In this document: piece by piece, positions 1 through 64,000 of the stretch
How positions within the stretch are numbered: the first letter of the stretch is position 1
Layout of the letters: the number at the start of each line of letters is the position of its first letter
Source: a virus
Reading direction: 5' to 3' (one strand)
DNA length: 64,000 nucleotides
IMG/VR virus record: IMGVR_UViG_3300023202_000336
Coordinates: 62,001 to 126,000 of that record
Notes under the pieces: generated by a model
Seen by the model: the letters and a program-made list of their open reading frames with translations, nothing else
What the model was told of the DNA's origin: nothing
Database searches by the model: none
Translations under genes and position numbers: made by a program

Positions 1-2
1 TT

Positions 3-1523
3 CTCGGGCTCGATAATACGAAGTGTCGCCGTGAGATCGAAAAGGTCGATAACGACGAAGATCTCCCTGTGAGCATGGGTTGCTTTACGGCCGGTCACTT
101 TCTGACGCTCGAAGACGGGTCGGTTATTAGGTTAGAGGACGCAGTCGAAGGTCAGCAGGTATTGACGCATTTAGGTAATCGGCTACCTATTACACACGTT
201 TTTAATCAGGACCCGTATACCGGCACGTTGTATACTCTGAAGGCCCGAACGGTTGAGGACGTTGAGGCTACGGCCGAGCACCCGTTTTTTGTAGTGCGTC
301 AGGAGCATATTGTTCACACGGGCCGTAAAACACGCCGCGTGGATCCGTCTAAACTTAATCAACTTGATGTTACGTTAGACGCTGACTGGGTTGCTGCGAA
401 GGATCTTCGGGTAGGCGACTACTTGGTTACTCCCGTGAACCTTGAAGAAGAGCTTCCGGATTACATTCCCCGTACCGACACCCCTGTTCTCGCAAGGCAC
501 ACGACCAAGGCCTGTCGAGACTTGGAGACTACTCACCGCGGCGGAAGTAGGTTGCGTGTAGATGATTTCATTCTTACACCTATCCGTGATATCTTGTCGC
601 GAGACGTTGTAGACGAGCCCGTTTACAATATTGAGGTACAGAGTGATAACTCGTACGTGATTAATGGCATCGCGGTTCATAATTCTCTTCAGGATTTCGA
701 TGTTTGTTCTCATTGTGGTCATAAGGCGCCAACGGCTTCGGATCATTGCGAACATATCAAGAAGATGCTCGGACAGGTCTTGGAGGACGGTACCAAGATC
801 TACATGAAGAACCCGAAGCCGAAGTACTTCGATCTCAGCCTCGTTTTCAAGCCGGCTGATCGGATCGCGTACACGCTTCGGAAGGTTGCTGCCGCTGGTG
901 GCGAAGTCATCGGGGGCCACGAACTGGCTGACATGGTTGGTCTCGTCGATTGGACGCATCCGAAGATGGCTGCGAAGCGGACGCTGGCGGCGATGTATAA
1001 AGAGATCCCGATGACGATCCGTCAGGTGACACGTCCGAAGGACGTCCATCCGAATGTCGCTGCGGAGCTCAAAAAGCAGGCGAATCTCCACGGAATCGAC
1101 CAGTTGCTCGGATTCCTGCATTCGAACGGGTGGCTCCTGAGCCCACGTGACTTCGCCGAGGTGATCGGGCACCCCGAGCCTGAGAAGTGCGAAATGGCGG
1201 TTGCGAAGCACGATGGTATGGACGATTTCCTCGACGATCACAGCGAAGTCAAATCGTTGGAAGTCCCTGTCATACAAGACCCTATGACTTTGAGCGGGCG
1301 AGCTCTCGAGGAGCTTGAGGGCGCCTGTTCGATGCATCCTGACAAGGTCCAGAAGCGGGTGATTTCGATTACCGTGACCGGACCTTCAGAGAAGACTGCT
1401 CAGATCGAGGATACGGCTGAAGCGAAGGGGTTGGCAGCGCTGTACAACCACTATAAAGTAGCATTCGCTATGCAGTTCCAGTCTCGGAACGATATCCTTC
1501 GCAACGTCGCAGCTACGTTCTGA
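3..1523 (+). CDS. Head-associated zinc-finger protein interrupted by a mini-intein (5' end off window)
   Basis: The reading frame is open back to the window edge, so the true start lies upstream; the GTG at 69 is not the start. After removal of the intein, a short N-extein ending VSMG joins SLQDFDVCSHCGHKAPTA, a Cys/His cluster (CxxC, then HC and EH) of the kind seen in phage proteins encoded just before scaffold and capsid genes. The roughly 280-residue C-extein has no other motif I recognise. It is followed after 37 nt by the scaffold-like gene, so a role in head assembly is an inference from position. A minus-strand open frame in the same region (375-1337) is a shadow. Confidence 0.7.
   Translation, partial: LGLDNTKCRREIEKVDNDEDLPVSMGCFTAGHFLTLEDGSVIRLEDAVEGQQVLTHLGNRLPITHVFNQDPYTGTLYTLKARTVEDVEATAEHPFFVVRQEHIVHTGRKTRRVDPSKLNQLDVTLDADWVAAKDLRVGDYLVTPVNLEEELPDYIPRTDTPVLARHTTKACRDLETTHRGGSRLRVDDFILTPIRDILSRDVVDEPVYNIEVQSDNSYVINGIAVHNSLQDFDVCSHCGHKAPTASDHCEHIKKMLGQVLEDGTKIYMKNPKPKYFDLSLVFKPADRIAYTLRKVAAAGGEVIGGHELADMVGLVDWTHPKMAAKRTLAAMYKEIPMTIRQVTRPKDVHPNVAAELKKQANLHGIDQLLGFLHSNGWLLSPRDFAEVIGHPEPEKCEMAVAKHDGMDDFLDDHSEVKSLEVPVIQDPMTLSGRALEELEGACSMHPDKVQKRVISITVTGPSEKTAQIEDTAEAKGLAALYNHYKVAFAMQFQSRNDILRNVAATF
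81..683 (+). other. Mini-intein (Hint domain, 201 aa)
   Basis: The insertion starts with Cys1 (TGC at 81) in block A, CFTAGHFLTLEDGS. Block B is VEATAEHPFFVV with the expected T-x-x-H. Block F is VYNIEVQSDNSYVING, and the end is IAVHN followed by Ser+1 (TCT at 684). Thus all splicing residues (Cys1, block B His, penultimate His, terminal Asn, Ser+1) are visible. At 201 residues there is no room for a homing endonuclease domain, so this is a splicing-only mini-intein. It lies in the Cys/His-cluster region of the extein, the usual choice of a conserved site. Confidence 0.92.
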
Positions 1524-1560
1524 GGATTCATTAGAACGTTAACCGCGTAAGGGAACGATC

Positions 1561-3042
1561 ATGACTAAGAGTCGAAACCTGCTGGACGAGCTGGATGGCC
1601 TCATCAAGCGTGCAGGCGCGAAGAAGGCCGAGGAGCTCGAGAAGGCGGAACAGGAAGAGCAGGCTGGAAACGGCGAGGAAAAGACCGCCGGCGAGACCAG
1701 CCGTAAGATGGACAACGAGGACGACAACACCACCGCTGCGACGACCGGGGAACAGGCCGCCGCGAACAAGCGTGACAACCGCGATCACTACTCGGCTGGA
1801 AGTACCGATAAGGGTGCTGAGACGAATCCGAGTGGCGAAGCGGTTGACATGAGTTCGGACATGGCCGACGCCGTCGATTCTGACGGGCAAGAAGGCCCCG
1901 AGCCCGGTCACGTCGCCGAGGGTGGTGTCGGTTCCGAAGGGCCTCAGGGCCCCGGCGAGGAGACCGACGTCCCGAATAAGGCCGGTTGGGATAGCGGCGC
2001 GTTTGCTGGTGTGAAGAAGCGCGCCAGCGAGCTCTCCGAAGAACTTCGTAAGATTGCCCGCGGCTATAAGCACAAGGGCAAGGATGGTGATTACGAAGGT
2101 GATTACGAGGAGGGCAGCAAGGGAAAAAAGCATAATCCCGGCTACCACAAGAAGGGTTCTTCCGAGCTCAATCCGCTTCAGGAATTCCTGGTAAAATCCG
2201 CGCGCGTCAGTGAAGACCCTCAGGTCAAGGCCGCTGCTGACGCTGTCGAAGACGATGCGGCCTTGGCTGGCGCTGCGAGTGACGCCATCATGCAGGGGAT
2301 CGAGGCTGGCGAGATCGGTGACGAGGAAGCCGCTCAGATTCTCGAGGAGGCGGTCCAGGCTGGTGCCGTTTCTGAGGAAGAGCTCGCGGAGGCAGCTGAG
2401 ATGGTTCAGGCTGCGACTGCTGAAGGGGGCGGCGAAATGGCCGGAGCGGGAGAAGCCGATCTTGGTGGTGCCGAGATGGCTGGCGGTGAGATGGCTGGCG
2501 GCGCGATGGATTACGAAGCGCTTCCCGAGGAAAAGCTGGCGTTCGCCGAAGTCGGCCCTGAGAGCGAGCACTACGTCAAGAAGCTCGCCTCGCTTTATCC
2601 TGACGAGATGAATGCGGGGTATGCGTTCGGCCTCAAGCTGGCGCAGGAGCTGTCCGAGCTCGCCGAAAAGGAAACTGGTGACGAGGGCGACTACGAAGAG
2701 AAGGAGGAGAGGGAAGAGAAGGGCGACTACGAAGAAGGTAACGGTGAGGATGAGAACGGCGGAGAAGAGGCCCCTCCGGCTGACGCTGTTCCGCCCCCTG
2801 CCGAGGCCGCCCCTCCTGCTGCTCCTGAAGAGGTTGCTCCGATAGGTGCCGAGGACTATGCTCCTCAGTCTCCCGAAGAGGAGCAGGCTCTCCAGGCCGT
2901 CCAGGAGGAGCTGGGGCTCGATGATGCCGCGCTCGCGCAGATCATGGCCGCCCCGGTCCCCGGTGAACTCGACAAGGTCGCTTCTGCGAAGTCGAAGTAC
3001 CGGTCTCTCATCTTGAATAAGGTTGCAGCTAGCTGGCAGTAA
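1561..3042 (+). CDS. Acidic scaffold-like protein (prohead core)
   Basis: The 493-residue product is very rich in Glu, Asp, Ala and Gly, with low-complexity stretches (residues about 30-130; EEKEEREEKGDYEEGNGEDENGG-like runs near 370-400) and no catalytic motif. It has amphipathic helical blocks around 145-165, 210-270 and 320-360. Position between a head protein and the capsid genes, together with this composition, fits a scaffolding or prohead core protein that is lost during maturation. The ATG follows AAGGGAACGATC, a weak Shine-Dalgarno. Function is inferred from context and composition only. Confidence 0.55.
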   Translation: MTKSRNLLDELDGLIKRAGAKKAEELEKAEQEEQAGNGEEKTAGETSRKMDNEDDNTTAATTGEQAAANKRDNRDHYSAGSTDKGAETNPSGEAVDMSSDMADAVDSDGQEGPEPGHVAEGGVGSEGPQGPGEETDVPNKAGWDSGAFAGVKKRASELSEELRKIARGYKHKGKDGDYEGDYEEGSKGKKHNPGYHKKGSSELNPLQEFLVKSARVSEDPQVKAAADAVEDDAALAGAASDAIMQGIEAGEIGDEEAAQILEEAVQAGAVSEEELAEAAEMVQAATAEGGGEMAGAGEADLGGAEMAGGEMAGGAMDYEALPEEKLAFAEVGPESEHYVKKLASLYPDEMNAGYAFGLKLAQELSELAEKETGDEGDYEEKEEREEKGDYEEGNGEDENGGEEAPPADAVPPPAEAAPPAAPEEVAPIGAEDYAPQSPEEEQALQAVQEELGLDDAALAQIMAAPVPGELDKVASAKSKYRSLILNKVAASWQ

Positions 3043-3072
3043 CCGTAACCTGTAAGCCAAGGAATCACGAAG

Positions 3073-3513
3073 ATGCCTAACGAAGATATCATCAAGGAAG
3101 CGGCGGACCTGCTCGACCAGCTGGTCAAGCATGCCGAAGCCGCTGACAAGCACGCGGAGGAGGCAGAGTCCGAGGCCAAGCAGGCGAAGGAAGCTGCCGC
3201 CAACGCGTCGAAGGAGCATCAGAAGACTGCTGCTGCGGAGGAGGCCGAGATCGGCCAGCTCGCGAAGCAGGCGTCTGATGCCCTCATGAACGCGGGCCTG
3301 CTGGGGTCGCAGGAGAAGGCTGACGAGTTCGCCAGCCTGATCCGCGACCCGAAGGTTGCGCTCGCGAAAATGGCCCAGTTGACGCAGTACGTCAAAGCAC
3401 CGAAACTGGGAAGCGTGGTGGTTGAGGATAACAGCTCGGCTCCCGCAGAGCCCACCGCCGACGAGCGTTGGGACATGCACATGAAGCAGGCGGCTGCTCG
3501 GCTCGGTCTGTGA
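3073..3513 (+). CDS. Small Ala/Glu-rich coiled-coil head protein
   Basis: The 146-residue product has a long predicted coiled coil from residue 5 to about 75 (alternating Ala, Glu, Lys with heptad-like leucines), then a shorter globular-looking part ending in KQAAARLGL. It follows the scaffold-like gene by 30 nt and precedes the decoration-like gene, so it is likely another internal head or scaffold component. I do not recognise the family. AAGGAATCACGAAG upstream of the ATG gives a plausible ribosome binding site. Confidence 0.6.
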   Translation: MPNEDIIKEAADLLDQLVKHAEAADKHAEEAESEAKQAKEAAANASKEHQKTAAAEEAEIGQLAKQASDALMNAGLLGSQEKADEFASLIRDPKVALAKMAQLTQYVKAPKLGSVVVEDNSSAPAEPTADERWDMHMKQAAARLGL

Positions 3514-3556
3514 CGCTCCAGCCGTTTTCACCAAGTCTCTCTAAGGAGTAACATCA

Positions 3557-4222
3557 ATGGTTCTTCAGACTTCTATGGGGCAGAACAAGCTGGACGTCCG
3601 TTTCGGCGACCGCAATACTCTGCCGTACTACGTCGGCATTCTTGACAGTGCGTTGCTGTCAGATGACGACATCGTCGCTGCGATCACTGCTGGTCGGGTG
3701 ATGTCGCTCACCACTGGTACTAAGCTCGTCCCGGGAATCCTCGTGGCGGCTGCTGCCGATGGGGGCAACTTCCCGTACTACGCGTGGTCCGGCCTCGATA
3801 AGAACAACTCGCCGGACGTCGAGCGTACCCGTGGTATGCATGGCTATCTCGACAAGCCGGCCGGTGGTGTTGGTGGACCGCAGAGCCCAGGGTTCTTCGG
3901 TATCCCGACCAGCTCTGAGCTCGTCGGTCCGTTCGGCACCATCCAGATGGACAACAGCCTCGAGCTTTCGTCTACCGCGTTCGACACGAGTGCTGGTGCG
4001 ACTTATGCTCCGGGCGACCCTCTGACCGCTGTTGCGGCCGATAGCGCTGAGAAGTCCAATCGTGGTCTTCTCCGTCCGGCCGAGGCCGCTACCGACGTGA
4101 TCGTCGGTCGTGTTGCCGCGGCTGCTCGGTTCACCGGTCCGGAAGGGTTCGACCATCTGGCCTTCCGTCCGGACTTCGTGGCCGGTACCACCGTCCCCGA
4201 CACTATCCTCGATAACGACTGA
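3557..4222 (+). CDS. Head decoration / minor capsid-like protein
   Basis: The 221-residue protein is beta-rich, Gly/Ala/Thr/Ser-rich and has no charged low-complexity or enzymatic motif. It lies immediately upstream of the major capsid gene (50 nt gap), which is the common position of a head decoration or stabilising protein. TAAGGAGTAAC seven bases before the ATG is a strong ribosome binding site, consistent with high expression. The assignment rests on order and composition; another structural role is possible. Confidence 0.5.
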   Translation: MVLQTSMGQNKLDVRFGDRNTLPYYVGILDSALLSDDDIVAAITAGRVMSLTTGTKLVPGILVAAAADGGNFPYYAWSGLDKNNSPDVERTRGMHGYLDKPAGGVGGPQSPGFFGIPTSSELVGPFGTIQMDNSLELSSTAFDTSAGATYAPGDPLTAVAADSAEKSNRGLLRPAEAATDVIVGRVAAAARFTGPEGFDHLAFRPDFVAGTTVPDTILDND

Positions 4223-4272
4223 TAGCGTCGGATAGCCCTGCTCACTACGAGTGTATACAAGGATTCAACACC

Positions 4273-5211
4273 ATGACTCAAGAGAAGCTTAGCGCGGCTC
4301 AGTCGAATAAGATCTTCTTCGGTCTGCTCGATAGTGGGCAGGTGAAAGAGGCACAGGATATGGTCTCGGACTTTACCCGAGTTCGTATCCGGGAGAGTTC
4401 CTTCTTCGAGAAGATTCTCCCCTCGGTCAAGATCGCTGACGACGAGCTGACGCCCCAGCTGGATAACGACAAGAATGTGAAGCTGGTGGAGCGCGAACCC
4501 GCGTCTCCGGCGGCCGTCACTATTCCGCTCGGTACCCAGCCGGTTCAGTACTACTTCCGCGGCGATCGGTTCCCGGTCTTTTTCGACCGGATCGTGACGA
4601 CCAAGTTCACCAAGGATATCTCCGAACTCCGTACCTACGGGATGGATATCCGACAGGTGATCTCGGATAACGCGGTCCTCGATATGGACTTCGAGTTCGA
4701 CCGCAAGATGATCGCTGCTGCGCAGTCGATCGTCGGCGCGGAAGGCTCGACCGTCCCCGAGACCGGGGTCATCCAGAACCGGAAGATCGTCGATCCGCTC
4801 GGCATCACCCGTAACTCGCTCTTCGAACTGCGGAAGATCCTCCCTGAGACTTTCGCTCACCTCGAGAGTGTGACGATTCTCGTGAATAACATCACTATTC
4901 ACGACGTTGCGAAGTTCGGGCGAGACGACCAGGGCGGCGACCTCTCGGAGACGATGTTCGTCGAGGGGTTCCAGCAGAAGCAGCTGCTGGGCGCCAACTG
5001 GATTGTGACAAACAAGACAGAGCTGATCGAGAACAGCACCTTCTGGTTGTTTGCCTCGCCCGAGTTTATCGGGAAGAGCTTTATCCTGGAGGACGTGACG
5101 CTCTTCCTTGATAAGAGGGCATTCAATCTGGAGTTCTTCGCTTACACTGAGCGTGGTGCTACCATCGGTAACGCTGCTGCGGTCGCGAAGGCTCGGATCG
5201 CTACTAGCTAA
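4273..5211 (+). CDS. Major capsid protein (HK97 fold)
   Basis: The 312-residue protein has the features of phage HK97-type capsid proteins: an N-terminal helical arm, an E-loop-like segment with KLVEREPASPAAVTIPLG, a long central helix region (ISELRTYGMDIRQVISDN) and a P-domain/A-domain alternation ending with beta strands (FLDKRAFNLEFFAYTERG). Length is typical. It is the last gene before a strong intrinsic terminator, in keeping with very high late expression. No prohead cleavage site could be confirmed from sequence alone. Confidence 0.8.
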   Translation: MTQEKLSAAQSNKIFFGLLDSGQVKEAQDMVSDFTRVRIRESSFFEKILPSVKIADDELTPQLDNDKNVKLVEREPASPAAVTIPLGTQPVQYYFRGDRFPVFFDRIVTTKFTKDISELRTYGMDIRQVISDNAVLDMDFEFDRKMIAAAQSIVGAEGSTVPETGVIQNRKIVDPLGITRNSLFELRKILPETFAHLESVTILVNNITIHDVAKFGRDDQGGDLSETMFVEGFQQKQLLGANWIVTNKTELIENSTFWLFASPEFIGKSFILEDVTLFLDKRAFNLEFFAYTERGATIGNAAAVAKARIATS

Positions 5212-5235
5212 CTCCAGTTACGCTAGTTACTTACG

Positions 5236-5274
5236 AGAATCCCCCGGCCTGGAAGGGCTGGGGGATTCTTTTGT
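5236..5274 (+). terminator. Intrinsic terminator after the capsid gene
   Basis: A perfect 10-bp stem, AGAATCCCCC with GGGGGATTCT, encloses a 14-nt loop and is followed by TTTT. It lies 25 nt after the capsid stop codon and separates the head operon from the homing endonuclease genes. Confidence 0.9.
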
Positions 5275-5437
5275 ACGTCGGCCTGGCGTTTCGAACTGAT
5301 GAGTGGAAACCGAGGCCCGACCAGCCCACCTACGCACCTGGCGCTCTACTACACCTGTCGCTCTACCCGATATCGCTGCTATTACGATGGCTGGATAAAC
5401 CGTTGCAAAGTTTACTTAAAAGCTACTTTGAAAGTTT

Positions 5438-6457
5438 ATGCGAAGCAGAATAACGGATGAGGTCGCGAGAAAGGCTTATGAGTTCTACAAGCAGGGGCAC
5501 TCGCTTGTGGAAGTTGCTAAGAAGTATGAGTTTACCGCGTCTGGTCTCTCGGTTGCATTCTCCAAGCGTAAATGGCCTACACGTCCACGTGGACCCATCC
5601 CTGAGCGTGGAAGGCACCTCACTGCTTCAGACAAGGAAATTATCCTGAAAGCTTACTCTGAAGGGAATACAACTATTCGTTCACTCGCTAAGTCTTATGA
5701 GGTATCTGAAGGAGTGATTCGAAACCTGCTAAAGTCCTTCAATGTTCAAACGAGAAGAGATTGGTCGCGTCGTCGACAAGAGGACGGCAGCATCGTTTGC
5801 ATAGATTGTAGTGTACCAATAACAACTCAAAACGCCCAGAAGGATAAGTATCGTAAATCAGGATTGATCAGTCGTTGCCGAATTTGTCAGCGGAGACATA
5901 TCAGGTATAAGAAATATAAGCTGACGTATGACCAGCTCTTAAGACGTTTAAAGATACAGGGATATAAATGTCCGATCTGTGAAGGACATCTCGAGGAATC
6001 ACTTTTAAAGGTAGATCATTGTCACCGTCGAAAGGTAGTGCGAGGATTACTATGTAACGATTGTAACGTTGCTCTCGGGTATGTCTGCGACAATGCAGAA
6101 ACGCTCGTTCGAATGGCAGATTATCTTGCTACGGCTGATACTGGTTCCGTTGCTACTCGTACTGGCGTCTATAGCTGCGGTTCGACCGATAACGAGAAAC
6201 ATCGTTATGCAGTTTATGGGATTACAGCGGAGCGCTTCAATGAGCTGAAGGAAGCTCAAAATAACGTATGCGCCTGTTGTCAACATTTTCGGACGACTCA
6301 GCGAGCACCCGATCTAGTGATAGAGCATTGTCACATCTCCGGCCGGATCCGCGGCCTCACATGTCAGTATTGTAACCGAGCTATCCAGCACTTTAAAGAC
6401 CTTGCAAATCGATGTCTTCGCGCCGCTGATTACCTTCAGCAAGCGCAGGAGGGATAA
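5438..6457 (+). CDS. HTH homing endonuclease with two endonuclease VII-type domains
   Basis: The 339-residue protein begins with two helix-turn-helix segments (about residues 8-45 and 62-105, with SLVEVAKKYEF and TIRSLAKSYEVSEGVIRNLL). Two tandem recombination-endonuclease-VII/HNH units follow. The first (about 165-235) has CPIC, DHCH and CNDCN; the second (about 262-335) has CACC, EHCH and CQYCNRAI. Both keep the zinc cysteines and the central His pair. Such genes are usually freestanding homing endonucleases. It sits just after the capsid terminator, at a typical neutral insertion point, and its codon usage is more AT-rich than the capsid genes. A third zinc-like knuckle (CIDC...CRIC) precedes the first unit. 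Confidence 0.8.
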   Translation: MRSRITDEVARKAYEFYKQGHSLVEVAKKYEFTASGLSVAFSKRKWPTRPRGPIPERGRHLTASDKEIILKAYSEGNTTIRSLAKSYEVSEGVIRNLLKSFNVQTRRDWSRRRQEDGSIVCIDCSVPITTQNAQKDKYRKSGLISRCRICQRRHIRYKKYKLTYDQLLRRLKIQGYKCPICEGHLEESLLKVDHCHRRKVVRGLLCNDCNVALGYVCDNAETLVRMADYLATADTGSVATRTGVYSCGSTDNEKHRYAVYGITAERFNELKEAQNNVCACCQHFRTTQRAPDLVIEHCHISGRIRGLTCQYCNRAIQHFKDLANRCLRAADYLQQAQEG

Positions 6458-6458
6458 A

Positions 6459-7463
6459 ATGCCGAGGCTTACTCACGAGCAGACCGCGGACGTGATAGCT
6501 CAATACGAAGATGGTATGACGATGCGAGCGATAGCTGAAAAGTTTAGTATTACTAAAATGGCGGTGAGTAAGCTGCTCCGAAGGAATGCGGTTGCTACAC
6601 GGCCAGTTGGACGCCCTAGTACTTTGAAGGCTGCACTTTCAGCAGCACCAGTGGGGTTGAGCCCGTCATATCTTCCTCCTGTTATAGGCGTCTTCCACAA
6701 TCTTGCGATCGTATCGGTCAATCCTCGAGAGTGGAATATTCACACGATAATGGGCCGGTTTGATCAGACGCATGCGCAGGCGGCCCAGTGGATGCTACAT
6801 CTTCAGAGACATCTGGTACTCTCAGGCTATAAGTATCTTATATTATGGGAAGATGAGGTGCATTCTCCGCCAGTAACCAATATGGTTAGGCACAAAGCTC
6901 GAAAGCAGACTCGAAAAGTTTATGCGCGAAAATGCAGTATCGTCGAAGTCGATCGTTCAACATCGAACGAGTTCTATCGGAAACACCATATACAAGGCAC
7001 CTGTACGGGCACCGTCCACTACGGTCTCGAAAACGAAAATGAGCTCGTCGCATGTATGAGCTTTAATCAAGGCTCTGCCTGTCGAGGTAAACGAGAAGAT
7101 CATTTGCTTCAGCGATATGCGACTGCATGCCAGGTGACGGGCGGAGCCTCGAAATTATTGGCCGCGTTTCGTTCGGATCATTCAGGTCCTATTGTGAGCT
7201 ATTCAGACGAACGATATGCTGCTGGCGGGAATCTTTACCAGATACTTGGCTTTTCCCAGGTACACGTTCATAAGCCGGATTACAGGTACTGGCGAGACGG
7301 AACTTGGTATCCGAAGAATGCGAAACAGAGGCGTCACCTTTATGCAGAAGCAGCTGATCGTGGTGCCCCTTTTCCAGAGGGGAGCAAAGAGTTCAATATG
7401 GCTGAGGCATTAGGTTATCTTCGCTGCTACGACATGGGAAAGATTACCTGGAGGCTTGAGTAG
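6459..7463 (+). CDS. EDxHD/Vsr-like homing endonuclease with N-terminal HTH
   Basis: I chose the ATG at 6459, two bases after the previous stop and preceded by GCAGGAGGG; an upstream in-frame start at 6402 lies inside the neighbouring gene. An HTH (residues about 6-45, MRAIAEKFSITKMAVSKLL) resembles that of the neighbour. The middle carries LILWEDEVH, similar to the EDxHD motif of Vsr-fold homing endonucleases, and the C-terminal half has the family pattern FYRKHHIQGTC...GGASKLL...VSYSDERYAAGGNLYQ.LGF. It is probably a selfish freestanding endonuclease. Whether it and the double endonuclease VII act as one unit is unknown. Confidence 0.7.
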   Translation: MPRLTHEQTADVIAQYEDGMTMRAIAEKFSITKMAVSKLLRRNAVATRPVGRPSTLKAALSAAPVGLSPSYLPPVIGVFHNLAIVSVNPREWNIHTIMGRFDQTHAQAAQWMLHLQRHLVLSGYKYLILWEDEVHSPPVTNMVRHKARKQTRKVYARKCSIVEVDRSTSNEFYRKHHIQGTCTGTVHYGLENENELVACMSFNQGSACRGKREDHLLQRYATACQVTGGASKLLAAFRSDHSGPIVSYSDERYAAGGNLYQILGFSQVHVHKPDYRYWRDGTWYPKNAKQRRHLYAEAADRGAPFPEGSKEFNMAEALGYLRCYDMGKITWRLE

Positions 7464-7489
7464 CTGTTCTTCTCAGCTCGAGCACCCTC

Positions 7490-7518
7490 TTGACAACTCT
7501 CCCTACGAGACATAGTAA
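7490..7518 (+). promoter_or_regulatory. Possible sigma-70-type promoter
   Basis: TTGACA at 7490-7495 is a perfect -35 box, with TAGTAA 17 bases downstream as a weak -10. It lies just before the lysine-rich gene at 7537, whose start is preceded by AAGGAG. This is a motif match only. Confidence 0.35.
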
Positions 7519-7536
7519 CCGCCGAAGGAGCCCACT

Positions 7537-8289
7537 ATGTCGAAGAAGACAGCGAAGAAGTCTTCGAAAAAGAAGAAGCCAGTAAAGAAGACTGCAAAGA
7601 AGGTAGCAAATAAGAAGACCGCGAAGAAGACCGCGAAGAAGACCGCGAAGAAGACCGCGAAGAAGACCGCGAAGAAGACTGCGAAGAAGGCGGTAAAGAG
7701 AAGCGTAGCTAAACCTACTTACGAGAACCCACCGAATTCCTGGTCAGAAGCTGCAGCGCATATTTTGAGTCAGATAGAGGGGGTCCATTTTACGCCTGAC
7801 GAACTCTATAGAGCATTTATGCAAAACACTCGGAAGGAGGTAACTATACGCTCTCCCTCAGGACCTCAGCACAGTATCGTTACGGCTTCACCCACTCCTG
7901 AGATGGAAGAGCAGCGGCTTCGTCGACGGTTGAGCAGTCTGAAGCAGAATCTCTCTCGTTACAGCAGAAAGCCTCAGATGCTCGCGAAGGAACTCGATGA
8001 TATTCTCTCTGGCGAGCTCGATCGTAATAAGAAAAAGGACCCGTTTGTAGAGAAGTGTGAGAAGTTCGTTGCGAGGGTACATAATGTCGTACACAACCTT
8101 CCGAGGTACCTTCGTTGGTGCGGCGACTCGTTGGCGGTTGAGCTGAGGAGTCTTGCAGACGAGGCTGAAGATATCGATAAGCAATGTAAGAAGGGAAAGT
8201 ATATCCCCGAAGAGTTGATTTCTATGAAACAACTTACCGAGATCGAGATACTCGGAGGTGATATTCATCGTGGTAAGGGGCCGGAATGA
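7537..8289 (+). CDS. Lysine-repeat (histone H1-like) protein
   Basis: The first 57 residues are almost entirely Lys, Ala and Thr, built from repeats of AKKT, as in histone H1/HC1-like bacterial DNA-binding tails. The remaining 190 residues are helical and unrelated to any family I recognise, with a basic segment EEQRLRRRLSSLKQNLSRY and acidic C-terminal helices. The tail would bind DNA or another polyanion. A role in packaged-DNA condensation or host nucleoid binding is an inference. AAGGAGCCCACT precedes the ATG. Confidence 0.7.
   Translation: MSKKTAKKSSKKKKPVKKTAKKVANKKTAKKTAKKTAKKTAKKTAKKTAKKAVKRSVAKPTYENPPNSWSEAAAHILSQIEGVHFTPDELYRAFMQNTRKEVTIRSPSGPQHSIVTASPTPEMEEQRLRRRLSSLKQNLSRYSRKPQMLAKELDDILSGELDRNKKKDPFVEKCEKFVARVHNVVHNLPRYLRWCGDSLAVELRSLADEAEDIDKQCKKGKYIPEELISMKQLTEIEILGGDIHRGKGPE
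7609..7692 (+). repeat. 12-bp tandem repeat encoding AKKT units
   Basis: GCGAAGAAGACC is repeated head to tail five times from 7621 to 7680 (last copy ends ACT), flanked by partial copies. It encodes the lysine tail of the gene at 7537. Near identity at the DNA level implies recent expansion by slippage. Confidence 0.9.
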
Positions 8290-8332
8290 AAACTGGCGGT
8301 AGCTTCTATTCATGTAGAGCGAGTACGACTCA

Positions 8333-10246
8333 ATGAGTCAGAAACTTATTGAAGCACGAGAGGCACTTGATCGGGGCGACTACGAAAGGGCGTGGTCGCT
8401 CTTCGATGCATTGATTGCTTACGGCGAAGAGGTCGAGAACGCACACATCGGGAAGGTTGCGATCTTCGTTAGGCGTGAGCAATTTCGAGAAGCAGCGGAG
8501 TATATAGAGAAGTGCGGTATTAATGCCGTTGAGATGTTGATTAACCTTTCTGCCTGTTATCGACACCTTAAAGAAGAAGAGAAAGAGATAGAGGTACTCA
8601 AGCGTATCGCTCGGACAGGGCAGAAGCGTTACGACGAGCCGTATCGTCTTCTCGCGCAGAAAGCGAAGGACCGTGAGGACTGGGAGTCTGCTTACGAAGC
8701 ACTCGTCCCGTTGTTCCACATGGAACCTGAGGACTTTTCGATTTGCTATTCGCTTGCGGAGGCATGTAAGAAGTTGGATCTTCGTAAGCAGGCTATCACG
8801 TATTTTGTACGTGCGATCGAGCTTGCAGACGGCGATGAGAAGACGGCTGGCTCGCTTCGAATGCTGATCGGAAGCCTCTATAAAGATTGTGCACAGCAGG
8901 AGAGCGCCGTCTGGAACTATCAGGAAGCCTACCGTCTTCTGGGTACATCAGATCCATGCTCGAACCTGATCGTACTTCTGCAGTATTTCCATCAGGCGAC
9001 GCTTCGCGACTTCTATGCGCAAAGCGTCGACTATAACTTACGCTTCATTCGCTCCCTCCCGAAGTACACGTATTCTCTCGAGCGGTTGGATCCGAAGAAA
9101 GAGAAGCTGACGATCGGATTCATGAGTGGCGACTTTCTCGCTCATTCGCTTGCGCATTTGATTCTCGAGGTTTTCAAGCAGTTTAGAGAGGTCGCACCGC
9201 AGCACACTTACATTTGTTATATGGAGCGCCCTGCGGAGAAAGAAGATCGTGTTTCAGAGATCTTCAAGAGATCGGTCGATGAATGGAAGTGTACCAGCGA
9301 TCTCTCCGATAAAGATGCTGCGGAAATGATTCATAATGACGGGGTCGACGTACTCATCGATCTCGCCGGTCATACCGCATGTAATCGTCTCAAAGTATTC
9401 GGACACAAGCCAGCACCTGTTCAGATGAGTTGGATTAGTGGGATGATGACACCGCCGGCGATCGAGACGATCAATTACTTCTTCACCGATAAATGGATGC
9501 TTCCGCCGAATGCAGCCGAGATCTGCCCTGAGCGACTTATACAGTTGCCTTCTGCATTTACTTACTTCCCGCTCGCGAACATTGAAGCGACCGAAAAACT
9601 GCCGAGTGAGAAGGACGGAATTATAAACTTTGGGTCGTTTAATAACCCGTGTAAGATCAGTACGACCGTACTCGAGACATGGGCCGACTGCCTCAAGGCG
9701 GTGCCGAACTCACGGATGCACATCAAGATCTATTCGAAGTCGACCGAGCGTAACTTCCGTAAGGTCTTCGAACGAAAAGGTATTGCGAAGGATCGACTCG
9801 TTTTCGTCTATCAGCTCCCGTCGGTCCCTGACGTACTGCAGTACTACACTCAGAATATCGATATCATACTCGATACTTGGCCCTGCGCCGGAATGCTTAC
9901 CTCGACGGAGGCGCTCTGGATGGGGGTCCCGATCATCACGCTGGTCGGGGATACGTTCCTCCACCGGCAGACGTGGTCGGTACTCAATCAGCTCGGGCTG
10001 GAGAATCTCGGCGCTGAGACGGAGGAAGAGTTCGTCGAGAAGGCGAAGTCGTTAGCTACCGATAGGAAGCGACTTACGGCGATGAGAGGTGGTCTCAGGG
10101 CTCGTTTTGAAGGTGCCCCCATGCGAGACGCGAGGCTTATAAGCTCAGCTATAGTAAAAGGTTGCGAGGCGGCCTGGATCGACTGGTGCGAGTCGAGAGC
10201 GCCTCTGAAGCATTTGGAACGGCGTCTGGAGCCTGTGACCACGTAA
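8333..10246 (+). CDS. TPR-containing O-GlcNAc transferase-like glycosyltransferase (GT41-like)
   Basis: The 637-residue protein has about 200 residues of TPR-like helical repeats (YERAWSLFDALIAYGEE, DWESAYEALVPLF, and so on), followed by a catalytic region typical of SPINDLY/OGT-family enzymes. Signature segments are KLTIGFMSGDFLAHSLAHLI, VDVLIDLAGHTACNRL, PAPVQMSWISGM, FGSFNNPCKIS and PCAGMLTSTEALWMGVPIITL. These enzymes transfer GlcNAc or another sugar from UDP-sugar to Ser/Thr of proteins. In this position, beside virion genes, the likely substrate is a capsid or tail protein, but host proteins cannot be excluded. The product looks complete. Confidence 0.85.
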   Translation: MSQKLIEAREALDRGDYERAWSLFDALIAYGEEVENAHIGKVAIFVRREQFREAAEYIEKCGINAVEMLINLSACYRHLKEEEKEIEVLKRIARTGQKRYDEPYRLLAQKAKDREDWESAYEALVPLFHMEPEDFSICYSLAEACKKLDLRKQAITYFVRAIELADGDEKTAGSLRMLIGSLYKDCAQQESAVWNYQEAYRLLGTSDPCSNLIVLLQYFHQATLRDFYAQSVDYNLRFIRSLPKYTYSLERLDPKKEKLTIGFMSGDFLAHSLAHLILEVFKQFREVAPQHTYICYMERPAEKEDRVSEIFKRSVDEWKCTSDLSDKDAAEMIHNDGVDVLIDLAGHTACNRLKVFGHKPAPVQMSWISGMMTPPAIETINYFFTDKWMLPPNAAEICPERLIQLPSAFTYFPLANIEATEKLPSEKDGIINFGSFNNPCKISTTVLETWADCLKAVPNSRMHIKIYSKSTERNFRKVFERKGIAKDRLVFVYQLPSVPDVLQYYTQNIDIILDTWPCAGMLTSTEALWMGVPIITLVGDTFLHRQTWSVLNQLGLENLGAETEEEFVEKAKSLATDRKRLTAMRGGLRARFEGAPMRDARLISSAIVKGCEAAWIDWCESRAPLKHLERRLEPVTT

Positions 10247-10311
10247 GTGCTCGTAATAAGGTAAACAACCACTTATTATCAATACCCGTACATCTACTAG
10301 GAGTACGGACG

Positions 10312-10833
10312 ATGGCTCAGACGCCTCTCGGACATTTCCAGCGGACCCAGAACGGGCGCTTCTTGTACGGCCGCTGCAACAACTACCGCCTCAAGTCGGC
10401 GTTGGCCTCAATGCCGAACCCGAATCTCGACCTCGGGAGCACCGATCTCGATTCTGGTGCTTCTCCGCTTACGGTGAGCCACGACGTGGCTGCCGGCGTC
10501 GGTCAGACTTCGATCGTTGCTGATCAGCGTGAGAACTGGCCTTCGAGCGGCTCCGTGAATGGGGCTGGCACGTCCCAGGTCCTGACCCAGGGTGGGATCG
10601 CTGCACGGACCGAAGGCTTCCCGCGGGTGGATAACAACGGCGTTTCGTCGATCTCTGAGACCCAGGACTGGATCTACGATGATGGCGATCCGGCCGATAC
10701 CGGGGTCGGGTTCGGCTCGAACACCTCTCATGACTACACTTCCGCTGGGACCTTCCGGCCAGACCTGTCCTGCAAGGACGGCCTCGGGCGTGAGTCGCTT
10801 CAGGAAGAGGTCGAAGAGATCGTCGTTACCTGA
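10312..10833 (+). CDS. Unrecognised virion-like protein
   Basis: The 173-residue product starts at the ATG at 10312, preceded by TAGGAGTACGG; an open frame upstream (from 10162) overlaps the glycosyltransferase and is less likely. It is rich in Gly, Ser, Asp and Thr, with low predicted helix content and no catalytic motif. It opens the long neck-tail run, so a structural role is inferred only from position. Confidence 0.55.
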   Translation: MAQTPLGHFQRTQNGRFLYGRCNNYRLKSALASMPNPNLDLGSTDLDSGASPLTVSHDVAAGVGQTSIVADQRENWPSSGSVNGAGTSQVLTQGGIAARTEGFPRVDNNGVSSISETQDWIYDDGDPADTGVGFGSNTSHDYTSAGTFRPDLSCKDGLGRESLQEEVEEIVVT

Positions 10834-10913
10834 CGTAACCCGACAACATTACTAATCTTTACACTTGTAAAACGCAAGCTGCCGATTAACGTCCCGGCAT
10901 CAACGGAGATATT

Positions 10914-11237
10914 ATGTTCGGTGATGTCGATACTTCGAAGCCGCACACTATCGTCCGAGTGCACCATACGACTCGGATGATGGGGTTGCGTCGCATCGTT
11001 CTTACGCCCGGTGAATATCTCATCCAGGGTGATGCGCGGCGTTACATCTCGAAGACTTCTGATCGTCAGAAGATGCAAGCTGGTATCCTCGACGTCGAGT
11101 ATTGCACCGGCGTCGATGCAGCGCCGCTGATCGAGGACTCCGGTCCGCTAGTGGACGATCCGATCGAGGAGGCCGATGAAACTGTGAATGCGCAGTCACA
11201 GTTCGATACGGCCGATCGGGAGGTCCGCGGTTCGTAG
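10914..11237 (+). CDS. Small neck-region protein ending at a suspicious in-frame TAG
   Basis: The 107-residue product begins MFGDVDTSKPHTIVRV after GGAGATATT and ends with TAG at 11235. The same reading frame stays open beyond that stop for another 158 codons, up to 11714, and the downstream frame looks like genuine protein. The N-terminal part resembles no family I know; YLIQGDARRYISK may be a beta-hairpin. The two parts may be one 266-residue protein interrupted by an amber mutation, or joined by read-through. Confidence 0.6.
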   Translation: MFGDVDTSKPHTIVRVHHTTRMMGLRRIVLTPGEYLIQGDARRYISKTSDRQKMQAGILDVEYCTGVDAAPLIEDSGPLVDDPIEEADETVNAQSQFDTADREVRGS

Positions 11238-11336
11238 GAGAAGCATCCGTACGATACCTCTTCGATCCCTTCGGATTCTGAGAACGCCGTCGAGACCTTC
11301 TATCACGAGCTTCCGACGGGGGCCTGCTTCCTCTAT

Positions 11337-11714
11337 ATGGGCGAGGTTTACGCGAAGATCGAAGACGAGTACGCGATGAAGATCTCCGATTACGAGACCT
11401 TTGTCTTCGAGGGCCATCATGGAGTGACGATCAGTCGCGAATTTTACGAGCAGCTCAAGCGTGATGAAGCTCCGGAAGAAGCCTCTGAAGACGTCTCTGA
11501 AGACGTGAGTGCCGTGAACGATGAAACGACTACTGCAGTCGTTTTCGACGATGTCGAAACGTTCGAGGATGCTGGCGATTTCGGCCACGTTATCGCGAAA
11601 GTTCCAGACGTTGACTCCGCGCCCGAGGATAAAACCGCTCCGGTAGAAGATCAGAAGCCTGAGGTTCTTAAGAGCGAGCTGACCGGTCGTCGGCGTCAGC
11701 GCTCCGCATCCTAG
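11337..11714 (+). CDS. Downstream half of the amber-interrupted frame
   Basis: This is in the same frame as the gene at 10914. From the ATG at 11337 it would be 125 residues, but the conserved-looking part (FYHELPTGACFLYMGEVYAK) begins about 20 codons upstream of that ATG. Between the TAG and the ATG there is no ATG, GTG or TTG in frame, and no Shine-Dalgarno before 11337. The C-terminus is acidic, with SEDVSEDVSAV, and ends TGRRRQRSAS. It is either the continuation of the preceding gene or a gene with an unusual start. Confidence 0.5.
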   Translation: MGEVYAKIEDEYAMKISDYETFVFEGHHGVTISREFYEQLKRDEAPEEASEDVSEDVSAVNDETTTAVVFDDVETFEDAGDFGHVIAKVPDVDSAPEDKTAPVEDQKPEVLKSELTGRRRQRSAS

Positions 11715-11752
11715 GCAATTGCAGCCCTCGGAGGGTTGCGTAAAGTGGTATC

Positions 11753-11923
11753 ATGAAAGCCACGCATGCCGCTATCGGACGCGGACTTGCGAAGTTCGCG
11801 CATGCTCCGTTAGTAAAAATTGCTCACGTAAAGGAAGCTCGTCGGAGATGGCTCGAAGACGACGACCTCATTAAACTGTGCAGGCTCTTCAAGGAGAAGC
11901 ACAAGGCCGGGAGTGCTGAATGA
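11753..11923 (+). CDS. Small basic protein, 56 aa
   Basis: A short frame starts at ATG 11753 and ends at TGA 11921, overlapping the next start by ATGA. The product is Ala/Lys/His-rich, beginning MKATHAAIGRGLAKFAHAP and ending EKHKAGSAE, with one helical segment VKEARRRWLEDDDLIKLCRL. The overlap with the downstream gene suggests translational coupling. GGAGGG lies upstream, but about 20 nt from the start. Function unknown. Confidence 0.5.
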   Translation: MKATHAAIGRGLAKFAHAPLVKIAHVKEARRRWLEDDDLIKLCRLFKEKHKAGSAE

Positions 11924-12951
11924 CTGCTCCGTCGATTCTTTCTGCACAGCATCAAGACACGACGCTCTACATAATTTTTGATAGAGCAATCTCGGTAACC
12001 GGTGGTTCCGAGCTTGATGGGTTTACGTTCACGCTCGATCCCGGCGGAGTTATCACCCCGTCTTTTAGCAGCGTCGACGACAACGCGCTGATCGCGACGC
12101 TTTCGTCCGCCGTTAATCCCGGCGAGACGTTGAACGTCGATTACGATAGTGGAACGGGAACTGTTGTCGAAGCGGTTGCCCCGAACGACCCTGCAGGTGA
12201 CTTCGACGTCGATGCAGTCGCTTACTTCGAGACACCAATTGTTCGGCGAGCAGAAACCGGAAGCGGTGCCGGGAACAATGACGACGTTACCATTTTCTTC
12301 GGAGAGCCGGTCGCATCGACTGACGGTGACCTTCTCGCCGGTATCACCATTAATGTAAACACCGCTTCAATCGATCTGAGTAGCGCAACCGCTTCGCTGA
12401 ACGCTGATCAGACCGAACTGACGATTTCGACTGGTACCAATTTCGTTTTCTCAGATACAGTCACTGTCGATTACGATGACTCGTCCGGGAACTTGAAGAC
12501 GTTCCCGACCGGATTCGTCGCAAGCTTTACCGGACTCGCAGTCACGAATCTTTCGACCGATGGGCTTCCGGATAGCCAGTACCCGAACAGCTTTGCCGTG
12601 AAGCAGCCGCTCGATGTGAAGGATAGCGTCGTTACCGGCGTGGTCGCGGTGAATCTCAACCCGGTTGATCTCGAGCTCGTCGATAAGTACGGGCCGATTT
12701 CCATCGTTACCGGCGGTGACTTTGGAACGTCGACAACTTGTACTATCGTTGGTGGTAATCAGAACATCATTGACGGTGTCGAAGTGAAAGAGTCTTTTAC
12801 GAAGGATGCATGCGGTTCGATCGTGAACGCAACCGACGCCGCTGCTGATTGGCAGGATAAGATTATCGACCGCATAAGTGTTGAGCTCGGCGCACTGAGG
12901 ACCATCGATCAGAACGTGACCAACGTGAACGAAACCGTAGTGAGTATCTAA
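11920..12951 (+). CDS. Structural protein with SwmB-type beta-sandwich repeats
   Basis: The 343-residue protein has two related beta-sandwich repeats (about residues 1-100 and 105-205). Each has the pattern hydrophobic strand, then VTIFFGEPV or LYIIFDRAI, then a Gly/Asp turn and TVTVDYDDSSG or TLNVDYDSGTG. This matches the SWM/SwmB repeat often found in surface and virion proteins. The C-terminal 130 residues are different and end in helices (WQDKIIDRISVEL). It probably forms a head or neck appendage. It overlaps both neighbours by a few bases. Confidence 0.6.
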   Translation: MTAPSILSAQHQDTTLYIIFDRAISVTGGSELDGFTFTLDPGGVITPSFSSVDDNALIATLSSAVNPGETLNVDYDSGTGTVVEAVAPNDPAGDFDVDAVAYFETPIVRRAETGSGAGNNDDVTIFFGEPVASTDGDLLAGITINVNTASIDLSSATASLNADQTELTISTGTNFVFSDTVTVDYDDSSGNLKTFPTGFVASFTGLAVTNLSTDGLPDSQYPNSFAVKQPLDVKDSVVTGVVAVNLNPVDLELVDKYGPISIVTGGDFGTSTTCTIVGGNQNIIDGVEVKESFTKDACGSIVNATDAAADWQDKIIDRISVELGALRTIDQNVTNVNETVVSI

Positions 12952-13916
12952 TGACCGCACTTGATAACGCTCTTAAGAAAGTCGCTCAGCTCTATGAGGA
13001 TATGGATAACGTTGAGCGATGGTATCAGCGTCAGATGCGAACGTATCCGAACCGAAGAGCAGCATACGAGCAGCAACTTCAGAAGTATCTCGAGAGAAAG
13101 TCCAAGCGCGAGATGCGTCGCCAGCGAAATACCGCGAAGCAGGAGGCGCGTCGGAAGGCCGATAAAGAATGGCGTCAGCGAGTAACCAAGGGGCTGCGCG
13201 AAGCACAAAGTCGGCGGAAGACGCGAGAGGCTGACCCGGTTTACGCCGCGCAGCTGGCACGAAGTTATCAGGTTGCCGGGACCCCTCAGTCCAAGCGGCC
13301 CAGATGGCTCCATCATGCTGCCGCGACGCCTGCGTTCCAGCAGGCCTCGCAGGCGATTAGCGGTTTCAGGCGCGCAGGGGGTGGCGTGTATGCGCAGTCG
13401 GTGACTTCTCCGAGACACCGCCAGTTCCAGCGTCAATTAGGGAGGGTCGCCGAGCTTCCGGCGTATCAGGCCCGCGCCGCGCAGACTGCTGCGCAGTACA
13501 GGGCTCCGACTCCCGGGGCAGGGAGCGGATTCTTTTCGTCGGTCGGGGAAGGTCTCGGTAAAGCCTGGGAGGGCATTAAAGGAGTCGGGCAGACCATCGG
13601 AGGGCTTTTCGGTGGAGCCAAGACCGCTCAGTCGGCTGATCTGATGTCTCCGATGTTCGGAAGGTATCGGATGAACTTCAACCGCCCCTTCCGATTCAGA
13701 TCTCGGCGTCCGCTGATGACGTTCGGAAACGGTGGCCGTTTCGTTCCTGGGTCTGGCGAGCAGCGATTCGGGGGCCCGTTCGTCCCTGGATCAGGCGAGC
13801 AGCGCTTCGGTGGGAAGTTCAAGCCCGGATCAGGGGAAACATGGTTTAGTGGTCGTTTTAAGCCTGGATCCGGCGTGATGTTCGGGAAGGGTAAGCACCG
13901 TCCCAGGGGCCTTTAA
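12951..13916 (+). CDS. Highly basic protein with C-terminal PGSGEQRFGG repeats
   Basis: The 321-residue product has a strongly basic coiled-coil-like N-terminal region (residues 15-100, many Arg/Lys/Gln). Then come Ala/Gln-rich stretches, a Gly-rich segment near 190-215 (WEGIKGVGQTIGGLFGGA, amphipathic) and four imperfect repeats FxPGSGExxFxG near the C-terminus. The start overlaps the preceding stop (TAATGA). Basic charge and location suggest an internal head or DNA-contact protein. I do not recognise the family. Confidence 0.55.
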   Translation: MTALDNALKKVAQLYEDMDNVERWYQRQMRTYPNRRAAYEQQLQKYLERKSKREMRRQRNTAKQEARRKADKEWRQRVTKGLREAQSRRKTREADPVYAAQLARSYQVAGTPQSKRPRWLHHAAATPAFQQASQAISGFRRAGGGVYAQSVTSPRHRQFQRQLGRVAELPAYQARAAQTAAQYRAPTPGAGSGFFSSVGEGLGKAWEGIKGVGQTIGGLFGGAKTAQSADLMSPMFGRYRMNFNRPFRFRSRRPLMTFGNGGRFVPGSGEQRFGGPFVPGSGEQRFGGKFKPGSGETWFSGRFKPGSGVMFGKGKHRPRGL

Positions 13917-14794
13917 TGTCGATCGCTCCTATTGAGATCGCTCCTTCGTCCGAGCCGTCACAGACGAAGACGGCCCGCGTTCCTCACCAGGGCAGGAAGC
14001 AGCTCGTTTTTAAATTGACGAACGCCGACGGCAAGGCGCTGAAACTCGACGAAGAAGTTGAAAATCCGCCGGCCGATCTTCCCGACTTCTCACCGCAGAA
14101 ATCAGCGACTGGGACGAAGGTTTCTATTCGGCTTAAAAGTAGTCAGGGTAGTCTGACCGGCCCTTCGATGTTCGACATTCAGGGCGAGATTCTCGATCAG
14201 GAGAAGTATCGCGGGTTCGTCGTCTTTCAGCTTACGCAGGAAGAGACGAACCGCGCTGGAGTACACGAAGCTTCAATCGGCCGCTTCGTTTCTGGTGAGT
14301 ATCTTACGGACGTTTGGCGGGTACTCATAATTATCGAGCCGAGTGCTTTCTCTCAGCTTCAGGGAGTCGGTCCTCTGACTATTCCGGAGATTCGTCTCGC
14401 ACTTCTCGATCTCGAGACCACGACCGGTGGGGCACCGTTTAACAATCTGCTTGATGACGTCGAGTTCCAGGAAGTTGAGATCGTTCATGCGATGCGTCGT
14501 GTCATCGACAAGTGGAACGAGACGCCTCCTCCTGTGAACCCGCATACGCCCGCGAGTTTCCCGTATCGGTACTGGTGGCTTCAGGGTACGTGCGCGCATC
14601 TGCTTCTGATGGGAGCGGCTCGATACCGGCGTAACCGTCTCGACTATCAGGCCGGCGGAGTTGCCATCAACGATCAGTCGAAGGCGAATGAGTACGAACA
14701 GATCGGACGATTGAAGATGCAAGAGTTCGATCAGTGGATGATGCATGAGAAGACGCGTATCAACATGGACCGCGTGTGGGCGACCGGGATCTGA
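13916..14794 (+). CDS. Neck / head-completion-like protein
   Basis: The 292-residue product has a beta-rich N-terminal domain (residues 25-150, KQLVFKLTNADG, FVVFQLTQEETNRAG) resembling domains that describe virion appendages. A helical C-terminal domain (160-285) contains TIPEIRLALLDLE and a Trp/Tyr-rich segment (YRYWWLQGTCAHLLLMGA). The helical part fits head-tail connector proteins. It lies upstream of neck genes and tail sheath. Assignment is by context. Confidence 0.5.
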   Translation: MSIAPIEIAPSSEPSQTKTARVPHQGRKQLVFKLTNADGKALKLDEEVENPPADLPDFSPQKSATGTKVSIRLKSSQGSLTGPSMFDIQGEILDQEKYRGFVVFQLTQEETNRAGVHEASIGRFVSGEYLTDVWRVLIIIEPSAFSQLQGVGPLTIPEIRLALLDLETTTGGAPFNNLLDDVEFQEVEIVHAMRRVIDKWNETPPPVNPHTPASFPYRYWWLQGTCAHLLLMGAARYRRNRLDYQAGGVAINDQSKANEYEQIGRLKMQEFDQWMMHEKTRINMDRVWATGI

Positions 14795-14800
14795 CGCGTT

Positions 14801-15505
14801 ATGGCCGAACCCATTGTCGGACTCGGAGTTCCTGCCGCAGCGCTTCTCTACGAACTAGTCGGTAATCCTCTTCTCGGACGTTACGCAGGAACGCCGCTCG
14901 ACGAGCGCCGGCTCGATGACCGCCGACGTCGAGCGATACTCAAGCGAGTTGGTGCACATCCGAAGACACCTTGGACCGAAGTAGAGGCAGAAGAAGGTGA
15001 CGAGCCGAGCGCTTTCGTCGACCCCTCAAACATTGAAGCGGCCCAGACTGCATTCAATCTCAAGCTGACCCCCGCACAGAAACGTCTTGCAGAGAAGCAC
15101 GGTGTTATCCTGACCCACCCGCGCTCGAGTTCTGCAGTTTTTGCGCATGAGGCGGGCCATGCCGCTGAACAGCAGCAGCACAAGCGGCCGTTCTGGCCGT
15201 ACGCACTTTCTACTGGGCTTGCTGGTATCGGCGGAGCGCTCGCTGGCGGGATCGGCGGACATTATTTTAAAAGTCCGTACGCTGGCATGGGGATTGGCGG
15301 GCTTACGGCACTTGCGCTCGGTGCTCCGATGTTGTACGAAGAGTATCGTGCAAGTCGGCGCGCAGATGAGCAGCTGAAGAAAGATGAGAAGAGGAAGTGG
15401 CCTGGGCGCAAGCGCCTCGGATCCGCTTTTCTGACTTACCTCGGCTCGGCGCTTGCTCCTGCTCTCGCCGTCGGCGCTTATACAGGGTACAAAGCCTCAC
15501 AATGA
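14801..15505 (+). CDS. Membrane protein with HEAGH metallopeptidase-like motif
   Basis: The 234-residue product has HEAGHAAEQQQ at about residue 116, matching the HExxH zinc-peptidase signature. Glycine-rich hydrophobic segments follow (FWPYALSTGLAGIGGALAGG and GMGIGGLTALALGAPML), then EEYRASRRADE, where an EASRRA-like Glu could be the third zinc ligand. A last hydrophobic helix ends the protein. The layout resembles membrane-linked neutral zinc metallopeptidases. A role in virion maturation or infection is inferred. The stop overlaps the next start (ATGA). Confidence 0.55.
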   Translation: MAEPIVGLGVPAAALLYELVGNPLLGRYAGTPLDERRLDDRRRRAILKRVGAHPKTPWTEVEAEEGDEPSAFVDPSNIEAAQTAFNLKLTPAQKRLAEKHGVILTHPRSSSAVFAHEAGHAAEQQQHKRPFWPYALSTGLAGIGGALAGGIGGHYFKSPYAGMGIGGLTALALGAPMLYEEYRASRRADEQLKKDEKRKWPGRKRLGSAFLTYLGSALAPALAVGAYTGYKASQ

Positions 15506-16317
15506 CCATTCGTCCGGAAAAAAGAGGGCCGTTTCGCAGGTTGACCGTCGACGCCCATTTCAACGCGATCGTTGAAAACCGGGTGCTCGTCGAGTGGGCG
15601 CTGAACAGAGAGTTTGACAATCCAGGGCCGTACAAGTTCACGCTCTTTCGTGGTTTCGCGGTGAACGATGACAACTTCATTCCGGTATCTGAAACGATCG
15701 ATCAGCCTTGGCTCTACGATAACAATCCGGCGAGGCCGGCGAAGGGAACCGACGTTTTTTACCGGGTAACGCTCGAGGACGGAAACGGAGACGTTTTTAC
15801 TTCGCAGGCGGTATCTGCCGGGACCAACTGGGAGCGTTACGACTGGACGCTTGCTCGGGAGATCATTCGTAAGGAGTCGCTGCTCCTAGCGAAACGGACC
15901 GGTACCGATGGGTTTCTTCTGAAGCGGCGGGTATTTGGAGACAGGTGCCCGTGTACCGATCCGGAGACACTTCGGACAGTCGATCCTGATTGCGACCAGT
16001 GCTTCGGTACCGGTATTCTCGGTGGATACTATGATCCCGTCCGTTACCCGGTTTCGATGAATCCGGTGCAACGGATCAAGAAGCTCAATCAGGACACGGG
16101 GCTTCAGTCTCAGATTATCGAGACAGTGCGTGCCTTGGCGCACCCTCGGCCGTCTCAGAACGACGTCTGGGTTCATCGATTTACCGATCAGCGATATATT
16201 GTACAACCAGATATCGTAGCGATCGCGCGTCACCGTGGCGTCGATCTCATCCTCAATCTTCGTCTCGAGGAACGAGCCCGTTCCGAGTCGATTTACGACA
16301 TCCCGGTGCCATGCTAG
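15502..16317 (+). CDS. Neck protein with CxC...CxxC zinc-like motif
   Basis: I chose the ATG at 15502, overlapping the preceding stop (ATGA); an earlier in-frame start at 15397 lies inside the upstream gene. The 271-residue product has an N-terminal fibronectin-like beta domain (about 1-110) and then a conserved segment: WTLAREIIRKESLLL, FLLKRRVFGDRCPC, DQCFGTGILGGYY. The paired cysteines CPC and CDQC probably bind zinc. I recall this arrangement from neck proteins of SPO1-like and other large myoviruses encoded before the sheath gene. Confidence 0.6.
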   Translation: MTIRPEKRGPFRRLTVDAHFNAIVENRVLVEWALNREFDNPGPYKFTLFRGFAVNDDNFIPVSETIDQPWLYDNNPARPAKGTDVFYRVTLEDGNGDVFTSQAVSAGTNWERYDWTLAREIIRKESLLLAKRTGTDGFLLKRRVFGDRCPCTDPETLRTVDPDCDQCFGTGILGGYYDPVRYPVSMNPVQRIKKLNQDTGLQSQIIETVRALAHPRPSQNDVWVHRFTDQRYIVQPDIVAIARHRGVDLILNLRLEERARSESIYDIPVPC

Positions 16318-16448
16318 AAGACGTTATCATTCGTCGTAGAAAAGGTGAGAAGCCGAGAGAGAAGGAGGAGCGGCCGGTAGTAGCCCCGCGGCCCGCTCGC
16401 CCACTCATCTCTCGTACGTATGGACCCCTTCGTCGCGTGAGATTCTGA
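16311..16448 (+). CDS. Tiny Arg/Pro-rich protein, 45 aa
   Basis: An ATG at 16311 lies within the last codons of the preceding gene, and the frame ends at TGA 16446, one base into the next start at 16448. The product begins MLEDVIIRRRKGEKPR and ends LRRVRF, and is very basic. Perfect tiling between two coupled genes argues that it is translated, but its size leaves doubt. Function unknown. Confidence 0.4.
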   Translation: MLEDVIIRRRKGEKPREKEERPVVAPRPARPLISRTYGPLRRVRF

Positions 16449-17272
16449 TGACAAAACGTGACGACGGAAACGAACAGGACCTCCGGATACGGAATGACCT
16501 CGACGCGAAGCCGCTCGATGATGACAACCCATTTACCGGTACTATTCCTGAGGGGAAAGATCCCTGCGTCGACGGGCACGGTGATCAGACTGATATCCCC
16601 CCTCCTGAGCCCGAGCCGGGTGATGAGATCCTTTATAACTGGGCTGATATCTCAGAGGTATGTCCTGACGGCTTCTCGATAGATACGCTCGATCTCTTCA
16701 TGATACGTCTCATGAAGAACCATTTCTCGTCTGCCGACAAGATCTTCGATCCCGAGCTCAAGTCATTGGTTTTCTCTGAAGACTCTGGCGAGACGGGAAT
16801 CCGGATTGTATTCAATACGAACTGGGACGCCGAGAACGTCGGGTTTCTTCCGGCGATCATCGTCAAGCGTCTCCGTCAGCGGTCACCGCAGCACTCGGTG
16901 ATCGGCGACCGGGGTGAAACGAGCGATCTCGCCGCTGGGACTGAGCGCTTCGTACGTCATTATCAAGGCGGGCATCGCTTTCTCGTGATGGGCGAGACCG
17001 ATGCTCAGACAGAAGCGATCGCGAAAGAGCTCCACTTCTTTCTCACCTGCTTTAGCCCCATTTTCCGCTCGGAACTCCCGTTCCACGACTTCCAGGTAAC
17101 CGATCTCGGTGAGCTCGGTCTCCTCGATGGGACTGGGAATACGTTCGCCGTCCCCGTCCAGGTCGTTTACGCTTACGAGTTCGCCTGGACAATCCAGCGG
17201 ACTCGCCGAGACTTGAGGGGCGTTCGGATTTCTCTGACGACCAACCTTTCGTCGGATCCGACGAGGAGTTAA
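16448..17272 (+). CDS. Neck / tail-terminator-like protein
   Basis: The 274-residue product has an acidic, Pro-rich disordered N-terminus (first 65 residues), then an alpha/beta domain (FSIDTLDLFMIRLMKNHF, GIRIVFNTNWDAENVGFLP, HRFLVMGETDAQTEAIAKEL, AVPVQVVYAYEFAWTI). A compact domain of this type directly upstream of the sheath gene is the usual place of tail-terminator or head-tail joining proteins. No single motif proves it. Confidence 0.5.
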   Translation: MTKRDDGNEQDLRIRNDLDAKPLDDDNPFTGTIPEGKDPCVDGHGDQTDIPPPEPEPGDEILYNWADISEVCPDGFSIDTLDLFMIRLMKNHFSSADKIFDPELKSLVFSEDSGETGIRIVFNTNWDAENVGFLPAIIVKRLRQRSPQHSVIGDRGETSDLAAGTERFVRHYQGGHRFLVMGETDAQTEAIAKELHFFLTCFSPIFRSELPFHDFQVTDLGELGLLDGTGNTFAVPVQVVYAYEFAWTIQRTRRDLRGVRISLTTNLSSDPTRS

Positions 17273-17274
17273 TC

Positions 17275-19290
17275 GTGGCTGTATGCGCTCCTGTTGAGAG
17301 AGAATCGCTTCTGAGCAACTTCCTCGAGATGCCGGGGGAGCTGGTCGATGATCTGCGCACCATTATCGTCGGTCCCGATTACGCTTCTCGGAAGCACGAT
17401 GTCGAGTCTTCGACGAATCTCGTAGGAGCCTACGACGAGACGGCAGGTACCAGCAGCGCGTGGCCGAACCTTCAGAGTGACGAAACGGTCGATTTGACCA
17501 CAGCGAAGGTCTTCATAGCGAACGCGCTCGTGAACTACTACGCCGATACCGCACCTGCCCCCGGCGCAACTGAAGGTGCTCAGAGCGGTACGACTCCGAG
17601 CGCAATCATTCACGATAGTGGAAATACGATCTGGACTGGTTCGAGCTTCACTCCAGCGCTGAATATACCTGTCGAGGTTGGCGACTACGTGAAGTTGGAC
17701 GACGAGGGCGGAAACGTTCTCGAAACGAGAGTCGCAGGATTCGACTCATCCGGCTCAGACCCGGATATCCTCATCCTCGAGGACAACCTCCCTACCGCAC
17801 TTACCGGTGGCGCGAACTTCAACGTGATTCTCGCAGAGATCGTTGATGAGATCGAGCTCGATAGTACCGACGTTACGTTGGCTGCATCGACGGTTCAGGC
17901 GGACGCCGGTATTACCGCTTCGACCGACCGCACAGGATCGACGTCCTACCCCGTTATCGGAGGGACCGATTTTTCGGATGTATTCACTGATTACCGAGCG
18001 ATCCGTGATACGAACGAGAATACCGTAATCTCGGTTCGAGAGCCTTCCGAGCTCGGCTCGTTCTTCGTCGGTTACGAGAATCCCGATTCCGAGCTCGGGT
18101 TCGCGGTTGCGCGAGCACTCGCACCGGTCACGGATCCTCCGACCTCGAACCCGCCTGCGGTACTGTTTATTGCGCTTCAGTCGGACGACCTTGCCGGCTA
18201 TCAGGAAGCGTTTAGTCGTATACGTAATCGACGTGACTGGTACATAGTTGCCCCACTTACCGAGGACATCAGCGTGATCGGTGAGTTGACGACGTTGCTT
18301 TCGCAACGGAGCCTGCTTGACCTTACCAGCCATGGAATGGTCTCGCAGTCGCTGACGCTCGAGACCATCCTCGTATCCGGGGCTGGAAACACCGTGAACG
18401 TCGATGACTCGTTGACTTCTGGTGAGGATCGGACGGTAACGAGAGACGGAGGTATCACCGATCCGTTTGCTGACGCGATAGCAGGCGACATCGTTCAGAT
18501 CGCTGGCACTGATTTCACGATCGAGTCGGTCGTAAGTAACCAAACGGTAATTATTACCTCTCCCACTACGTCCGGTCCTGGGCAGACGCTCAACAACGTC
18601 CGTCATCCACTCTCGTTCGAGGAGCAGGCGGAAGATTACGGGCAGCGCGCTTCGGCTTTCATGAATCGTAATCTTTCCGTGATTTTCCCTCCGGACCCGC
18701 AATGGAACGGGGAAGTCGTCGAAGGCTATCTTTTCGCGGCAGCGACGGCAGGTATTCGCGGGTACACGATGCCGCATCAGAGTATCGTCGGTACGCTCTT
18801 CGAAAGTGGATGGTCGGTCCCTCAGTCTGCGGGCGAGTTCCTCCCGTTCCTGGATGACCTTGCTGCGGACGGTGTTTTCGTGATCGAGGAGTGCGAATCT
18901 CTCCCGGGGAATGCAGTTATTCGCGATGGGAACAATACCGACCAGAGCTCGACGATTGCATCGAAAGAAAGCCTGACGGCAAATTCCGATGCAGTACGGC
19001 GCTTCTATCGCGGACGGCTCGGAGCTTTCAGTGGTAAGAACAAGATAACGGTCGCGTTGATCAACACGCTGCGAGCGGAAGCAATTGGTGCCGGCGAGTT
19101 CCTGATGACCTCCACCAGAGTGAAACCTTTCGGGAGCGTAATCATAGAGCACGTGGTCGGCGCGCTGACGCAGGATCCTGTGAACATTACGAAGCTGATC
19201 ATTCCGATTACAGTGACGATTACGCCGAGCTTGGAAGATGTGGACGTTAGTATCACTATTCTGACCGAGTTTGCGACGGCGGTAGTATAG
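17275..19290 (+). CDS. Tail sheath protein
   Basis: The 671-residue protein starts at GTG 17275, two bases after the previous stop. The central region FVGYENPDSELGFAVARALAP...RRDWYIVAPLTEDISVIGELTTLL is typical of contractile tail sheath subunits. The C-terminal region VTVALINTLRAEAIGAGEFL, ending in the beta segment VDVSITILTEFATAVV, matches the conserved sheath C-terminal domain that interlocks subunits. Inserted beta domains (about residues 60-200 and 370-440) account for the larger size. It is followed at once by the tube gene, as in all contractile systems. Confidence 0.88.
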   Translation: MAVCAPVERESLLSNFLEMPGELVDDLRTIIVGPDYASRKHDVESSTNLVGAYDETAGTSSAWPNLQSDETVDLTTAKVFIANALVNYYADTAPAPGATEGAQSGTTPSAIIHDSGNTIWTGSSFTPALNIPVEVGDYVKLDDEGGNVLETRVAGFDSSGSDPDILILEDNLPTALTGGANFNVILAEIVDEIELDSTDVTLAASTVQADAGITASTDRTGSTSYPVIGGTDFSDVFTDYRAIRDTNENTVISVREPSELGSFFVGYENPDSELGFAVARALAPVTDPPTSNPPAVLFIALQSDDLAGYQEAFSRIRNRRDWYIVAPLTEDISVIGELTTLLSQRSLLDLTSHGMVSQSLTLETILVSGAGNTVNVDDSLTSGEDRTVTRDGGITDPFADAIAGDIVQIAGTDFTIESVVSNQTVIITSPTTSGPGQTLNNVRHPLSFEEQAEDYGQRASAFMNRNLSVIFPPDPQWNGEVVEGYLFAAATAGIRGYTMPHQSIVGTLFESGWSVPQSAGEFLPFLDDLAADGVFVIEECESLPGNAVIRDGNNTDQSSTIASKESLTANSDAVRRFYRGRLGAFSGKNKITVALINTLRAEAIGAGEFLMTSTRVKPFGSVIIEHVVGALTQDPVNITKLIIPITVTITPSLEDVDVSITILTEFATAVV

Positions 19291-19300
19291 GGAGCCGTAG

Positions 19301-19738
19301 ATGGCTGACGCAACTTGTTCTGAACACCGACTCGAGGGTACGATTCGTGGGACGAATTTTACCATCGAAGGAATCGATGACGCTGCGGCGGGGCTCGTTC
19401 AGAGCTTTCAGCTTCAGTTCAAGAGAGAGCTCGCAAGGATCTACGATCTTGCCGATCCTGGGTTCTACTACATTGAGGGGCCGAGCGAGGGGAGAGTTGG
19501 GTTCAGTAAAATCGTTGGCCCGAAAGGTGCTCCGAAACTGACGTGCGACTGTGAGCCGAGAACGCTCGTACTCAATGCTGGCGAGACGATCTGTTTTCCG
19601 GAACCGACCGCTGCCCAGATCGAAGGAGCGACGTACACTCTTCTCAACGCGCTCCCGTTTGGCATTAGTGGTCAGGGAAACTCGAATAACTTTTTGATCA
19701 GTTTTAGCATAAGCTATCTCTTCAGCGATTTAAGGTAG
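19301..19738 (+). CDS. Tail tube protein
   Basis: The 145-residue product is beta-rich, follows the sheath gene by 10 nt, and has the size of contractile-tail tube subunits. Segments such as FQLQFKRELARIYDLADPGFYYIEG and the final LISFSISYLFSDLR fit the tube beta-barrel. The assignment combines size, position and fold-like pattern. Confidence 0.75.
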   Translation: MADATCSEHRLEGTIRGTNFTIEGIDDAAAGLVQSFQLQFKRELARIYDLADPGFYYIEGPSEGRVGFSKIVGPKGAPKLTCDCEPRTLVLNAGETICFPEPTAAQIEGATYTLLNALPFGISGQGNSNNFLISFSISYLFSDLR

Positions 19739-19745
19739 TGCCGTT

Positions 19746-22310
19746 GTGGCAACGTTCGGACAGAACGTAGGAGATCAGCAAGGCGCTGGGAACTCGGGTA
19801 ACGTCGGGCCCGGACAGCCTCCATCTACCGATTTTAATTTTCCGAGATATACCGATCTCGGCAGGTTTCCTCAGCCGCTCTACGTTCTTCGTGGAACCAT
19901 TCTCGCCGCGTTTCAGGGCCTGCAGTATTACGAGGTAGCAACCGATCACGGCCGTTACTTCGCGATCTACCGTGGAAGCAGCCGTGGTCAGATCGGTGCG
20001 ATGGAATCGGCCGGGTTTCTTCCTGGCGAGCAGGTTTGGATTGCGGTCGCCCCATCTCTTGGATCGTTTAACGGCGTTATCATCGGAGCAGCGAGTCACG
20101 CGCTCGCGGGCGATTTTCGTCAGGCGATCCCACTGACCGTTTTCCCGCAGGTAGCCGGGTTAGAAGTACAGGGCGGGGACGAGGGTTCGGGCGGAAGCGC
20201 CCGCATGTCCGGCCAGCTTCTCGCCGAACTTCCGCTACTGAGAAACTACAATAGCGGCATTCTCGATTCGGTCGACAGCGACTGGATGATGCATAACGCC
20301 ATCGGCGGTGCACTTGCCGTCGAGGCGTTCCGTACGTATCTTCAGGGCGGCCCGATGTCGGGCATCTACTGTTATAGCGACGGCGATCATACCCGGGTCG
20401 TTGGAAGTCGTTACGAGCTGATTACGTTCGCTGAAGAATACGAGGATCGTCAGCTTGGGCCGAACATCGTTCAGGTTGGCCGAAAAGTTTATTATCCGAT
20501 GGACGCTATCTACGAAAACGTTCCTCAGCGTCTTCGTGTGAGCGGCCCTGCGTACGGAGGTCACCAAGAGTTCCACTCCTACCGTGATAAAGATAATCTG
20601 GAAGACGAGGCTCCCGGGACGTTTGATCGTATTGCGTTGCTGCATGAATACCGCGGTCTCGATGGTGCTTACGTCCTTACGTCTGCGCATTCCATCACGC
20701 TTCAGAAGCGCGTCGGTGTTCGCGTTCCGATCGAGATCCTTGAGGGTGAAGTTGAGGAAGAAGAGGAAGATGGTGAAGAAGATGGTGAAGAAGAAGAGCT
20801 CACTCTTGAGGAGCAGGCCGAACAGTTCGGGATAGATACCGACGGGTTAACTGAAGAAGAAATACAGCAAGAGATTACCGAGGCTCGGAATCTTGCCCGT
20901 TGTGAACCAGCGGATCCAGAATTCTCGCCGAACAAGCCGGTCGACGGTGGAAGCGTCTACGCAACCGTTGTCCAGAGTCTTCGGATAAATACCGATCCGG
21001 AAGATACGAAGGATCCTCTCGAGTTCGCGATGAACTCTCGGAGCCTCGCCGACCGCATCGTCGACTGGCAGGCGCGCGGAGGGCTCGACGGTCTTACGGC
21101 TCAGTGGCGTCAGGGCCAGAAGCCGACGAAGATTTTTGATGAGGACGAGCAGCCGAAGGATTCGCTCATCGGTTGCGATCCTGGAATGTGGAAATGCGTT
21201 CCCAAGTCATTCACGCTCAACCTCGACCCGTATACAGCGAGTAAGCGGTACTTCCTCGGGAGAGCTATATTCACTATCACGGAAGATGGGAGCGTCGTCA
21301 TACAGGACGCGCAGGGTAGTCAGATAATGATGTCCGGAGGGAATATCTACCTCTCCGCACAGCACGACATTATTCAAGTGGCGGGCCGTAATAAGCTCGA
21401 CGTCGCCGGACGAGATATGGGTCACCGTGCTGGCCGTCATCTCGACCAGCAGGCGAATGAAGGCCGGATTACACAGGCTTCTGGTTCACAGATGTCGATC
21501 GTGGCGGGTATGGACGGCCACGGTGGCATTTTGATGGAATCGAGAGGCCAGCATTCGAGTACGGTCGATACCGGCGAGCTTCCCGCTACCGGCGGCGGTA
21601 TCATCATGCGCTCGAAGCACTTCATTGGGATGCGTGCGACGAACATTTCGATGAAGGCTCGTGGACCGACTGGGTGGTCCGCGCGCGAAGGTGGGAGCGG
21701 GATGATCACGCTCGATGCGGGAGATCTCGTAGCCTGGAGAGCGAAGAACGATCAGTTCTTCGGAAGTTTCGGGGCACAGATCATAGCTAAGCTTGAGAGC
21801 GCCGGAAACTCTACCGGAAAGATCGTGCTCGGTGCAAACTCGATGCTTGGACGTCTGCATGTCGTAAACGAATTGATCTATAAGCGTCTTCTCCATCAGA
21901 ACAGCGGTACCGAGTCGTTCGATGAGAAGCGCATTTTTGATCTTCTGAATTTCCTCGATGAGTATCTCAAGTCGCAGCTCGAGTACGAGAATCATCCTCT
22001 CGAGATCGGAGAAGACTACGAGCCTCGGTTCCTGGATTCGGCGCAGTATACGCTGCCGAGAAGTCAGTTCTTTACGCTCCCGCAGCCTGAGTGGGAGATC
22101 CGGTCGGTGAATCGTTTCGAGGGTAACTCGACCATGCTGAACGCGTTTATGATCGACACTCAGCTGAACGGATCGATCGCGTTCCCTGGGACCGAGGCCT
22201 GGAAGGTGACGCGAAACGAAATCTCTGAGCCCGACTATGGTGACGAACCGACCGTTGGTACGACTTTCAATCAGGTAGGCGCAAGCGGAGGCCTGAGAAA
22301 GGGGATCTGA
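19746..22310 (+). CDS. Large tail/baseplate protein with beta-helix-like region (spike or hub candidate)
   Basis: The 854-residue protein starts at GTG 19746. Residues about 35-130 look like a beta-barrel (YVLRGTILAAFQGLQYYEV, GEQVWIAVAPSLGSFNGVIIGA), possibly OB-like. An acidic low-complexity stretch lies near 335-350. The region 500-700 shows short repeated strands (GSVVIQDAQGSQIMMSGG, IYLSAQHDIIQVAGRNKLDVAG, GGIIMRSKHFIGMRATNISMKA), as in VgrG/gp5-like spike needles. A membrane-puncturing baseplate spike is a reasonable guess. Its place right after the tube gene is unusual for a spike, so other tail roles are possible. Confidence 0.5.
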   Translation: MATFGQNVGDQQGAGNSGNVGPGQPPSTDFNFPRYTDLGRFPQPLYVLRGTILAAFQGLQYYEVATDHGRYFAIYRGSSRGQIGAMESAGFLPGEQVWIAVAPSLGSFNGVIIGAASHALAGDFRQAIPLTVFPQVAGLEVQGGDEGSGGSARMSGQLLAELPLLRNYNSGILDSVDSDWMMHNAIGGALAVEAFRTYLQGGPMSGIYCYSDGDHTRVVGSRYELITFAEEYEDRQLGPNIVQVGRKVYYPMDAIYENVPQRLRVSGPAYGGHQEFHSYRDKDNLEDEAPGTFDRIALLHEYRGLDGAYVLTSAHSITLQKRVGVRVPIEILEGEVEEEEEDGEEDGEEEELTLEEQAEQFGIDTDGLTEEEIQQEITEARNLARCEPADPEFSPNKPVDGGSVYATVVQSLRINTDPEDTKDPLEFAMNSRSLADRIVDWQARGGLDGLTAQWRQGQKPTKIFDEDEQPKDSLIGCDPGMWKCVPKSFTLNLDPYTASKRYFLGRAIFTITEDGSVVIQDAQGSQIMMSGGNIYLSAQHDIIQVAGRNKLDVAGRDMGHRAGRHLDQQANEGRITQASGSQMSIVAGMDGHGGILMESRGQHSSTVDTGELPATGGGIIMRSKHFIGMRATNISMKARGPTGWSAREGGSGMITLDAGDLVAWRAKNDQFFGSFGAQIIAKLESAGNSTGKIVLGANSMLGRLHVVNELIYKRLLHQNSGTESFDEKRIFDLLNFLDEYLKSQLEYENHPLEIGEDYEPRFLDSAQYTLPRSQFFTLPQPEWEIRSVNRFEGNSTMLNAFMIDTQLNGSIAFPGTEAWKVTRNEISEPDYGDEPTVGTTFNQVGASGGLRKGI

Positions 22311-22999
22311 TGAGCATGAGTGACGAGCAACTTCAGGAACTGGCGATTGGTACGCCGAGTGACGAGCAACTTCAGGAACTGGCGATTGGTACGCCGAACG
22401 AATCTTCGCAGGAGAAAGAAGACCCTCTGAAGGATATGCCTGACCCCGAGCCGCATGTAGTCGAACGGGCTCAGAAACTCGTTGATGACATGCAGCAAGG
22501 AAAGAAATTCTCGCAAGTTATCGATAGCGAAAAGAAAGAGAAGAAGCGGGCGGAGAAATCTGACGATATTCCTAAGAAGAGCCGTGTCGAGTTTCTCGCA
22601 CACATCCTCGAGGGTGTTCCGTTCAGAAAGACCTATGAGTTCTTCGACAGGAAGTTCACGGTTACATTCCGAACGCTCTCGAAGAGCGAAGAGGCGCAGC
22701 TCCTTAAGATCATAGCTGCTGAGGAAGTGCCGCAGCCGCAACAGGAGCAGGTCTTCTTCCAGCTCCTGCTCGCCGCCTCTATCGAGTCGTATACGGTCGA
22801 AGGCAAGAAGCACCGTATCGCGATATTCGGCACTGTAGCTCCCGAGGAAGACCCGCTCGAACGGTATCGGGAGTGGATGACTGAGACGAGCCGCGAGCGT
22901 TATCAGATTCTTAAGAGGGCTCATAAGCAGTTCCGTCGATTGCTTGCGATTATGATCGAGGAGGCAGGAAGCCCGGATTTTTGGAAGTCCCTCTCGTAG
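22310..22999 (+). CDS. Tail assembly chaperone-like protein (upstream frame)
   Basis: The 229-residue product begins with a duplicated 13-residue segment, is Lys/Glu-rich, and has the alpha-rich pattern FEVTFRTLSKSEEAQLLKII of tail assembly chaperones. Its end overlaps a second frame by 19 nt with a run of five T at 22978-22982, where a -1 slip would fuse it to the next gene. Paired overlapping chaperone frames normally precede the tape-measure gene. The start overlaps the preceding stop. Confidence 0.6.
   Translation: MSMSDEQLQELAIGTPSDEQLQELAIGTPNESSQEKEDPLKDMPDPEPHVVERAQKLVDDMQQGKKFSQVIDSEKKEKKRAEKSDDIPKKSRVEFLAHILEGVPFRKTYEFFDRKFTVTFRTLSKSEEAQLLKIIAAEEVPQPQQEQVFFQLLLAASIESYTVEGKKHRIAIFGTVAPEEDPLERYREWMTETSRERYQILKRAHKQFRRLLAIMIEEAGSPDFWKSLS
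22319..22396 (+). repeat. Two perfect 39-bp tandem copies
   Basis: A 39-nt unit is present twice head to tail at the start of the chaperone gene, encoding SDEQLQELAIGTP twice. The copies are identical, so the duplication is recent and keeps the frame. Confidence 0.95.
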
Positions 23000-23373
23000 C
23001 GGCCGTTCTTCGAGCCGTTTCGAGAGGGCTTCTCGATCTGAGAAGCTATGAGGATTCGCCGCGGTGGTGGGCCGGATTCACGCTGAAGCTCCGTATGGCG
23101 CGATTTGGTGTTCTTGCGGAGAAGTCGCGTCTCGAGGCTCAGTGCGAGTCTTCGCTGATCCCGCTCTCGAAGGGGTCGTTCGGGAGAGCTGAGCGCGCTG
23201 AAAAGCTGAGAAATGCCGTAAGTCGCTTCGAAGAGGCGCTGAGTTTCCGTGAGTCCGAGGCGTTGCAGGAGGGTGACGAACTCGACCTTCTGGCGAAATG
23301 GTATATCATTAACGCACCAGATAGGTTACGTAAGTTAGGGGTAGATTTTGGCTCTCTTGTATCCGATCGTTAG
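22981..23373 (+). CDS. Second tail chaperone frame (possible -1 frameshift product)
   Basis: The 130-residue frame is -1 relative to the preceding gene and begins at TTG 22981 within a T run. Its sequence (EVPLVAAVLRAVSRGLLDLRSYEDSPRWWAG) follows naturally from the end of the upstream protein, suggesting a fusion by slippage on TTTTT. Independent start at the TTG is also possible, as GAGGAGG lies about 15 nt upstream. The remainder is helical. Confidence 0.55.
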   Translation: MEVPLVAAVLRAVSRGLLDLRSYEDSPRWWAGFTLKLRMARFGVLAEKSRLEAQCESSLIPLSKGSFGRAERAEKLRNAVSRFEEALSFRESEALQEGDELDLLAKWYIINAPDRLRKLGVDFGSLVSDR

Positions 23374-23803
23374 TTTCGATGATGACGACGATGAGGAAGA
23401 TCTCGGCGATAGTCCGTTCGATTTTTTCGAAGAAGATTCCGGCGACGACCCTTTTGTTGATTCCGAGAACTTTTTTACCCCTCTCGACGAGGATCCGGGA
23501 ATGAGCGTAGATATCTTTCCCGACGACGCCGATGAAGGTATTCCAGATCTGGCGATCGATTCGTTGACGAGCGTGAGCTCGTTCGGAGAAGGGGCTGCCG
23601 GGATCTTCGGACGTGACCTCTTCGGTGACGAGGATGAGACTGCCGAGGGGCTGAGGGTCGCCGAGAACGATATCGGGCATACGCTCCAGGAGGAGGGAAG
23701 TGCAGAAGCGGTAGAGGCGCTTGTTCGTAAGAACATCGCCGATTCGTACGGGGCGCTCCCTGTTTCACGTGGAACACTTCGTTCCGGATCCGGTGTTGGC
23801 TGA
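23348..23803 (+). CDS. Acidic tail-region protein
   Basis: The 151-residue product starts at TTG 23348, preceded by TTAGGGGTAG, and overlaps the previous gene by 26 nt. Its first 80 residues are dominated by Asp, Glu, Phe and Pro (DDDDDEEDLGDSPFDFFEED); the C-terminal part is helical. It occupies the position where a tape-measure gene would normally begin, yet it is far too short. Function unknown. Confidence 0.5.
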   Translation: MALLYPIVSFDDDDDEEDLGDSPFDFFEEDSGDDPFVDSENFFTPLDEDPGMSVDIFPDDADEGIPDLAIDSLTSVSSFGEGAAGIFGRDLFGDEDETAEGLRVAENDIGHTLQEEGSAEAVEALVRKNIADSYGALPVSRGTLRSGSGVG

Positions 23804-24282
23804 TGGCGACGGTAGTAGGTTGCAGCGGCGGCGCGGGCCGCATCATCGCGATCGACTCTCAGGAGGCGACGACACTGACTGTCGGGCTGAGTTATGCCGG
23901 CGGCGACGATGCAGAAGCGACCGAGGATCTTGTGAGGCTGGGTATCGTTACCCAGGTACAGGCTGCACAGAACATCGCGGCTCAGTTCCAGAACGCGCTG
24001 ACCGATGCGATTTACGTAACTCCGTTCGGCGACCTCCCGGGGACGGTACGAGTAAGCTTCGTCACCAATAGGACCTGCAACAAGGACGAAGAGGTTCCAC
24101 TCGACGCAATTCAGCACTACCTCAATCGCCGCCTTCTTCCGGGAAGGAATCTCGTCGCAGCGACGATCACGATCGGATCTGGTACGTTTCGAGGCTATCT
24201 GGTGGCCCTGCTGATTAACGGGAGTTCTCAGGGAACGCCGATTGTGAACTCGACGCTGGTATTCAAGGCGTGGCCACAATGA
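23803..24282 (+). CDS. Tail/baseplate protein
   Basis: The 159-residue product is mixed alpha/beta, ending in a beta-rich segment (NLVAATITIGSGTFRGYLVALLI). The start ATG overlaps the preceding stop. It lies in the run leading to the baseplate genes and resembles small baseplate hub-associated proteins of large myoviruses in size and place. No catalytic motif is seen. Confidence 0.5.
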   Translation: MATVVGCSGGAGRIIAIDSQEATTLTVGLSYAGGDDAEATEDLVRLGIVTQVQAAQNIAAQFQNALTDAIYVTPFGDLPGTVRVSFVTNRTCNKDEEVPLDAIQHYLNRRLLPGRNLVAATITIGSGTFRGYLVALLINGSSQGTPIVNSTLVFKAWPQ

Positions 24283-24734
24283 TCAATTCGTTTCTCGTGA
24301 CGCTTCACAACTCGGAGACGCAGCCGACGAATCCTTCATCGGAGGTAGGCGACGTGCTCTGGCCGGATACGTATCTGCCGAAAACATTCAATACCGATGA
24401 GGCGATTGCCGAGAAGATACTCTTCGATGGCGAGGCAGACGCTCTCCGTCATTTTCTGAGAGCAATCCAGATGCTGTGGGTTGTTGAGAACAGTGTTCAC
24501 GCCAACACAATCTTTCAGGATGACCCGAGAACCTCTTATACGCAGGAGCAACTCGAGGGGCAGTTCAAGGGGACCGTACTCGAAAAGCAGCAGATCAGCC
24601 GTATTCTCGGCTGCATCGACAAGATTCCGGCGACGAAGTTCCTGAGCGGCGAGCTTCTTGAGACGTTTCGTTTCGCGCTTTCGCCGATGGATCGTCTCGC
24701 GGCTGTGATCGCTCATTTCGGGAAGCGACCGTGA
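24279..24734 (+). CDS. Tail/baseplate protein
   Basis: The start is ATG 24279, overlapping the preceding stop by ATGA, rather than the GTG at 24270. The 151-residue product is mostly helical (DEAIAEKILFDGEADALRHFLRAIQML, QLEGQFKGTVLEKQQISRIL). It is coupled to both neighbours. I do not recognise it beyond its location in the tail module. Confidence 0.5.
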   Translation: MINSFLVTLHNSETQPTNPSSEVGDVLWPDTYLPKTFNTDEAIAEKILFDGEADALRHFLRAIQMLWVVENSVHANTIFQDDPRTSYTQEQLEGQFKGTVLEKQQISRILGCIDKIPATKFLSGELLETFRFALSPMDRLAAVIAHFGKRP

Positions 24735-26203
24735 CTGAGTCTGTCGCTACGCCGTCGTCGATCCGGCTCTTCAGCCGTGGCGGTACGTACGATATCGCGT
24801 CGGTACGAGCCACGTTTACTGCGAACGGCATCAATGCTGCCGAGGTTGATCTCGCAGTTGGTCGTAACGAGCAGGGAAACCTCGTAAATATTGCGTTCGA
24901 TCGAGGAGACGATGCGGCAATATTTGTCAACAACGCTGACGTATTTACCGACTCGTCCTTTTCGACCTTCGGGTTCCTGAGGGCCTCCAACTTCACGCTT
25001 TTTAGCGGCGTGATCGATGACTTCGGTCCGAGCGATATTTCGTATGGAGCCTTCACTATTCGCGTGCGGATACTCGGTAACCTCGTAAAGCTCACGTCGG
25101 GGACACTTCAGGCGAACCAGATAGTACCGACCTCTTATCTCGATACGCGTGTCCCATTCTCTTACATGGTAGGAAAATCCGAGCAGTTCGTGCTCAACCC
25201 TGAACGTGCTGCGAATGGGTTTTTCTCCGAGCTCCGCCGAGCGCTCCTTGGCATCTCGGAGGATAAGACCGCGTCGGCAGGAAGCGTGACCTCTCAGATC
25301 CAGCTTCAGTTTTCTGGTTCGAACCTCGATGCGGCCGAGCAGCTCCTCGATACGAGAGGTGAGTTGAATTGGGATCAGCAGGCGCGACCGACTATTGCTG
25401 GGGTTACCAACCATATTAACGAACTATTTGGACGGGAGTGGTTTTACGAGTCGATTTTCAATCGAATCATTACGATTGGTGAGATGCTTCGATTCGCGAT
25501 CGTCGAGAACGGGAGTGGTATTAAAGTCGTTCCGTATCATCCTTTCTTTCGGAGAGCGGATGCGGTCGAGATCCCTTCGAGTACCTATAACTCGATCCAA
25601 CATGTCCCGGGGGAAGGGTTTCCGAATTACAGTGGGGCAGTCATGGTCTCGGGCGGGGGGCACGATTCCGCAAGTCCTGGAGACCTGGTGATGGGTCAGT
25701 ACAAGCGGCTGGGGAGTACGATCGGACAGGTTTTCACCGCAACGGCTCCACCGTTCTTCAGTGCGATGTCCTATTCGCAATTTTTCCCGAAAGGCGCCGA
25801 ACGCCGTGCCACCGTCGGAAACGTCGCATTCGCGAATATCCTCGCCAAGATCCTGACATGGGAGCTGAACTATAAGAGAGGATTGGTGGTTTCGTCTCCG
25901 ACGCTTCGGACGGATATTGCGCCTCTTTCTGCCGTGAGAGTCGATTTTCCGAATATCCCAGAGATCCAGGCAGGCACCGATACACCGGCTGTCTACGGGT
26001 CGGTACAAAAAGTGACGGTTGTGATGGATGCCTCACGGCAGTACGCTGCTACTACCTTTCATATAGGTTACGTACGATCCTACCAGCAACAGGAGCAGGA
26101 AATCGATCCTGATTTGAGCCCAAATGAGCACCCCTTCTGGAACACCAACTCGATTGGAGGACGTCTGGACTCAATCCAGGAGCGGGGCACGAGCGTCGTC
26201 TAG
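24731..26203 (+). CDS. Baseplate hub-like protein
   Basis: The 490-residue product starts at GTG 24731 in a GTGA overlap. It has alternating beta segments (YDIASVRATFTANGINAAEV, YGAFTIRVRILGNLVKLTSG) and a C-terminal beta domain (YAATTFHIGYVRSYQQQEQ). Length, fold pattern and position before the gp25-like and J-like genes fit a baseplate hub or tail-end protein, comparable to the gpD/gp27 group. The sigma-like gene starts 80 nt before its end, in another frame. Confidence 0.5.
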   Translation: MTESVATPSSIRLFSRGGTYDIASVRATFTANGINAAEVDLAVGRNEQGNLVNIAFDRGDDAAIFVNNADVFTDSSFSTFGFLRASNFTLFSGVIDDFGPSDISYGAFTIRVRILGNLVKLTSGTLQANQIVPTSYLDTRVPFSYMVGKSEQFVLNPERAANGFFSELRRALLGISEDKTASAGSVTSQIQLQFSGSNLDAAEQLLDTRGELNWDQQARPTIAGVTNHINELFGREWFYESIFNRIITIGEMLRFAIVENGSGIKVVPYHPFFRRADAVEIPSSTYNSIQHVPGEGFPNYSGAVMVSGGGHDSASPGDLVMGQYKRLGSTIGQVFTATAPPFFSAMSYSQFFPKGAERRATVGNVAFANILAKILTWELNYKRGLVVSSPTLRTDIAPLSAVRVDFPNIPEIQAGTDTPAVYGSVQKVTVVMDASRQYAATTFHIGYVRSYQQQEQEIDPDLSPNEHPFWNTNSIGGRLDSIQERGTSVV

Positions 26204-26906
26204 CGACGCTTACGACTCCTGGCGGAAGAATCAGACGCCTTCGAATCTCAAGCGGGTTATCGATGATCTCGAGCCGACGATCAAGTCGTCGATTCGTACC
26301 TACGTCGGTCCGCGCGTATCGCCGACTATCGATCAGCGGGCGAAGATCATCGCAGCGAGGGCGGTGAAGAAGTACGATCCGTCTCAGAAAGCGAATCTTA
26401 ATACTTACGTGTCGAATCAGCTTCGTGAACTTCAGAGGACCGCTCCGCAGATCAGCGACCCTCTTTCGCCGAGTGAACGATTTCGCCAGAATCAGGGCGA
26501 GATCATGACCGCTGAAACCGAGATCGAAGACCGTATCGGGCGTCCGGCGACCGATGAAGAGATAGCGAGAGCTACAGGATTCCCGGTGAAACGCGTGACG
26601 AAGGTCCGTGAGCGCATGCGTGCTAGGGTGCCGATGTCGGTATACGAAGACTCTTTCGGTGAGGATGATGACGACGGGGCTGAAGATATCGTCGCGTCGG
26701 AGCACACCGATTACGACGACTGGGTCGACGCCGTCTATCAGGACCTGGACGATATCGACCGGCTCATATTGATGCATCGCACCGGTTACCGAGGCACGAA
26801 TATCCTGAGCAATCGAGAAATCGCGATGAGACTCGACATGTCTCCAGCCTCGGTGAGCCAGCGGGCAGGGCGTGTTCAGAAACGATTGGATGAATTCTAT
26901 GAGTGA
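26124..26906 (+). CDS. Sigma-70 family RNA polymerase sigma factor-like protein
   Basis: The 260-residue protein resembles sigma factors in their regions 2-4. Residues about 80-110 (IIAARAVKKYDPSQKANLNTYV) resemble the region 2 helix that includes the conserved YD...F/Y..Y pattern. Residues about 135-165 (IEDRIGRPATDEEIARATGF) are the classic region 3 motif. Residues 205-258 (DLDDIDRLILMHRTGYRGT...LSNREIAMRLDMSPASVSQRAGRVQKRL) are a region 4 HTH. It probably redirects host RNA polymerase to late phage promoters. Unusually, the gene is embedded in the baseplate operon, overlapping the upstream gene by 80 nt. Confidence 0.8.
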   Translation: MSTPSGTPTRLEDVWTQSRSGARASSSDAYDSWRKNQTPSNLKRVIDDLEPTIKSSIRTYVGPRVSPTIDQRAKIIAARAVKKYDPSQKANLNTYVSNQLRELQRTAPQISDPLSPSERFRQNQGEIMTAETEIEDRIGRPATDEEIARATGFPVKRVTKVRERMRARVPMSVYEDSFGEDDDDGAEDIVASEHTDYDDWVDAVYQDLDDIDRLILMHRTGYRGTNILSNREIAMRLDMSPASVSQRAGRVQKRLDEFYE

Positions 26907-27450
26907 GCAGGAACTTCATTCGGATACCGCCGCATGGCTGGGTGAGCGGAGCGGATTCCGTCAGAGTATCGCAGGAGCATTTCTTGCAGGAGGCCAGGCT
27001 CCTGCTGAAGAGGAAGGTGCTCAAGAGGAAGAAGAGGCTCAGGAGCAGGAGGAACCGAGTCCGGGAAACCAGCAGTCATCTGATTTTGGGTGCGAGGTAT
27101 CTCACAACGACGCCTTCAGCGGCGTCGAGACCAACCCGTTCCAGTCCGAGGTCGAGGGAGGTTTCCCTGACTCGACAGCGATCACGAAAGACATTCTCGA
27201 TGGAGTAAAGGACTTCGAAACTGCCGAGAAGCTCATTCCGCTTCAGCGGCAGGTGAATGCGCTCGAATCCTTCCGTAAGACGACGCTGAACAGGAAGCAG
27301 CGCCGGGTCCATCTCCTTCGGCATTCGCAGGAGAATTGGGGCCGCGAAGAGCAGTATCAGTCCGAGCTCCAGGCAGCGTTGATAGGGCGTCAGATTGGTC
27401 TCTCGGGAAATATCGAGGCCGAGCAGACAGAAGAGAATGGCGAATCCTGA
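26899..27450 (+). CDS. Tail-region protein with acidic N-terminal segment
   Basis: The ATG at 26899 overlaps the sigma-factor stop; the in-frame ATG at 26872 is inside it. The 183-residue product has a Glu/Gln-rich low-complexity segment (about 27-58) and a helical C-terminal half with a basic patch (FRKTTLNRKQRRVHLLRHSQ). Family not recognised; it may be a baseplate or assembly protein. Confidence 0.5.
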   Translation: MSEQELHSDTAAWLGERSGFRQSIAGAFLAGGQAPAEEEGAQEEEEAQEQEEPSPGNQQSSDFGCEVSHNDAFSGVETNPFQSEVEGGFPDSTAITKDILDGVKDFETAEKLIPLQRQVNALESFRKTTLNRKQRRVHLLRHSQENWGREEQYQSELQAALIGRQIGLSGNIEAEQTEENGES

Positions 27451-27508
27451 GCTTTTCAGAGGTGGAAGTGCTCTCTGAGAGCCCCAAAATAAGTCATAGG
27501 GAAGGGTT

Positions 27509-27889
27509 ATGGCCGAACTGCAAGATCTCGGGTTGGAGAAGCAAAGCGAGGGATTCGCGCTTGTTGCTCCGATGACGGATCTCGAGGATCGGATGAAGAA
27601 CCGGTTCCTCATTCAGTTTTTGAGCAGTCGGCGCGGGGAGCGCGGGAGCGTGTTCATTTCCGAAATGGCGGCAGGTCGTATCAAGTCGAATGCAGAGATC
27701 ATCTCACTGTTCTCACTCGCTTCGCAACAGGTCATGGTATTGCTTCGAAAGCTGAATAACGAGATTTTTCCGCTGCACACGAATCTCGACTCGTTCACTT
27801 TCATCGACCTCTTCAACGTCATTTTGAACTTCACTATCTTTACAACTGAAGGCAGCATCAGCGCGAACGCCGAGGTGAGTGAGTCGTGA
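27509..27889 (+). CDS. Baseplate wedge protein, gp25/GpW-like
   Basis: The 126-residue product precedes the J-like baseplate gene directly, with a GTGA overlap, which is the standard position of the gp25-like wedge protein. DLEDRMKNRFLIQFLSSRRGERG resembles the region of gp25 proteins that starts from the membrane-proximal helix and leads to the conserved R-G-E turn. Family-typical length. GAAGGGTT precedes the ATG. Confidence 0.6.
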   Translation: MAELQDLGLEKQSEGFALVAPMTDLEDRMKNRFLIQFLSSRRGERGSVFISEMAAGRIKSNAEIISLFSLASQQVMVLLRKLNNEIFPLHTNLDSFTFIDLFNVILNFTIFTTEGSISANAEVSES

Positions 27890-29544
27890 CTTCTATCGAC
27901 GAAAATCTGACGCAGAGCGACATCGATGATGCGAAGGAAGCGATCCGCACGCTGCTGCAGGAACAAGATCCGACGCTCGATTTGAGTAACGGCGGGCCGG
28001 TCGATAGCCTTCTGGTCGACGGTACTTCGCTTGTTGCAGCACAGAACGATGCCGACGTCGATCGTGCATTCCTTCTTCAGAGTCTTCAGGCGATCGCTTC
28101 CGGGACCGTCACGGTTGAAGATGAGGACCTCGAGAACCTCATGGAGGCGTATTTTCTCGCGCGGAAAGAGGCGGTTCCGGCGACTGGAGACGTGGAGTTC
28201 ATCGTTTCCGAAGACCGGGTCTATACGATACCGGCTGGATTCACCATCCGATTCGGTGATCAGGCGTACGAAGTAACACAGACCTTTACGGTCTCTCCGG
28301 ATGGAACGACCGGTGTCGATTTTTCGGATGAGACGAATATCCGCCTTCAAGATATTTTCGACGAAGAGACCGGGTTCGGTCATCGATTCGTCATTCCGTT
28401 TTCGTCGGTCGAATCCGTTCCCGAAGCGATTCGTACCGCAGGTGATCGATTTACGCCGGATCAGGGCTTTTCTGGACTCGGCCCGATAGAGGCTGCTGAG
28501 AACTTTCAGGGCGGTACTGCTGAAGAGACGAACGCCGAGTTCGCATCGCGTGGACTTACCGGTGTTCTTGCCGAAACTGTTGGTGGAAGAGATAACATCA
28601 ACAAGATCGTCGGGCAGGCGGTCCAGAACGCGGTCTCGAATACGGTCGGTATCAACGATCCGCTGATGACACGTGATCGTAACAATGTCTTCAATCTCCC
28701 CGTTGGCGGGAAGATCGATGTTTACGCGAAGTCCGGAGCGATCGGCCAGGAGGCTTTCCAGGTCGATGCGGAAGTGGTCGATGTCGGGGCACGTCGCCTC
28801 AAAGTGAGACTGACTCGCGAAGAGAGCGCCGGTGTTTACCGAGCGGTAGTCGCTGGGTTCTTCGTATCGTCTCCTCCTGGAGGGATTACCGGCGAGATTA
28901 CGATCGAGTCCATCGAGCACTTCGCAGCGACGGTCGACGGGTTTAATCCGGAGATGCCGACCGAGATTGAGCGAGCATTTTCCGCTAATCAAGAGATCGA
29001 GATCACGTTTACCGATACGCGCGTCGATAGTCTTCTTAACCCGATCGTGACGCTGAGCTTCGTTGGTGAGACCATCAGCGGAGCGTATCAGGCCGAGACG
29101 CAGTTCCAGCCGGGTATCTTGTCGGCCGCTGACGCACTGAGTGCAGACGACGACGTTCGCCCTCCGGGGCTGGACGTATTGGTGAAAGCAGCAGTCCCGT
29201 GCATCACGAATATCAGTGTTGTTGCACAGACTCCCGAGGATTATAGCGGTCCCGATGAAGAGTCGCTTCAGCTTTCGATCGTATCGGCAGTCAACCTACT
29301 TCCGGTGACGCGTGCGTCGCTGGACGCGTTTACGATCTCTACGATCGTGCAAAATGCTGCACCAGATCTGACGGTTTCATCGGTAACGATGACCGGGACC
29401 GTTTTCGGGCAGGACGATACGGACATCTCTATTCCGCAGACGTCCTCGAAGCTCCAGATCCCGCTCAATACCACCGCGAAGGTTGGGCCGGCGAATACTT
29501 ATTTCACGACGACTTTCGATAAAGTGACGGTGACCTTTGTTTGA
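27886..29544 (+). CDS. Baseplate J-like wedge protein
   Basis: The 552-residue product starts at GTG 27886. The N-terminal part DLSNGGPVDSLLVDGTSLVAAQND.DVDRAFLLQSLQAI followed by EDEDLENLMEAYFLARKEAVPATGDVEF and IPAGFTIRFGDQAYEV matches baseplate J/gp6-type proteins, in which a helical start is followed by beta domains. These form the wedge ring around the hub. Coupled upstream to the gp25-like gene and downstream to the next baseplate gene by overlap. Confidence 0.75.
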   Translation: MTSIDENLTQSDIDDAKEAIRTLLQEQDPTLDLSNGGPVDSLLVDGTSLVAAQNDADVDRAFLLQSLQAIASGTVTVEDEDLENLMEAYFLARKEAVPATGDVEFIVSEDRVYTIPAGFTIRFGDQAYEVTQTFTVSPDGTTGVDFSDETNIRLQDIFDEETGFGHRFVIPFSSVESVPEAIRTAGDRFTPDQGFSGLGPIEAAENFQGGTAEETNAEFASRGLTGVLAETVGGRDNINKIVGQAVQNAVSNTVGINDPLMTRDRNNVFNLPVGGKIDVYAKSGAIGQEAFQVDAEVVDVGARRLKVRLTREESAGVYRAVVAGFFVSSPPGGITGEITIESIEHFAATVDGFNPEMPTEIERAFSANQEIEITFTDTRVDSLLNPIVTLSFVGETISGAYQAETQFQPGILSAADALSADDDVRPPGLDVLVKAAVPCITNISVVAQTPEDYSGPDEESLQLSIVSAVNLLPVTRASLDAFTISTIVQNAAPDLTVSSVTMTGTVFGQDDTDISIPQTSSKLQIPLNTTAKVGPANTYFTTTFDKVTVTFV

Positions 29545-31012
29545 TTTCGATGCGCTCATAAAAGAAGCTCTTCGAGATCCGAAGCAACTCTGGCGTGCGC
29601 TCGATTCTTTCTGGCGTCATCGTACCGAACCGTCGACGCGTGATCTCGTCCAGTACCTGAGCTTCGCTAATCTCCTCTTGTACCTGAACGTGCGCGCGAG
29701 AAGTAATCATTTTGTTTCGATGCAGAATCCTTCTCAGATGCAGAAGGTGCTCAAGCAGCCTTGGCTTCCCATAGTGATCTTCAAAGATCAGCTCGAGGAA
29801 GTCGATTTCATCAAGTACGGTGATGGGTTCGATTACGACGATCCGCCCGAATTCGATTATGGAGATGGGACGGGAACTTCGACATTCCGTTATCCGCTCG
29901 ATGATAATGTTTTCGATGTGAAGGAACTCGTCGATTCGGTCACCGAAACACGTTTTGCGTTTGATGCCTCGCAGTTCGATTTCGACCGCGATAAGCGAGA
30001 GCTTGCGTTTGATATCGATCCGTTCACTATTGTGCCTTCGAAGACGCTTCAGGAGAGTGGACGCGAATATATCGTCCTTTGGGCACGGAACATCGAGATC
30101 GACCTGGAGGCACCGTTTCGGTGGAACGGGTTCCTCGCCCGATACAGCGGTATCACTTCGGAACAGTACGTTGAAAGTCTCAAGATACTTTGGAGGCTCA
30201 TCATACATGGCCCGAACACGAGGGACTTCAAAAGCGGGCTCATGGCGGCCCTCGGATTTCCGTTCGCGAAAGAGGACGGAGTCATCCGTCGGATCGACGA
30301 TGATGGGCACCAGTTACTGATTTCGACGGATGAAACGACGCACAAGGCGAGTAATTCACTCTCGGCGGTAGTACAGGTCGGTGACGAAGTCGAAGACGGG
30401 ACGCCGCTGACGGACGGTGTGAAGTTCTTCGAATACGAGGAGACGCTGTTAGCTACCGACGAGGAGCTTCCGGCGCTCTCGATGACGGTCCCCCTGAGCA
30501 CCGGGAAAGTTGTTGAGCTCCTTTTCCGTAATTTCGATACAGTCTGGGACTTCGAAGCTGGGCGGCCCTCCGAGTGGAGGTTTCCAATTTCTGGAGAGGA
30601 CCCTGACATCGAGCAGTTCTGGGTTGACGTCGATACCTTCGCGACGGCAAACGGTATCGATCTCGAAACGACCTTTGGGCTCCCCGACGTCATCAACCCG
30701 ATGCGGATGATCATCGACCAGCTTCTGAAGAACAACCTCTTCGTCGCTTCGCTGGATAACGAAGATATCCCAGTGAGTAATCCGGCTGGATTTGCCGATC
30801 GGGCGCGGAAATTGCTCCTCTCGCCGGCCCAGCTTATCGTGATCCATCAGGACGTTGGAAGCGTTTCCGACGCCTACGATCTTGGTGTTAACACTTCCGA
30901 AACCGTCGGGTTTGGATACCATGCACTTCCGTCGACGGAAGTAATTTCGGTCCCTGGAAGTGGTACTGATCTGACGTTTTTCGACTACGCACCCATGGTG
31001 GCAACCTCATGA
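29537..31012 (+). CDS. Baseplate protein following the J-like gene
   Basis: The 491-residue product begins at TTG 29537, eight bases before the J-like stop. Its helical N-terminus (FDALIKEALRDPKQLWRALDSFW) and alternating strands fit the third wedge component usually found after baseplate J. LLILLR-like repeats are absent. It contains many Phe/Asp pairs (FDYDDPPEFDYGDG). Function inferred from position. Confidence 0.55.
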   Translation: MFDFDALIKEALRDPKQLWRALDSFWRHRTEPSTRDLVQYLSFANLLLYLNVRARSNHFVSMQNPSQMQKVLKQPWLPIVIFKDQLEEVDFIKYGDGFDYDDPPEFDYGDGTGTSTFRYPLDDNVFDVKELVDSVTETRFAFDASQFDFDRDKRELAFDIDPFTIVPSKTLQESGREYIVLWARNIEIDLEAPFRWNGFLARYSGITSEQYVESLKILWRLIIHGPNTRDFKSGLMAALGFPFAKEDGVIRRIDDDGHQLLISTDETTHKASNSLSAVVQVGDEVEDGTPLTDGVKFFEYEETLLATDEELPALSMTVPLSTGKVVELLFRNFDTVWDFEAGRPSEWRFPISGEDPDIEQFWVDVDTFATANGIDLETTFGLPDVINPMRMIIDQLLKNNLFVASLDNEDIPVSNPAGFADRARKLLLSPAQLIVIHQDVGSVSDAYDLGVNTSETVGFGYHALPSTEVISVPGSGTDLTFFDYAPMVATS

Positions 31013-31557
31013 GAGATGTATTCGACCTTTCGAAGTTCCTCCGTGGATACGTGAGGGTTTGGAACGAAGTCGGCGATGTGACCGAATCGGACAATCTCGT
31101 CGTTTTCAACGGTGGCGATATCATAACGCAGCTCCTCGCTGGTAATCAGGAGTATCAGATATCGCACTTCTATTTCCTCTACGAGAACACTGTCGGCTCT
31201 CCGGCGCCGATCGCCCCTGCTCGGAGCGATACTGCAACGTCGCTCCAGTCGATCACCCCGCCCCAGGATCTGTTGCGAGCGTCGATTCTCGACCCGGTGA
31301 CGCTCGAGGCGGCGGACGTGAATCACCTTTTCAACCGGGCGACATTCCTTTCCGTGACGGCGTCGTCGACGGGTGATGTGAACGGATTGAGCTTCGGCGC
31401 TGGGAGCGACTCGAAGGTCTTCCATCTCGGGATGGTTGCGGCGCCGACCGGAGCGATCGGTGGCGACATATTGTACGCCTCGTTCTCGCTCCCGACCGAA
31501 ATCCCGGCAGCTGGAAGTGGTCAGATCTCGGCGGCCTGGGCGACGGAGGCTGATTAA
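31009..31557 (+). CDS. Baseplate/tail appendage protein
   Basis: The 182-residue product overlaps the preceding stop by ATGA. It starts with a helical region (DLSKFLRGYVRVWNEVGDVTES) and continues as a beta-rich domain (HFYFLYENTVGSP, VFHLGMVAAPTGAIGG). Similar small proteins connect baseplate wedges with fibres in large myoviruses. No specific family recognised. Confidence 0.5.
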   Translation: MRDVFDLSKFLRGYVRVWNEVGDVTESDNLVVFNGGDIITQLLAGNQEYQISHFYFLYENTVGSPAPIAPARSDTATSLQSITPPQDLLRASILDPVTLEAADVNHLFNRATFLSVTASSTGDVNGLSFGAGSDSKVFHLGMVAAPTGAIGGDILYASFSLPTEIPAAGSGQISAAWATEAD

Positions 31558-33302
31558 TGGCGACGTTTCCTCCGATGGTTCGCTTGTTCGTTGACGGTGA
31601 TCCGGCGAATGCGTCGACAACCAACATCCATATCAATCAGCTGATCCAGCGCACCGATTGGCTCAAGGATCAGCTCGAGCAGTTCATCGAAGGCAAGCGC
31701 CTGATCCTGCCGAACCAGCAGGTCGAGTCTGGGTTGATCCCGGGAACGCCGGTCTACATGGATACGTCGACCGACGTGTTCCGTGCTGCACAGGCGAAGG
31801 TCAGTGAAGACGATGCGAATCTCGCTGACCCGGAGACCTTCTGGCAGGGGATTATCCTGACGGTCAGCGGAACGACTGCTGACATCGCGCTGGTAGGTGC
31901 GATTGAGCAGGATACCGGAGACTGGGATGCGGTCTTCGAGGATGGATCGTTTGCTTCCGGTGACGTTTTCCTCTCAGCAGTCGAAGCGGGCAAGATTACG
32001 ACGGAGCGTGGAACGCTCGGTGTTTATATCGGGCACATGCGCTCCACTGGTGAGTTGCTGATCAAATCAGGGGCTCCGGGTGCTTTCCTCGATCACGTCC
32101 ACTTCCAGCGGCTGCTTCAGGGAGAGCCTGCTGGGACGGTGACGGATCCGGCGTTCGGTGATCCGCACGCGGTCGACACGCCCGATTCCAACGAGCAGGG
32201 CTGGCTCCCGGCGAACTCGACGTACTTTCCCGGATTCGTCGTTGGCGTACAGATTCCGACCGGAGCGAAATTCGGTTACAACATTCAGCATCCAGATGAA
32301 GAGGATCTTCGCGAGATCTTCCCGGTTCTTCCGGCCGATAATGCGCAGTTCAGTCAAGGCGGGGCGATCGTCGATACGTCGAAGATTGTCATCAACGAGT
32401 TCGGTATCTGGTGGCTGGATAACACTTACGGAAACGCGCCGTGGCCGGTCGATTTCGCTGCGAATGGGGTCGCGACCGATATCCTTCTCTGGTCGACGCG
32501 TATCATCGCGCAAGCATCGTTCGCTGATACGCTGCTCGCGATCATTTTGAATGAGCTCGCATCGGGTGAGATCGATAACATCGCAGTCTCGAGTATCCTT
32601 TCCGGAGCGAGCGGTGACCTCGAAGTTACCGGTACCGAAGGTGACGCTGTCAATGGCTTTCAGGGGCAGGTGACGGTCACCAACAAAGGCGTCACCGCTC
32701 AGCGTCATGGCCGCGGCCTGATCATTACTGCTCCGAGCGGAAACAATACCACTGGGTTCAAGGGTCTGCTCGATATCGATTTCGACGCAGATATCCCGGC
32801 TCAGCATATCTGGACCGAGTTGACCGGTGGCGGCGACAAGGTCGATCTTTTCACGACAAACGGCGTGAATAGCGGTACGTCGATTGGCCTTCGTGCACAC
32901 GTTCTCGGATCTGATATCGGGAACGACTTCATCGATTTCATGATCCACGTCGGTCAGGATCTGATCTCGACGGTCGATTACGAAGTGACGATCAGGATTC
33001 TCGGTGGGTCCGACACTGCGTCGCTCGTGACACCGGTTCTGCGTGACGTGAACGTATCGTTCTATCGCATGTCGATCGGGTCGCCGGCGTCAGATACGAC
33101 TTTCGTCCGTACCGAGCAGTTCCAGGTCAAAGAAGGTGCTCCGGGCGAACTTCAGCGGGCGAGCGTTGGACCGTTTGCGGACGTGTTTGTGAATCAGAAT
33201 GATTCGATTCTGGTACGGTTCGAGAACAACAACGCAGGGAACCCGCTTCCGGCTGGGACGTTCCGGCTGCTGCAGGTTCTCTACGATTTGAACAAGGCGT
33301 AA
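31557..33302 (+). CDS. Tail fibre / receptor-binding-like protein
   Basis: The 581-residue protein starts with an N-terminal attachment-like region (HINQLIQRTDWLKDQLEQFI), then beta-rich repeats with Gly/Asp/Thr-rich turns (LEVTGTEGDAVNGFQGQVTV, GRGLIITAPSGNNTTGFKG) and ends in a likely carbohydrate-binding-type beta domain (LQRASVGPFADVFVNQNDSILVRF). It is the last large gene of the baseplate operon. A role in host adsorption is inferred. Confidence 0.6.
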   Translation: MATFPPMVRLFVDGDPANASTTNIHINQLIQRTDWLKDQLEQFIEGKRLILPNQQVESGLIPGTPVYMDTSTDVFRAAQAKVSEDDANLADPETFWQGIILTVSGTTADIALVGAIEQDTGDWDAVFEDGSFASGDVFLSAVEAGKITTERGTLGVYIGHMRSTGELLIKSGAPGAFLDHVHFQRLLQGEPAGTVTDPAFGDPHAVDTPDSNEQGWLPANSTYFPGFVVGVQIPTGAKFGYNIQHPDEEDLREIFPVLPADNAQFSQGGAIVDTSKIVINEFGIWWLDNTYGNAPWPVDFAANGVATDILLWSTRIIAQASFADTLLAIILNELASGEIDNIAVSSILSGASGDLEVTGTEGDAVNGFQGQVTVTNKGVTAQRHGRGLIITAPSGNNTTGFKGLLDIDFDADIPAQHIWTELTGGGDKVDLFTTNGVNSGTSIGLRAHVLGSDIGNDFIDFMIHVGQDLISTVDYEVTIRILGGSDTASLVTPVLRDVNVSFYRMSIGSPASDTTFVRTEQFQVKEGAPGELQRASVGPFADVFVNQNDSILVRFENNNAGNPLPAGTFRLLQVLYDLNKA

Positions 33303-33303
33303 C

Positions 33304-33684
33304 ATGGCGTTTTCGGTAACGCTTGAGAAGCAACTCACGGCGACGGATCCGGCTACGCAGCCGGAGCCGATCAAAGTGATCTTGAAGGTGACCGCTTTCG
33401 ACGGGATCCCCGACGCTGGCGTGTTTCTCTTCCTCGTCGATACGGTGACCGGAGTCCCTTTCTTCGATACCATTGCTTCTGTCGTTGATTACGATGAATT
33501 TTTCGTAGACGTGATCAGCGGGAACACGCACGTACGGAAGTCTGAGGTCGAGAAGGTCTTCGAAACGTCCGAAGCTGCCGAAGAGTTTATCACCAGTGCT
33601 GAAGGCGGCATTCAGACGCTTGTGGATGACTTCAAGCGGATCGACGATTTCGATCCGCCGGTGACGAACGTCATCAGTGCCTAG
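33304..33684 (+). CDS. Small fibre-associated protein
   Basis: The 126-residue product follows the fibre gene by one base after the stop. It has a beta domain (FSVTLEKQLTATDPATQPEPIKVILKVTAF...GVFLFLVDTVTGVPFF) and a helical C-terminus (EVEKVFETSEAAEEFITSAEGG). It may be a fibre assembly chaperone or a small structural subunit. Family not recognised. Confidence 0.5.
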   Translation: MAFSVTLEKQLTATDPATQPEPIKVILKVTAFDGIPDAGVFLFLVDTVTGVPFFDTIASVVDYDEFFVDVISGNTHVRKSEVEKVFETSEAAEEFITSAEGGIQTLVDDFKRIDDFDPPVTNVISA

Positions 33685-33961
33685 ACAACGTGTTGTCGAT
33701 ACCGCATTCCTCGTGCGGCTCGCGAGGAATAAACTTTTTCGTTGGATGAACTCGCTCGAGCCGATTCGTAAGATCGCCTCCGGTCAGCGGAAAAGCAGCT
33801 GCTGCGGGAAGAAATCGTTCACTGCGAAGAACGTTCCTTCGCATGTCTTTCAGTCGGTTATTCGTCAGCCGACTTTTCGCGACGATCTTTTACGCCTGAA
33901 ACAAGACCTCGGCGTACAGGAGCTCACTCTCCAAGTACTGCACCTTCGGGAGACGCTGTAA
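33677..33961 (+). CDS. Small basic Cys-pair protein
   Basis: The 94-residue product starts at GTG 33677, overlapping the preceding gene. It is basic, with CCGKKSF as a possible half zinc knuckle and a helical end (DDLLRLKQDLGVQELTLQVLHL). Its last 38 nt overlap the convergent minus-strand gene ending at 33924. It closes the plus-strand tail run. Confidence 0.5.
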   Translation: MPRQRVVDTAFLVRLARNKLFRWMNSLEPIRKIASGQRKSSCCGKKSFTAKNVPSHVFQSVIRQPTFRDDLLRLKQDLGVQELTLQVLHLRETL

Positions 33962-34595
33962 AGTCGATTCCGAGCTCCATCAGATGCGCGATGAGCTTCT
34001 CGGCCTGCGATTCGACCCACTGATCGATCTCATCAGCTTTCGACTGCTGGACGCCCCACGTTGCCGCGTACATCGCAGCATCGTCGGTCCCCTCTTTTCC
34101 GGGGAGACGATCAGCAGCGAAATCGAGGATCTTCGGGGCACGCGTGAATCCTTCGTCATCGAGGACGACGCGGACGTACTTCTGGATATCGCGCCCCCAC
34201 GGCTGTTCGGGTGAGCGTGTCGTAGGGTCAGGGTCGTTCAGCCGGATCTCAGCGACGGCCCAGGCAGTATCGTCGACGCTCGGGACCCCCTGCTCGAGGC
34301 CGACCCCTTGGCGATTGAGCGCTGAGATCGTCTCATCGAAGACGGGGACCTGCTTATAGACCGCGTCTGTCGTGAGGACGTTCTGGAGCGCCATCAGCTG
34401 GTCGTAGACGCGTCGGGGCATCTCGACCCCGAAATCTTCTTTCACCTGGAGCTGGATCGTCACGCCGTCCCAGTCGATGACCTCGAGACCGTAGGCCTTC
34501 ATCAGGCCGGCGAGGAGCACCGTTGCGAAGGTTTCTCGCTCGCCGCTGAGGAACGGGGCGAGATCGACTTTCAGGTGGCGTTCAAGGATCGGCAT
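33924..34595 (-). CDS. Unrecognised phage protein
   Basis: The 223-residue product is mixed alpha/beta with LKVDLAPFLSGERETFATVLLAGLMKAYGLEV at the N-terminus and IDQWVESQAEKLIAHLMELGIDFT at the C-terminus. It forms a short minus-strand pair with the gene at 34617. No motif assigns a function. Confidence 0.6.
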   Translation of the reverse strand: MPILERHLKVDLAPFLSGERETFATVLLAGLMKAYGLEVIDWDGVTIQLQVKEDFGVEMPRRVYDQLMALQNVLTTDAVYKQVPVFDETISALNRQGVGLEQGVPSVDDTAWAVAEIRLNDPDPTTRSPEQPWGRDIQKYVRVVLDDEGFTRAPKILDFAADRLPGKEGTDDAAMYAATWGVQQSKADEIDQWVESQAEKLIAHLMELGIDFTASPEGAVLGE

Positions 34596-34616
34596 GTATC
34601 TGTGTACGCGCGAACA

Positions 34617-35570
34617 CTATTCTGAGAGGCGGACCAGCAGGTCGGCATCACCACGAGGGAGCGTCGGCAGCACCGAGGCGAGCTCACCAGCGTCCAGATC
34701 GACCAGCCCCGGATCCACTGCCGCGAGCGCCTCCTTCTGGACCTGCGTCACGTCGATCGACTTCCCGTTCACGAGCTTCGCTTCTGCGTACTTATAGGAG
34801 GCCAATTTTGAGAGTTTTTCCGTGGTGCGGCCCGAGGCTATCAGATCCTCAGGAAGCCCAATCTCGCTGCCGTATTTGGCCGTGAGACCCGTCTCTGCAT
34901 CGAAGTGCTCGATCGCTTCCATCGCTGCCTTGATGAAGTCCTCGTCAAAACGCAGAGTAGCGTCCTCAGCCATCTTGCTCAGGACTTCGGCCAGCTTCTG
35001 CTTCTCGTCGGTGTAAGCGGCTTCTTTCGCCAGATTCAGCCGTTCGAGAAGGGTCTGCTCGATGGTCTCCTCGGTCGGATACCCGAATCCTGCCGCTTTG
35101 TGCAAGTACGTGTTCAGATAATCCGGGATGTGCGCGGCGAACTTCTCAGCGCGGGCGAGGAGCCTGGCAGCTGCCTTCTTTCGCCACGCGTAGGGGTAGC
35201 GGTGCCGGTTCTCGTAGAGCGCCCGAGCCGCCGTTTTGGTGGATCCAGCGTCGTAGGCCGCGAACTTTCGGATCTTCTGTCCGCCAGCCTCAGCCACCAG
35301 TGCGTAGTCGTGTTCCTGCAGCTTCGGCGGCGCGTAATTGGCGATCTTTTCCTGCGCCTGCGAGCAGTCCTTCTCGATGCGCCAAAACCGTGCGTACTTC
35401 TTCAGTTCATCGATTTCTTCGTCGTGAGCCTCTTTCACAACACCTCTTATGAACGATAAGAAGGTTGCGTTTTTGCTTTTGTGGTGATAGTTATCCGGGT
35501 CAGACGCTTCCTTGACGAGGTCAGAACGACCGACCAACTGAAGCGCTTTCTCGATAGTCAAGGTGCTCAT
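34617..35570 (-). CDS. Helical structural-like protein
   Basis: The 317-residue product is Ala/Lys/Glu-rich and almost wholly helical, with YAWRKKAAARLLARAEKFAAHIPDYL and repeated KYAEAK-like segments. Similar Ala-rich proteins occur in jumbo phage virions. Its ATG (complement of 35568-35570) overlaps the ATG of the divergent gene at 35569. Function unknown. Confidence 0.6.
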   Translation of the reverse strand: MSTLTIEKALQLVGRSDLVKEASDPDNYHHKSKNATFLSFIRGVVKEAHDEEIDELKKYARFWRIEKDCSQAQEKIANYAPPKLQEHDYALVAEAGGQKIRKFAAYDAGSTKTAARALYENRHRYPYAWRKKAAARLLARAEKFAAHIPDYLNTYLHKAAGFGYPTEETIEQTLLERLNLAKEAAYTDEKQKLAEVLSKMAEDATLRFDEDFIKAAMEAIEHFDAETGLTAKYGSEIGLPEDLIASGRTTEKLSKLASYKYAEAKLVNGKSIDVTQVQKEALAAVDPGLVDLDAGELASVLPTLPRGDADLLVRLSE

Positions 35571-38004
35571 GCGAATTGACCCTCATGGGACGCTGGCGTT
35601 ACTGGGAGTCGACGTTGGTCGGATATATCCGACATCGACTGATTGTCCACTCTGTAGATCGATCGGCAACCTCGAAATCAGGTCTGCGCACCATTTCCAC
35701 TGCCGGAACTGTCACTTCATCGGCGACATCGTCGAATTCTATGCAAGTGCGAAAGGGCTAGAGCTCGCAGAGGCGGTCAGCGAGCTCCCGCGACTCGGGG
35801 TCGCCGATTTCGAGGGTCGACATAAGTTCTACCTCGAGAAGAAGGAGCAGCAGCAGGAGCTGAAACAGTTCTTCGCCAGCGCTTCCGAGACCTTTACGAA
35901 GAATCCACCGCAGTCGACTCCCGAGATCATCTCGCGCCTGAAGATCCGCCATAATCGGCAGGTCTTCAAGCATCTCCAGCCGCACGTCGGGATCGCTCTT
36001 CGATCGCAATTCAAAGAGCTGGATATGAAGCTCCCGAAGCATGCGAAAGAGGCGCTCAGGCTCTGGGGGGTACGTTGGGCACTCGTGATCCCGACGTGGT
36101 CAGACGCCGACGTAGTCGGGATGTGGGTCATCACGAAGAGCAACGCTTGCTACCTCCCTTTCACGGATGAGATCAACTATCCGGCAGCCTTTGCGATGGT
36201 CCCGTCGATCCACGACGACACGGTCGTTGTGGTCGACGATATTCTGGCGGCGCTCCGCATGAGTGTCTGGTCGGTACTCGAGACGGGGCGTTGCCACGGG
36301 TTCGTCGTACCGTACGGTCTCAACGACCGGGCGGAGCTCTACAGCTGCGGGAAGACCGTTTTCTGGTCGGTAACGCGGAACCTCTCGTGGTTAATGCGCG
36401 CGATTTCGACGCCAACAGCGGCTATTCTCGATTCGAAGCTGATCGGTGACTTCGATCCGCTCGAGTCGTATCCGTGTCGCGGGAGCTTCGTCCAATTCAA
36501 ACGTCTCGTTTCCGAAGCGCTCCCTGCGCATCAGCAGCTCGCGGCGGATCTCACTTCGCTCAAGAAGAGCGAAGCACGATCGATGCTCTCCGGCGCGTCG
36601 TTCGAACCGGGTGAGAAGGCGAAGATGCTCGCGTACGTACAGGGATCGGACAGCATCTTTCTGTCGCAGCTCTTCGACGACGAGGTCGATACGGTCGCGG
36701 TGACGTGGGATGGTGAGACGATTTACGACACCGAAGAAGGATGGCGCCTCCCTGGTGGGAAGGTAATCGCGTCGGCGAAGCTCTTCATTGATCAGATACA
36801 TGCTGCAAGCGACGCGAACGAAGCTCTGGTACGAGGGTCGATCGTCTTCAACAAGCGGAGCTATATTTTCCGAGAGAAGCTCGGAATCATTCAGGAGAAC
36901 CCGGCGAAGTGGATTACAAATTATCTCGTCGGTATCGGTGCTTCGGGCGGTATCCCCTACTTCGATATGAAGTGGAAAAAGAAGTTGATCGAAGTTGCGC
37001 AGCAGTTCCAGGAGCCAGAGGTTATTTCGGAAGCGCAGGGTTACGGCTGGCGCGGGCCGGAGGACCGCAAGTATCTGCGGATGCCGAGCTTCGTAGTCGA
37101 TTCTACGGGGGTCCATCCTACCGCTGGCCTTATGGAAGGCCCTGCGCTCGTCCTCCCGCACCCGCTTTCGTCGCGCGAGTGGAGTGCCTTCCGAAGCATG
37201 AGTTTTGCGCGATTGGTGCTCGTGTTTTTAGGGACGATGGTTCGAACGCGCCAAGGGTTCCCGGGATTTGGAATCATGTTGACGAACGAGCCACATGTAA
37301 TCGCACGAATAGCTTACACGATCTCGGCAGACGTCGTCAGTTGCCCTTCGAACGAATACATCGATCAGCACCTTTTCGATCCGTTGCCGCTCTTCACCGA
37401 GTGGAACGAGCAGAGCATTCCGAAGATTTTCGAGAAGCGCGGAATGAAGAACATCATGCTAAGCGTCGATTCGCATACCGCTGAGGTGAGTAAAATCTAT
37501 ACCGATTGGGTACACCTTCGTATCGGGGACATCGTCGATTATCAGGCGCTTCGAGCAGTCTTTCTCCTGCTCCCGAAGTTACTCCACGACGACAAAATCG
37601 ACCCAGCGTCCCCCGAGTTCTTCAAGCGTATTGCTGCTTCGCTTCAGGCTGAGCTCGATGAGAGTTGTGACGGTCATCAGCTTCTGATGGCCGCGTCTCA
37701 ACTCGATCACTACTGCAGCTGTAGAAATCAGTTTACCTCGGCGAGCCGTCTTCTCGAATTCATATTCTATGGGATCGAGCGAGATTTCATCACCCCGCGT
37801 ATCGAAGACGACGGCGTCGTGATACTTCACGAGGAGTTCCTCGCCGCTACGTCGAGTACGCTCGTACCGGTTCCGTCGCTTTCGGAGCTGACGGAAACGT
37901 TCTCCGAAGCACGTTTCCTCGTTCCCGACCGTAAACCACGTAGCGCGTGGAAAATCAGCCGAACGACCTGGGACGTAAATCAGACACTGATCGCCGCCCG
38001 TTAA
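35569..38004 (+). CDS. CHC2-type zinc-finger primase-like protein
   Basis: I prefer ATG 35569 (MRIDPHGTLALLGVDVGRIY) over the GTG at 35563. The 811-residue product has a zinc ribbon at the N-terminus (CPLC...HFHCRNCHFIGDIVEFYA), the arrangement of CHC2 primase fingers. It is followed by a Toprim-like segment with VIPTWSDADVVGMWV and VVVVDDILAALRMSVW. A later region (about 455-700) looks like a helicase domain in strand pattern, but I see no Walker A P-loop. It may be a primase with a degenerate helicase partner. It ends overlapping the convergent glycosyltransferase gene by 4 nt. Confidence 0.5.
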   Translation: MRIDPHGTLALLGVDVGRIYPTSTDCPLCRSIGNLEIRSAHHFHCRNCHFIGDIVEFYASAKGLELAEAVSELPRLGVADFEGRHKFYLEKKEQQQELKQFFASASETFTKNPPQSTPEIISRLKIRHNRQVFKHLQPHVGIALRSQFKELDMKLPKHAKEALRLWGVRWALVIPTWSDADVVGMWVITKSNACYLPFTDEINYPAAFAMVPSIHDDTVVVVDDILAALRMSVWSVLETGRCHGFVVPYGLNDRAELYSCGKTVFWSVTRNLSWLMRAISTPTAAILDSKLIGDFDPLESYPCRGSFVQFKRLVSEALPAHQQLAADLTSLKKSEARSMLSGASFEPGEKAKMLAYVQGSDSIFLSQLFDDEVDTVAVTWDGETIYDTEEGWRLPGGKVIASAKLFIDQIHAASDANEALVRGSIVFNKRSYIFREKLGIIQENPAKWITNYLVGIGASGGIPYFDMKWKKKLIEVAQQFQEPEVISEAQGYGWRGPEDRKYLRMPSFVVDSTGVHPTAGLMEGPALVLPHPLSSREWSAFRSMSFARLVLVFLGTMVRTRQGFPGFGIMLTNEPHVIARIAYTISADVVSCPSNEYIDQHLFDPLPLFTEWNEQSIPKIFEKRGMKNIMLSVDSHTAEVSKIYTDWVHLRIGDIVDYQALRAVFLLLPKLLHDDKIDPASPEFFKRIAASLQAELDESCDGHQLLMAASQLDHYCSCRNQFTSASRLLEFIFYGIERDFITPRIEDDGVVILHEEFLAATSSTLVPVPSLSELTETFSEARFLVPDRKPRSAWKISRTTWDVNQTLIAAR

Positions 38005-39662
38005 TCGAGCGGCTGTTTTTCCATCAATTTCGCGAGCTCTTCGTCGGGCTCTTCCGGATCGCGGAGCGTCGAATACTTACCGACCTTCTTCGTGATCCCC
38101 ATATACTCGGCGATCGTATCGGCGTCCCAGCTGATCATTCGAGCACGTTCGGCGATGTTGTACTTCTTATGATGTTCGTGTGGAACACACGAGGGGGTAC
38201 GTTCGTGAAAGAAGTGAGCAAGAGGACCACCTACACGAATTACTTTTGCACCGAGCTTCTGCGCCCGCGCAACCACCTCGTCATCCTCTGCGCCCCAGCC
38301 ACGGAAAAGCTCAGAAAAACCACGAATATGACGAAGGAAAGAAGTACGGTGAAGGCAAATACCGCCGCCAATAACCTGATCAAAAGCATGGTCATAATTC
38401 CTCGGGTCGTTTACGGCGCTGAAGTCGAACTCTCCGTATTTTGCGTCTCGAATGAACTTTCGATGAAGATGATAGAAGATAGAATAAGGCATTGCGATAT
38501 CGGCGTCGCCTTCGACGATATTTTCGTACGCTGTTTGAAGACTCTGCCCTGGGATGATAGTATCGGTATCCCACACTGCTATGGCTTTTGACTCGATCCA
38601 CGGAAGTACCGTATTGAAGGGGCGGCCACGGCACCACACTTCAGCTTTACTTCGTTGTACGAATACGTAGCGGATACGATCATTATCTTTGAAAAAGTTG
38701 AAGAGCTTCGGTTCATCGTCTACTTCTACTACGTAAAGTAATGGTACGTGAAGTCTTTTCGTTACGTACTCTGACACTACTAACAGGTTCTCGAGTCTAT
38801 CGGTCGAATCGATTTTCACGGGCATGATTGCGGTGAGTTCGTTGAGCATAGTTTCGGCCCCTACTGTATTACAGGAATTCGACGCGACATTTTTCGGTCT
38901 TTCTAGGAACTGGCGAGCAGCGACGTTAAAGGTCGTATCTTTTTCAAAGATATCTGATTCACGTATATGTTTAAGGAACGGCTCATACGCCACCTTTTGA
39001 CATAGATCTATTACGTAGGACTGTGAAAAGTTAACGTTGTTTTCGTATAACATAATACGCCCCTGGTCGTCCCAAGTATTTCGGCCGAAGCCATTCAGAA
39101 TCACCCCAGATACAAGCTCTGGATATTTTGATCTGAGCGCCGTCGTGACTTCTCCGGTGTATATCCCCCATCCTTTCAGAATATAGTGCGCGTAAGTAAG
39201 ATAGATTTTTAGAAACTCACTACCAGCCGGTGCTAAAAGTCCGCTGGTCATCAAACGCTGTGAGCCATCAGAGAGGTATTCCCATGGTACAAGGCACTTA
39301 TTAGTATTCAGAAACGGTTTAAGATCTTTGAGGAACAAAGTATCTATATCGTAATAGACCCCGCCCCGTTCGTAAACGATTTCAACTCTTGCAAGGTTTG
39401 AGATAGCTGCGTGGTTCGGCATCGTTTCGCCGTTAATTTCTCGTTTAAAGTTGTAGTACTCGACATTGGCATACTTTTTAGCGCTGTTCCAATACTCGTT
39501 ATCCTCCGGTTCCGGGCCGTCAATATATATTGTAATCGATTCCGGATCCTGCGTATCGTAACATGATTTAATACTTAGGTAATGATAAAGACAAAACGGT
39601 TTAGCATCCTTACCGTTAACAGGGAGTACGAGGAATATAAAATGGAATTTTTTTGGAATCAT
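38001..39662 (-). CDS. Bifunctional glycosyltransferase (GT32-like plus GT7/GT2-like fusion)
   Basis: Residues 1-250 resemble GT32/OCH1-type enzymes: MIPKKFHFIFLV, NLARVEIVYERGGVYYDIDTLF with the DxD motif, and FGRNTWDDQ. Residues about 272-553 form a second enzyme starting MLNELTAIMPVKID, with VWDTDTI (DxD), GGGICLHRTSFLRHIRGFSE and GWGAEDDEVVARAQKLG, the galactosyltransferase C-terminal motif. Each half looks complete. The first bases of the second half recur upstream of the gene (39710-39736), which suggests that the fusion arose by insertion or recombination. It ends the minus-strand glycosyltransferase operon and may modify the phage particle or host envelope. Confidence 0.8.
   Translation of the reverse strand: MIPKKFHFIFLVLPVNGKDAKPFCLYHYLSIKSCYDTQDPESITIYIDGPEPEDNEYWNSAKKYANVEYYNFKREINGETMPNHAAISNLARVEIVYERGGVYYDIDTLFLKDLKPFLNTNKCLVPWEYLSDGSQRLMTSGLLAPAGSEFLKIYLTYAHYILKGWGIYTGEVTTALRSKYPELVSGVILNGFGRNTWDDQGRIMLYENNVNFSQSYVIDLCQKVAYEPFLKHIRESDIFEKDTTFNVAARQFLERPKNVASNSCNTVGAETMLNELTAIMPVKIDSTDRLENLLVVSEYVTKRLHVPLLYVVEVDDEPKLFNFFKDNDRIRYVFVQRSKAEVWCRGRPFNTVLPWIESKAIAVWDTDTIIPGQSLQTAYENIVEGDADIAMPYSIFYHLHRKFIRDAKYGEFDFSAVNDPRNYDHAFDQVIGGGICLHRTSFLRHIRGFSELFRGWGAEDDEVVARAQKLGAKVIRVGGPLAHFFHERTPSCVPHEHHKKYNIAERARMISWDADTIAEYMGITKKVGKYSTLRDPEEPDEELAKLMEKQPLD
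38823..38849 (-). repeat. 27-bp direct repeat, copy 1 (inside the fused glycosyltransferase)
   Basis: On the minus strand this encodes MLNELTAIM, the junction of the two enzyme halves. It matches 39710-39736 at 26 of 27 positions. Confidence 0.9.
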
Positions 39663-39686
39663 ATCGTTCCCGTGACGTTTATATAG

Positions 39687-39791
39687 TTAAGTGGTTCGAT
39701 AAAATACAGCATGATTGCGGTGAGTTCGTTTAGCATATGATAAGTTATCGAAAACCCAACCGGGCTTATCAGCAAGTAAAAGTATTTTCAT
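39687..39791 (-). pseudogene. Remnant of a glycosyltransferase gene
   Basis: A 34-codon frame begins MKILLLADKPGWVFDNLSYA, which is a typical GT-B glycosyltransferase start, then continues KRTHRNHAVFYRTT and stops. The switch from family-like to nonsense sequence coincides with a 27-bp copy of the junction sequence of the downstream fused gene. It is read here as the truncated N-terminus of a lost glycosyltransferase; a functional micropeptide is unlikely. Confidence 0.55.
39710..39736 (-). repeat. 27-bp direct repeat, copy 2
   Basis: Same orientation as the copy at 38823-38849, with one mismatch. It lies inside the glycosyltransferase remnant in a different reading frame, marking a recombination scar. 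Confidence 0.9.
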
Positions 39792-39802
39792 GGCGGTGCC
39801 TA

Positions 39803-40423
39803 TTAGCGTCTAGTTAGGGAAATCCAGGTAGCCTGTTCAGTAACGTCATCTTGTAAAAACAACGGATCGTTAGTAGCAAGTACTATATGTCTCCCCATGT
39901 TACGGGCCAAATATCTATCCGCTGGACAGTTATCGCTTTTAATAGCGCTATCACGGCATGCCTTTGATATTACTTTTAGAGAGTTCTCGACATAACTTTC
40001 AGTAACATGTAACACAGCATGAGTACCACACATATTAAGTATCCGTATACATTTAGAGCTATATTTATATATCGCTACTTTTCCTAGTTCAGAGTGACCG
40101 GGCCCTACTGGGCCATATAGAGAGTGGCCTAAGTATACGCGGTCTGTTTCGTCCGGTATATCTATGATAGGAGTATACCACCCTGTTTCTTTTGCGTCAT
40201 CTTCGAGTACCAAGGCCGGCAGTCTACCGCGTATGTAGCAGGCGGCATGGAAGGCAGCAAGGTTGGCACCAAGATATTTCTTTCTACTCTTAACCCCCGG
40301 GATTCTTTCGTGACGTGTAATACCAAGTCTCTCAAACATATTTTCGATGTTTTTACGACGCGCTACATCTTGATCTAAGTTAATGTAAAATACATTAACA
40401 TCTTTCCTGAGGTCGAGTTTCAT
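39803..40423 (-). CDS. GT25-like glycosyltransferase
   Basis: The start is taken as the ATG complementary to 40421-40423, overlapping the preceding stop by ATGA; a longer GTG form from 40447 is possible. The 206-residue product has VFYINLDQDVARRKNIENMF at the N-terminus and ALVLEDDAK further on, both characteristic of GT25 (LPS biosynthesis) enzymes. LGANLAAFHAACYIRG fits the conserved GCxxSHxxxW region in place, but not in exact residues. Codon usage is AT-rich. It probably adds a sugar to a surface glycan or virion protein. Confidence 0.75.
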   Translation of the reverse strand: MKLDLRKDVNVFYINLDQDVARRKNIENMFERLGITRHERIPGVKSRKKYLGANLAAFHAACYIRGRLPALVLEDDAKETGWYTPIIDIPDETDRVYLGHSLYGPVGPGHSELGKVAIYKYSSKCIRILNMCGTHAVLHVTESYVENSLKVISKACRDSAIKSDNCPADRYLARNMGRHIVLATNDPLFLQDDVTEQATWISLTRR

Positions 40424-41646
40424 ATCATCCCCATCAATCGTAACCACTCGTTTGCAGTTTGTTTCGGTGAAGACTGCACGACTGGAGGCTGCACGTTGTT
40501 TACGGAATGCTCCCTGATTGTTTCAGCAATCATTTCAGCCGCCTCACGCGGATCGACGGTACGAATATACGAGTCGGGAGTATGTTCTGTTTCCCGCCCG
40601 GGATACCATTCGAAACGTGACGCTTCCAGCTCGATACCTCGTCCGTCGATGATCTCACCGGTTACGAAATCGTTCGGTCCAGCGACAAGAGTTCCAGCCG
40701 ACATCGCTTCTGCTACCGTAAAGTTCCAGCTATTTTTAAGTGAAGTGTCGAGTACGAGATCGCACGCGTTGTAGAGGTAGTTCATCTCTTGATCCGAAAG
40801 TCCTGGGGCTTTAGTCTTCTGATCGAAGAATCCGTATCCGAGTAGTATATCGTCCTCGAGTTCCAACTCGTTTCCGATCACGAGTGACTCGATATCGAGC
40901 CATTCGTTCTCGGTGTTAGCGGGTCGATATGGTGACATATGAAGGTAGCCTCTCACTTTTCCATCGATGAACGGATCTTTTTCGTTGAGAGTCTTCAGAT
41001 GCGCGATGGTCTGAATCGCGAGTGGGATCCCCTTCTTGATCGTCGGATTCCCGGAAACCAGTATGAGGAAGTCGTTCGGATCGACCTTTTCGTTGAAGAG
41101 ATGCTGACGAAGTTCCTCGGGCCCGTATTCGCCCGCATGTACGTTGAGTGGACGGAATATCGATGAATCTACCGCAGGCGGGATATACCACATATTCCGC
41201 GCAGCCACGTACGTATCGATATCTACCTTGTTCTCCTGCGTAGCTTCGATGAGTGCTTCCCGATAGGCGGCTCGAGCCATATATGAAGGCGTTACGAAAA
41301 AGTCGAATTTGGATACCGTTTTAAGATACTTCCCGTCGATAAAGGGAGTATCGATAAGGCCGTAACCGATCGAAAGACTATTGCGGACTTCCAGATTATC
41401 TGCCAGATCTTCGAGTGTCCCTATATCGAGTGTATGCGTAATACCCAGCGTTTTCTCAGCAGGTACGGCGTTTAGGACTTCTACGTTATCAGGGGGATCG
41501 AACTGATACGCCCCCTGGTAGGGGGCCCTGACGGCTACGAGAATACGTTCGAAGCGAGGCCCCCAGAGGGGGAGCATATCTTTGAGAAACCGCCCGAAAA
41601 GGTAGTGATCACCCGGGTGGGGGGAGCAGATCATGAGTTGAGCCAT
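40420..41646 (-). CDS. GT4-type (GT-B fold) glycosyltransferase
   Basis: The ATG complementary to 41644-41646 gives MAQLMICSPHPGDHYLFG, a natural start; an extra 13 residues from 41685 are less likely. The 408-residue protein has a Rossmann-like N-terminal domain and a C-terminal donor-binding domain with LILVSGNPTIKKGIPLAIQ and NSWNFTVAEAMSAGTLVAG, the E-x7-E-like motif of GT4 enzymes. It leads the minus-strand sugar operon. The upstream sequence on the minus strand has TTGACA as a possible -35. Confidence 0.8.
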   Translation of the reverse strand: MAQLMICSPHPGDHYLFGRFLKDMLPLWGPRFERILVAVRAPYQGAYQFDPPDNVEVLNAVPAEKTLGITHTLDIGTLEDLADNLEVRNSLSIGYGLIDTPFIDGKYLKTVSKFDFFVTPSYMARAAYREALIEATQENKVDIDTYVAARNMWYIPPAVDSSIFRPLNVHAGEYGPEELRQHLFNEKVDPNDFLILVSGNPTIKKGIPLAIQTIAHLKTLNEKDPFIDGKVRGYLHMSPYRPANTENEWLDIESLVIGNELELEDDILLGYGFFDQKTKAPGLSDQEMNYLYNACDLVLDTSLKNSWNFTVAEAMSAGTLVAGPNDFVTGEIIDGRGIELEASRFEWYPGRETEHTPDSYIRTVDPREAAEMIAETIREHSVNNVQPPVVQSSPKQTANEWLRLMGMI

Positions 41647-41659
41647 CGCGCGAACGCTA

Positions 41660-41681
41660 TTCCTATTTGAGGCAGTTGTCA
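41660..41681 (-). promoter_or_regulatory. Possible promoter of the glycosyltransferase operon
   Basis: On the minus strand TTGACA (41676-41681) is followed by a poor -10 candidate (TAGCGT) just before the ATG at 41646. The spacing to the start codon is short, so this is weak; the ATG at 41685 would exclude it. Confidence 0.2.
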
Positions 41682-41799
41682 ACAACCTTGTGGTGCCCCC
41701 TCGAGGGGCTTTCCGTTATCTGTGAACGCGCGTACAAAATCGAAAGCCCCCTGGGGGGCATAGTGAATTCAGAGCCTTATTTACGTATATATAAATGAG

Positions 41800-42460
41800 G
41801 AAAGTTATGCTATCGCAAGATAGCGTGGCTGGCAGCCGTAAAGCAATTTACGGTGGTCGCGCGGTTCTGAAGAATCGTGCGGCGGCGGAATCGCGATTCG
41901 TCGCGATTTCGTTTTGCCCTTGGTGGGACTGCGGTCCAGCGGACCGGGATCCTAAGGGATCCCGCTGCCGCCTTTCGGCGAAGTACGCCGGCACCTGGAG
42001 AGACGGTAATAAGCTCCGGGTGTAAAGCCCGCAAGGGTCAAAACCCGGAGTGAAATGGCCGTCTAGGAGTAAGCCCTACGTCATGAGGCATCTGAAACCG
42101 TCGTGACTCCTCCACGACAGACCCTCAGGGCAGCGTGAAAACAAAGCGCGTAAGACCAAGGTTCGGGCTGGTCCACGCTCGTAATAGAAGGACAAAACAA
42201 AACAAAAAGGATTAGGAGATGGCGCTCCGACATCCCATCTTCTTAACAGGGTACGTCCCTGAGAAGATGGCCTGCTATGTTACCCCTTGAGTGGGGAAGT
42301 TCCGCGAGGAGCAGGCGATGCCCGTTATCGATAAACGGGAAGTCTAAGGTATACCACCGCCCTTTGGTAGGAGTATATCGGAGGCGTTTTGTCCCGCGAT
42401 AGCAGCCACCTCCACGCGGTGCGGGATGGACACTTGGCTTGTTGCCAGGTGACTAGGAGC
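41800..42460 (+). ncRNA. Large ornate structured RNA candidate
   Basis: No convincing gene covers this stretch, but it folds into many exact helices on the plus strand. Examples are GCTATC/GATAGC with a GCAA loop (41809-41824), CCGTAAA/TTTACGG with GCAA (41836-41853) and AATCGCGA/TCGCGATT with TTCG (41889-41908). A nested set follows: AGACGG/CCGTCT (42001-42064) around CTCCGGGT/ACCCGGAG around CCC-GCAA-GGG. CCATCTTCT/AGAAGATGG (42235-42270) encloses CAGGG/CCCTG. CCTGCT/AGCAGG (42271-42315) encloses CCCC/GGGG. The last helix is CACTTGGC/GCCAGGTG (42431-42451). GNRA loops fix the strand. Size and style resemble the giant phage-associated GOLLD/ROOL-type RNAs, but I cannot assign a class. Confidence 0.75.
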
Positions 42461-42491
42461 TGCACGGCTGACCCGGACAGGAGACACGATC

Positions 42492-42896
42492 ATGAACATC
42501 GACCATACCGTCACCATCGACTACCTGCGGGCCTGGCGCGTCCGCCGTCTGCTGCGGCACCTGCCGCAGCACTACGAAGATGGCGGCGACCCCGACATCC
42601 CGCGCGGCGATGTCGGGGTCATCACTGGCCCCGGGATAGGGGCCGGGGAGCCCACGGGATACCGCGTCGAAGAGCGGGTAGTGGATGTCCCCGGATTCGG
42701 GGACATCCACGTCTGGATCCGACTGTCCTCTGGGCACCGGATCCAGGGTGGAGTCGTCGTGGGCTCAGGCACATGGAGGGTCCAGGACGCCTACGTCCCG
42801 GGCATGCAGGAGTTCGACATGGCTCAGCTGTCGGCCATCGTTGACCAGTTGGATGTCGACCTTCTGCGGCAGACTGAGGACCTACTAGACGCCTGA
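42492..42896 (+). CDS. Small accessory protein, GC-rich
   Basis: The 134-residue product starts at an ATG preceded by CAGGAGACACGATC. It has a helical start (YLRAWRVRRLLRHLPQHYED), a beta-rich middle with repeated GDVGVITG/GDIHVWIRL segments, and a helical end (MAQLSAIVDQLDVDLL). GC content is clearly higher than in neighbouring phage genes. It lies directly after the structured RNA and may share its transcript. Family not recognised. The overlapping frame at 42389-42844 is rejected. Confidence 0.6.
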   Translation: MNIDHTVTIDYLRAWRVRRLLRHLPQHYEDGGDPDIPRGDVGVITGPGIGAGEPTGYRVEERVVDVPGFGDIHVWIRLSSGHRIQGGVVVGSGTWRVQDAYVPGMQEFDMAQLSAIVDQLDVDLLRQTEDLLDA

Positions 42897-42989
42897 CCCG
42901 GACCAGGGCACCGTCTCCGCACGGTGCCCGCGCCCTGGCCACGCGTCATCACCACCGGCCCTTCGGGGCACACAGGAGACCTTCATGTT

Positions 42990-43931
42990 ATGACAGACAA
43001 AATAGAAAAACTGACTCCAGAGCAAGAAGCTCTGGTGCCCGTTTACCGCCAGCGATACTTCGATATCGGCTGGTCGACGGACGAGACCGATCGGGAGGCG
43101 GCCGAGAAGGCCATGCGAGAGTTGCACGAGATCAAGGGTTGGGATCAGCCGGAGATCGTCTGGTTCCAGAGCCCCTACGCGGCCGTGGACACGATCATCG
43201 AGTCCTCGGACAAAGATCCCGAAAACACCGATATTTCGATGAACGGCCCCTGCGCCGCGCTGGACGCGGTATGGGGGTGCTTCTACAAGTTCGGCGAGGA
43301 ACTAAAGCCGGACATGTATAAGGAGGAGGACAGTCGTCTGCTCGACGCCTGGGACCGACTGTGCAAGAGCTGCGGCCCCTGCTGGCTCTATACCAATTAT
43401 GTCCTGATGACGGACAAGCCGGTGGAGGCCCACTACAACGATGGGGAGCTCGTGCACTGTGACACGGGCCCCGCACTACGGTATTCAGATGGTCACGAGA
43501 TGTACGCTATCGACGGCGTGCGTTTGCCGCGGTCTATCGCCAAGAAGGCAGTGATGACTCCTTGGGAGATGACGCTCGAGGAGATCGAGGATTCGGATCT
43601 CGACGAGGATGTCCGCACCATCCTGCAAGACAGGTGGTGCTACAATGAGATCGATGATGCCGGCGATTACGTCGGTTCGGGTGGCGGTCGTTTTCTCAAG
43701 GAGACCGGTGCCGTTTCGATTCACGAGGACGTATACAAGGCTTACAAGGACGTGGCCATCATGCGAAGCCTCCTGCGCGACAAGTACGGCAGGAAGTGGT
43801 TGATGTGCGCTGATTCGTCGACCACGCGAGTGTACTACATTCGCGTCGATGACTCGGCGAGCACGTGCGAGGAGGGGCACATGTCGATCAACGGCGGTAC
43901 CCCAGACAGTGATATCCAGGTCAGCTCGTAG
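42990..43931 (+). CDS. DUF6745-like protein
   Basis: The ATG at 42990 has CAGGAGACC about ten bases upstream; an in-frame ATG at 42924 is less well supported. The 313-residue product has the pattern RELHEIKGWDQPEIVWFQSPYAA, then GPCWLYTNYVLMTDKPVEAHYNDGELVHCDTGPALRYSDGHEMYAIDGVRLP, which I recall from DUF6745 proteins of soil bacteria. The function of that domain is unknown. It is GC-rich, and the gene belongs to the 42.4-44.5 kb island that looks transferred from a bacterial genome. Confidence 0.6.
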   Translation: MTDKIEKLTPEQEALVPVYRQRYFDIGWSTDETDREAAEKAMRELHEIKGWDQPEIVWFQSPYAAVDTIIESSDKDPENTDISMNGPCAALDAVWGCFYKFGEELKPDMYKEEDSRLLDAWDRLCKSCGPCWLYTNYVLMTDKPVEAHYNDGELVHCDTGPALRYSDGHEMYAIDGVRLPRSIAKKAVMTPWEMTLEEIEDSDLDEDVRTILQDRWCYNEIDDAGDYVGSGGGRFLKETGAVSIHEDVYKAYKDVAIMRSLLRDKYGRKWLMCADSSTTRVYYIRVDDSASTCEEGHMSINGGTPDSDIQVSS

Positions 43932-44005
43932 CAGGCCCTGGTTGCTTTTCCATTTCACACCGTTTTAATTTTTGCCAACCAAAGAACCCGAGAAGGAGCA
44001 ACAAC

Positions 44006-44452
44006 ATGTCCGAAGACAGCATACTCGAGGTCAGCGAACGCATGCATATCTCGGCCCGCAAGGGCGCCGACCCCGAGACCCGCTTGATCGATGGCATTAC
44101 CGCCACGATCGACTACGGCAAGAGGGGCCGCCAGGGCGACGTGTACCTGAAGCGCCTGACATGCGACCGCAAGCTGGTCAAGGGCCTGAGGAAGACAGAC
44201 AACCCGCAGCTGGTGCCCGGTACCTCCATCGGCAGCCGCCACACGCTGCGGATGGACCGCGGTGAGGAGATCTACCTCCGCAAGAATCCCAGTCCCCTCC
44301 AGGGGCCGATCATCTACGCGCCGAACGGGTTCTACCTCGAGCATCCGAAACACGCGGACTTCGATTGCCGTCTGCCCGGCGTTTACGAAGTCACCTTCCC
44401 GGCCGACAAGGTCGCAGAAGAGCTCGGCGAGATCCGTCGCCGGATCGACTAG
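44006..44452 (+). CDS. Small accessory protein, GC-rich
   Basis: The 148-residue product starts at an ATG preceded by AGAAGGAGCAACA. It is mixed alpha/beta (TRLIDGITATIDYGKRGRQG, DVYLKRLTCDRKLVKGLRK) and ends with a helix (ADKVAEELGEIRRRI). It is followed by a perfect palindrome. No family recognised. Confidence 0.6.
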   Translation: MSEDSILEVSERMHISARKGADPETRLIDGITATIDYGKRGRQGDVYLKRLTCDRKLVKGLRKTDNPQLVPGTSIGSRHTLRMDRGEEIYLRKNPSPLQGPIIYAPNGFYLEHPKHADFDCRLPGVYEVTFPADKVAEELGEIRRRID

Positions 44453-44465
44453 TCGATCCACTGAT

Positions 44466-44501
44466 CCTCGCTGCAGCTCGTCTAGACGAGCTGCAGCGAG
44501 G
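44466..44501. repeat. 36-bp perfect palindrome
   Basis: Each 18-nt arm reads CCTCGCTGCAGCTCGTCT, the exact reverse complement of the other, with TCTAGA at the centre. It lies 14 nt after a stop codon. As RNA it would be a very stable hairpin without a following T run, so it could be a Rho-dependent or processing signal, or a protein-binding site on DNA. Confidence 0.9.
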
Positions 44502-44550
44502 ACATCCGCCGCGACCTGAAGATCGTCTCATAAGACCGAAAGGAAGAAAC

Positions 44551-44856
44551 GTGGATCGAGGTAATACCTGGCCTGAGCAGGAGGTCATCGAGGCCTGGGC
44601 TCAGCGTCATGGAATCAAGGCGTCGAATAAACAGCTCATGGAGCTCAAAGAAGAAATGACGAAGCTCTCGTGCAGTTTCGATAAAGCGCGACTTGTATTT
44701 CTCGCGGGCGAAGTATTCGATCAGATAGGTGACGTAGATGTACATGAGCAAGCATTTTTATACGCGAGCGCTTTCGGCCGCGAAGAACCGAACGATGACG
44801 ATTACTGTGCTGCGGTACGGGACGCAATCGATCACGGTATGGAACTCGATCTATGA
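44551..44856 (+). CDS. Small acidic protein with HTH-like helices
   Basis: GTG 44551 is preceded by AAAGGAAGAAAC. The 101-residue product is helical (EQEVIEAWAQRHGIKASNKQLMELKEEM), with a second helical half (FLAGEVFDQIGDVDVHEQAFLYAS). It is more AT-rich than the island upstream. Function unknown. Confidence 0.55.
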   Translation: MDRGNTWPEQEVIEAWAQRHGIKASNKQLMELKEEMTKLSCSFDKARLVFLAGEVFDQIGDVDVHEQAFLYASAFGREEPNDDDYCAAVRDAIDHGMELDL

Positions 44857-44880
44857 GGCGAATGTCTTCTATGTTACGAT

Positions 44881-45096
44881 ATGAAAGCAACTATCGAATA
44901 CGAGTTGCCGGATGACGAAAAAGCACTTATCGTGGCATCTTGTATTAACAAAATACTAGGAGGAGCATCTGAAGCTCACGAACAGCTTCGTATGCTTCTC
45001 AAGCACGAAGAAGATATATCGGAAAAGATTCGCGAGAAGATAGTGGACATAATAAAAAACCTCTATGAGGATACGCAAATAATAGATCTCGTTTAA
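44881..45096 (+). CDS. Small helical protein, 71 aa
   Basis: The product MKATIEYELPDDEKALI... has one strand at the start and three amphipathic helices (SEAHEQLRMLLKHEEDISEKI). It lies 12 nt upstream of the 3D-domain gene. Family not recognised, although small proteins of this pattern are frequent in phage accessory regions. Confidence 0.5.
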   Translation: MKATIEYELPDDEKALIVASCINKILGGASEAHEQLRMLLKHEEDISEKIREKIVDIIKNLYEDTQIIDLV

Positions 45097-45108
45097 TAAG
45101 GAGAAGAA

Positions 45109-45627
45109 ATGAGCAAAGTAAAAGCGGTAACGTTTGTTATCGTAGTTGCTGCAGTAACGTTTCTCGTTGTCGAGGGTGTCCTTCCGGTGCTGGTTGCAGC
45201 TTTCGAAGCCGGAGCACAGGACGAACAGAGGTCGTCAACAGCGATAGAAAAGGCAGAGGAACTGCCGAGGACGGTGAAGGTCGAAGCGGTCGCTACGGGC
45301 TACTGTCCGTGCGAGAAGTGCTGCGGTCGATTCGCCGATGGAATAACGGCGAATGGAAGGTCGGTTGAGATGCATCCGTATGGGATTGCCGCTGATCCTT
45401 TGGTATTGCCGTACGGGGCGAAGATCGATGTCCCCGGGTACGGTCGTGCCGAGGTCGACGATACCGGAGCGGCGATGAGTAATTCTGAGGTCCCTCACGT
45501 CGATCTCAGGTTCAAGACACACGACGAGGCTCTCGAGTGGGGTCGACGAGATGTCATCTTAGAGGTCTCGACGGTCAATCTCGTGAGGGACCAGATCGAG
45601 TCCCTCCTCGCCCATACGCTTCGGTAG
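45109..45627 (+). CDS. Membrane-anchored 3D-domain protein (cell-wall lytic candidate)
   Basis: The 172-residue product has an N-terminal hydrophobic helix (residues 7-32) serving as a signal anchor. It is followed by a 3D domain: VEAVATGYCPCEKCCG, ITANGRSVEMHPYGIAADP, LPYGAKIDVPGYG, VDDTGAAM, HVDLRFKTHDEALEWGRRDV. The aspartates of the DxD/D catalytic set of 3D/RlpA/MltA-like lytic transglycosylases are visible. TAAGGAGAAGAA precedes the ATG. It probably degrades or remodels peptidoglycan in the periplasm during lysis or infection. A terminator hairpin follows. Confidence 0.8.
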   Translation: MSKVKAVTFVIVVAAVTFLVVEGVLPVLVAAFEAGAQDEQRSSTAIEKAEELPRTVKVEAVATGYCPCEKCCGRFADGITANGRSVEMHPYGIAADPLVLPYGAKIDVPGYGRAEVDDTGAAMSNSEVPHVDLRFKTHDEALEWGRRDVILEVSTVNLVRDQIESLLAHTLR

Positions 45628-45667
45628 CTCAGCGGAAGAGTAAGTCTACTACGTGTGTTGCGTAGTG

Positions 45668-45713
45668 CGAGGGTCGGCCGGTGATTTCTGGATGTTCGGT
45701 CGGCCCTCGTTTA
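45668..45713 (+). terminator. Terminator-like hairpin after the 3D gene
   Basis: A 13-bp stem (CGAGGGTCGGCCG with CGGTCGGCCCTCG, two G-U pairs) with a 16-nt loop is followed by TTTA. It ends directly at the first solitary CRISPR-like repeat. Confidence 0.65.
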
Positions 45714-45742
45714 TGCTCGCTCAGGAGCTTTGTATCTGAGAC
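45712..45742 (+). repeat. Solitary CRISPR-like repeat A (cas leader)
   Basis: This 31-nt unit starts TATGCTCGCTCAGGAGC and ends GTATCTGAGAC. It differs from the array repeat at four positions, sharing CTCAG/CTGAG stem arms. It lies 82 nt before the cas start codon, in the leader. Confidence 0.9.
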
Positions 45743-45758
45743 TCGGGCGAAATCCGTC

Positions 45759-45777
45759 GAGGCCCCGTATCTGAGAC
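45759..45777 (+). repeat. Truncated second repeat in the cas leader
   Basis: GAGGCCCCGTATCTGAGAC matches the 3' part of the repeat. It is separated from repeat A by a 16-nt spacer-like segment, so the two form a degenerate one-spacer unit just upstream of the cas gene. Confidence 0.75.
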
Positions 45778-45824
45778 GCATCTGATATCGGAGCCTCGTC
45801 CCACCAACCGCTAAGGAGAACGAG

Positions 45825-47549
45825 ATGCAAAGAGGACGCGATCCAGCGAATATTTACAGCTTCGCTGCATACGTATACCGCGAGGATTACGAGCGGACCG
45901 GCGATATACTGTTCAATGCGAACCGGTTCGGAAACGCGCTTGTCGCGATCGAACTCCACCGTCGCGAAGAGTGCGAGAAAATACTTCGACAGTGCTCGAA
46001 GGATTACACGGACGCGCGCGCCAAGGAAGACGCGCTCGTCGACCACCTTCAAGCGATCGGCAAGGAGCTGGGTCGATATCGCCAAAAGAAGCGTGAAAAG
46101 AAGACGCCGAAGGAGCTCCGTGAAAAGTACACGGAGGTCGAAGGGCAACTCGAGAAGCATCGAAACAGCGTGGTGCTTCCGATCCGCCGGGAGCTCTACA
46201 GGAGCCCCAAAGTCAAGAAGCTCCTGAAGAAGCTACATGAGAAGGTAACCGCGGATAAAAAAGAAGCGCGGGCCAACAGGAACTGTTACTGGGGGACGGG
46301 TGGTCTCGTGGAGAAGGCCCACGAGAATGACGGAGAAGGGCCGCCTCCGTCATTCAAGCGATTCGACGGAACCGGTCGAATCGGTGTGCAGCTCCAACAG
46401 CAGTCAGGAGCTCCTCCGTGGACCCCGGAGCGGCTCACGAGAGAGAACACTCTCCTGATGCTCGATGTGGACCAGATGCCCGATGATTTCGTCGGCGCCG
46501 ATCTGAACACAAGGTACAAGAAAAGTCAGAAGAAACGCTGTCCGGTCCGTATGAGGATCGGTTCGGAGAAAGCCAAGCCGGTGTGGCTCGACTTCATGGT
46601 CAAGTTCCATCGACCGCTTCCAGAAGGCTGCAAGATCAAAGCAGCCTGGATCCTTTTCAAAAAGGTCGGGACGCATACGAAAACGTATTTTCAAACGCAA
46701 GTGGCGCGTCCCGAGGGGTTCATGAGAGACGACGTCGCCGATGGCGGCCATGTCGCGGTCGATCTTGGCTGGAGAAAGTTCGAGGACGACCGGGTCCGCG
46801 TCGCCTACTGGCTCGGAGATGATGGAGAACAGGGTGAGATCGCTCTCGATCCGGAGCTCCTGAGCCGAGACCGGAAGAACCGGTCACTCCAGTCGATCTA
46901 CGATCGACAGTTCGACTCCATGAAGGAGCTCCTCCATGGCTGGATCACCGAGCACAAGAGTTCGGTTCCGGAGTGGCTGAAGGAGGAGACGAAGACCCTG
47001 CCGATCTGGAGATCGAGGTCCCGCTTGGCAAAGGTCATCATCAAGTGGAGGAAACACCAGTTCGACGGCGACGTCGAACTGTATAAAACCGCCGAAAAGT
47101 GGCGGAAGAAGGACAAGCACCTCTTCGACTGGCACAAGTTCCAGGCGAGGATCATCAGGGAAAAGCGGAAGGCGCTTTTCCGAGAGGAAGCGGCAAAGCT
47201 CGCGAGGCGTTATCGCTGCGTCATATTCGAAGATATGAAGATCAGCGATATGGCCAAGGACTCACCGGTGAGCAGCGATGACATGGATCCAATCAAGGAT
47301 ATCATGAAACTCGCGTCGCCAGGGGAGCTTCGAATGGAGTTCGAGAGTCGATTCCGAGACTCCACCAGACAGAAGACGAAGAACACGACGAGAGAATGTT
47401 CGGAGTGCGGTTTCGTTGACGGAGAGTTCGACTTCGTGAATCTGTACCACGAATGCCCGAACTGTCAGGCGGAGAAGGATCAAGATCTCAACGCCTGCGA
47501 GAACCTCCTCGCACGAGAGTTGGGGCCACCAGACGCTTCGGCCGCTTGA
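45825..47549 (+). CDS. cas12: Compact Cas12 effector (Cas12m/V-U lineage-like)
   Basis: The 574-residue protein has an N-terminal helical recognition part with NCYWGTGGLVEKAH and FKRFDGTGRIGVQLQ, then KFHRPLPEGCKIKAAWILF, all reminiscent of the Cas12m/Cas12c group. A RuvC nuclease follows: RuvC-I HVAVDLGWR (Asp313), RuvC-II VIFEDMKISD (Glu469), RuvC-III EKDQDLNACEN (Asp554), with a CxxC...CxxC zinc ribbon between II and III. All three acidic residues are present. Described Cas12m proteins bind DNA and silence transcription without cutting; whether this one cuts is unknown. No cas1 or cas2 is nearby. The start has TAAGGAGAACGAG upstream. A CRISPR array follows about 100 nt after the gene. Confidence 0.85.
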   Translation: MQRGRDPANIYSFAAYVYREDYERTGDILFNANRFGNALVAIELHRREECEKILRQCSKDYTDARAKEDALVDHLQAIGKELGRYRQKKREKKTPKELREKYTEVEGQLEKHRNSVVLPIRRELYRSPKVKKLLKKLHEKVTADKKEARANRNCYWGTGGLVEKAHENDGEGPPPSFKRFDGTGRIGVQLQQQSGAPPWTPERLTRENTLLMLDVDQMPDDFVGADLNTRYKKSQKKRCPVRMRIGSEKAKPVWLDFMVKFHRPLPEGCKIKAAWILFKKVGTHTKTYFQTQVARPEGFMRDDVADGGHVAVDLGWRKFEDDRVRVAYWLGDDGEQGEIALDPELLSRDRKNRSLQSIYDRQFDSMKELLHGWITEHKSSVPEWLKEETKTLPIWRSRSRLAKVIIKWRKHQFDGDVELYKTAEKWRKKDKHLFDWHKFQARIIREKRKALFREEAAKLARRYRCVIFEDMKISDMAKDSPVSSDDMDPIKDIMKLASPGELRMEFESRFRDSTRQKTKNTTRECSECGFVDGEFDFVNLYHECPNCQAEKDQDLNACENLLARELGPPDASAA

Positions 47550-47558
47550 GAATGTTTT

Positions 47559-47606
47559 CGAGCGGCTACGTCGTCGATAAGATGACGTAGTCGCTCGAAG
47601 TCTTTT
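47559..47606 (+). terminator. Terminator-like hairpin after cas12
   Basis: CGAGCGGCTACGTC pairs with GACGTAGTCGCTCG (one mismatch) around a short loop, and is followed by AAGTCTTTT. It separates the cas gene from the array leader. Confidence 0.7.
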
Positions 47607-47650
47607 ATGCGATATTGTTTATATATAAAAATTTTGACAGTACTGTTAGA
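47607..47650 (+). promoter_or_regulatory. AT-rich array leader
   Basis: An AT-rich stretch with TTTATATATAAAA (47618-47630) and TTGACA (47634-47639) directly precedes the first repeat. TATATA at 47620 could be a -10. No clean promoter with correct spacing is seen. Confidence 0.35.
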
Positions 47651-48199
47651 TATGCCCGCTCAGAGGCTTCGTATCTGAGACGAGGCGCGTGATCTCGAAC
47701 TCCTGGAGTATCCGCGTCGCTTATGCCCGCTCAGAGGCTTCGTATCTGAGACTGGGGCCTGCCAAACCACGCCCGCTTATGCCCGCTCAGAGGCTTCGTA
47801 TCTGAGACAGCGCTAGGTGAAGGCTGGCGGGGATGCCACGACCGTTTATGCCCGCTCAGAGGCTTCGTATCTGAGACGGATCGTTTTGGTGGTATCCCGC
47901 TTATGCCCGCTCAGAGGCTTCGTATCTGAGACGCCAATCCATCCAGGTACCCGCTGATGCCCGCTCAGAGGCTTCGTATCTGAGACTAGGCGCGTGATCT
48001 CGAACTCCTGGAGTATCCGCGCCGCTTATGCCCGCTCAGAGGCTTCGTATCTGAGACCCGCCTCGAGCACCCGTTTCGGGGGCGTTGATATCCCGCTTAT
48101 GCCCGCTCAGAGGCTTCGTATCTGAGACGACCACGCCTGCCGTCTCCGCGAACTCGGCTTCGCCCGCTGATGCCCGCTCAGAGGCTTCGTATCTGAGAC
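47651..48199 (+). CRISPR. CRISPR array, nine repeats
   Basis: Nine 31-nt repeats start at 47651, 47722, 47778, 47847, 47902, 47956, 48027, 48098 and 48169. Their core begins ATGCCCGCTCAGAGGCTTCG and ends TATCTGAGAC; CTCAGA/TCTGAG forms a 3' hairpin, and GAC is the final triplet, as in other single-effector type V repeats. Most spacers end with CCGCT, so the true repeat is probably about 37 nt with a less conserved 5' end. Measured between 31-nt cores, spacers are 40, 25, 38, 24, 23, 40, 40 and 40 nt. Spacers 1 and 6 match at 38 of 40 positions. Spacers look GC-rich. Confidence 0.97.
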
Positions 48200-48229
48200 G
48201 CCAATCCATCAAAGCCTCGTACCTGAGAC
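48200..48229 (+). CRISPR. Terminal degenerate spacer-repeat unit
   Basis: After the ninth repeat comes GCCAATCCATC, identical to the start of spacer 5, then AAAGCCTCGTACCTGAGAC, a truncated repeat. The gene at 48249 starts 20 nt downstream, so array and gene leader are merged. Confidence 0.8.
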
Positions 48230-48248
48230 ACCAACCAAGGAGAAAACC

Positions 48249-48809
48249 ATGCGTTTAGTCTGTGTTCTACTTTTCGTGTTCGGCCTCTGTGCCGAAGAAA
48301 CCTCCAAACTCCCCAGCACCGCCCAGCGTCTCGTCGATCGCCACGATCACGCGCTGGCCGAACTGCGTGAGCGATACCTCGCCGACGTCGCCGACTTGCG
48401 CGAAGACGTCACCCACGACCTCGAGCGGGAACTCAAGAAGACGACCCGTCGCGGCGACCTGGAAGGGGCCCTCGCGATCAAGGAGAAGATCACCGCGCTC
48501 AAGGAGCAAGAGGAGGCGATCGCTGAAGCGCCGACCGATTTCCTCGGACGTAAGAGGCAACCTGAATTCGTCGGAAACACCTACCGATACAGCTCATGGT
48601 GGGTTCGCTTTGATAAGGACGGGTCGGTGAAGACAAACTGGACTTCCCGCGACCTGAGAGACGGTGAATGGAGGATGGAAGGCGAAGAGATCGTCCTCGA
48701 ATTCAACGGGGAAGAGCACGTGAACCGCGCCTTCATCAACGAGGATGGAGATCTGGATTTTAACGGGGCGCAGCTGTTCCGCCTCGAGGAGAAGGACGAG
48801 GACGAATGA
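48249..48809 (+). CDS. Secreted protein, tandem paralog 1
   Basis: The 186-residue product has a signal peptide (MRLVCVLLFVFGLCAEE), a long coiled coil (residues 30-95, with RRGDLEGALAIKEKITALKE) and a C-terminal small beta domain (WWVRFDKDGSVKTNW, GEWRMEGEEIVLEF). I recall this layout from secreted proteins of Planctomycetes and relatives. It begins 20 nt after the last degenerate repeat. It is 50% or more identical to the gene at 48883 in the coiled coil, and its stop overlaps the start of a truncated gene. Confidence 0.65.
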   Translation: MRLVCVLLFVFGLCAEETSKLPSTAQRLVDRHDHALAELRERYLADVADLREDVTHDLERELKKTTRRGDLEGALAIKEKITALKEQEEAIAEAPTDFLGRKRQPEFVGNTYRYSSWWVRFDKDGSVKTNWTSRDLRDGEWRMEGEEIVLEFNGEEHVNRAFINEDGDLDFNGAQLFRLEEKDEDE

Positions 48810-48895
48810 TCCTGATCCTGGATCAGTCGCCAGGAAAGGCGGCGAAGGCATACGCAGACAACGACCTCGTGGAGGAAGAACCGTGCGAATTCTGA
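48806..48895 (+). pseudogene. Truncated copy of the gene at 49455
   Basis: The first 14 codons (MILILDQSPGKAAK) equal those of the complete gene at 49455, after which the frame reads AYADNDLVEEEPCEF and stops. It is the abandoned partner of a tandem two-gene duplication; it also provides the leader of the second paralog. Confidence 0.75.
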
Positions 48896-49458
48896 TGGCT
48901 ACGCTATTCTTGTTGCCGACCCTCTCCCTGTCCTCCGAGGAGGAGCAGGACCCGATGCCCGCGTCTGCCAAACGGACCGTGGCCCAGCACGATCGCGAGG
49001 TGCAGCGCCTCAAAGAACGCTACCTGTCCGACCTCGCCGAAATCCGCGAAGACACCCTTCGCGACCTCGAGCGTGACATGGAAAAGACGACCCGTCGCGG
49101 CGACCTCGAAGGGGCCCTTGCGATCAAGGAGAAGATCACTGCGCTCGAGGAGCAAGAAGAAGAGATCGCTGAGGCACCGACGGATTTCCTCGGGAACGCG
49201 AAGAAGCCGTTTTTTGCTGGTAGAACTTTTAACCATGTGCGCGGTGGTGGTTACCATATCGCATTTTCGGAGGATGGAACGTTGACGACGACGAACTGGG
49301 GCCACAGGTACAACGTCGGCGAATGGACCTTTGAGGACGGAACTATCCACATGGTTTTCGAGAACGGCGGTAACCCACATGAAGCAGAGGTAGATCCAGA
49401 AAACCAGAGGCTCACCTTCATGAACGGTGACGTTTACGTGATCTCGGAAGACAAATGA
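48883..49458 (+). CDS. Secreted protein, tandem paralog 2
   Basis: GTG 48883 is preceded by GTGGAGGAAGAACC; an ATG at 48895 is an alternative. The product has a signal peptide (VRILMATLFLLPTLSLSS), a coiled coil with the same KTTRRGDLEGALAIKEKIT block as paralog 1, and a divergent beta domain (YHIAFSEDGTLTTTNWG, GEWTFEDGTIHMVF). Conserved coiled coils and divergent heads suggest different ligands for a common scaffold. Exported, likely periplasmic or outer surface. Confidence 0.65.
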   Translation: MRILMATLFLLPTLSLSSEEEQDPMPASAKRTVAQHDREVQRLKERYLSDLAEIREDTLRDLERDMEKTTRRGDLEGALAIKEKITALEEQEEEIAEAPTDFLGNAKKPFFAGRTFNHVRGGGYHIAFSEDGTLTTTNWGHRYNVGEWTFEDGTIHMVFENGGNPHEAEVDPENQRLTFMNGDVYVISEDK

Positions 49459-50012
49459 TCCTGATCCTGGATCAGTCGCCAGGAAAGGCGGCGAAGTGCT
49501 ACGCGGATAGAGATATTTCGAGAGGAGTAAATGACGTTATAGAAGTTCTCGAAAACGTGTACCTTCGCCGCCTTCGGCGCGATTATGATGACTCGTCTCC
49601 ATTCGTATCGTGGTGCGGTCTTACGTATCGTAACTTCATGTGGCTTTATTGGCTCGGTTGGTTTCTCGGCATCGAGTACTTCGTGTTAAAAGATAAAGAT
49701 CATAAAAATTCTCTGAAGCTAGATAGCATCAGAACGGAATACGAAAAGCTATCGAAAGGGATGAAGAGACCGCTTCCTCTTTCGTCGTGGCCTCAATCAC
49801 CGTTACCAGCAAAGTTTCGTATGCCGCTCTCAGAGTCGGATCTTCATCCAGCTTCAAAAGGTGACGCGCATCCAGCCGTGTTCGCCTACAGAAACTACTA
49901 CCAGACGTTTCCGGATCGCGAGTGGAGACGTCGAGAAAAACCGTTGTGGTGGGATCCGGCAAGTGCTGAAGATCCCGACGATTTCACCGAGACGATCATG
50001 GCGGTCGTCTAA
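49455..50012 (+). CDS. Conserved phage protein with WCGLTYRNFMWLYWLG motif
   Basis: The 185-residue product begins MILILDQSPGKAAKCYADRDI, and contains NFMWLYWLGWFLGIEYFVLKDKDHKN and AVFAYRNYYQTFPDREWRRREKPLWW. I recall similar short proteins (with an LDxxxxxxA start, NxxWL, ExxxR..K.HK and YR.YY..K...W....P.WW) in several phages; their function is not known to me. It overlaps the preceding stop (ATGA). The 5' end is duplicated at 48806. Confidence 0.55.
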   Translation: MILILDQSPGKAAKCYADRDISRGVNDVIEVLENVYLRRLRRDYDDSSPFVSWCGLTYRNFMWLYWLGWFLGIEYFVLKDKDHKNSLKLDSIRTEYEKLSKGMKRPLPLSSWPQSPLPAKFRMPLSESDLHPASKGDAHPAVFAYRNYYQTFPDREWRRREKPLWWDPASAEDPDDFTETIMAVV

Positions 50013-50024
50013 TTACGCGGAGGA

Positions 50025-50627
50025 ATGATGACGAAAACGCGTAGAAAAATGGTTGAGGTTTTAAATACATCGCTTCTCGATTTGGAAGATCTTGCGCTCA
50101 AAAGATTAGAAGAACGGAAGTTACCGGGTGATCCCAGTATTCCAGACGGTCTCCGTAGAGCTATAGAGGCGTTATCGAGAGCTGATCTGAAACCTGTTAC
50201 TAAGGAGTCGATTTGCGATGCTATGGCAGAATTGGCGCAGTTTCCTATATCAGATCCCGGCTATATAGCCTTCCGTAATAGTAAGTTAGATATAGGGGCA
50301 AGTGTACTCGTTGGTACACCGATTTACGTGAAAGCGAAGCGTAATCCGAATAATCATAATTATGCGACTGGCCACGTGTTTTTTGCAAGTTCAAATATCG
50401 ATAATACTTGGTCGTTAGGTATATTAAACAGCGGCACTATTGGTTTGGGAAATAGTCCTCCCGATTCTTTCGATGGAGTAGAGAGTTATTATCTCAGAAT
50501 AGCTACCGCAGACGAGGTACGTAGGACCATAACCGTTATGGTACAGATTATTAACCGCGAAGCTGTCGAAGTTAAAACCATGGGAATAATAGTAGGTTAC
50601 TTAGATACAGCTTTAAAAGAATTGTAA
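50025..50627 (+). CDS. Unrecognised accessory protein
   Basis: The 200-residue product is AT-rich. It has a helical N-terminal region (KMVEVLNTSLLDLEDLALKRLEE) and a beta-rich middle (IGASVLVGTPIYVKAKRNPNN, YATGHVFFASSNIDNTWSLG). GCGGAGGAATG includes the Shine-Dalgarno. It precedes a solitary CRISPR-like repeat. Function unknown. Confidence 0.55.
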   Translation: MMTKTRRKMVEVLNTSLLDLEDLALKRLEERKLPGDPSIPDGLRRAIEALSRADLKPVTKESICDAMAELAQFPISDPGYIAFRNSKLDIGASVLVGTPIYVKAKRNPNNHNYATGHVFFASSNIDNTWSLGILNSGTIGLGNSPPDSFDGVESYYLRIATADEVRRTITVMVQIINREAVEVKTMGIIVGYLDTALKEL

Positions 50628-50646
50628 GCAGTATTCTTTTGTTGAT

Positions 50647-50677
50647 TATGCCCGCTTAGGAGTTGCGTATCTGAGAC
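50647..50677 (+). repeat. Solitary CRISPR-like repeat B
   Basis: A 31-nt unit starting TATGCCCGCTTAGGAG and ending GTATCTGAGAC, with five differences from the array repeat. Only 14 nt separate it from an intrinsic terminator, giving a mini crRNA-like transcript end. The gene at 50734 follows. Confidence 0.9.
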
Positions 50678-50691
50678 AAAGCAACCAACAG

Positions 50692-50717
50692 CGACCCACT
50701 GGGTCGTTTTTCTTTTT
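50692..50717 (+). terminator. Intrinsic terminator after repeat B
   Basis: CGACCC-ACT-GGGTCG with a T-rich tail (TTTTTCTTTTTT). It lies upstream of the gene at 50734, so it terminates the transcript that contains repeat B or acts as an attenuator. Confidence 0.85.
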
Positions 50718-50733
50718 TACGGGAGGATTACCT

Positions 50734-51378
50734 ATGGCAAGACTGAGCCAAAAAGAAGTCATCAACACGATTCGCGATTGCTACGGCGATTTCGAATCGG
50801 TAAGGGAGGGCGATAACGTCCGGGCCTACATCGGCCCGGATATCGAGGTCGTCGTTCCCCCTGGCGGCCCATTCAAGGACCCCGTCGTGGTCAGCGTTCC
50901 CGAGGAACGTATGCACTACGAGTTTCCGATTACCGCGGGTGGCATCGGCGATGCGGTCTTCTTCTTGAGAAAGAAGACCGCATCGCTGAAGGTCAAAGAC
51001 GGCAAGCGGCTCAAGAAAAACGAGCTGATCGCCCGTCGTGCCCTGTGGATGGCCTTCAAGGCCGCAGTCCCGCTCGAGAGCAAAATCCTCCACGTCGAAG
51101 ACGAGGAGGTGCTTTCCGAGAAGGAGCTGTGGAAGAAGGTGCAACCGAGCAGAACCGAAACGAAGTGGTCCATATTTCTCCGGTACCACTTCGGTCGGGC
51201 GCTCAACCTCAGCATCTGCTGGAACCGGGACGAGGTATGGATCGAACCCGACATCCTGACTCCCGGACGGCAGTCCTGGGTGAGTTCGTACAAGAGTGGA
51301 AGGGATCTCATCGCGAAAGCGATCGAATCAATCCGCGACGAGATCAAGGCACTGCGCGGTGCAGTGATTTTCAGGTGA
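50734..51378 (+). CDS. Unrecognised accessory protein
   Basis: The 214-residue product starts at an ATG preceded by CGGGAGGATTACCT. It has a helical start (SQKEVINTIRDCYGDF), beta segments (VRAYIGPDIEVVVPPGG) and a helical end (SGRDLIAKAIESIRDEIKAL). An inverted repeat (GCGATGCGGTCTTCTTC with GAAGAAGACCGCATCGC, 50948-50984) lies inside it. It follows repeat B and its terminator. No family recognised. Confidence 0.55.
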   Translation: MARLSQKEVINTIRDCYGDFESVREGDNVRAYIGPDIEVVVPPGGPFKDPVVVSVPEERMHYEFPITAGGIGDAVFFLRKKTASLKVKDGKRLKKNELIARRALWMAFKAAVPLESKILHVEDEEVLSEKELWKKVQPSRTETKWSIFLRYHFGRALNLSICWNRDEVWIEPDILTPGRQSWVSSYKSGRDLIAKAIESIRDEIKALRGAVIFR

Positions 51379-51380
51379 TC

Positions 51381-52496
51381 ATGAAAGGTTGGAAAGAGCT
51401 ACGGCCGAATGGTCGCCAACTTGCCGAGTACTGCGGAGAAGACGGAATCGGGTTCGACTATATCCGTTTCTCCAAAGGACCCGGCAGAACCGAGGCGAAG
51501 GAATTCGCCTCGGAAGAATCCCTCGCCGAATTCCTCGATTCAGGAGGTTTTACGCGATTTCCCTGCGTGTACGTAAAAGCACGAGGATACAAATCAAAGC
51601 GTAAAGCCAGAGTCCATGTCGGTGAGGGGACGCTCGTGGTAGCCATGGAGAACGGTATCACCGTTTCTCGCATGAGAGTTACCGTGAGCAACAGCTACCA
51701 AGAGGAGAGCTACGTGAGGGACAAAAAAGAGTCTCTGCAGGTGCGCAGAGAAAAAGTTCTCGACCGCTTGAGAGTGGTCGAGGCCAACGAGAGTAATACA
51801 GGCGCTGAATCTGCGTTGGGTTCGCGCTACCGTCATCAACTCAGTGAGATTGAGAAAGCAATTTCACGTGCCGAGGAAAGGGACGAAATGTCCGACATCG
51901 ATAAGACCGAAACCGAGATCGAGAAGACCGAGGTCAGCAAGGCCATCGAACCCCACGAGGAGCAGGAGAAGGCGATCGAGCGCAGCCTCGCGCGTGTCTC
52001 CGCCAGCGACGACGACAAGGGCAAGGCCAAGGAGGCCGAGAAGCCCGCGGACCGCAAGCGTGACCATCGCCCGCGCAATCGTCGTCACGAGATCACGGAT
52101 GAAGATGCGTTCAACTTCATCTTCTACGGCTCGCTGACTCCTCCGAGTACCGAGTACCTCCTCGCCGACGAGGTCCTCGATCGTCACGGCGGCTTCCTCG
52201 ACATCGGCGCCATCAAGCGTCTCATGAAGGCCGGCCGGTGCACCATCTGGCTCAACCCGGATGAAAACCCCGTCGAGCAGCTCGGCGGCGAAAAGGTAAA
52301 ACCCACCTACAACGGGTTCCTGGTCAAGAACGACCACGGGAAGTGGGTCGACCCCGAGTGCCGCGTGAACGGCGTGGTGGTGCGGATGGCCGCGATCGAG
52401 ATCGCCTTCAAATACCGGTACTACGATCGTACCGATACCTACATGATGCAGGTGGACTTCCGCATCCACCGCGCTGCACTCGACGTCGTCGAGTGA
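51381..52496 (+). CDS. Two-part accessory protein, possible fusion
   Basis: The start is ATG 51381, right after the preceding stop. Residues 1-165 are AT-richer and beta/helical (KGWKELRPNGRQLAEYCGED). Residues about 170-235 form a charged coiled coil beginning MSDIDKTETEIEKTEV, and the last 130 residues are a compact GC-rich domain (FIFYGSLTPPSTEYLLADEV, IAFKYRYYDRTDTYMMQVDF). The ATG at 51888 could start a separate gene for the second part. A strong terminator follows. Confidence 0.5.
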   Translation: MKGWKELRPNGRQLAEYCGEDGIGFDYIRFSKGPGRTEAKEFASEESLAEFLDSGGFTRFPCVYVKARGYKSKRKARVHVGEGTLVVAMENGITVSRMRVTVSNSYQEESYVRDKKESLQVRREKVLDRLRVVEANESNTGAESALGSRYRHQLSEIEKAISRAEERDEMSDIDKTETEIEKTEVSKAIEPHEEQEKAIERSLARVSASDDDKGKAKEAEKPADRKRDHRPRNRRHEITDEDAFNFIFYGSLTPPSTEYLLADEVLDRHGGFLDIGAIKRLMKAGRCTIWLNPDENPVEQLGGEKVKPTYNGFLVKNDHGKWVDPECRVNGVVVRMAAIEIAFKYRYYDRTDTYMMQVDFRIHRAALDVVE

Positions 52497-52540
52497 AGAA
52501 AGAGGGGCCGGCTGTACGGCCGGCCCCTCTTTCTTCTTTA
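52495..52540 (+). terminator. Strong intrinsic terminator
   Basis: An 18-bp perfect stem (GAAGAAAGAGGGGCCGGC and its complement) with a 6-nt loop is followed by TTTAG. The A-rich 5' arm would also terminate transcription in the other direction. Confidence 0.92.
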
Positions 52541-52598
52541 GTTTGGCGGGCGTAATCCCGTCACGGGGTAGTTGTACCCTACAAAAAGGAGGTCGTGT

Positions 52599-53171
52599 AT
52601 GACCATGATAAGAGTGGACGCGACGGATCTCGCGAAAGATCTCGTGAAGGCGGCGTATTCGCATCGCGGGATCATCAGCGAAGGACGTCTCGTCCAGTTT
52701 CGGCTTCTCATCGGGAAAACCGACGTCTCGTTGTCGTCGGTTCTCGAAGAGATAGCCCTCATACCGGGGAACTGGATAGAGGGGAAAGTAACCCCCGAAG
52801 TCGAAGGCAAAGAGAAGTCGGCGCATATGGTCATCAAGATCGTTGCGAACATGATCGGAGCCTACATATCGACGTCGTTCAAGTTCCTGGGAGAAAAGCT
52901 GGAAGCACACAAAAACAATTCAGAAGAAGTCTTCGAAGAGTTCAAGTCGATGAGAAGTCGGCTCCTTCGTGCGTCGAAGCTGATCCAGCCCCTGGTATTT
53001 CTCGATAAGAAGTGGGAGATGGTGGAGCCCCACCATGTCGAAGCAATCGCGGAGAACATCGAAGACGCTCACAAAAGGCTCGGCTCCACCGGTCTTACGA
53101 TGTTCTTGGGTCCGGGGACACTGGACGCAGTCCGCACATGGTACTCCGAACTCGAACTCGAGGAGGAGTAG
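52599..53171 (+). CDS. Unrecognised helical protein
   Basis: ATG 52599 follows AAAAAGGAGGTCG, a strong Shine-Dalgarno; the in-frame ATG at 52572 is upstream of it. The 190-residue product is mainly helical (DATDLAKDLVKAAYSHRGIIS, FEEFKSMRSRLLRASKLIQP, VEAIAENIEDAHKRLG). It heads a group of four accessory genes. Function unknown. Confidence 0.6.
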   Translation: MTMIRVDATDLAKDLVKAAYSHRGIISEGRLVQFRLLIGKTDVSLSSVLEEIALIPGNWIEGKVTPEVEGKEKSAHMVIKIVANMIGAYISTSFKFLGEKLEAHKNNSEEVFEEFKSMRSRLLRASKLIQPLVFLDKKWEMVEPHHVEAIAENIEDAHKRLGSTGLTMFLGPGTLDAVRTWYSELELEEE

Positions 53172-53186
53172 TAGGAGGCACTTTTA

Positions 53187-53882
53187 GTGGATGACGAACC
53201 TCAACCGGAAGGTGTCGAGGTTGAGGTACCCGAGAAGCAGGATGGTCAGCGGTCCCTGAACAGGCACGGCCTGTTCAAACCGTTGACCATCCACTTCAAC
53301 GGTATTTCTGCGGACACCCCTTTACCACGCATACGAGAGCGACTCATATGGTTGAAGGTGTTAATCGAAAATGCCGCGAGGCCTGATAACAATGCCGTTT
53401 ATTCGTTGAAGTTGAAGAGAACGGCAACGATTGATTTCGCTATAAATGCGGTAGAGAGAAAAGCAAAACGTATACATACGCCCCGCAAGACGGCTGAAGG
53501 TTACACGTTGATGAGCAGGTCGGAAGCGTACTATAAGACAGTTGGTTCGGCGATTATGTATCTCGACGCGATGATCAGGTATAACGATTTCGCGCAGCTG
53601 TTAGAAATGATTGATACGCTTCGTCACAATGATCCGTCGGTCCTCGACGAGCTTCCTGAACGTCATTACTCAAAGTACTTTCGGTTCAATAGACCGATAT
53701 ACGGCACCAAATATAAAGAGCTGCACCATAAGTTGTTAAAAGAGAAGGAGTCGTACGAGCGCCGAGCAGCGATATTGGAGGTAATTGGAATTGAGAAGAA
53801 TGCAAAACGCGACACTATCAGAGAGGCCCTCCAGGACATCTTGCCTGAAGGGTTGTCAATCGTTTCGAATGAACCTACGTGA
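53187..53882 (+). CDS. Unrecognised helical protein
   Basis: The 231-residue product starts at GTG 53187. It is mostly helical with basic patches (LKLKRTATIDFAINAVERKAKRI, YKELHHKLLKEKESYERRAAIL). No motif assigns a function. It is likely in one operon with the gene at 52599 (15 nt gap). Confidence 0.55.
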   Translation: MDDEPQPEGVEVEVPEKQDGQRSLNRHGLFKPLTIHFNGISADTPLPRIRERLIWLKVLIENAARPDNNAVYSLKLKRTATIDFAINAVERKAKRIHTPRKTAEGYTLMSRSEAYYKTVGSAIMYLDAMIRYNDFAQLLEMIDTLRHNDPSVLDELPERHYSKYFRFNRPIYGTKYKELHHKLLKEKESYERRAAILEVIGIEKNAKRDTIREALQDILPEGLSIVSNEPT

Positions 53883-54022
53883 GCCCCCTCTTCGTTTCGT
53901 GAATCATTACCCTTGACCCAACAGCGTCGAGGAGTATTGATCTCGGGACGAGAGGAGGCACCAACGGCCTATACGGTCGCGATGCCATCTATCTTATTTT
54001 TTAGCTATCAGTCGGGACCGTC

Positions 54023-54328
54023 GTGAAAACAGTTACAACGCGTATATTAGCCGAAGCGGTGATACTCGATAAGAGCCTCTATCGAGAGATGGGAAGCCCG
54101 TCGAAATTGACGCTGATATATAGCGATGCCGATTTACTGTTGTTTCCCGGATCAACGAAGCAGGTGTACAAGAAGAATAGGTCGATATTAATACCTCTGC
54201 TCGACGAGATAAGAGTCGATGGTGACATCAAGAAAGGCGAATTCGACACTACCGTAGAGTACGCTTGTGGATACCCTATATATAGGGTCAGAGACTGTTT
54301 AACAAAAAGATTTCCTTTTGTTTGCTAG
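54023..54328 (+). CDS. Small accessory protein
   Basis: The 101-residue product starts at GTG 54023. It has alternating strands and helices (TTRILAEAVILDKSLYREMG, LTLIYSDADLLLFPGSTKQVYK). The 140 nt upstream contain no gene; they hold TTGACC (53913) as a weak -35 candidate. Family not recognised. Confidence 0.5.
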   Translation: MKTVTTRILAEAVILDKSLYREMGSPSKLTLIYSDADLLLFPGSTKQVYKKNRSILIPLLDEIRVDGDIKKGEFDTTVEYACGYPIYRVRDCLTKRFPFVC

Positions 54329-54340
54329 AAAGGAGCAAAC

Positions 54341-55090
54341 GTGCTAGAATTAGGAGATATCACACTCGCTGTTGATGATAGTAAGCACGCTCTCATTATC
54401 CTCACCGAGAACTTCGATCATGTACCAGAATGGGCACGAACTTCTAAAGAGAACGACAAGGTATCCCTAAATATCAAGGGTGGCCTTGTCGAGTTGGAAG
54501 TCCCATACACAACTCTAAGGCTCGATAGCGATCAGGAAGAGAGTGCGTCAGAGGTGACAGCGCCTCCTCCACCTAATGAGTCGCGCGAAACAGATAAGCC
54601 TAAAAAGAAGAGTAAAAGAAGCGCATATAAGACGCGTTTAAGGGCGACGGCATGGCTCCCCTATTTGAAGGGGGTACTCGCTAAGCACGGGTTTACTTAC
54701 GCGGAAAAGCACGACCACGGCGGAGGCGGTAACCCTAAAATCTGGGAATTCGTCACCGATGGGAAGCGTAAAAATCTTCGGTGTACGGCGTTTACCGAAA
54801 GTCCGAAACGGAAATCAGAGCCTGCGAGGGCTACGCTTAACATCGAGCCTTTCCGTAAGTATAGTGACCTTGTGGACTATTACGCGTTTACATACATGTC
54901 GAAAGAAAAGGTGTATCTCGTCTCGAAGAGTTACATCAATGTAGTAGTCGACGAGCACGTGAAGTCAGTCACCGATAAGCGAGGCGAAGCTCCGGTTACC
55001 TACACCGTCACTCCGCGGCATCTCGACGATATTTGGCTTCGCGAGAGGCGGAAGCCAGCTCATAAGCGCATACTCGAGGTCCTGACGTAG
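54341..55090 (+). CDS. Unrecognised accessory protein
   Basis: The 249-residue product starts at GTG 54341 after AGAAAGGAGCAAAC. The N-terminal 80 residues are a small beta domain; residues 80-100 are basic and low complexity (DKPKKKSKRSAYKTRLRA); the rest is alpha/beta (WLPYLKGVLAKHGFTYAEKHDHGGGG, YLVSKSYINVVVDEHVKS). The basic linker could contact nucleic acid. Its stop abuts the convergent terminase stop. Confidence 0.5.
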   Translation: MLELGDITLAVDDSKHALIILTENFDHVPEWARTSKENDKVSLNIKGGLVELEVPYTTLRLDSDQEESASEVTAPPPPNESRETDKPKKKSKRSAYKTRLRATAWLPYLKGVLAKHGFTYAEKHDHGGGGNPKIWEFVTDGKRKNLRCTAFTESPKRKSEPARATLNIEPFRKYSDLVDYYAFTYMSKEKVYLVSKSYINVVVDEHVKSVTDKRGEAPVTYTVTPRHLDDIWLRERRKPAHKRILEVLT

Positions 55091-56809
55091 TCATATCGAC
55101 TCGACGAATACCTCAGCGAGCTTCGGCCATCTATTGAGCATGTGATAGATGGCCATCACCCCGAAATTAATGGCGTGTACCACGTCGTCGGTTCTTCTAC
55201 TCATCCGTTTAACGAGTCTCTTCGGAGATCCGCGCGGATTATCGATGGACTCTTCGTAGATGTTAAGGAAGTCACGAAGATGGTCATCGAGGTACTCATC
55301 GTTCTTCGGCAGGAGCACCTGTCCTGACTTGATAAGTTCACAGAGTAGGAGGACCGAGCGTGGTTTGTCGAGTGTAAAGCTCGAACGAGCGCCGATTAGT
55401 TTCGCCGGCTTGTTGTAAAAGACGAGCGGTTTAGTAGTAGCGGTAACGCTATAAGTAAAAGGAATTACTCTTTCAGCCGGCCACCCAGCGGCGTTGAGCA
55501 TCTGCTCCTGAACGTTTCCTTGTCCGCCGTAATCGATAGCTACATATTCGGAATGACTCATACGTGCGACGTTTGCGACGAGTTCCGCTTCGTGTGCATG
55601 ATCTGTCTCATACGGGATCTTATGAAGCCATTTCACTTCTATCACACCCGACGTGAGCACGCCCATCAAGGCGACTGCGGTATTAGATACGAAGTCTTCC
55701 GTATCGGTGGTTTTCTCTTTACCACGTCCGCCCCAGTCAACTCCCACCAGCTGCATGATGTACTGACCGTGAGGCATGTTCTCAGGGTGACACGGTTCGA
55801 CCTTACATGCTTCGCGAATCTGTTCGGCGGTAATAACTTTCGCACCGACGTCGTACGACTCTCCGAGAATCTCGTTATGAAAGACATATGCGGGCTTGTT
55901 CTTCTGAACTTCGAGTATTTCCTGCCACGAATTCGGAGATTCGTAGTGCATAGGAAGGGTCGGTTGTGAGACGTGATATCCTGCGAATTTAGCCCGGCGC
56001 TCGGGAAAATCGTGAACGAAAAATCCGAGCTTACTATTCAGCGGCTTACCGCACTTAGAGCATACGAGCGTCTTGGACCCTAACATCTGAAGCAAGTCAC
56101 CATCGACCGCCGATCGGTTTACACGTTTGCATCCGATTTCCTGACACGGTATATGCCATATCCCTTGAGAAGAGTCCTCCCAGTACAGCTGTATCGGATT
56201 ATCAAATGTTTTCGGCGTACCCGTCATTCGCATGATTTTAAACGGAGACGCACCCATACAGGCTTCGATGATAGGTATGTCCTCGATAGCGAAATCCTGG
56301 GTTTCATCGAGATCTACTTCGTCTGCAGGAACTCCTCGAATGCGGTTCGGATCCCCGTGTGAGTACATGTAGTAAAGATTCGATTCGTTACCAATGCTTC
56401 TCTGTAGTACAGTATCGATGCTTTTATCTCCGATTATGAACCGCTTCGCAGGAGACGTCGAGAGGAACGGTTTCACGTAGTTCTGACTGAATTTACGTAC
56501 CTGCTCGAAGAGAGGCATGACTGTGAGAATGTTGTAGAACGGTTGCGCAGATGCTCTCAGTATCTGAGACGCCGCCATATTTGTACTTTTCGACGTCTGG
56601 CGCCCGGTACGGAAAATCATACGTCTGGGCATATTTTTCAGGCGAAACATCGGTTCGAAGAGAAAATGAGACCACTCGAGAGAGTACGGTTTTCCTCTTA
56701 AACTAAATAACAGCGGGAGCATCTTTGAAAGTGGGCGATCATCGCAGTGGTCGTATTTTTCGAGATACGACTCGACCTGATCCGCGACCTGTAAGGGACT
56801 CCCCGTCAT
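55091..56809 (-). CDS. terL: Terminase large subunit
   Basis: The ATG complementary to 56807-56809 gives MTGSPLQVADQVESYLEKY; the longer form from 56932 overlaps the Fic gene. The 572-residue protein has an ATPase half with a Walker A variant (FRTGRQTSKST) and Walker B (GVPADEVDLDETQD), and a nuclease half with VGVDWGGRG, YVAIDYGGQG and DDVVHAINFG supplying the catalytic Asp residues. A CxxC pair near residues 250-290 (CSKCGKPL) is a zinc-like insertion. It packages DNA into proheads. Unusually it is far from the head genes, facing the opposite way. Confidence 0.9.
   Translation of the reverse strand: MTGSPLQVADQVESYLEKYDHCDDRPLSKMLPLLFSLRGKPYSLEWSHFLFEPMFRLKNMPRRMIFRTGRQTSKSTNMAASQILRASAQPFYNILTVMPLFEQVRKFSQNYVKPFLSTSPAKRFIIGDKSIDTVLQRSIGNESNLYYMYSHGDPNRIRGVPADEVDLDETQDFAIEDIPIIEACMGASPFKIMRMTGTPKTFDNPIQLYWEDSSQGIWHIPCQEIGCKRVNRSAVDGDLLQMLGSKTLVCSKCGKPLNSKLGFFVHDFPERRAKFAGYHVSQPTLPMHYESPNSWQEILEVQKNKPAYVFHNEILGESYDVGAKVITAEQIREACKVEPCHPENMPHGQYIMQLVGVDWGGRGKEKTTDTEDFVSNTAVALMGVLTSGVIEVKWLHKIPYETDHAHEAELVANVARMSHSEYVAIDYGGQGNVQEQMLNAAGWPAERVIPFTYSVTATTKPLVFYNKPAKLIGARSSFTLDKPRSVLLLCELIKSGQVLLPKNDEYLDDHLRDFLNIYEESIDNPRGSPKRLVKRMSRRTDDVVHAINFGVMAIYHMLNRWPKLAEVFVESI
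56551..56570 (+). repeat. Repeat-like hairpin inside terL (loop-deleted)
   Basis: ATGCTCTCAGTATCTGAGAC contains the same stem arms and 3' end as the CRISPR repeat, with the loop missing. It may be chance, as it codes for ILRAS in terL on the other strand. Confidence 0.35.
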
Positions 56810-56858
56810 TATGCCGCAACTTTTATTGCACAATTGCGAAAATGCAAGGAGCTTTTCG

Positions 56859-57404
56859 ATGACCAAGCCATTACCCCTTGATGTAACGAAACTTAGGGAT
56901 TTCGTGATAGAATCAAATACGGTCGAAGGCATCGTCAGAGACGAGAAAACACTTAAGGAGGAGGTAGAAGCTCACGAGCGACTGCTTCGGTGCAAAAAGG
57001 TCGAGGTTCGAGACGTCGTAAGACTCGTGAACACAGTGCAGCCGAACGCTCAGTTCAGGGATCATCAAGATATCCCGGGAGTCTGCGTGATAGCGAGGGT
57101 GCAGCGTCGGCATCATACCGAGACAGTCGTTATGTCCGAACCTCCAGAGAGTGGACCGCTCATCAGGGCCCGTCTACAAGACGTGCTCGATAAAGTCGAG
57201 AGGATGGAGAACGTTTATACGAATCATCTTCTTTATGAAGAGCTTCACCCTTTTACCGACGGGAACGGTCGTTCAGGACGGGCGGTATGGCTATGGCAGA
57301 TGTTGCGTACTGATATACCGTGGGGTTATCGATTCGAGCTACCGTTCCTGCAGAAGTGGTACTATGACTCGTTCTCTATGCTCGCTCAGGAGCCTCGTAT
57401 CTGA
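56859..57404 (+). CDS. fic: Fic-domain protein (AMPylase-type, class II)
   Basis: ATG 56859 has AAGGAGC upstream; a start at 56811 would overlap terL. The 181-residue product has an N-terminal inhibitory-helix motif (IESNTVEGI, fitting S/T-x3-E-G/N) and the complete catalytic motif HPFTDGNGRSGR (His130). Such enzymes transfer AMP or another nucleotide to a target protein and are held inactive by their own helix. The final codons (SMLAQEPRI) and stop are formed by a solitary CRISPR-like repeat, and the last 74 bp are duplicated downstream. Likely role: modification of a host or phage target; its target is not predictable. Confidence 0.85.
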   Translation: MTKPLPLDVTKLRDFVIESNTVEGIVRDEKTLKEEVEAHERLLRCKKVEVRDVVRLVNTVQPNAQFRDHQDIPGVCVIARVQRRHHTETVVMSEPPESGPLIRARLQDVLDKVERMENVYTNHLLYEELHPFTDGNGRSGRAVWLWQMLRTDIPWGYRFELPFLQKWYYDSFSMLAQEPRI

Positions 57405-57407
57405 GAC
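57334..57407 (+). repeat. 74-bp direct repeat, copy 1 (fic 3' end)
   Basis: It covers the last 71 bases of the fic gene and ends GAC. The second copy lies 582 bp downstream with a few mismatches, in the same orientation. Confidence 0.92.
57377..57407 (+). repeat. Solitary CRISPR-like repeat C (overlaps the fic stop)
   Basis: A 31-nt unit starting TATGCTCGCTCAGGAGCC and ending GTATCTGAGAC, four differences from the array. TGA in ATCTGAGAC is the fic stop codon. The membrane gene at 57549 follows. Confidence 0.92.
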
Positions 57408-57470
57408 GAGATGGATCATCGAGGTAGGCATATATGAGGCAGATAGACACCCGAGTATAGGAGTATATAT

Positions 57471-57534
57471 GAGAAAGTAATCGCGAGCTACTAATGCACG
57501 AGAAGTAATAGCGAGCTACTAACGTACGAGAAAG
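57471..57534 (+). repeat. Tandem 28-29-bp direct repeats
   Basis: GCGAGCTACTAA occurs in two near-identical units (57471-57499 and 57500-57527), each ending with a variable TGCAC/CGTAC and followed by GAGAAAG. It lies upstream of the gene at 57549 and could be an operator or recombination footprint. Confidence 0.8.
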
Positions 57535-57548
57535 AAGAGGATACTAGA

Positions 57549-57860
57549 GTGAAGTATACGAGAGTGAAACATGCGAGAAACAAGAGTGCCGCGACCTCCG
57601 GTGAGAAATTCATTTGGAGTGTATTCGCGTGGTCAGCGTTAGGCGCTATCGTTCTAATAGCCTTTGATTACATATGGCCCTACGCAGTCGCAGCCGCGTT
57701 CTGGTGGTCAGTTTTATGGAGCCTTTGCTGGGTTCTGAATACTCTATTCGACAAAGTTGAGTGGCTGGATGACTGGCTTGTAGGAGGGCCCGGACTGAGA
57801 GAAGTAAAAAGGGAGGTCGCTAAATACCATAAAGAACAAGTATTAAAAAAAGAAAGTTGA
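57549..57860 (+). CDS. Small membrane protein
   Basis: The 103-residue product starts at GTG 57549. It has two hydrophobic segments (IWSVFAWSALGAIVLIAF and WPYAVAAAFWWSVLWSLCWV), rich in Trp, with basic residues before and after. It is enclosed by the duplicated fic ends and followed by a terminator, so it may be a cassette inserted or duplicated with them. Role unknown; toxin-like or holin-like activity is possible but not shown. Confidence 0.55.
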   Translation: MKYTRVKHARNKSAATSGEKFIWSVFAWSALGAIVLIAFDYIWPYAVAAAFWWSVLWSLCWVLNTLFDKVEWLDDWLVGGPGLREVKREVAKYHKEQVLKKES

Positions 57861-57879
57861 TAGCGCCGAGTGATTGTTC

Positions 57880-57908
57880 GGGCGGGACAAGCCCCCGCCC
57901 TCTTTTTA
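57880..57908 (+). terminator. Intrinsic terminator after the membrane gene
   Basis: GGGCGGG pairs with CCCGCCC around a 7-nt loop and is followed by TCTTTTT. Confidence 0.88.
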
Positions 57909-57915
57909 AATCGAG

Positions 57916-57989
57916 TCGAGCTACCGTTCCTGCAGAAGTGGTACTATGACCCGTTCACTATGCTCGCTCAGGAGCTCCGTATCTGAGAT
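57916..57989 (+). repeat. 74-bp direct repeat, copy 2, with solitary repeat D
   Basis: A copy of the fic 3' end (57334-57407) with a few substitutions. It ends with a 31-nt CRISPR-like unit at 57959-57989 starting TATGCTCGCTCAGGAGC and ending GTATCTGAGAT. It is noncoding here. The gene at 58076 follows. Confidence 0.92.
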
Positions 57990-58027
57990 AAAAAAAACTA
58001 GTGAATCAGAAAATAGATGATATAGGG

Positions 58028-58033
58028 TATAAT
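58028..58033 (+). promoter_or_regulatory. Possible -10 box
   Basis: A perfect TATAAT lies 43 bp upstream of the ATG at 58076, in AT-rich DNA. No good -35 is present at 17 bases upstream. Confidence 0.4.
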
Positions 58034-58075
58034 AAAACGAAGGTAGGCGTATTTCTGTAATAAAGGGGGGACGTC

Positions 58076-58765
58076 ATGATAGATGCGATGGTAGCATATT
58101 ACGGTAGGCAATTTCGAGTACGTAATAAGAACGTGTATAGATACCTTTCAGGAATGCAAAAGGATTATAACGAGAGAGCTCGAACGAGGTGTAGAGGGTT
58201 CGAATACATGCGTTTACGGAATAGAGGGTCAAATTACTGTGGGAACCCATTTTGCCCGACGTGTTGGCACCGTAAACAAGAACATCTTATTAGCTTCATC
58301 ATGGATGCTCGATCAGATTTATTATTTTTGAGAGTAACTGACGAGGTCCACTGGGAAGATACACTTAACAAAAGATATCTCGATAAACTAAAAAGTAGAA
58401 AATATAGACTCATAGCTCAATGTATTTCTTTTGATAACCTTATAGGCGTGATCGATGATATCGGGTATAAAATAGCAGGCATATATAGCGCGAGTAGAGA
58501 GGTTCACGATGAGGATACACCAGGAGTGTCTTATGTACACGAGCAGGCGAATGATCCTTTGTCGGAGGTGATAGGAGCGGTAGAAAAGCTCGAATACGAA
58601 GGAAGCGATAAAGAGAGTCTTATACATGATTGGCAAGATACTATGAAGCACCCGTATAAGTTTCGTAGGCACTCGAGGTTTAACGAGTATATTCGTAGGT
58701 TTGAAACGTTTCGTATTGAACGAAGTTGGGCGAAACGCGGAATTGTACCCCGAGGAGGACGTTGA
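58076..58765 (+). CDS. Zinc-knuckle protein, possibly Rep-like
   Basis: The 229-residue product starts at an ATG after AAAGGGGGGACG. It has NYCGNPFCPTCWHRKQEHLI (residues about 59-78), a C-x4-C-x2-C-x3-H/R pattern also seen in some rolling-circle replication initiators. The rest is helical with AT-rich codons. It overlaps the SbcD-like start. Family not established. Solitary repeat D lies in its leader. Confidence 0.5.
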   Translation: MIDAMVAYYGRQFRVRNKNVYRYLSGMQKDYNERARTRCRGFEYMRLRNRGSNYCGNPFCPTCWHRKQEHLISFIMDARSDLLFLRVTDEVHWEDTLNKRYLDKLKSRKYRLIAQCISFDNLIGVIDDIGYKIAGIYSASREVHDEDTPGVSYVHEQANDPLSEVIGAVEKLEYEGSDKESLIHDWQDTMKHPYKFRRHSRFNEYIRRFETFRIERSWAKRGIVPRGGR

Positions 58766-59859
58766 TGGCTAATCCGGCATTTATAGCTCTCGGAGATCTT
58801 CATCTTGATTTCTATATTTGGCGTAAATTCAAGCAAGTAAAAGGCGATTCGTTTCTAGGATTCACCTCTTTGATAAATAGAGGTATAGCTCTCGGCGTTC
58901 CGGTCGTACTCGTAGGCGACATATTCGATACAGTCGAGCCAGACCCAGCTATTATACGATTTTTTCGAAGAGAGATGGATAGATGCAGGGATAACGACGT
59001 TGAAGTATACGCGATTCAAGGGAATCACGATCGACGCCCGATACCCTGGTACTCCGCAGTCCACGACTGGCCTATTCATATCGGAGACGGTGAGGAAGTA
59101 GATATAAACGGTATCGGATGCGTTGCTTTCGACAATATGACGCGCGATAAAATAGAAGACGCTATAATGAGCCTGAGAGACTGCGTGCCGAAGCCAGACG
59201 TCCTGTTTCTTCATCAAGCGGTGCGTCAGATGCTGTCATTCGAAGGGGCGTGGAATTGCGATCTCGATTGGATACCGGAAGGCATCCCGGCCACTATAAT
59301 GGGTGATATACATAAAGAATGGGAACATAAAATACGCGAAGGACAGAAGGCGTATTATACCGGCTCGAGCCATCCGAGAGAAGCGCCGGAGATAGGTTCG
59401 AAATCATGTATCGTCGTAAATGACGATCTTTCGGTTGAGAGACTTCCAATTGATTATAGGCCTATGACGAAACTCTATGTGAGATCTGATAAAGAACTAG
59501 AGGATCTGCGATCATGGGTCAACGAGGCTGTCGAGTCGAATCCGAAACTTCCTCCGTTCGCCTGGGTTGTGGCGTCTCCGGAGAAAGAGAGCGATATACT
59601 GGAGTTCAGAGAATCCTTCGAGGACGGCTCAGTTATAATCATAACCGAACCTTTCACATTTAAAGATGATATAGAAGATCCAATAGTTGATGATGAGGAA
59701 TGTTTAAGTATAGAAGCGCTACTTTCAAGATTCTTCGATCCAGATGAAGAACCAAAGAGTTATTCGTTTGCGGCTGACCTGCTCGGTCAGTCGAAGAGCG
59801 TTCTCGACGTAATAGGAGAACGCAGGGACCAATTCTATCAGGAGACCGAAGGTTCATGA
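58765..59859 (+). CDS. sbcD: SbcD/gp47-like metallophosphoesterase (nuclease subunit)
   Basis: The start is ATG 58765, overlapping the preceding stop. The 364-residue product has metallophosphoesterase motifs ALGDLHLDF, VGDIFDTVEPD, AIQGNHDR, LFLHQAV and MGDIHKEWEH, typical of the Mre11/SbcD/T4 gp47 family. It would act with the SbcC-type ATPase encoded at 63111 to process DNA ends. The C-terminal 100 residues carry the usual capping region. Its stop overlaps the next start. The partner gene is displaced by four genes of a ubiquitin-like cassette. Confidence 0.88.
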   Translation: MANPAFIALGDLHLDFYIWRKFKQVKGDSFLGFTSLINRGIALGVPVVLVGDIFDTVEPDPAIIRFFRREMDRCRDNDVEVYAIQGNHDRRPIPWYSAVHDWPIHIGDGEEVDINGIGCVAFDNMTRDKIEDAIMSLRDCVPKPDVLFLHQAVRQMLSFEGAWNCDLDWIPEGIPATIMGDIHKEWEHKIREGQKAYYTGSSHPREAPEIGSKSCIVVNDDLSVERLPIDYRPMTKLYVRSDKELEDLRSWVNEAVESNPKLPPFAWVVASPEKESDILEFRESFEDGSVIIITEPFTFKDDIEDPIVDDEECLSIEALLSRFFDPDEEPKSYSFAADLLGQSKSVLDVIGERRDQFYQETEGS

Positions 59860-61388
59860 CGGACACCGCCGAACTGGTATACGTGATAAGAGATTCGCTG
59901 AAGAGCGATCTGCTGAGAGAGCTGGAAATAGAGGTTGAAGAGGACTCGTTGACTTTTCCGGCTACCGACGATGAAGAAGAGTTCACTATCGAATGCTGGC
60001 GTTTCCCGAAAGAAGAGGTGAGTAAGTTAATTGATTATGGGTACAACTGTACCTCGCTCGCTACTCCTACTAACGAAGACCTTGGGGAAGAGATTCCGGA
60101 GGGGCGAAAGATCGAATTCTTGGCTCTGATGAATCCGGACAATTCCCCCGCACATCACGATGTAGATCCTCGTGAAAGATTCACGGTCGATATCAATAGC
60201 TGGAACAGCCCAGCGCCCGAAAAATTCAAGAGTCGAATCAAGGAGATATTCGAGGAGAGGCTGATGCCGGTAGTTCGAAAGAACATCGGCATTACGGTCC
60301 CTCACGCCGTAAAGGCGTCCACGGTTACTGAGGGAAACACTTTCATCGTCCATGTATGGTCCTCTCCGGTCAGTGCGCCAGACCATGGATATGTTGTTCC
60401 TCCGCAGATGTGGGGAATACCAGTTCCTTGCGTCGATGGTAGTTCCCTTGGGATATGGGCGGACGGTAATCCAGTTATAACAGAGGAAGGTGATGAAGTC
60501 GCTGCTTTCGATGAATATAATCTCTACATCTATTTCGACGCTGTTGAGACCGGCAGTGAAAGTGAGGTTGCTATTCTCGAAAAGATCGCAGAAAGTGTCG
60601 CAACGCAACTTCGTGATGGCCTCGAATACGATCTCGATAAAGTAAAGACTAGTTATATAAAGCAGTGTGGTAAGCGTGTAGAGATGCAGAAGAAAAATCT
60701 TAAGAAGCAGATGACGGATCTCGAAACTAGAGCTACAGAGTTGCAGCAGGAGATGGTGCGTACTCTGCGAGAACATAAGGAAGCTCGAGTACGGGTGGAA
60801 ACGTTCGATAAGCATTCAGATGACATTAACAAGATGCTTTCGGAAGAGTTCGACGCGCTTACCGAGATGCCGAAAATCGAGAGGGTGGAGTACCGTGGTA
60901 ACAGTCTCGCTGTTCATACGAAAACTCTTTTCTGTACCGACCCGAGGACCGATAAGGTACACGAAATCGGGGCTTTCAAGCTGGTTATCGATGAGCTGAG
61001 AGGCGATGTATACTTCTATAACAAAACGAGAAAGATAAATGCGTATAAAGCTCAAATGAACGGTCCCCACCTCTTCCCCGACGGGAGAGCGTGTCTCGGG
61101 AACATGACGAAGGTGTTTCCGCAGCTCATTTCGAGTTATGAGTGGAGCGCGGCTATCAACATGGCGTTGAGTTTTATCGAGCACGTAAATGTGGACGATA
61201 CCGCCGGCGCCCATATCGACATGTGGCCGATAGCTACTGACCCGAGTAAGGAACGTAGAGAAGCTGTGGAAGAGGTTGCTGAAGCCGCAGAGGTTGTAAC
61301 AGAAGGGCATGATGTCCCGGTTACAGAAAACACCGTACCCGCTGCTGCGACGGAAGACGCAGCAGATACCGTAGAAAGAGAGGGATAA
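59856..61388 (+). CDS. E2-like ubiquitin-conjugating protein (fused)
   Basis: The 510-residue product has an N-terminal region of unknown fold (1-250), a coiled coil (about 255-325), and a C-terminal E2/UBC-like domain. The latter has MNGPHLFPDGRACLGNMTKVFPQLIS followed by WSAAINMALSFIEHVN; Cys413 fits the E2 catalytic cysteine in the HP-x3-G-x2-C-L pattern. The tail is Ala/Glu/Val-rich. Its neighbours (JAB peptidase, ThiF-like E1, ThiS-like modifier) complete a conjugation cassette. It resembles the PRTRC-type arrangement of E2-like proteins. Coupled to sbcD by an ATGA overlap. Confidence 0.7.
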   Translation: MTDTAELVYVIRDSLKSDLLRELEIEVEEDSLTFPATDDEEEFTIECWRFPKEEVSKLIDYGYNCTSLATPTNEDLGEEIPEGRKIEFLALMNPDNSPAHHDVDPRERFTVDINSWNSPAPEKFKSRIKEIFEERLMPVVRKNIGITVPHAVKASTVTEGNTFIVHVWSSPVSAPDHGYVVPPQMWGIPVPCVDGSSLGIWADGNPVITEEGDEVAAFDEYNLYIYFDAVETGSESEVAILEKIAESVATQLRDGLEYDLDKVKTSYIKQCGKRVEMQKKNLKKQMTDLETRATELQQEMVRTLREHKEARVRVETFDKHSDDINKMLSEEFDALTEMPKIERVEYRGNSLAVHTKTLFCTDPRTDKVHEIGAFKLVIDELRGDVYFYNKTRKINAYKAQMNGPHLFPDGRACLGNMTKVFPQLISSYEWSAAINMALSFIEHVNVDDTAGAHIDMWPIATDPSKERREAVEEVAEAAEVVTEGHDVPVTENTVPAAATEDAADTVEREG

Positions 61389-61393
61389 GATAG

Positions 61394-62062
61394 ATGTTTC
61401 TCCCCCATAGTTTCAAAACAGAAGTAGGGGGCGTTCCCGAGATAATCATCTCTCAGCAGGCGTACTACGACATGTGGACCATCGTCGACAAAGTTACGAC
61501 CGAAGTGGGGTGGATGGGAACAGCTCACCGTAGAGACGACGGCAATCTTTTCATCGAAGAAATTCTCTTGCTGAAGCAGCAGTGCCACTCGACCACTACC
61601 GAGATGTCCCCTGAGGGGTACGCAGATGCTGTTACGCGTCTTGCGATGGAGGACGCCGAGAAAGGAATCAATCCGGAGTCGCCAGACTACAGGGCCAACA
61701 AACTTTTCTTCTGGGGCCATTCTCACGTAAACATGGATACGTCTCCTTCGTCGCAAGACGATGCCCAGATCGAAATATTCAGAGGCGATGGATGTCCGTG
61801 GTTTATCCGCGGCATCTTCAACAAGAAGAAGAGAGCAGAGTTCACTGTATTTTTCTTCGACGCGAATCTGGCGGTCATAGACTGCCCGTGGTCGATAGAG
61901 GCTACCGTCGACGATGGTAGAAGAGAATTCTGGGAGAAGGAAATCAGTGATAAGGTCAGTACTTTCTCGTCGAGCTCGTATTACGGAAGTAACAAGCACA
62001 AAGGCAGCAGCTATACCCCTCGTAGGACGGGTGGTCAGTTCAGTGATCGGTGGAGTAAGTAA
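61394..62062 (+). CDS. JAB/JAMM-family metallopeptidase
   Basis: The 222-residue product has the JAMM motif: EVGWMG (Glu37 region), then FFWGHSHVNMDTSPSSQDD with H-S-H and the S-x2-D zinc ligands. In eukaryotes such proteins remove ubiquitin; in bacterial cassettes they mature or remove the ubiquitin-like protein. Ala/Ser/Tyr/Gly-rich C-terminus (FSSSSYYGSNKHKGSSY). Its stop overlaps the ThiF-like start. Preceded by an AGAGGGATAAG ribosome binding site. Confidence 0.85.
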   Translation: MFLPHSFKTEVGGVPEIIISQQAYYDMWTIVDKVTTEVGWMGTAHRRDDGNLFIEEILLLKQQCHSTTTEMSPEGYADAVTRLAMEDAEKGINPESPDYRANKLFFWGHSHVNMDTSPSSQDDAQIEIFRGDGCPWFIRGIFNKKKRAEFTVFFFDANLAVIDCPWSIEATVDDGRREFWEKEISDKVSTFSSSSYYGSNKHKGSSYTPRRTGGQFSDRWSK

Positions 62063-62769
62063 TGAGCGATACCGTGGATACTCTTCGGCATATCAAGGTA
62101 TTCGACGCCGAGGAGTTCGCGAGCAAGCGGGTCGACGTGATAGGGGCCGGAGCTACCGGCTCCCGAATCGCGCTCGCGTTGGCGAAGCTCGGGATCACGA
62201 ATCTTCACGTGTGGGATTTCGATAAGATAGAGTCTCATAATATAGCTAATCAGGCTTACGGACTTAAAGATGTCGGTAAGCCGAAAGTACGTGCGTTGGA
62301 AGAGCTTATTCACGAGCAGACGGGGATTAGTATCGCTCCTCACGAAGAGGCTGCTACGAAAGAGTCCGATCTGGGAGCATATGTGTTCCTTCTCACGGAT
62401 ACCATGGCTTCGAGAAAAGAGATTTGGAAAGGTGCTTTGAAGTACAAAGCCCACGTAGAACTCGTCGTAGAAACGAGGATGGGAATCAGCGAAGGAAGAG
62501 TCTATTCCGTAGTTCCGTCAGAACCGGCGGAAGTTTCATTTTACGAAAAGACGTTCTGCGACGATGACGAAGCAGAGGAGAGCATGTGCGGTGCTCGGAC
62601 CGTAGTCGGCTCCACCGCTGAGTTGGTGAGCGGCTACGCTGTGTGGGCTTTTCTCAGGTACTATAAGTATAATCTCGAACGAAAAGAAGAGCGACCAGAG
62701 GTAGAAATGCTGTTTTTTGCCAGCCCGGCAATGACTATGACGAACTCGCCGAAACCGGTGCTCGTCTAA
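62062..62769 (+). CDS. ThiF/E1-like adenylyltransferase
   Basis: The 235-residue product has the Rossmann nucleotide-binding motif VDVIGAGATGSRIALALAKLG, the acidic pair VWDFDKIE, and HNIANQAYGLKDVGKPKV, the E1/ThiF signature. The usual Arg before Gln (NxxRQ) is Ala here (NIANQ). CDDDEAEESMCGARTVVG near the C-terminus matches the position of late cysteines in ThiF-like proteins, though no clear catalytic Cys is certain. It would activate the modifier encoded at 62796. Confidence 0.85.
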   Translation: MSDTVDTLRHIKVFDAEEFASKRVDVIGAGATGSRIALALAKLGITNLHVWDFDKIESHNIANQAYGLKDVGKPKVRALEELIHEQTGISIAPHEEAATKESDLGAYVFLLTDTMASRKEIWKGALKYKAHVELVVETRMGISEGRVYSVVPSEPAEVSFYEKTFCDDDEAEESMCGARTVVGSTAELVSGYAVWAFLRYYKYNLERKEERPEVEMLFFASPAMTMTNSPKPVLV

Positions 62770-62795
62770 CCAACTTCAAAAGGGAAGAACAAACT

Positions 62796-63047
62796 ATGAT
62801 CGACATTTCCATCGGAGCGCCTCCCCGCTCTCCCATGCGCACCGTCACCGTCCCCGACGATGCTTCCGTCGCGGATGCCATCGAAGCGGCTGGGCTCAAC
62901 GGCCCGGAGTATCGGAACTTCGAGATCCGGGCGGGCGGCAACCACATCGATCACCCCGAGCGCGAACGCGCCACTCCGGGGATGACGGTGATCCTGGCCC
63001 CTCAGGTGAAGGGGAACGAGTTCGAAATTCGCATCAAGACACGATAG
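62796..63047 (+). CDS. ThiS/MoaD-like ubiquitin-fold modifier
   Basis: The 83-residue product has a beta-grasp pattern: a start strand (RTVTVPDDASVADAIEAAGLNG), then NFEIRAGGNHID and ATPGMTVILAPQVKGN. The end, where ThiS or MoaD would have Gly-Gly, reads VKGNEFEIRIKTR, so there is no terminal diglycine; the JAB peptidase might trim it after Gly, or it may work without exposure of Gly-Gly. AAAAGGGAAGAAC precedes the ATG. GC content is higher than in adjacent genes. Confidence 0.75.
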   Translation: MIDISIGAPPRSPMRTVTVPDDASVADAIEAAGLNGPEYRNFEIRAGGNHIDHPERERATPGMTVILAPQVKGNEFEIRIKTR

Positions 63048-63060
63048 ATGGCCAGAAATA

Positions 63061-63084
63061 CCGGGGAGGAATCGTTCTCCCCGG
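63061..63084 (+). terminator. Hairpin between modifier gene and sbcC
   Basis: CCGGGGAG pairs with CTCCCCGG around an 8-nt loop. No T run follows, so it is either a weak or Rho-dependent terminator or an mRNA processing or stability element. Confidence 0.5.
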
Positions 63085-63110
63085 CGTCATCTATGAGGAA
63101 GTGAGATAGC

Positions 63111-64000
63111 ATGATTACGAGAGTAAAAATTAAGAACTTCGGCGTTCATAAGTATATGGATATCGAGTTAGAAAAAGGTATAAACGGGATCATTGGTACG
63201 AATGGTTCCGGTAAATCAACGATACTCGAAGCTATTAGATTCGGATTTACTGGTCAGGTATCTATGTCGGGGAATAAAGACGATAATGTTTCATGGGGCG
63301 AAGATCGCGGTAGTGTAGAGATTTGGTTCACGTACGGTGACACTGATTATCAGCTGAAACGTACTCTTGGAGCTGGTTCTTCTCAGCGTCTGATCACCCC
63401 GGAAGACACTTATCGTCGAAAGACTGAAATCGAGCAGTATTTGAGAGAGCTTCTCGGCGCGAGTGCTGACGCGCTTTTGAACAATATTTTTCCTCCACAA
63501 GGAGATATAGATAAGATACTTTTCGATACGCGTACCCAACGTTTGAAAGAGATGCAGCAAACCGTAGGGCTCCAAAGAGCTGCGGAAGCTGAAAAAGCCC
63601 TCGGTAACGAGATTAACAGTTATATATTAACGATAGGTCTTGACGCACAGATAGAGGCAATCGAAGAAGAATTTGAAAAAGTAGACGAAGAGCTGAAAGA
63701 TGCCACTCGACATAAAAGTTCAGTAGATGACGAGATAGATTGTCTCGAAACCTATAGAGATAAGCTCAACGAGTTCATGATTTCGCAAGAAAATAGGGTC
63801 ATATTGGATGATACCAAAAAGGAAATAGACGGCCTCGAACGAGAGCTCTACAAATCTAATCATGAGCGTCTTGAAATATCCAGTCATATAGAGGCAATGG
63901 CGTATCTTCGTGACTCGAAGAAACCGCTCGTAGAGGATGCTCAGGAGAAACTTCTCGACATCAGGTCGAGAGAGAAACAGATCAAAACGGTCGAATCTTT
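63111..64000 (+). CDS. sbcC: SbcC-like ATPase subunit (3' end off window)
   Basis: The frame from ATG 63111 stays open to the window edge (at least 296 codons). The N-terminus MITRVKIKNFGVHKYMDIEL, the Walker A motif IGTNGSGKSTILEAI, and the following FPPQGDIDKILF Q-loop-like segment match SbcC/Rad50/T4 gp46. A long coiled coil begins at about residue 180. It pairs with the SbcD-like protein at 58765. Confidence 0.92.
   Translation, partial: MITRVKIKNFGVHKYMDIELEKGINGIIGTNGSGKSTILEAIRFGFTGQVSMSGNKDDNVSWGEDRGSVEIWFTYGDTDYQLKRTLGAGSSQRLITPEDTYRRKTEIEQYLRELLGASADALLNNIFPPQGDIDKILFDTRTQRLKEMQQTVGLQRAAEAEKALGNEINSYILTIGLDAQIEAIEEEFEKVDEELKDATRHKSSVDDEIDCLETYRDKLNEFMISQENRVILDDTKKEIDGLERELYKSNHERLEISSHIEAMAYLRDSKKPLVEDAQEKLLDIRSREKQIKTVES

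What the first reader, a model, noticed from the sequence alone, without database searches (positions are those of the whole stretch)
41800..42460. Giant ornate structured RNA
About 650 nt without a convincing gene contain at least ten exact or near-exact helices, three with GCAA loops and one with TTCG, plus nested multi-helix junctions and covarying-looking G-U pairs. This level of structure matches the giant RNAs known from phages (GOLLD, ROOL) but I cannot align it to a class from memory. It may form a large RNA particle or scaffold during infection.
Basis: partly seen in the sequence, partly recalled or inferred. Interest (0 to 1): 0.88.

Follow-up and report, generated by a model that had tools for sequence, protein, structure and literature searches.

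The report
Orphan phage RNA with HDV-like ribozyme
A large uncultivated phage carries a strongly folded RNA gene of about 590 letters that matches no known RNA family and appears to be cut free at its far end by a small self-cutting RNA of the hepatitis-delta type; nothing has yet been shown by experiment.

Summary
Window 41797-42390 (+) lacks a convincing gene and folds far better than chance: z about -7.5, as extreme as the best of about 120 same-size tiles of the 180-kb phage record. Three GCAA loops and one UUCG loop sit on strong stems, against 0.17 such loops per shuffle.

It is not GOLLD, ROOL, OLE, RNase P, tmRNA or a group I/II intron. No Rfam family matches the 590-nt body even at E<=10, and no relative was found in phage records, IMG/VR patterns or five related phages. 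The only other copy is a near-identical contig, so covariation cannot be tested.

Positions 42391-42463 form an HDV-like self-cleaving ribozyme: P1, P2, P3, P4 and active-site C, with a core almost identical to HDV's. It is sub-threshold in Rfam, but the descriptor gives about 0.2 matches per Mb of shuffled DNA. Cutting at 42390/42391 would release the RNA from the downstream mRNA. Related phages carry twister ribozymes in the same variable block. A TATATATAAA box occurs at only two loci in the record: before this RNA and before its CRISPR array.

Best reading: an orphan ornate phage ncRNA whose 3' end is made by a ribozyme.

The parts
41786..41795 (+). Promoter-like AT box TATATATAAA; the only other locus with it in the 180-kb record is just before the CRISPR array (47620-47629, where it also reads on the minus strand)
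   Evidence: no sigma-70 consensus here, so a phage-specific promoter is inferred
41797..42390 (+). Large structured non-coding RNA (about 590 nt); 5' end inferred, 3' end = predicted ribozyme cleavage site
   Evidence: fold, tiles, loops; no Rfam family over the body
41803..41830 (+). 5' hairpin, 12 bp with 3 G-U pairs, GCAA loop
   Evidence: pair probability 0.99
41837..41963 (+). Cluster of hairpins with GCAA, UGAA, UUCG and UAAG loops
   Evidence: main helices p 0.97-0.99
42001..42064 (+). Two-storey helix (AGACGGU/GCCGUCU, GCUCCGGGU/ACCCGGAGU) with an internal loop and a GCAA-capped hairpin
   Evidence: p 0.92-1.00
42188..42208 (+). A-rich, mostly unpaired linker between 5' and 3' domains; its start (42190-42198) can close the 3' domain
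42209..42385 (+). 3' domain; hairpin loops UACGU (42252-42256) and AUCGAUA (42327-42333) contain self-complementary sequence
42190..42198 (+). GGACAAAAC, perfect 9-bp partner of 42386-42394 (GUUUUGUCC), which spans the predicted cleavage site; excludes ribozyme P1
   Evidence: p about 1 in the uncleaved, pseudoknot-free ensemble
41808..41816 (+). UGCUAUCGC, perfect 9-bp partner of 42396-42404 (P1/P2 strands of the ribozyme); competes with the 5' hairpin
   Evidence: p about 0.5
42391..42463 (+). HDV-like self-cleaving ribozyme: P1 42391-42397/42421-42427, P3 42408-42410/42418-42420, P4 42432-42438/42444-42450, P2 42402-42406/42459-42463, candidate catalytic C 42453
   Evidence: RF02682, 25 bits, E 0.03, complete model
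42480..42483 (+). GGAG ribosome-binding site of the downstream ORF
42492..42896 (+). ORF of 134 aa, no Pfam family, whose coding sequence holds several perfect hairpins; first cistron behind the ribozyme
42924..43931 (+). ORF of 335 aa with DUF6745; likely same transcript

Best explanation
It is an orphan large non-coding RNA of a tailed phage. Transcription starts close to the TATATATAAA box (inferred) and runs on into the ORFs at 42492 and 42924. An HDV-like ribozyme at 42391-42463 folds in the nascent transcript and cuts between U42390 and G42391 (inferred from homology to HDV-like ribozymes). This frees an ornate RNA of about 590 nt, ending in ...GUUUU with a 2',3'-cyclic phosphate, and leaves the mRNA with a 5'-OH end capped by the ribozyme fold. 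The freed RNA then works as a structured RNA in infection, most likely as an RNA or RNP scaffold (pure inference). Two 9-nt stretches of the RNA are perfectly complementary to the 18 nt around the cleavage site, so folding of the RNA may delay or gate cleavage (suggested, not shown).
For: Fold far beyond chance and as extreme as the best tile of the record. GNRA/UNCG loops 4 against 0.17 expected. No convincing ORF. Complete-model HDV-F-prausnitzii match 42391-42462. Core CACCUCCACGCGGU, P1 of 7 bp starting with G-U, P2 5 bp, P4 7 bp. The descriptor gives 119 hits in 571 Mb of shuffled sequence, and this is the only ribozyme it finds in the six distinct phage records. The same core with a different P1 occurs before ORFs in other phage contigs (L044, L052, L057 with 7 bp, L035 with 6), though only P1 pairing was independent of how they were found. 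Related phages carry twister ribozymes in the same variable block. The AT box is shared only with the CRISPR array. Both 9-bp complements: 18 nt covered, 0.055% of shuffles.
Against: The ribozyme is below the Rfam gathering score (25 against 44 bits) and the whole-window scan at E<=5 did not list it. Its J4/2 reads C-U-A-G where HDV-like ribozymes usually have C-N-R-A (from knowledge). In the pseudoknot-free energy model the uncleaved RNA prefers the competing helix by 11.6 kcal/mol. No diverged homolog, so no covariation. No expression data. Hairpin-rich coding DNA nearby shows that strong folding here does not always mean a non-coding RNA.
Confidence: 0.6

Rival explanations
1. The interval is a very long 5' leader of ORF 42492 rather than an independent RNA: a sensor or timing domain whose output is the HDV-like ribozyme, with the alternative helices acting as the switch and the cut changing mRNA stability or translation.
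For: Ribozyme lies 28 nt upstream of the ORF start with its own ribosome-binding site; the complements target exactly the cleavage region (0.055% of shuffles); other HDV-like and twister ribozymes of phages also sit just before ORFs.
Against: 590 nt of domains is much more than any known allosteric ribozyme needs (from knowledge); no ligand family recognised in Rfam; the local GCAA hairpin competes with one of the two complements.
Confidence: 0.22
2. The structured RNA is real but the HDV-like match is a chance resemblance; the RNA is closed by GGACAAAAC/GUUUUGUCC and continues into or ends within the downstream leader.
For: Sub-threshold Rfam score and absent from the whole-window list; the competing helix is predicted with p about 1; in the whole genome about 0.06-0.08 descriptor hits are expected by chance (from rates).
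Against: Core almost identical to the HDV antigenomic ribozyme, all four stems and the active-site C in the right order, position exactly at the end of the structured RNA (about 0.0002 expected in the interval); sister phages use other self-cleaving ribozymes at such places.
Confidence: 0.12
3. No dedicated RNA: the interval reflects a general tendency of this genome region to hold long palindromes at DNA or mRNA level.
For: Perfect hairpins of 9-18 bp occur in and between ORFs from 42.5 to 53.3 kb; both strands fold well.
Against: Multi-helix junctions and GNRA/UNCG loops on one strand are not produced by palindromes alone; the interval lies between an AT box and a ribozyme.
Confidence: 0.05
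4. Highly diverged member of a known class (GOLLD, ROOL, OLE, RNase P RNA, group I or II intron).
For: Size and two-domain layout with a linker resemble ROOL/GOLLD; two short strings (GAGGAAAGU, CCACGACAGA) resemble RNase P motifs from memory.
Against: No Rfam match over the 590-nt body at E<=10 in the 1-kb scan, apart from one minor snoRNA-model chance match on the minus strand; no tRNA cluster; the RNase P P4 pairing is absent by eye; not inserted in a gene.
Confidence: 0.01

Closest known systems
GOLLD and ROOL RNAs of phages and prophages (PMC12286853)
   Same: Large ornate phage RNA with many helices, two domains and a linker, no known protein partner
   Different: No covariance-model match; not near tRNAs; has an HDV-like ribozyme at its 3' border; oligomerisation unknown
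HDV-like ribozymes, nearest Rfam family HDV-F-prausnitzii (RF02682)
   Same: Whole model aligned: P1-P4, L3 core, active-site C
   Different: Score below gathering; J4/2 is CUAG; sits behind a 590-nt structured RNA
Theta ribozymes of gut phages (PMC10879173)
   Same: HDV-like ribozyme in a phage, cutting at the 3' end of a structured RNA; the paper also reports many theta ribozymes in non-coding regions in the sense of the nearest gene
   Different: Theta ribozymes are minimal HDV-like ribozymes and process tRNA 3' ends; here P4 is 7 bp and the upstream RNA is not a tRNA
Twister ribozymes (P1 and P5 types) in the related phages G002, G003, G006
   Same: Self-cleaving ribozyme before an ORF in the same variable block between the 35.5-38.0 kb gene and the terminase
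   Different: Different ribozyme class; the RNA upstream is unrelated in sequence

Membership tests
GOLLD / ROOL / OLE | Match to the Rfam covariance model | tested here: not met
   no match at E<=10 in 41600-42600, none at gathering in the window
GOLLD / ROOL | Often encoded near tRNA islands | tested here: not met
   no tRNA in the window or the rest of the record
GOLLD / ROOL / OLE | Forms homo-oligomers | not testable with these tools
   needs cryo-EM or mass photometry; two loops with self-complementary sequence are only a hint
HDV-like ribozyme | P1 (7 bp, G at the cleavage site), P2, P3, P4 in the nested double-pseudoknot order | tested here: met
HDV-like ribozyme | L3 core and GG(N)CA after P1 | tested here: met
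   ACCUCCACGCGGU and GGACA
HDV-like ribozyme | Active-site C in J4/2 in a C-N-R-A context | tested here: inconclusive
   C42453 is in the right place but reads C-U-A-G
HDV-like ribozyme | Rfam gathering score reached (a curators' threshold, not a biological feature) | tested here: not met
   25 against 44 bits for RF02682; the library's HDV-like families are narrow
HDV-like ribozyme | Self-cleavage in Mg2+ | not testable with these tools
   needs an in vitro assay
Theta ribozyme | Minimal form with cleavage site at the 3' end of a tRNA | tested here: not met
   no tRNA; 7-bp P4 present
Group I / II intron | Match to intron models; inserted in a gene | tested here: not met
   flanking ORFs are separate and divergent

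The most novel reading that the evidence does not exclude
A new class of ornate phage RNA whose 3' end is made by an HDV-like ribozyme, and whose own folding gates that ribozyme through the two helices that cover the cleavage site, so that only correctly folded RNA is released, possibly to assemble as a homo-oligomer.
Probability: 0.2. Interest if true: 0.88.

Novelty: new variant of a known kind. Interest (0 to 1): 0.62.

Why it matters
If true, it adds a large phage RNA outside GOLLD, ROOL and OLE, and gives HDV-like ribozymes a second processing job in phages besides tRNA 3' ends: making the 3' end of a giant non-coding RNA. It is directly testable with synthetic RNA. The finding that this phage group carries different self-cleaving ribozymes (HDV-like in one, twister in others) in one variable block suggests that ribozyme cutting of polycistronic transcripts is a shared strategy there.

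Tried and rejected
Rfam at gathering and relaxed thresholds for GOLLD, ROOL, OLE, RNase P, tmRNA, introns: nothing over the body. A resemblance to RNase P motifs noticed by eye was dropped: no model match and no P4 partner. BLASTN against 50,697 phage records: only chance 26-mers. The downstream ORF and the upstream glycosyltransferase found only the near-identical contig IMGVR_UViG_3300022723_000242, which is too close for covariation. Whole-record search of the related phages by BLAST, nhmmer and a single-sequence covariance model of 41996-42136: nothing. A 15-base match shared by relatives lies in their coding sequence, and so does a 53-nt G005 match over the ribozyme core. The Cas12m gene as a co-occurrence bait found only the same virus.

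Full report
Where it is. The window is bases 62001-126000 of a 180,134-bp virus record. It carries a baseplate-wedge match and a terminase, so it is a tailed phage. The interval lies between a leftward glycosyltransferase gene (40420-41685) and rightward ORFs at 42492, 42924 and 44006.

Is the structure real. Yes. The + strand fold of 41780-42500 is 60 kcal/mol below shuffled sequences (z -7.5). The 594-nt segment 41797-42390 is as extreme as the best of about 120 equal tiles of the record. Sixteen hairpins are predicted in this segment; three have GCAA and one UUCG, where shuffles give 0.17 such loops on average and never four. Some parts (42073-42179) are uncertain. The region downstream, inside ORF 42492-42896, is also rich in perfect hairpins, so hairpins alone are not proof of a non-coding RNA; loop types, junctions and lack of an ORF carry the argument.

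A relaxed Rfam scan of 1 kb found one credible match at the 3' edge: the whole HDV-F-prausnitzii model at 42391-42462, 25 bits, E 0.03. By hand: P1 GUCCCGC/GCGGGAU with the G-U first pair, P3 ACC/GGU, L3 UCCACGC, GGACA after P1, P4 ACUUGGC/GCCAGGU, P2 GCAGC/GCUGC, and C42453 in J4/2. The string CCACCUCCACGCGGU differs by one base from the antigenomic HDV ribozyme (own knowledge). A descriptor of P1, P3, L3 and the GNCA motif gives 119 hits in 571 Mb of shuffled sequence, hence about 0.0002 expected in this interval; in the six distinct phage records it finds only this ribozyme, listed with two possible P1 5' strands. The match is below Rfam's gathering score and was not listed in the whole-window scan, so it is strong but not proven. 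Searching IMG/VR for the core found similar ribozymes in other phage contigs: 7-bp P1 in L044, L052 and L057, 6 bp in L035, mostly directly before ORFs; their P1 sequences all differ. Only P1 pairing was independent of the search pattern.

Relatives. Terminase searches gave five related contigs, G002-G006, with TerL about 48-60% identical. In G002, G005 and G006 a homolog of the 35.5-38.0 kb gene is followed by a variable block and the terminase, as in the window; G003's record ends within that block. The block of the window holds the RNA, the ribozyme and the CRISPR system. In G003 the block holds a twister-P1 (63.5 bits, E 3.5e-13) and a Twister-P5; in G002 a Twister-P5; in G006 both by motif, again before ORFs. 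None holds a sequence or model relative of the 590-nt RNA. Thus the RNA is an orphan, while the habit of placing self-cleaving ribozymes in this block is shared.

Promoter. TATATATAAA occurs at only two loci in 180 kb: 41786-41795, just before the RNA, and 47618-47629, just before the CRISPR array. No sigma-70 consensus was found. A phage-specific promoter for non-coding RNAs is inferred.

Possible gating. GUUUUGUCC (42386-42394), which spans the predicted cut, pairs perfectly with 42190-42198, and GCGAUAGCA (42396-42404) with 41808-41816. Covering 18 nt this way happened in 0.055% of shuffles, and in 2 of 898 genome segments. These helices exclude P1 and P2 of the ribozyme. The uncleaved fold with them is 11.6 kcal/mol better than one with P1, P3 and P4, but P2 and the pseudoknot are not counted. 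The 12-bp GCAA hairpin at 41803-41830 competes with the second helix. Gating is a hypothesis.

How it most likely works. Shown by sequence: structure, ribozyme anatomy, order of parts. Inferred: transcription from about 41797, self-cleavage at 42390/42391, release of a 590-nt RNA and of an mRNA for ORFs 42492 onward. Speculative: scaffold or particle role. Two loops with self-complementary sequence (UACGU, AUCGAUA) could kiss between copies, as symmetric loops do in OLE and GOLLD (PMC12286853), and an A-rich linker separates two domains, but neither was tested.

Compared with known systems. It works like the theta ribozyme arrangement (PMC10879173), in which an HDV-like ribozyme makes the 3' end of a phage tRNA, but it is not a member: no tRNA, and a full P4. 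It is like GOLLD and ROOL in kind, but fails their model test and their usual tRNA context.

Novelty. New variant of a known kind: an orphan ornate phage RNA with a ribozyme-made 3' end. The absence of homologs and of expression data limits the score.

Noticed in passing
window 45825-47549 and 47650-48230: Phage-encoded Cas12m-like effector (574 aa, E 6e-47 to a Cas12m chain in the PDB) followed by a CRISPR array of 9 repeats with 8 spacers of uneven length (26-43 nt by an exact 28-nt core); spacers 1 and 6 are nearly identical. No clear target in the related phages.
   Followed up: partly
window 42492-42896: Coding sequence of a 134-aa ORF holds several long perfect hairpins (12 bp at 42588-42620, 13 bp at 42681-42710); structured mRNA or recoded sequence, unexplained.
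   Followed up: partly
window 44465-44502, 50948-50986, 52495-52536: Perfect inverted repeats with 16-18-bp stems; the first follows the 44006-44452 ORF without a T run.
   Followed up: no
L033:10606-10674 (-), L033:9533-9599 (-), L023:7846-7907 (+): Twister-P1 and Twister-P5 ribozymes in related phages in the same variable block before ORFs; G006 has both by motif.
   Followed up: yes
L057:2541, L044:1261, L052:243, L035:1349: HDV-like ribozymes in other phage contigs, mostly directly before ORFs (in L035 with a 6-bp P1) and not next to tRNAs.
   Followed up: partly
G003 reverse strand, 556-880 and 1141-1165 of the listing: Short hairpins followed by GUUAAA recur around small ORFs in G003 and G006; unknown element.
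   Followed up: no
window 38001-41685 (-): Cluster of glycosyltransferase-like genes next to the RNA; the end of one (40438-40627) is sharply diverged between two otherwise 99.9% identical contigs.
   Followed up: no

Follow-up and report, generated by a model that had tools for sequence, protein, structure and literature searches.

The stretch of DNA analyzed here (64 kb, referred to as the window) covers positions 62001 to 126000 of a 180134-b phage record, designated G000. It carries the gene for a Cas12-like effector, an adjoining CRISPR array, and single copies of the array repeat among other genes (Table 1). An earlier note on this DNA had described four single repeat copies and two truncated copies in addition to the array. 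All six are present, the distances given to the next gene start hold (83, 20, 57, 142, and 87 nt), and the pattern of solitary repeats beside an array is real; mapping of copies across the record gave it a larger extent than noted. The gene at 48249, which had been taken for a cas12 paralog, was misassigned and is instead a paralog of the next gene (48883 to 49458).

Table 1. Repeat copies and associated features, in window coordinates
Feature	Position	Strand	Remarks
Solitary Cas12m scaffold	45711–45742	+	83 nt before cas12m start; stem CTCAG/CTGAG, pseudoknot GCTC/GAGC
Truncated second copy in cas12m leader (3' part of repeat)	about 45757–45777	+	
cas12m, 574-aa type V-M (Cas12u1) effector	45825–47549	+	PADLOC, PDB, fold
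CRISPR array, 9 full repeats and degenerate last copy (48211–48229)	47650–48229	+	
Solitary scaffold	50646–50677	+	Stem kept, pseudoknot weakened
Solitary scaffold	57376–57407	+	Its TGA closes the Fic gene frame (56859–57404)
Solitary scaffold, duplicate of 57376	57958–57989	+	
79-nt duplication, first copy, repeat at 3' end	57328–57406	.	Second copy at 57910–57988

The effector was identified as a phage-encoded Cas12m (subtype V-M). The PADLOC profile Cas12u1 matched residues 29 to 565 (1.5 × 10−81), and Cas12m sequences from the PDB were matched as well (23vw, 6 × 10−47; 8hhl, 1.3 × 10−24). The best four PDB fold matches of the effector model (pLDDT 83) were all Cas12m (TM up to 0.74), compared to a TM of 0.40 or less for the next families, placing the fold nearest that of Cas12m and its REC architecture. 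The protein retains the RuvC D-E-D letters, the WED His-Arg dyad, and the zinc ribbon; the RuvC letters of Cas12m2 are H-D-D, whereas nearly all phage members examined have D-E-D. These letters bear on a hallmark of Cas12m, the binding of DNA without cleaving it. The His-Arg pair has been implicated in pre-crRNA processing by Cas12m2 (PMC10442227), and on the basis of this one conserved residue pair the phage Cas12m is predicted to process its own transcripts likewise. At this position, G008, the phage with the most copies, has His-Gln.

The array is a CRISPR array by its regular, near-identical repeats, its differing spacers, and the adjoining effector gene. Spacer lengths are bimodal (about 17 to 19 or 32 to 34 nt), and two spacers are duplicated (1/6 and 5/9). 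Searches for spacer targets covered phage records, IMG/VR, and species genomes. The only match of spacer 1 lay in a near-identical record, and a search with the whole array gave one phage match (E 0.6). No Rfam family was matched, and ARAGORN found no tRNA, though a D-arm-like stretch lies before 45711. A reading of the repeat as coding sequence (YARSGASYLR) was rejected: no single frame is kept, and the Fic gene uses another frame. A terminator-like hairpin with a T run follows the scaffold at 50646 by 12 nt.

Solitary copies are intergenic across the phage genome

A search of the whole G000 record for the core repeat returned 35 matches in the forward and 0 in the reverse orientation. These comprise the nine-repeat array, a three-copy mini-array, and about 20 dispersed copies, with further copies outside the window at 1.3 to 4.1 kb and 159.6 to 179.6 kb (record coordinates). 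In the window, a 22-nt pattern allowing up to 3 mismatches found 14 repeat sites, all on the plus strand (average in shuffles, 0.05). The dispersed copies are solitary repeat units, being single, intergenic, and not beside other repeats: 23 of 25 copy centers were intergenic in a genome that is 13.8% noncoding (P = 4 × 10−18).

The confinement of all copies to the plus strand, as previously noted, was borne out. However, this one-strandedness is expected because about 93% of called genes in G000 share that strand (chance of 25/25 copies on plus, 0.15), and strand bias was dropped as evidence for function. The proposed relation to gene starts did not survive the wider census. An SD and start codon lay within 60 nt downstream of 6/25 G000 copies, compared to 0.25 for random intergenic positions; the copies were no nearer to starts than other intergenic positions, and leader enrichment in G000 was likewise dropped. 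The corresponding counts were 13/25 in G008 (random intergenic, 0.26; same-gap positions, 0.40) and 7/11 in G003 (0.22 and 0.41, respectively), so that both fractions fell closer to same-gap positions than to random intergenic ones.

Compensating changes preserve the Cas12m scaffold fold

All repeats fold as a stem plus pseudoknot, the structure described for the Cas12m crRNA scaffold (PMC10442227), and this fold was found across 14 phages. Pseudoknot arms in these phages scored 151 when matched, versus 88.5 ± 14.8 when swapped between phages (swapped at or above matched, 0/20000). The solitary CAGGAG form, which had been proposed as a sub-family distinct from the CAGAGG of the array, is supported as such and is a compensated pseudoknot, GCC/GGC having become GCTC/GAGC in G000 (Fisher, 0.022). 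It is carried by all four window copies and most dispersed copies genome-wide, but those at 164363 and 179557 (record coordinates of G000) have the array form. Solitary variants also compensate in G008 (AAAGAT/ATCTTT to AAGGAT/ATCCTT; Fisher, 0.012) and in G013 (CCC/GGG to TCC/GGA). Stems stayed paired in 94 to 96% of cells; the within-genome pseudoknot signal relative to shuffles was weak (pairing, 142/500 and 57/500; covariation, 36/500 and 105/500).

Several divergent Cas12m phages carry dispersed copies that, in each phage, closely resemble the repeat of its array; G008 has over 20. Leaving aside phages that have similar repeats (G000, G001, G003, and G014; also G005/G011, G010/G014, and G014/G011), the background was 0 to 2 matches per genome, and swapping repeats between phages is a valid specificity control only outside these groups. 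The suspected link between the solitary copies and the Cas12-like protein is thus real, since the copies track the phage's own repeat and their fold is kept by compensation. Rctr197k had 0 dispersed copies, and about seven Cas12m phages had none or hardly any; the element is therefore dispensable for the system. Mini-arrays of 2 to 3 copies occur, and three G014 copies are antisense to its genes. Close relatives (99.97 to 100% identical to G008; G002, 98.5 to 99.96% identical to G000) were too similar to inform on guide evolution.

A general intergenic phage motif, associated with promoters or starts and unrelated to Cas12m, would account for copies that are intergenic, codirected with genes, and headed by a conserved 5' TATG. 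This reading is already disfavored, and we give it almost no weight: the sequence varies between phages along with the array repeat while keeping the crRNA scaffold fold. It is well supported that the solitary repeats belong to the phage's own V-M system, lie between genes, and retain the scaffold fold, and that each copy terminates precisely at the repeat's 3' boundary.

This 3' boundary also marks the ends of duplications. Homology between the copies at 57376 and 57958 extends 48 nt upstream and reaches no further downstream than the repeat itself; the two represent one event because both sit in the 79-nt duplication, the first copy of which forms the 3' end of the Fic gene. Duplications of 79 nt and roughly 70 nt stopping at the repeat, an 85-nt copy-bearing block in G001 that is missing from the same place in G003, and TnpB genes in the G000 record could all reflect scattering at the DNA level by duplication or recombination, the copies being array relics or cassette recombination points with no function of their own. 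We consider this improbable, given the compensated pseudoknots, the paired stems, and the confinement of copies to intergenic sites.

Promoters, guides, and targets

Dedicated sigma70-like promoters were found at 0/25 G000 copies and at 2/26 G008 copies, as by chance. In G001 and G003, six copies are preceded by TTGACY-16-TACAGT or TATAGT, from which transcription would begin some 3 nt upstream of the scaffold (P ≤ 0.005 each), and a G015 copy before cas12m has TTGCAT-16-TATAAT (P < 0.001). These well-placed promoters point to separate small RNAs at some copies in the three phages. The copies could then be solitary crRNA genes, in which short scaffold-guide RNAs lead Cas12m in trans to DNA of host, competitor, or phage and the flanking sequence is a guide that changes whenever a promoter-plus-scaffold unit is copied. 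Paralogous copies indeed had 27 to 81 nt in common upstream but never downstream: extensions of at least 12 downstream occurred in 0/297 pairs in G000, 0/325 in G008, and 0/77 in G003, and in G001 in two pairs only, both within its array. The mini-arrays also fit such genes.

Nevertheless, G000 and G008 lack a promoter in place, and the putative guides lack targets. The 16 to 20 nt after the copies, suggested earlier as a possible promoter match, corresponded to no promoter or other phage site with a usable PAM, apart from short seeds and further copies of the repeat. Self-targets with a PAM were limited to tandem half-repeats and short seeds, and no target was found in the other phages examined (16 contigs). 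Seeds near the G000 locus were not clearly beyond expectation (4.64 versus 4.21 expected). Near cas12m in G000, G003, and G015, no guide seed of at least 7 with a TTN PAM was found; a 6-nt seed at the cas12m start codon was the only leader-guide match. Furthermore, the 18 nt after G008 copies often coincide with the SD and start codon of the gene that follows. Taken with these points, solitary crRNA genes acting in trans seem rather unlikely.

Possible action of scaffolds in cis on phage transcripts

The reading that we prefer, at a probability of roughly 40%, is that the solitary repeats are full Cas12m crRNA scaffolds, dispersed by the phage between its genes and kept as RNA elements that are bound and probably cut by Cas12m in phage transcripts. 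The copies would be transcribed within the long one-direction transcripts of the phage, and Cas12m would bind each scaffold and cleave 5' of it, as Cas12m2 reportedly does with pre-crRNA. It would act chiefly in cis, with messages separated or destabilized at the scaffold points, and cas12m could feed back on itself through the scaffold in its own leader. Short RNPs with the flanking leader as guide would arise as by-products. Because GAC, rather than a TTN PAM, closes the repeat, such RNPs would spare their own locus.

Several observations favor action in cis, namely the identity of the effector as Cas12m, the retained His-Arg pair, the match of dispersed copies to each phage's own repeat, the compensated pseudoknots, the intergenic placement, the G000 and G008 copies without dedicated promoters, the presence of a copy upstream of cas12m in three divergent phages (G000, G003, and G015; begins 115, 116, and 123 nt upstream), the lack of targets for the following 18 nt, their frequent overlap in G008 with the SD and start of a gene, and the yeast precedent described below. 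Others count against it: the weak within-genome covariation, the weakened pseudoknot at 50646, the lack of leader enrichment in G000, the promoters in G001, G003, and G015, the antisense G014 copies, the His-Gln of G008, and the phages without copies. A natural regulon, in which about twenty operon-embedded scaffolds cut or bound by Cas12m time or limit accessory genes and cas12m itself, is a more tentative proposal.

Phage-encoded CRISPR systems are usually seen as weapons against hosts or competitors. Our analysis suggests that a phage can reuse CRISPR parts on its own transcripts. With dozens of compensated scaffold copies in several divergent Cas12m phages, a second use, either control of own transcripts or distributed crRNA genes replacing the array, is testable by RNA mapping. 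If either is true, lone CRISPR repeats in phages would take on a broader meaning.

Comparison with known systems

The earlier note knew of no standard arrangement of this kind. Solitary repeat units in phages are in fact known (PMC10651486), but neither so numerous nor next to an effector gene of their own. These units, like the present copies, are lone CRISPR repeats located between phage genes, and they act as RNA anti-CRISPRs (Racr), which raises the idea of repeat mimics blocking a host Cas12m. However, the known units are described as having no association with cas genes and as corresponding mostly to the system of the host, whereas here 15 to 25 per genome match the phage's own. Here the mimicked repeat belongs to the array and effector of the phage, which a blocker would thus leave disarmed, and about 20 copies per genome are far from a single solitary unit; we regard an anti-CRISPR role as very improbable.

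CreR crRNA-like RNAs (types I and V-A; PMC12737573) resemble the copy at cas12m in that a unit at the effector locus could set the effector level. CreR is known for cas promoters; here, the leader guides of G000, G003, and G015 have no clear match to the cas12m promoter, and many copies lie at other genes. In yeast, pre-crRNA pieces in the 5' or 3' UTR let Cas12a and CasPhi-2 degrade mRNA (PMC9943656), such that a Cas12 direct repeat in a UTR makes the message an effector substrate, as proposed here. That control is engineered, unlike the phage copies, and no natural case of Cas12 acting on UTR pre-crRNA pieces was found in the literature searched. TldR (PMC13418256) is likewise a TnpB/Cas12-like phage protein used for regulation, but it is described as an RNA-guided transcription factor for flagellin, whereas the present protein is a Cas12m accompanied by an array and by numerous scattered scaffolds. 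Also close is subtype V-M itself (Cas12m/V-U1), which the phage system resembles in effector sequence, fold, a single crRNA with stem plus pseudoknot, and an array beside the effector, and from which it differs in the RuvC letters given above and in the spread of scaffold copies over the genome.

Cas12m effector and scattered repeats in related phages

The effector gene of the phage record G000 (window 45825-47549) encodes a Cas12m. The PADLOC Cas12u1 (V-U1) profile matched across the protein length (1.5 × 10−81), the top PDB sequence matches were all Cas12m (23vw, 6 × 10−47; 8hhl; 8pm4), and the predicted structure (mean pLDDT 83) reached a maximum TM of 0.74 against Cas12m structures, versus ≤0.40 for all other families. 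RuvC letters are H-D-D in Cas12m2 but D-E-D in the G000 protein and in almost all of the phage relatives inspected, among which G017 was incomplete and G003 has H-P-D. Processing of pre-crRNA by Cas12m2 has been linked to a His-Arg pair (PMC10442227), and the G000 protein retains both residues; the His is present in all phage relatives except G003, and Gln replaces the Arg in G008 and G016.

One IMG/VR search returned 16 Cas12m loci, 1 from a near-identical record of the G000 phage. Whole contigs were analyzed, and in most of them an array lies directly 3′ of cas12m. G008 carries about 20 dispersed copies close in sequence to its own repeat, as well as small arrays; dispersed copies similarly close to the respective phage repeat were also found in G003, G001 (a fragment related to G003 in which no Cas12m was found), G015, G014, G013, and G011. 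They were absent or at background level in G004, G005, G006, G010, G012, G016, and Virus Rctr197k, background being 0 to 2 per genome when repeats were swapped between phages, excluding groups with similar repeats. In three divergent phages a copy starts 115 to 123 nt upstream of cas12m.

Repeat copies in G000 are intergenic

The core CGTATCTGAGAC (≤1 mismatch) had 35 forward and 0 reverse matches in the whole 180,134-base G000 record, of which the window covers positions 62001-126000. All six repeat sites that an earlier note had listed in the window were recovered. The single-strand pattern it described is also present; however, because about 93% of G000 genes lie on the plus strand, that pattern (0.15 by chance) is uninformative alone. 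Copy centers were noncoding in 23 of 25 cases, compared to 13.8% of the genome (P = 4 × 10−18), and a Shine-Dalgarno sequence with a start codon followed within 60 nt in 6 of 25, the same as at random intergenic positions. The proposed tie to gene starts is therefore not supported in G000, where the copies are intergenic elements, not leader elements specifically. G000 may be a circular record, given that its last 100 bases recur near the beginning.

Positions of repeats and neighboring features (w, window; otherwise record coordinates)
Feature	Genome	Position	Remark
Array, 9 repeats	G000		3′ of cas gene, +; core matches
Mini-array, 3 copies	G000	near 165.8 kb	core matches
Dispersed copies, about 20	G000	1.3-4.1, 107.7-120, 159.6-179.6 kb	core matches
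Solitary repeat, then directly an imperfect copy of its 3′ half only (GTATCTGARAC)	G000	161606, 164383, 165141, 168824, 172918, 179577	
Same	G014	48929	turned so cas12m is on +
TnpB-like open frame	G000	143476-144654	
TnpB C-terminal fragment	G000	161615-162109	starts directly 3′ of two solitary copies
Adjacent paralogous genes	G000	w 48249-48809, 48883-49458	directly 3′ of array; signal-peptide-like starts; DNA 83% identical over 179 nt; no Pfam match
Two 28-nt tandem units	G000	w 57475-57530	5′ of gene at 57549
Tandem short genes	G000	about 179660 to 1290	many LWDNLWASLRAS-like repeats; spans both record ends
D-arm-like GGTAGCTCAGCGGAAGAG and strong hairpin	G000	w 45622-45700	directly 5′ of first solitary copy; no tRNA called
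GCATCT	G000	w 45778 onwards	cas12m leader, six bases 3′ of truncated second copy; matches cas12m start region, opposite strand, beside TTT PAM; too short as target
Cas12m relative, annotated as transposase-like	Rctr197k (KX853510.1)	110803-114219 / 119281-119535	adjoins annotated CRISPR; second annotated CRISPR has a different repeat

Scaffold fold is maintained by compensating changes

Every repeat combines a 5′ arm with a stem of 5 to 7 pairs and a loop whose initial bases pair with the 5′ arm, the layout of the published Cas12m2 crRNA. Arms from the same phage gave a pairing score of 151, versus 88.5 ± 14.8 for arms swapped among 14 phages (0 of 20,000 trials at 151). In G000, the array pairs GCC/GGC and solitary copies GCTC/GAGC; the change from CAGAGG to CAGGAG, by which the earlier note set the solitary copies apart as a subfamily, is explained by this pairing, since GCCC to GCTC accompanies it. 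Compensation was also seen in G008 (AAAGAT/ATCTTT versus AAGGAT/ATCCTT) and G013 (CCC/GGG versus TCC/GGA). Single-column tests of the G000 and G008 changes gave P values of 0.022 and 0.012. Whole-alignment shuffles inside single genomes were not significant because variation there is slight; the fold therefore stands on the cross-phage arm test and the compensations.

Action in cis or in trans

Paralogous dispersed copies can share 27 to 81 nt upstream, and downstream similarity of ≥12 was found in 0/297 pairs in G000, 0/325 in G008, and 0/77 in G003; G001 had two such pairs, both within its array. A block of about 85 nt with the repeat at its end is present in G001 and missing at the same place in G003. 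A unit of promoter plus scaffold with a free guide would be expected to show this pattern. Solitary crRNA genes acting in trans, the main alternative, are better supported in G001 and G003, where six copies have a sigma70-like promoter whose start site lies about 3 nt 5′ of the scaffold (P ≤ 0.005 each), than in G000, where 0 of 25 do; overall we consider them somewhat less probable than action in cis. One promoter-bearing copy lies upstream of cas12m in G015 (P < 0.001), and G008 had 2 of 26, as by chance. The 18 nt 3′ of dispersed copies had no usable match in their own genome or other phages, guide seeds showed no clear excess near the locus, and the G008 guide is often the Shine-Dalgarno sequence and start of the following gene. 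Array spacer 1 matched only the near-identical record of the G000 phage, with no match in species genomes.

We tentatively favor, at a probability of roughly 0.4, that the G000 solitary repeats are Cas12m-binding scaffolds working mainly in cis: they would be transcribed inside operons and cut on the 5′ side, with consequent effects on the messages. Cis scaffolds and trans crRNA genes may both apply, each in different phages. With engineered Cas12a and CasPhi-2, mRNAs carrying pre-crRNA pieces in either UTR are degraded (PMC9943656). Mini-arrays and crRNA-like regulators are already known, as are solitary repeat units; the literature searched, which excluded subscription journals and preprints, contained no phage that combines a V-M effector of its own with about twenty compensated scaffold copies.
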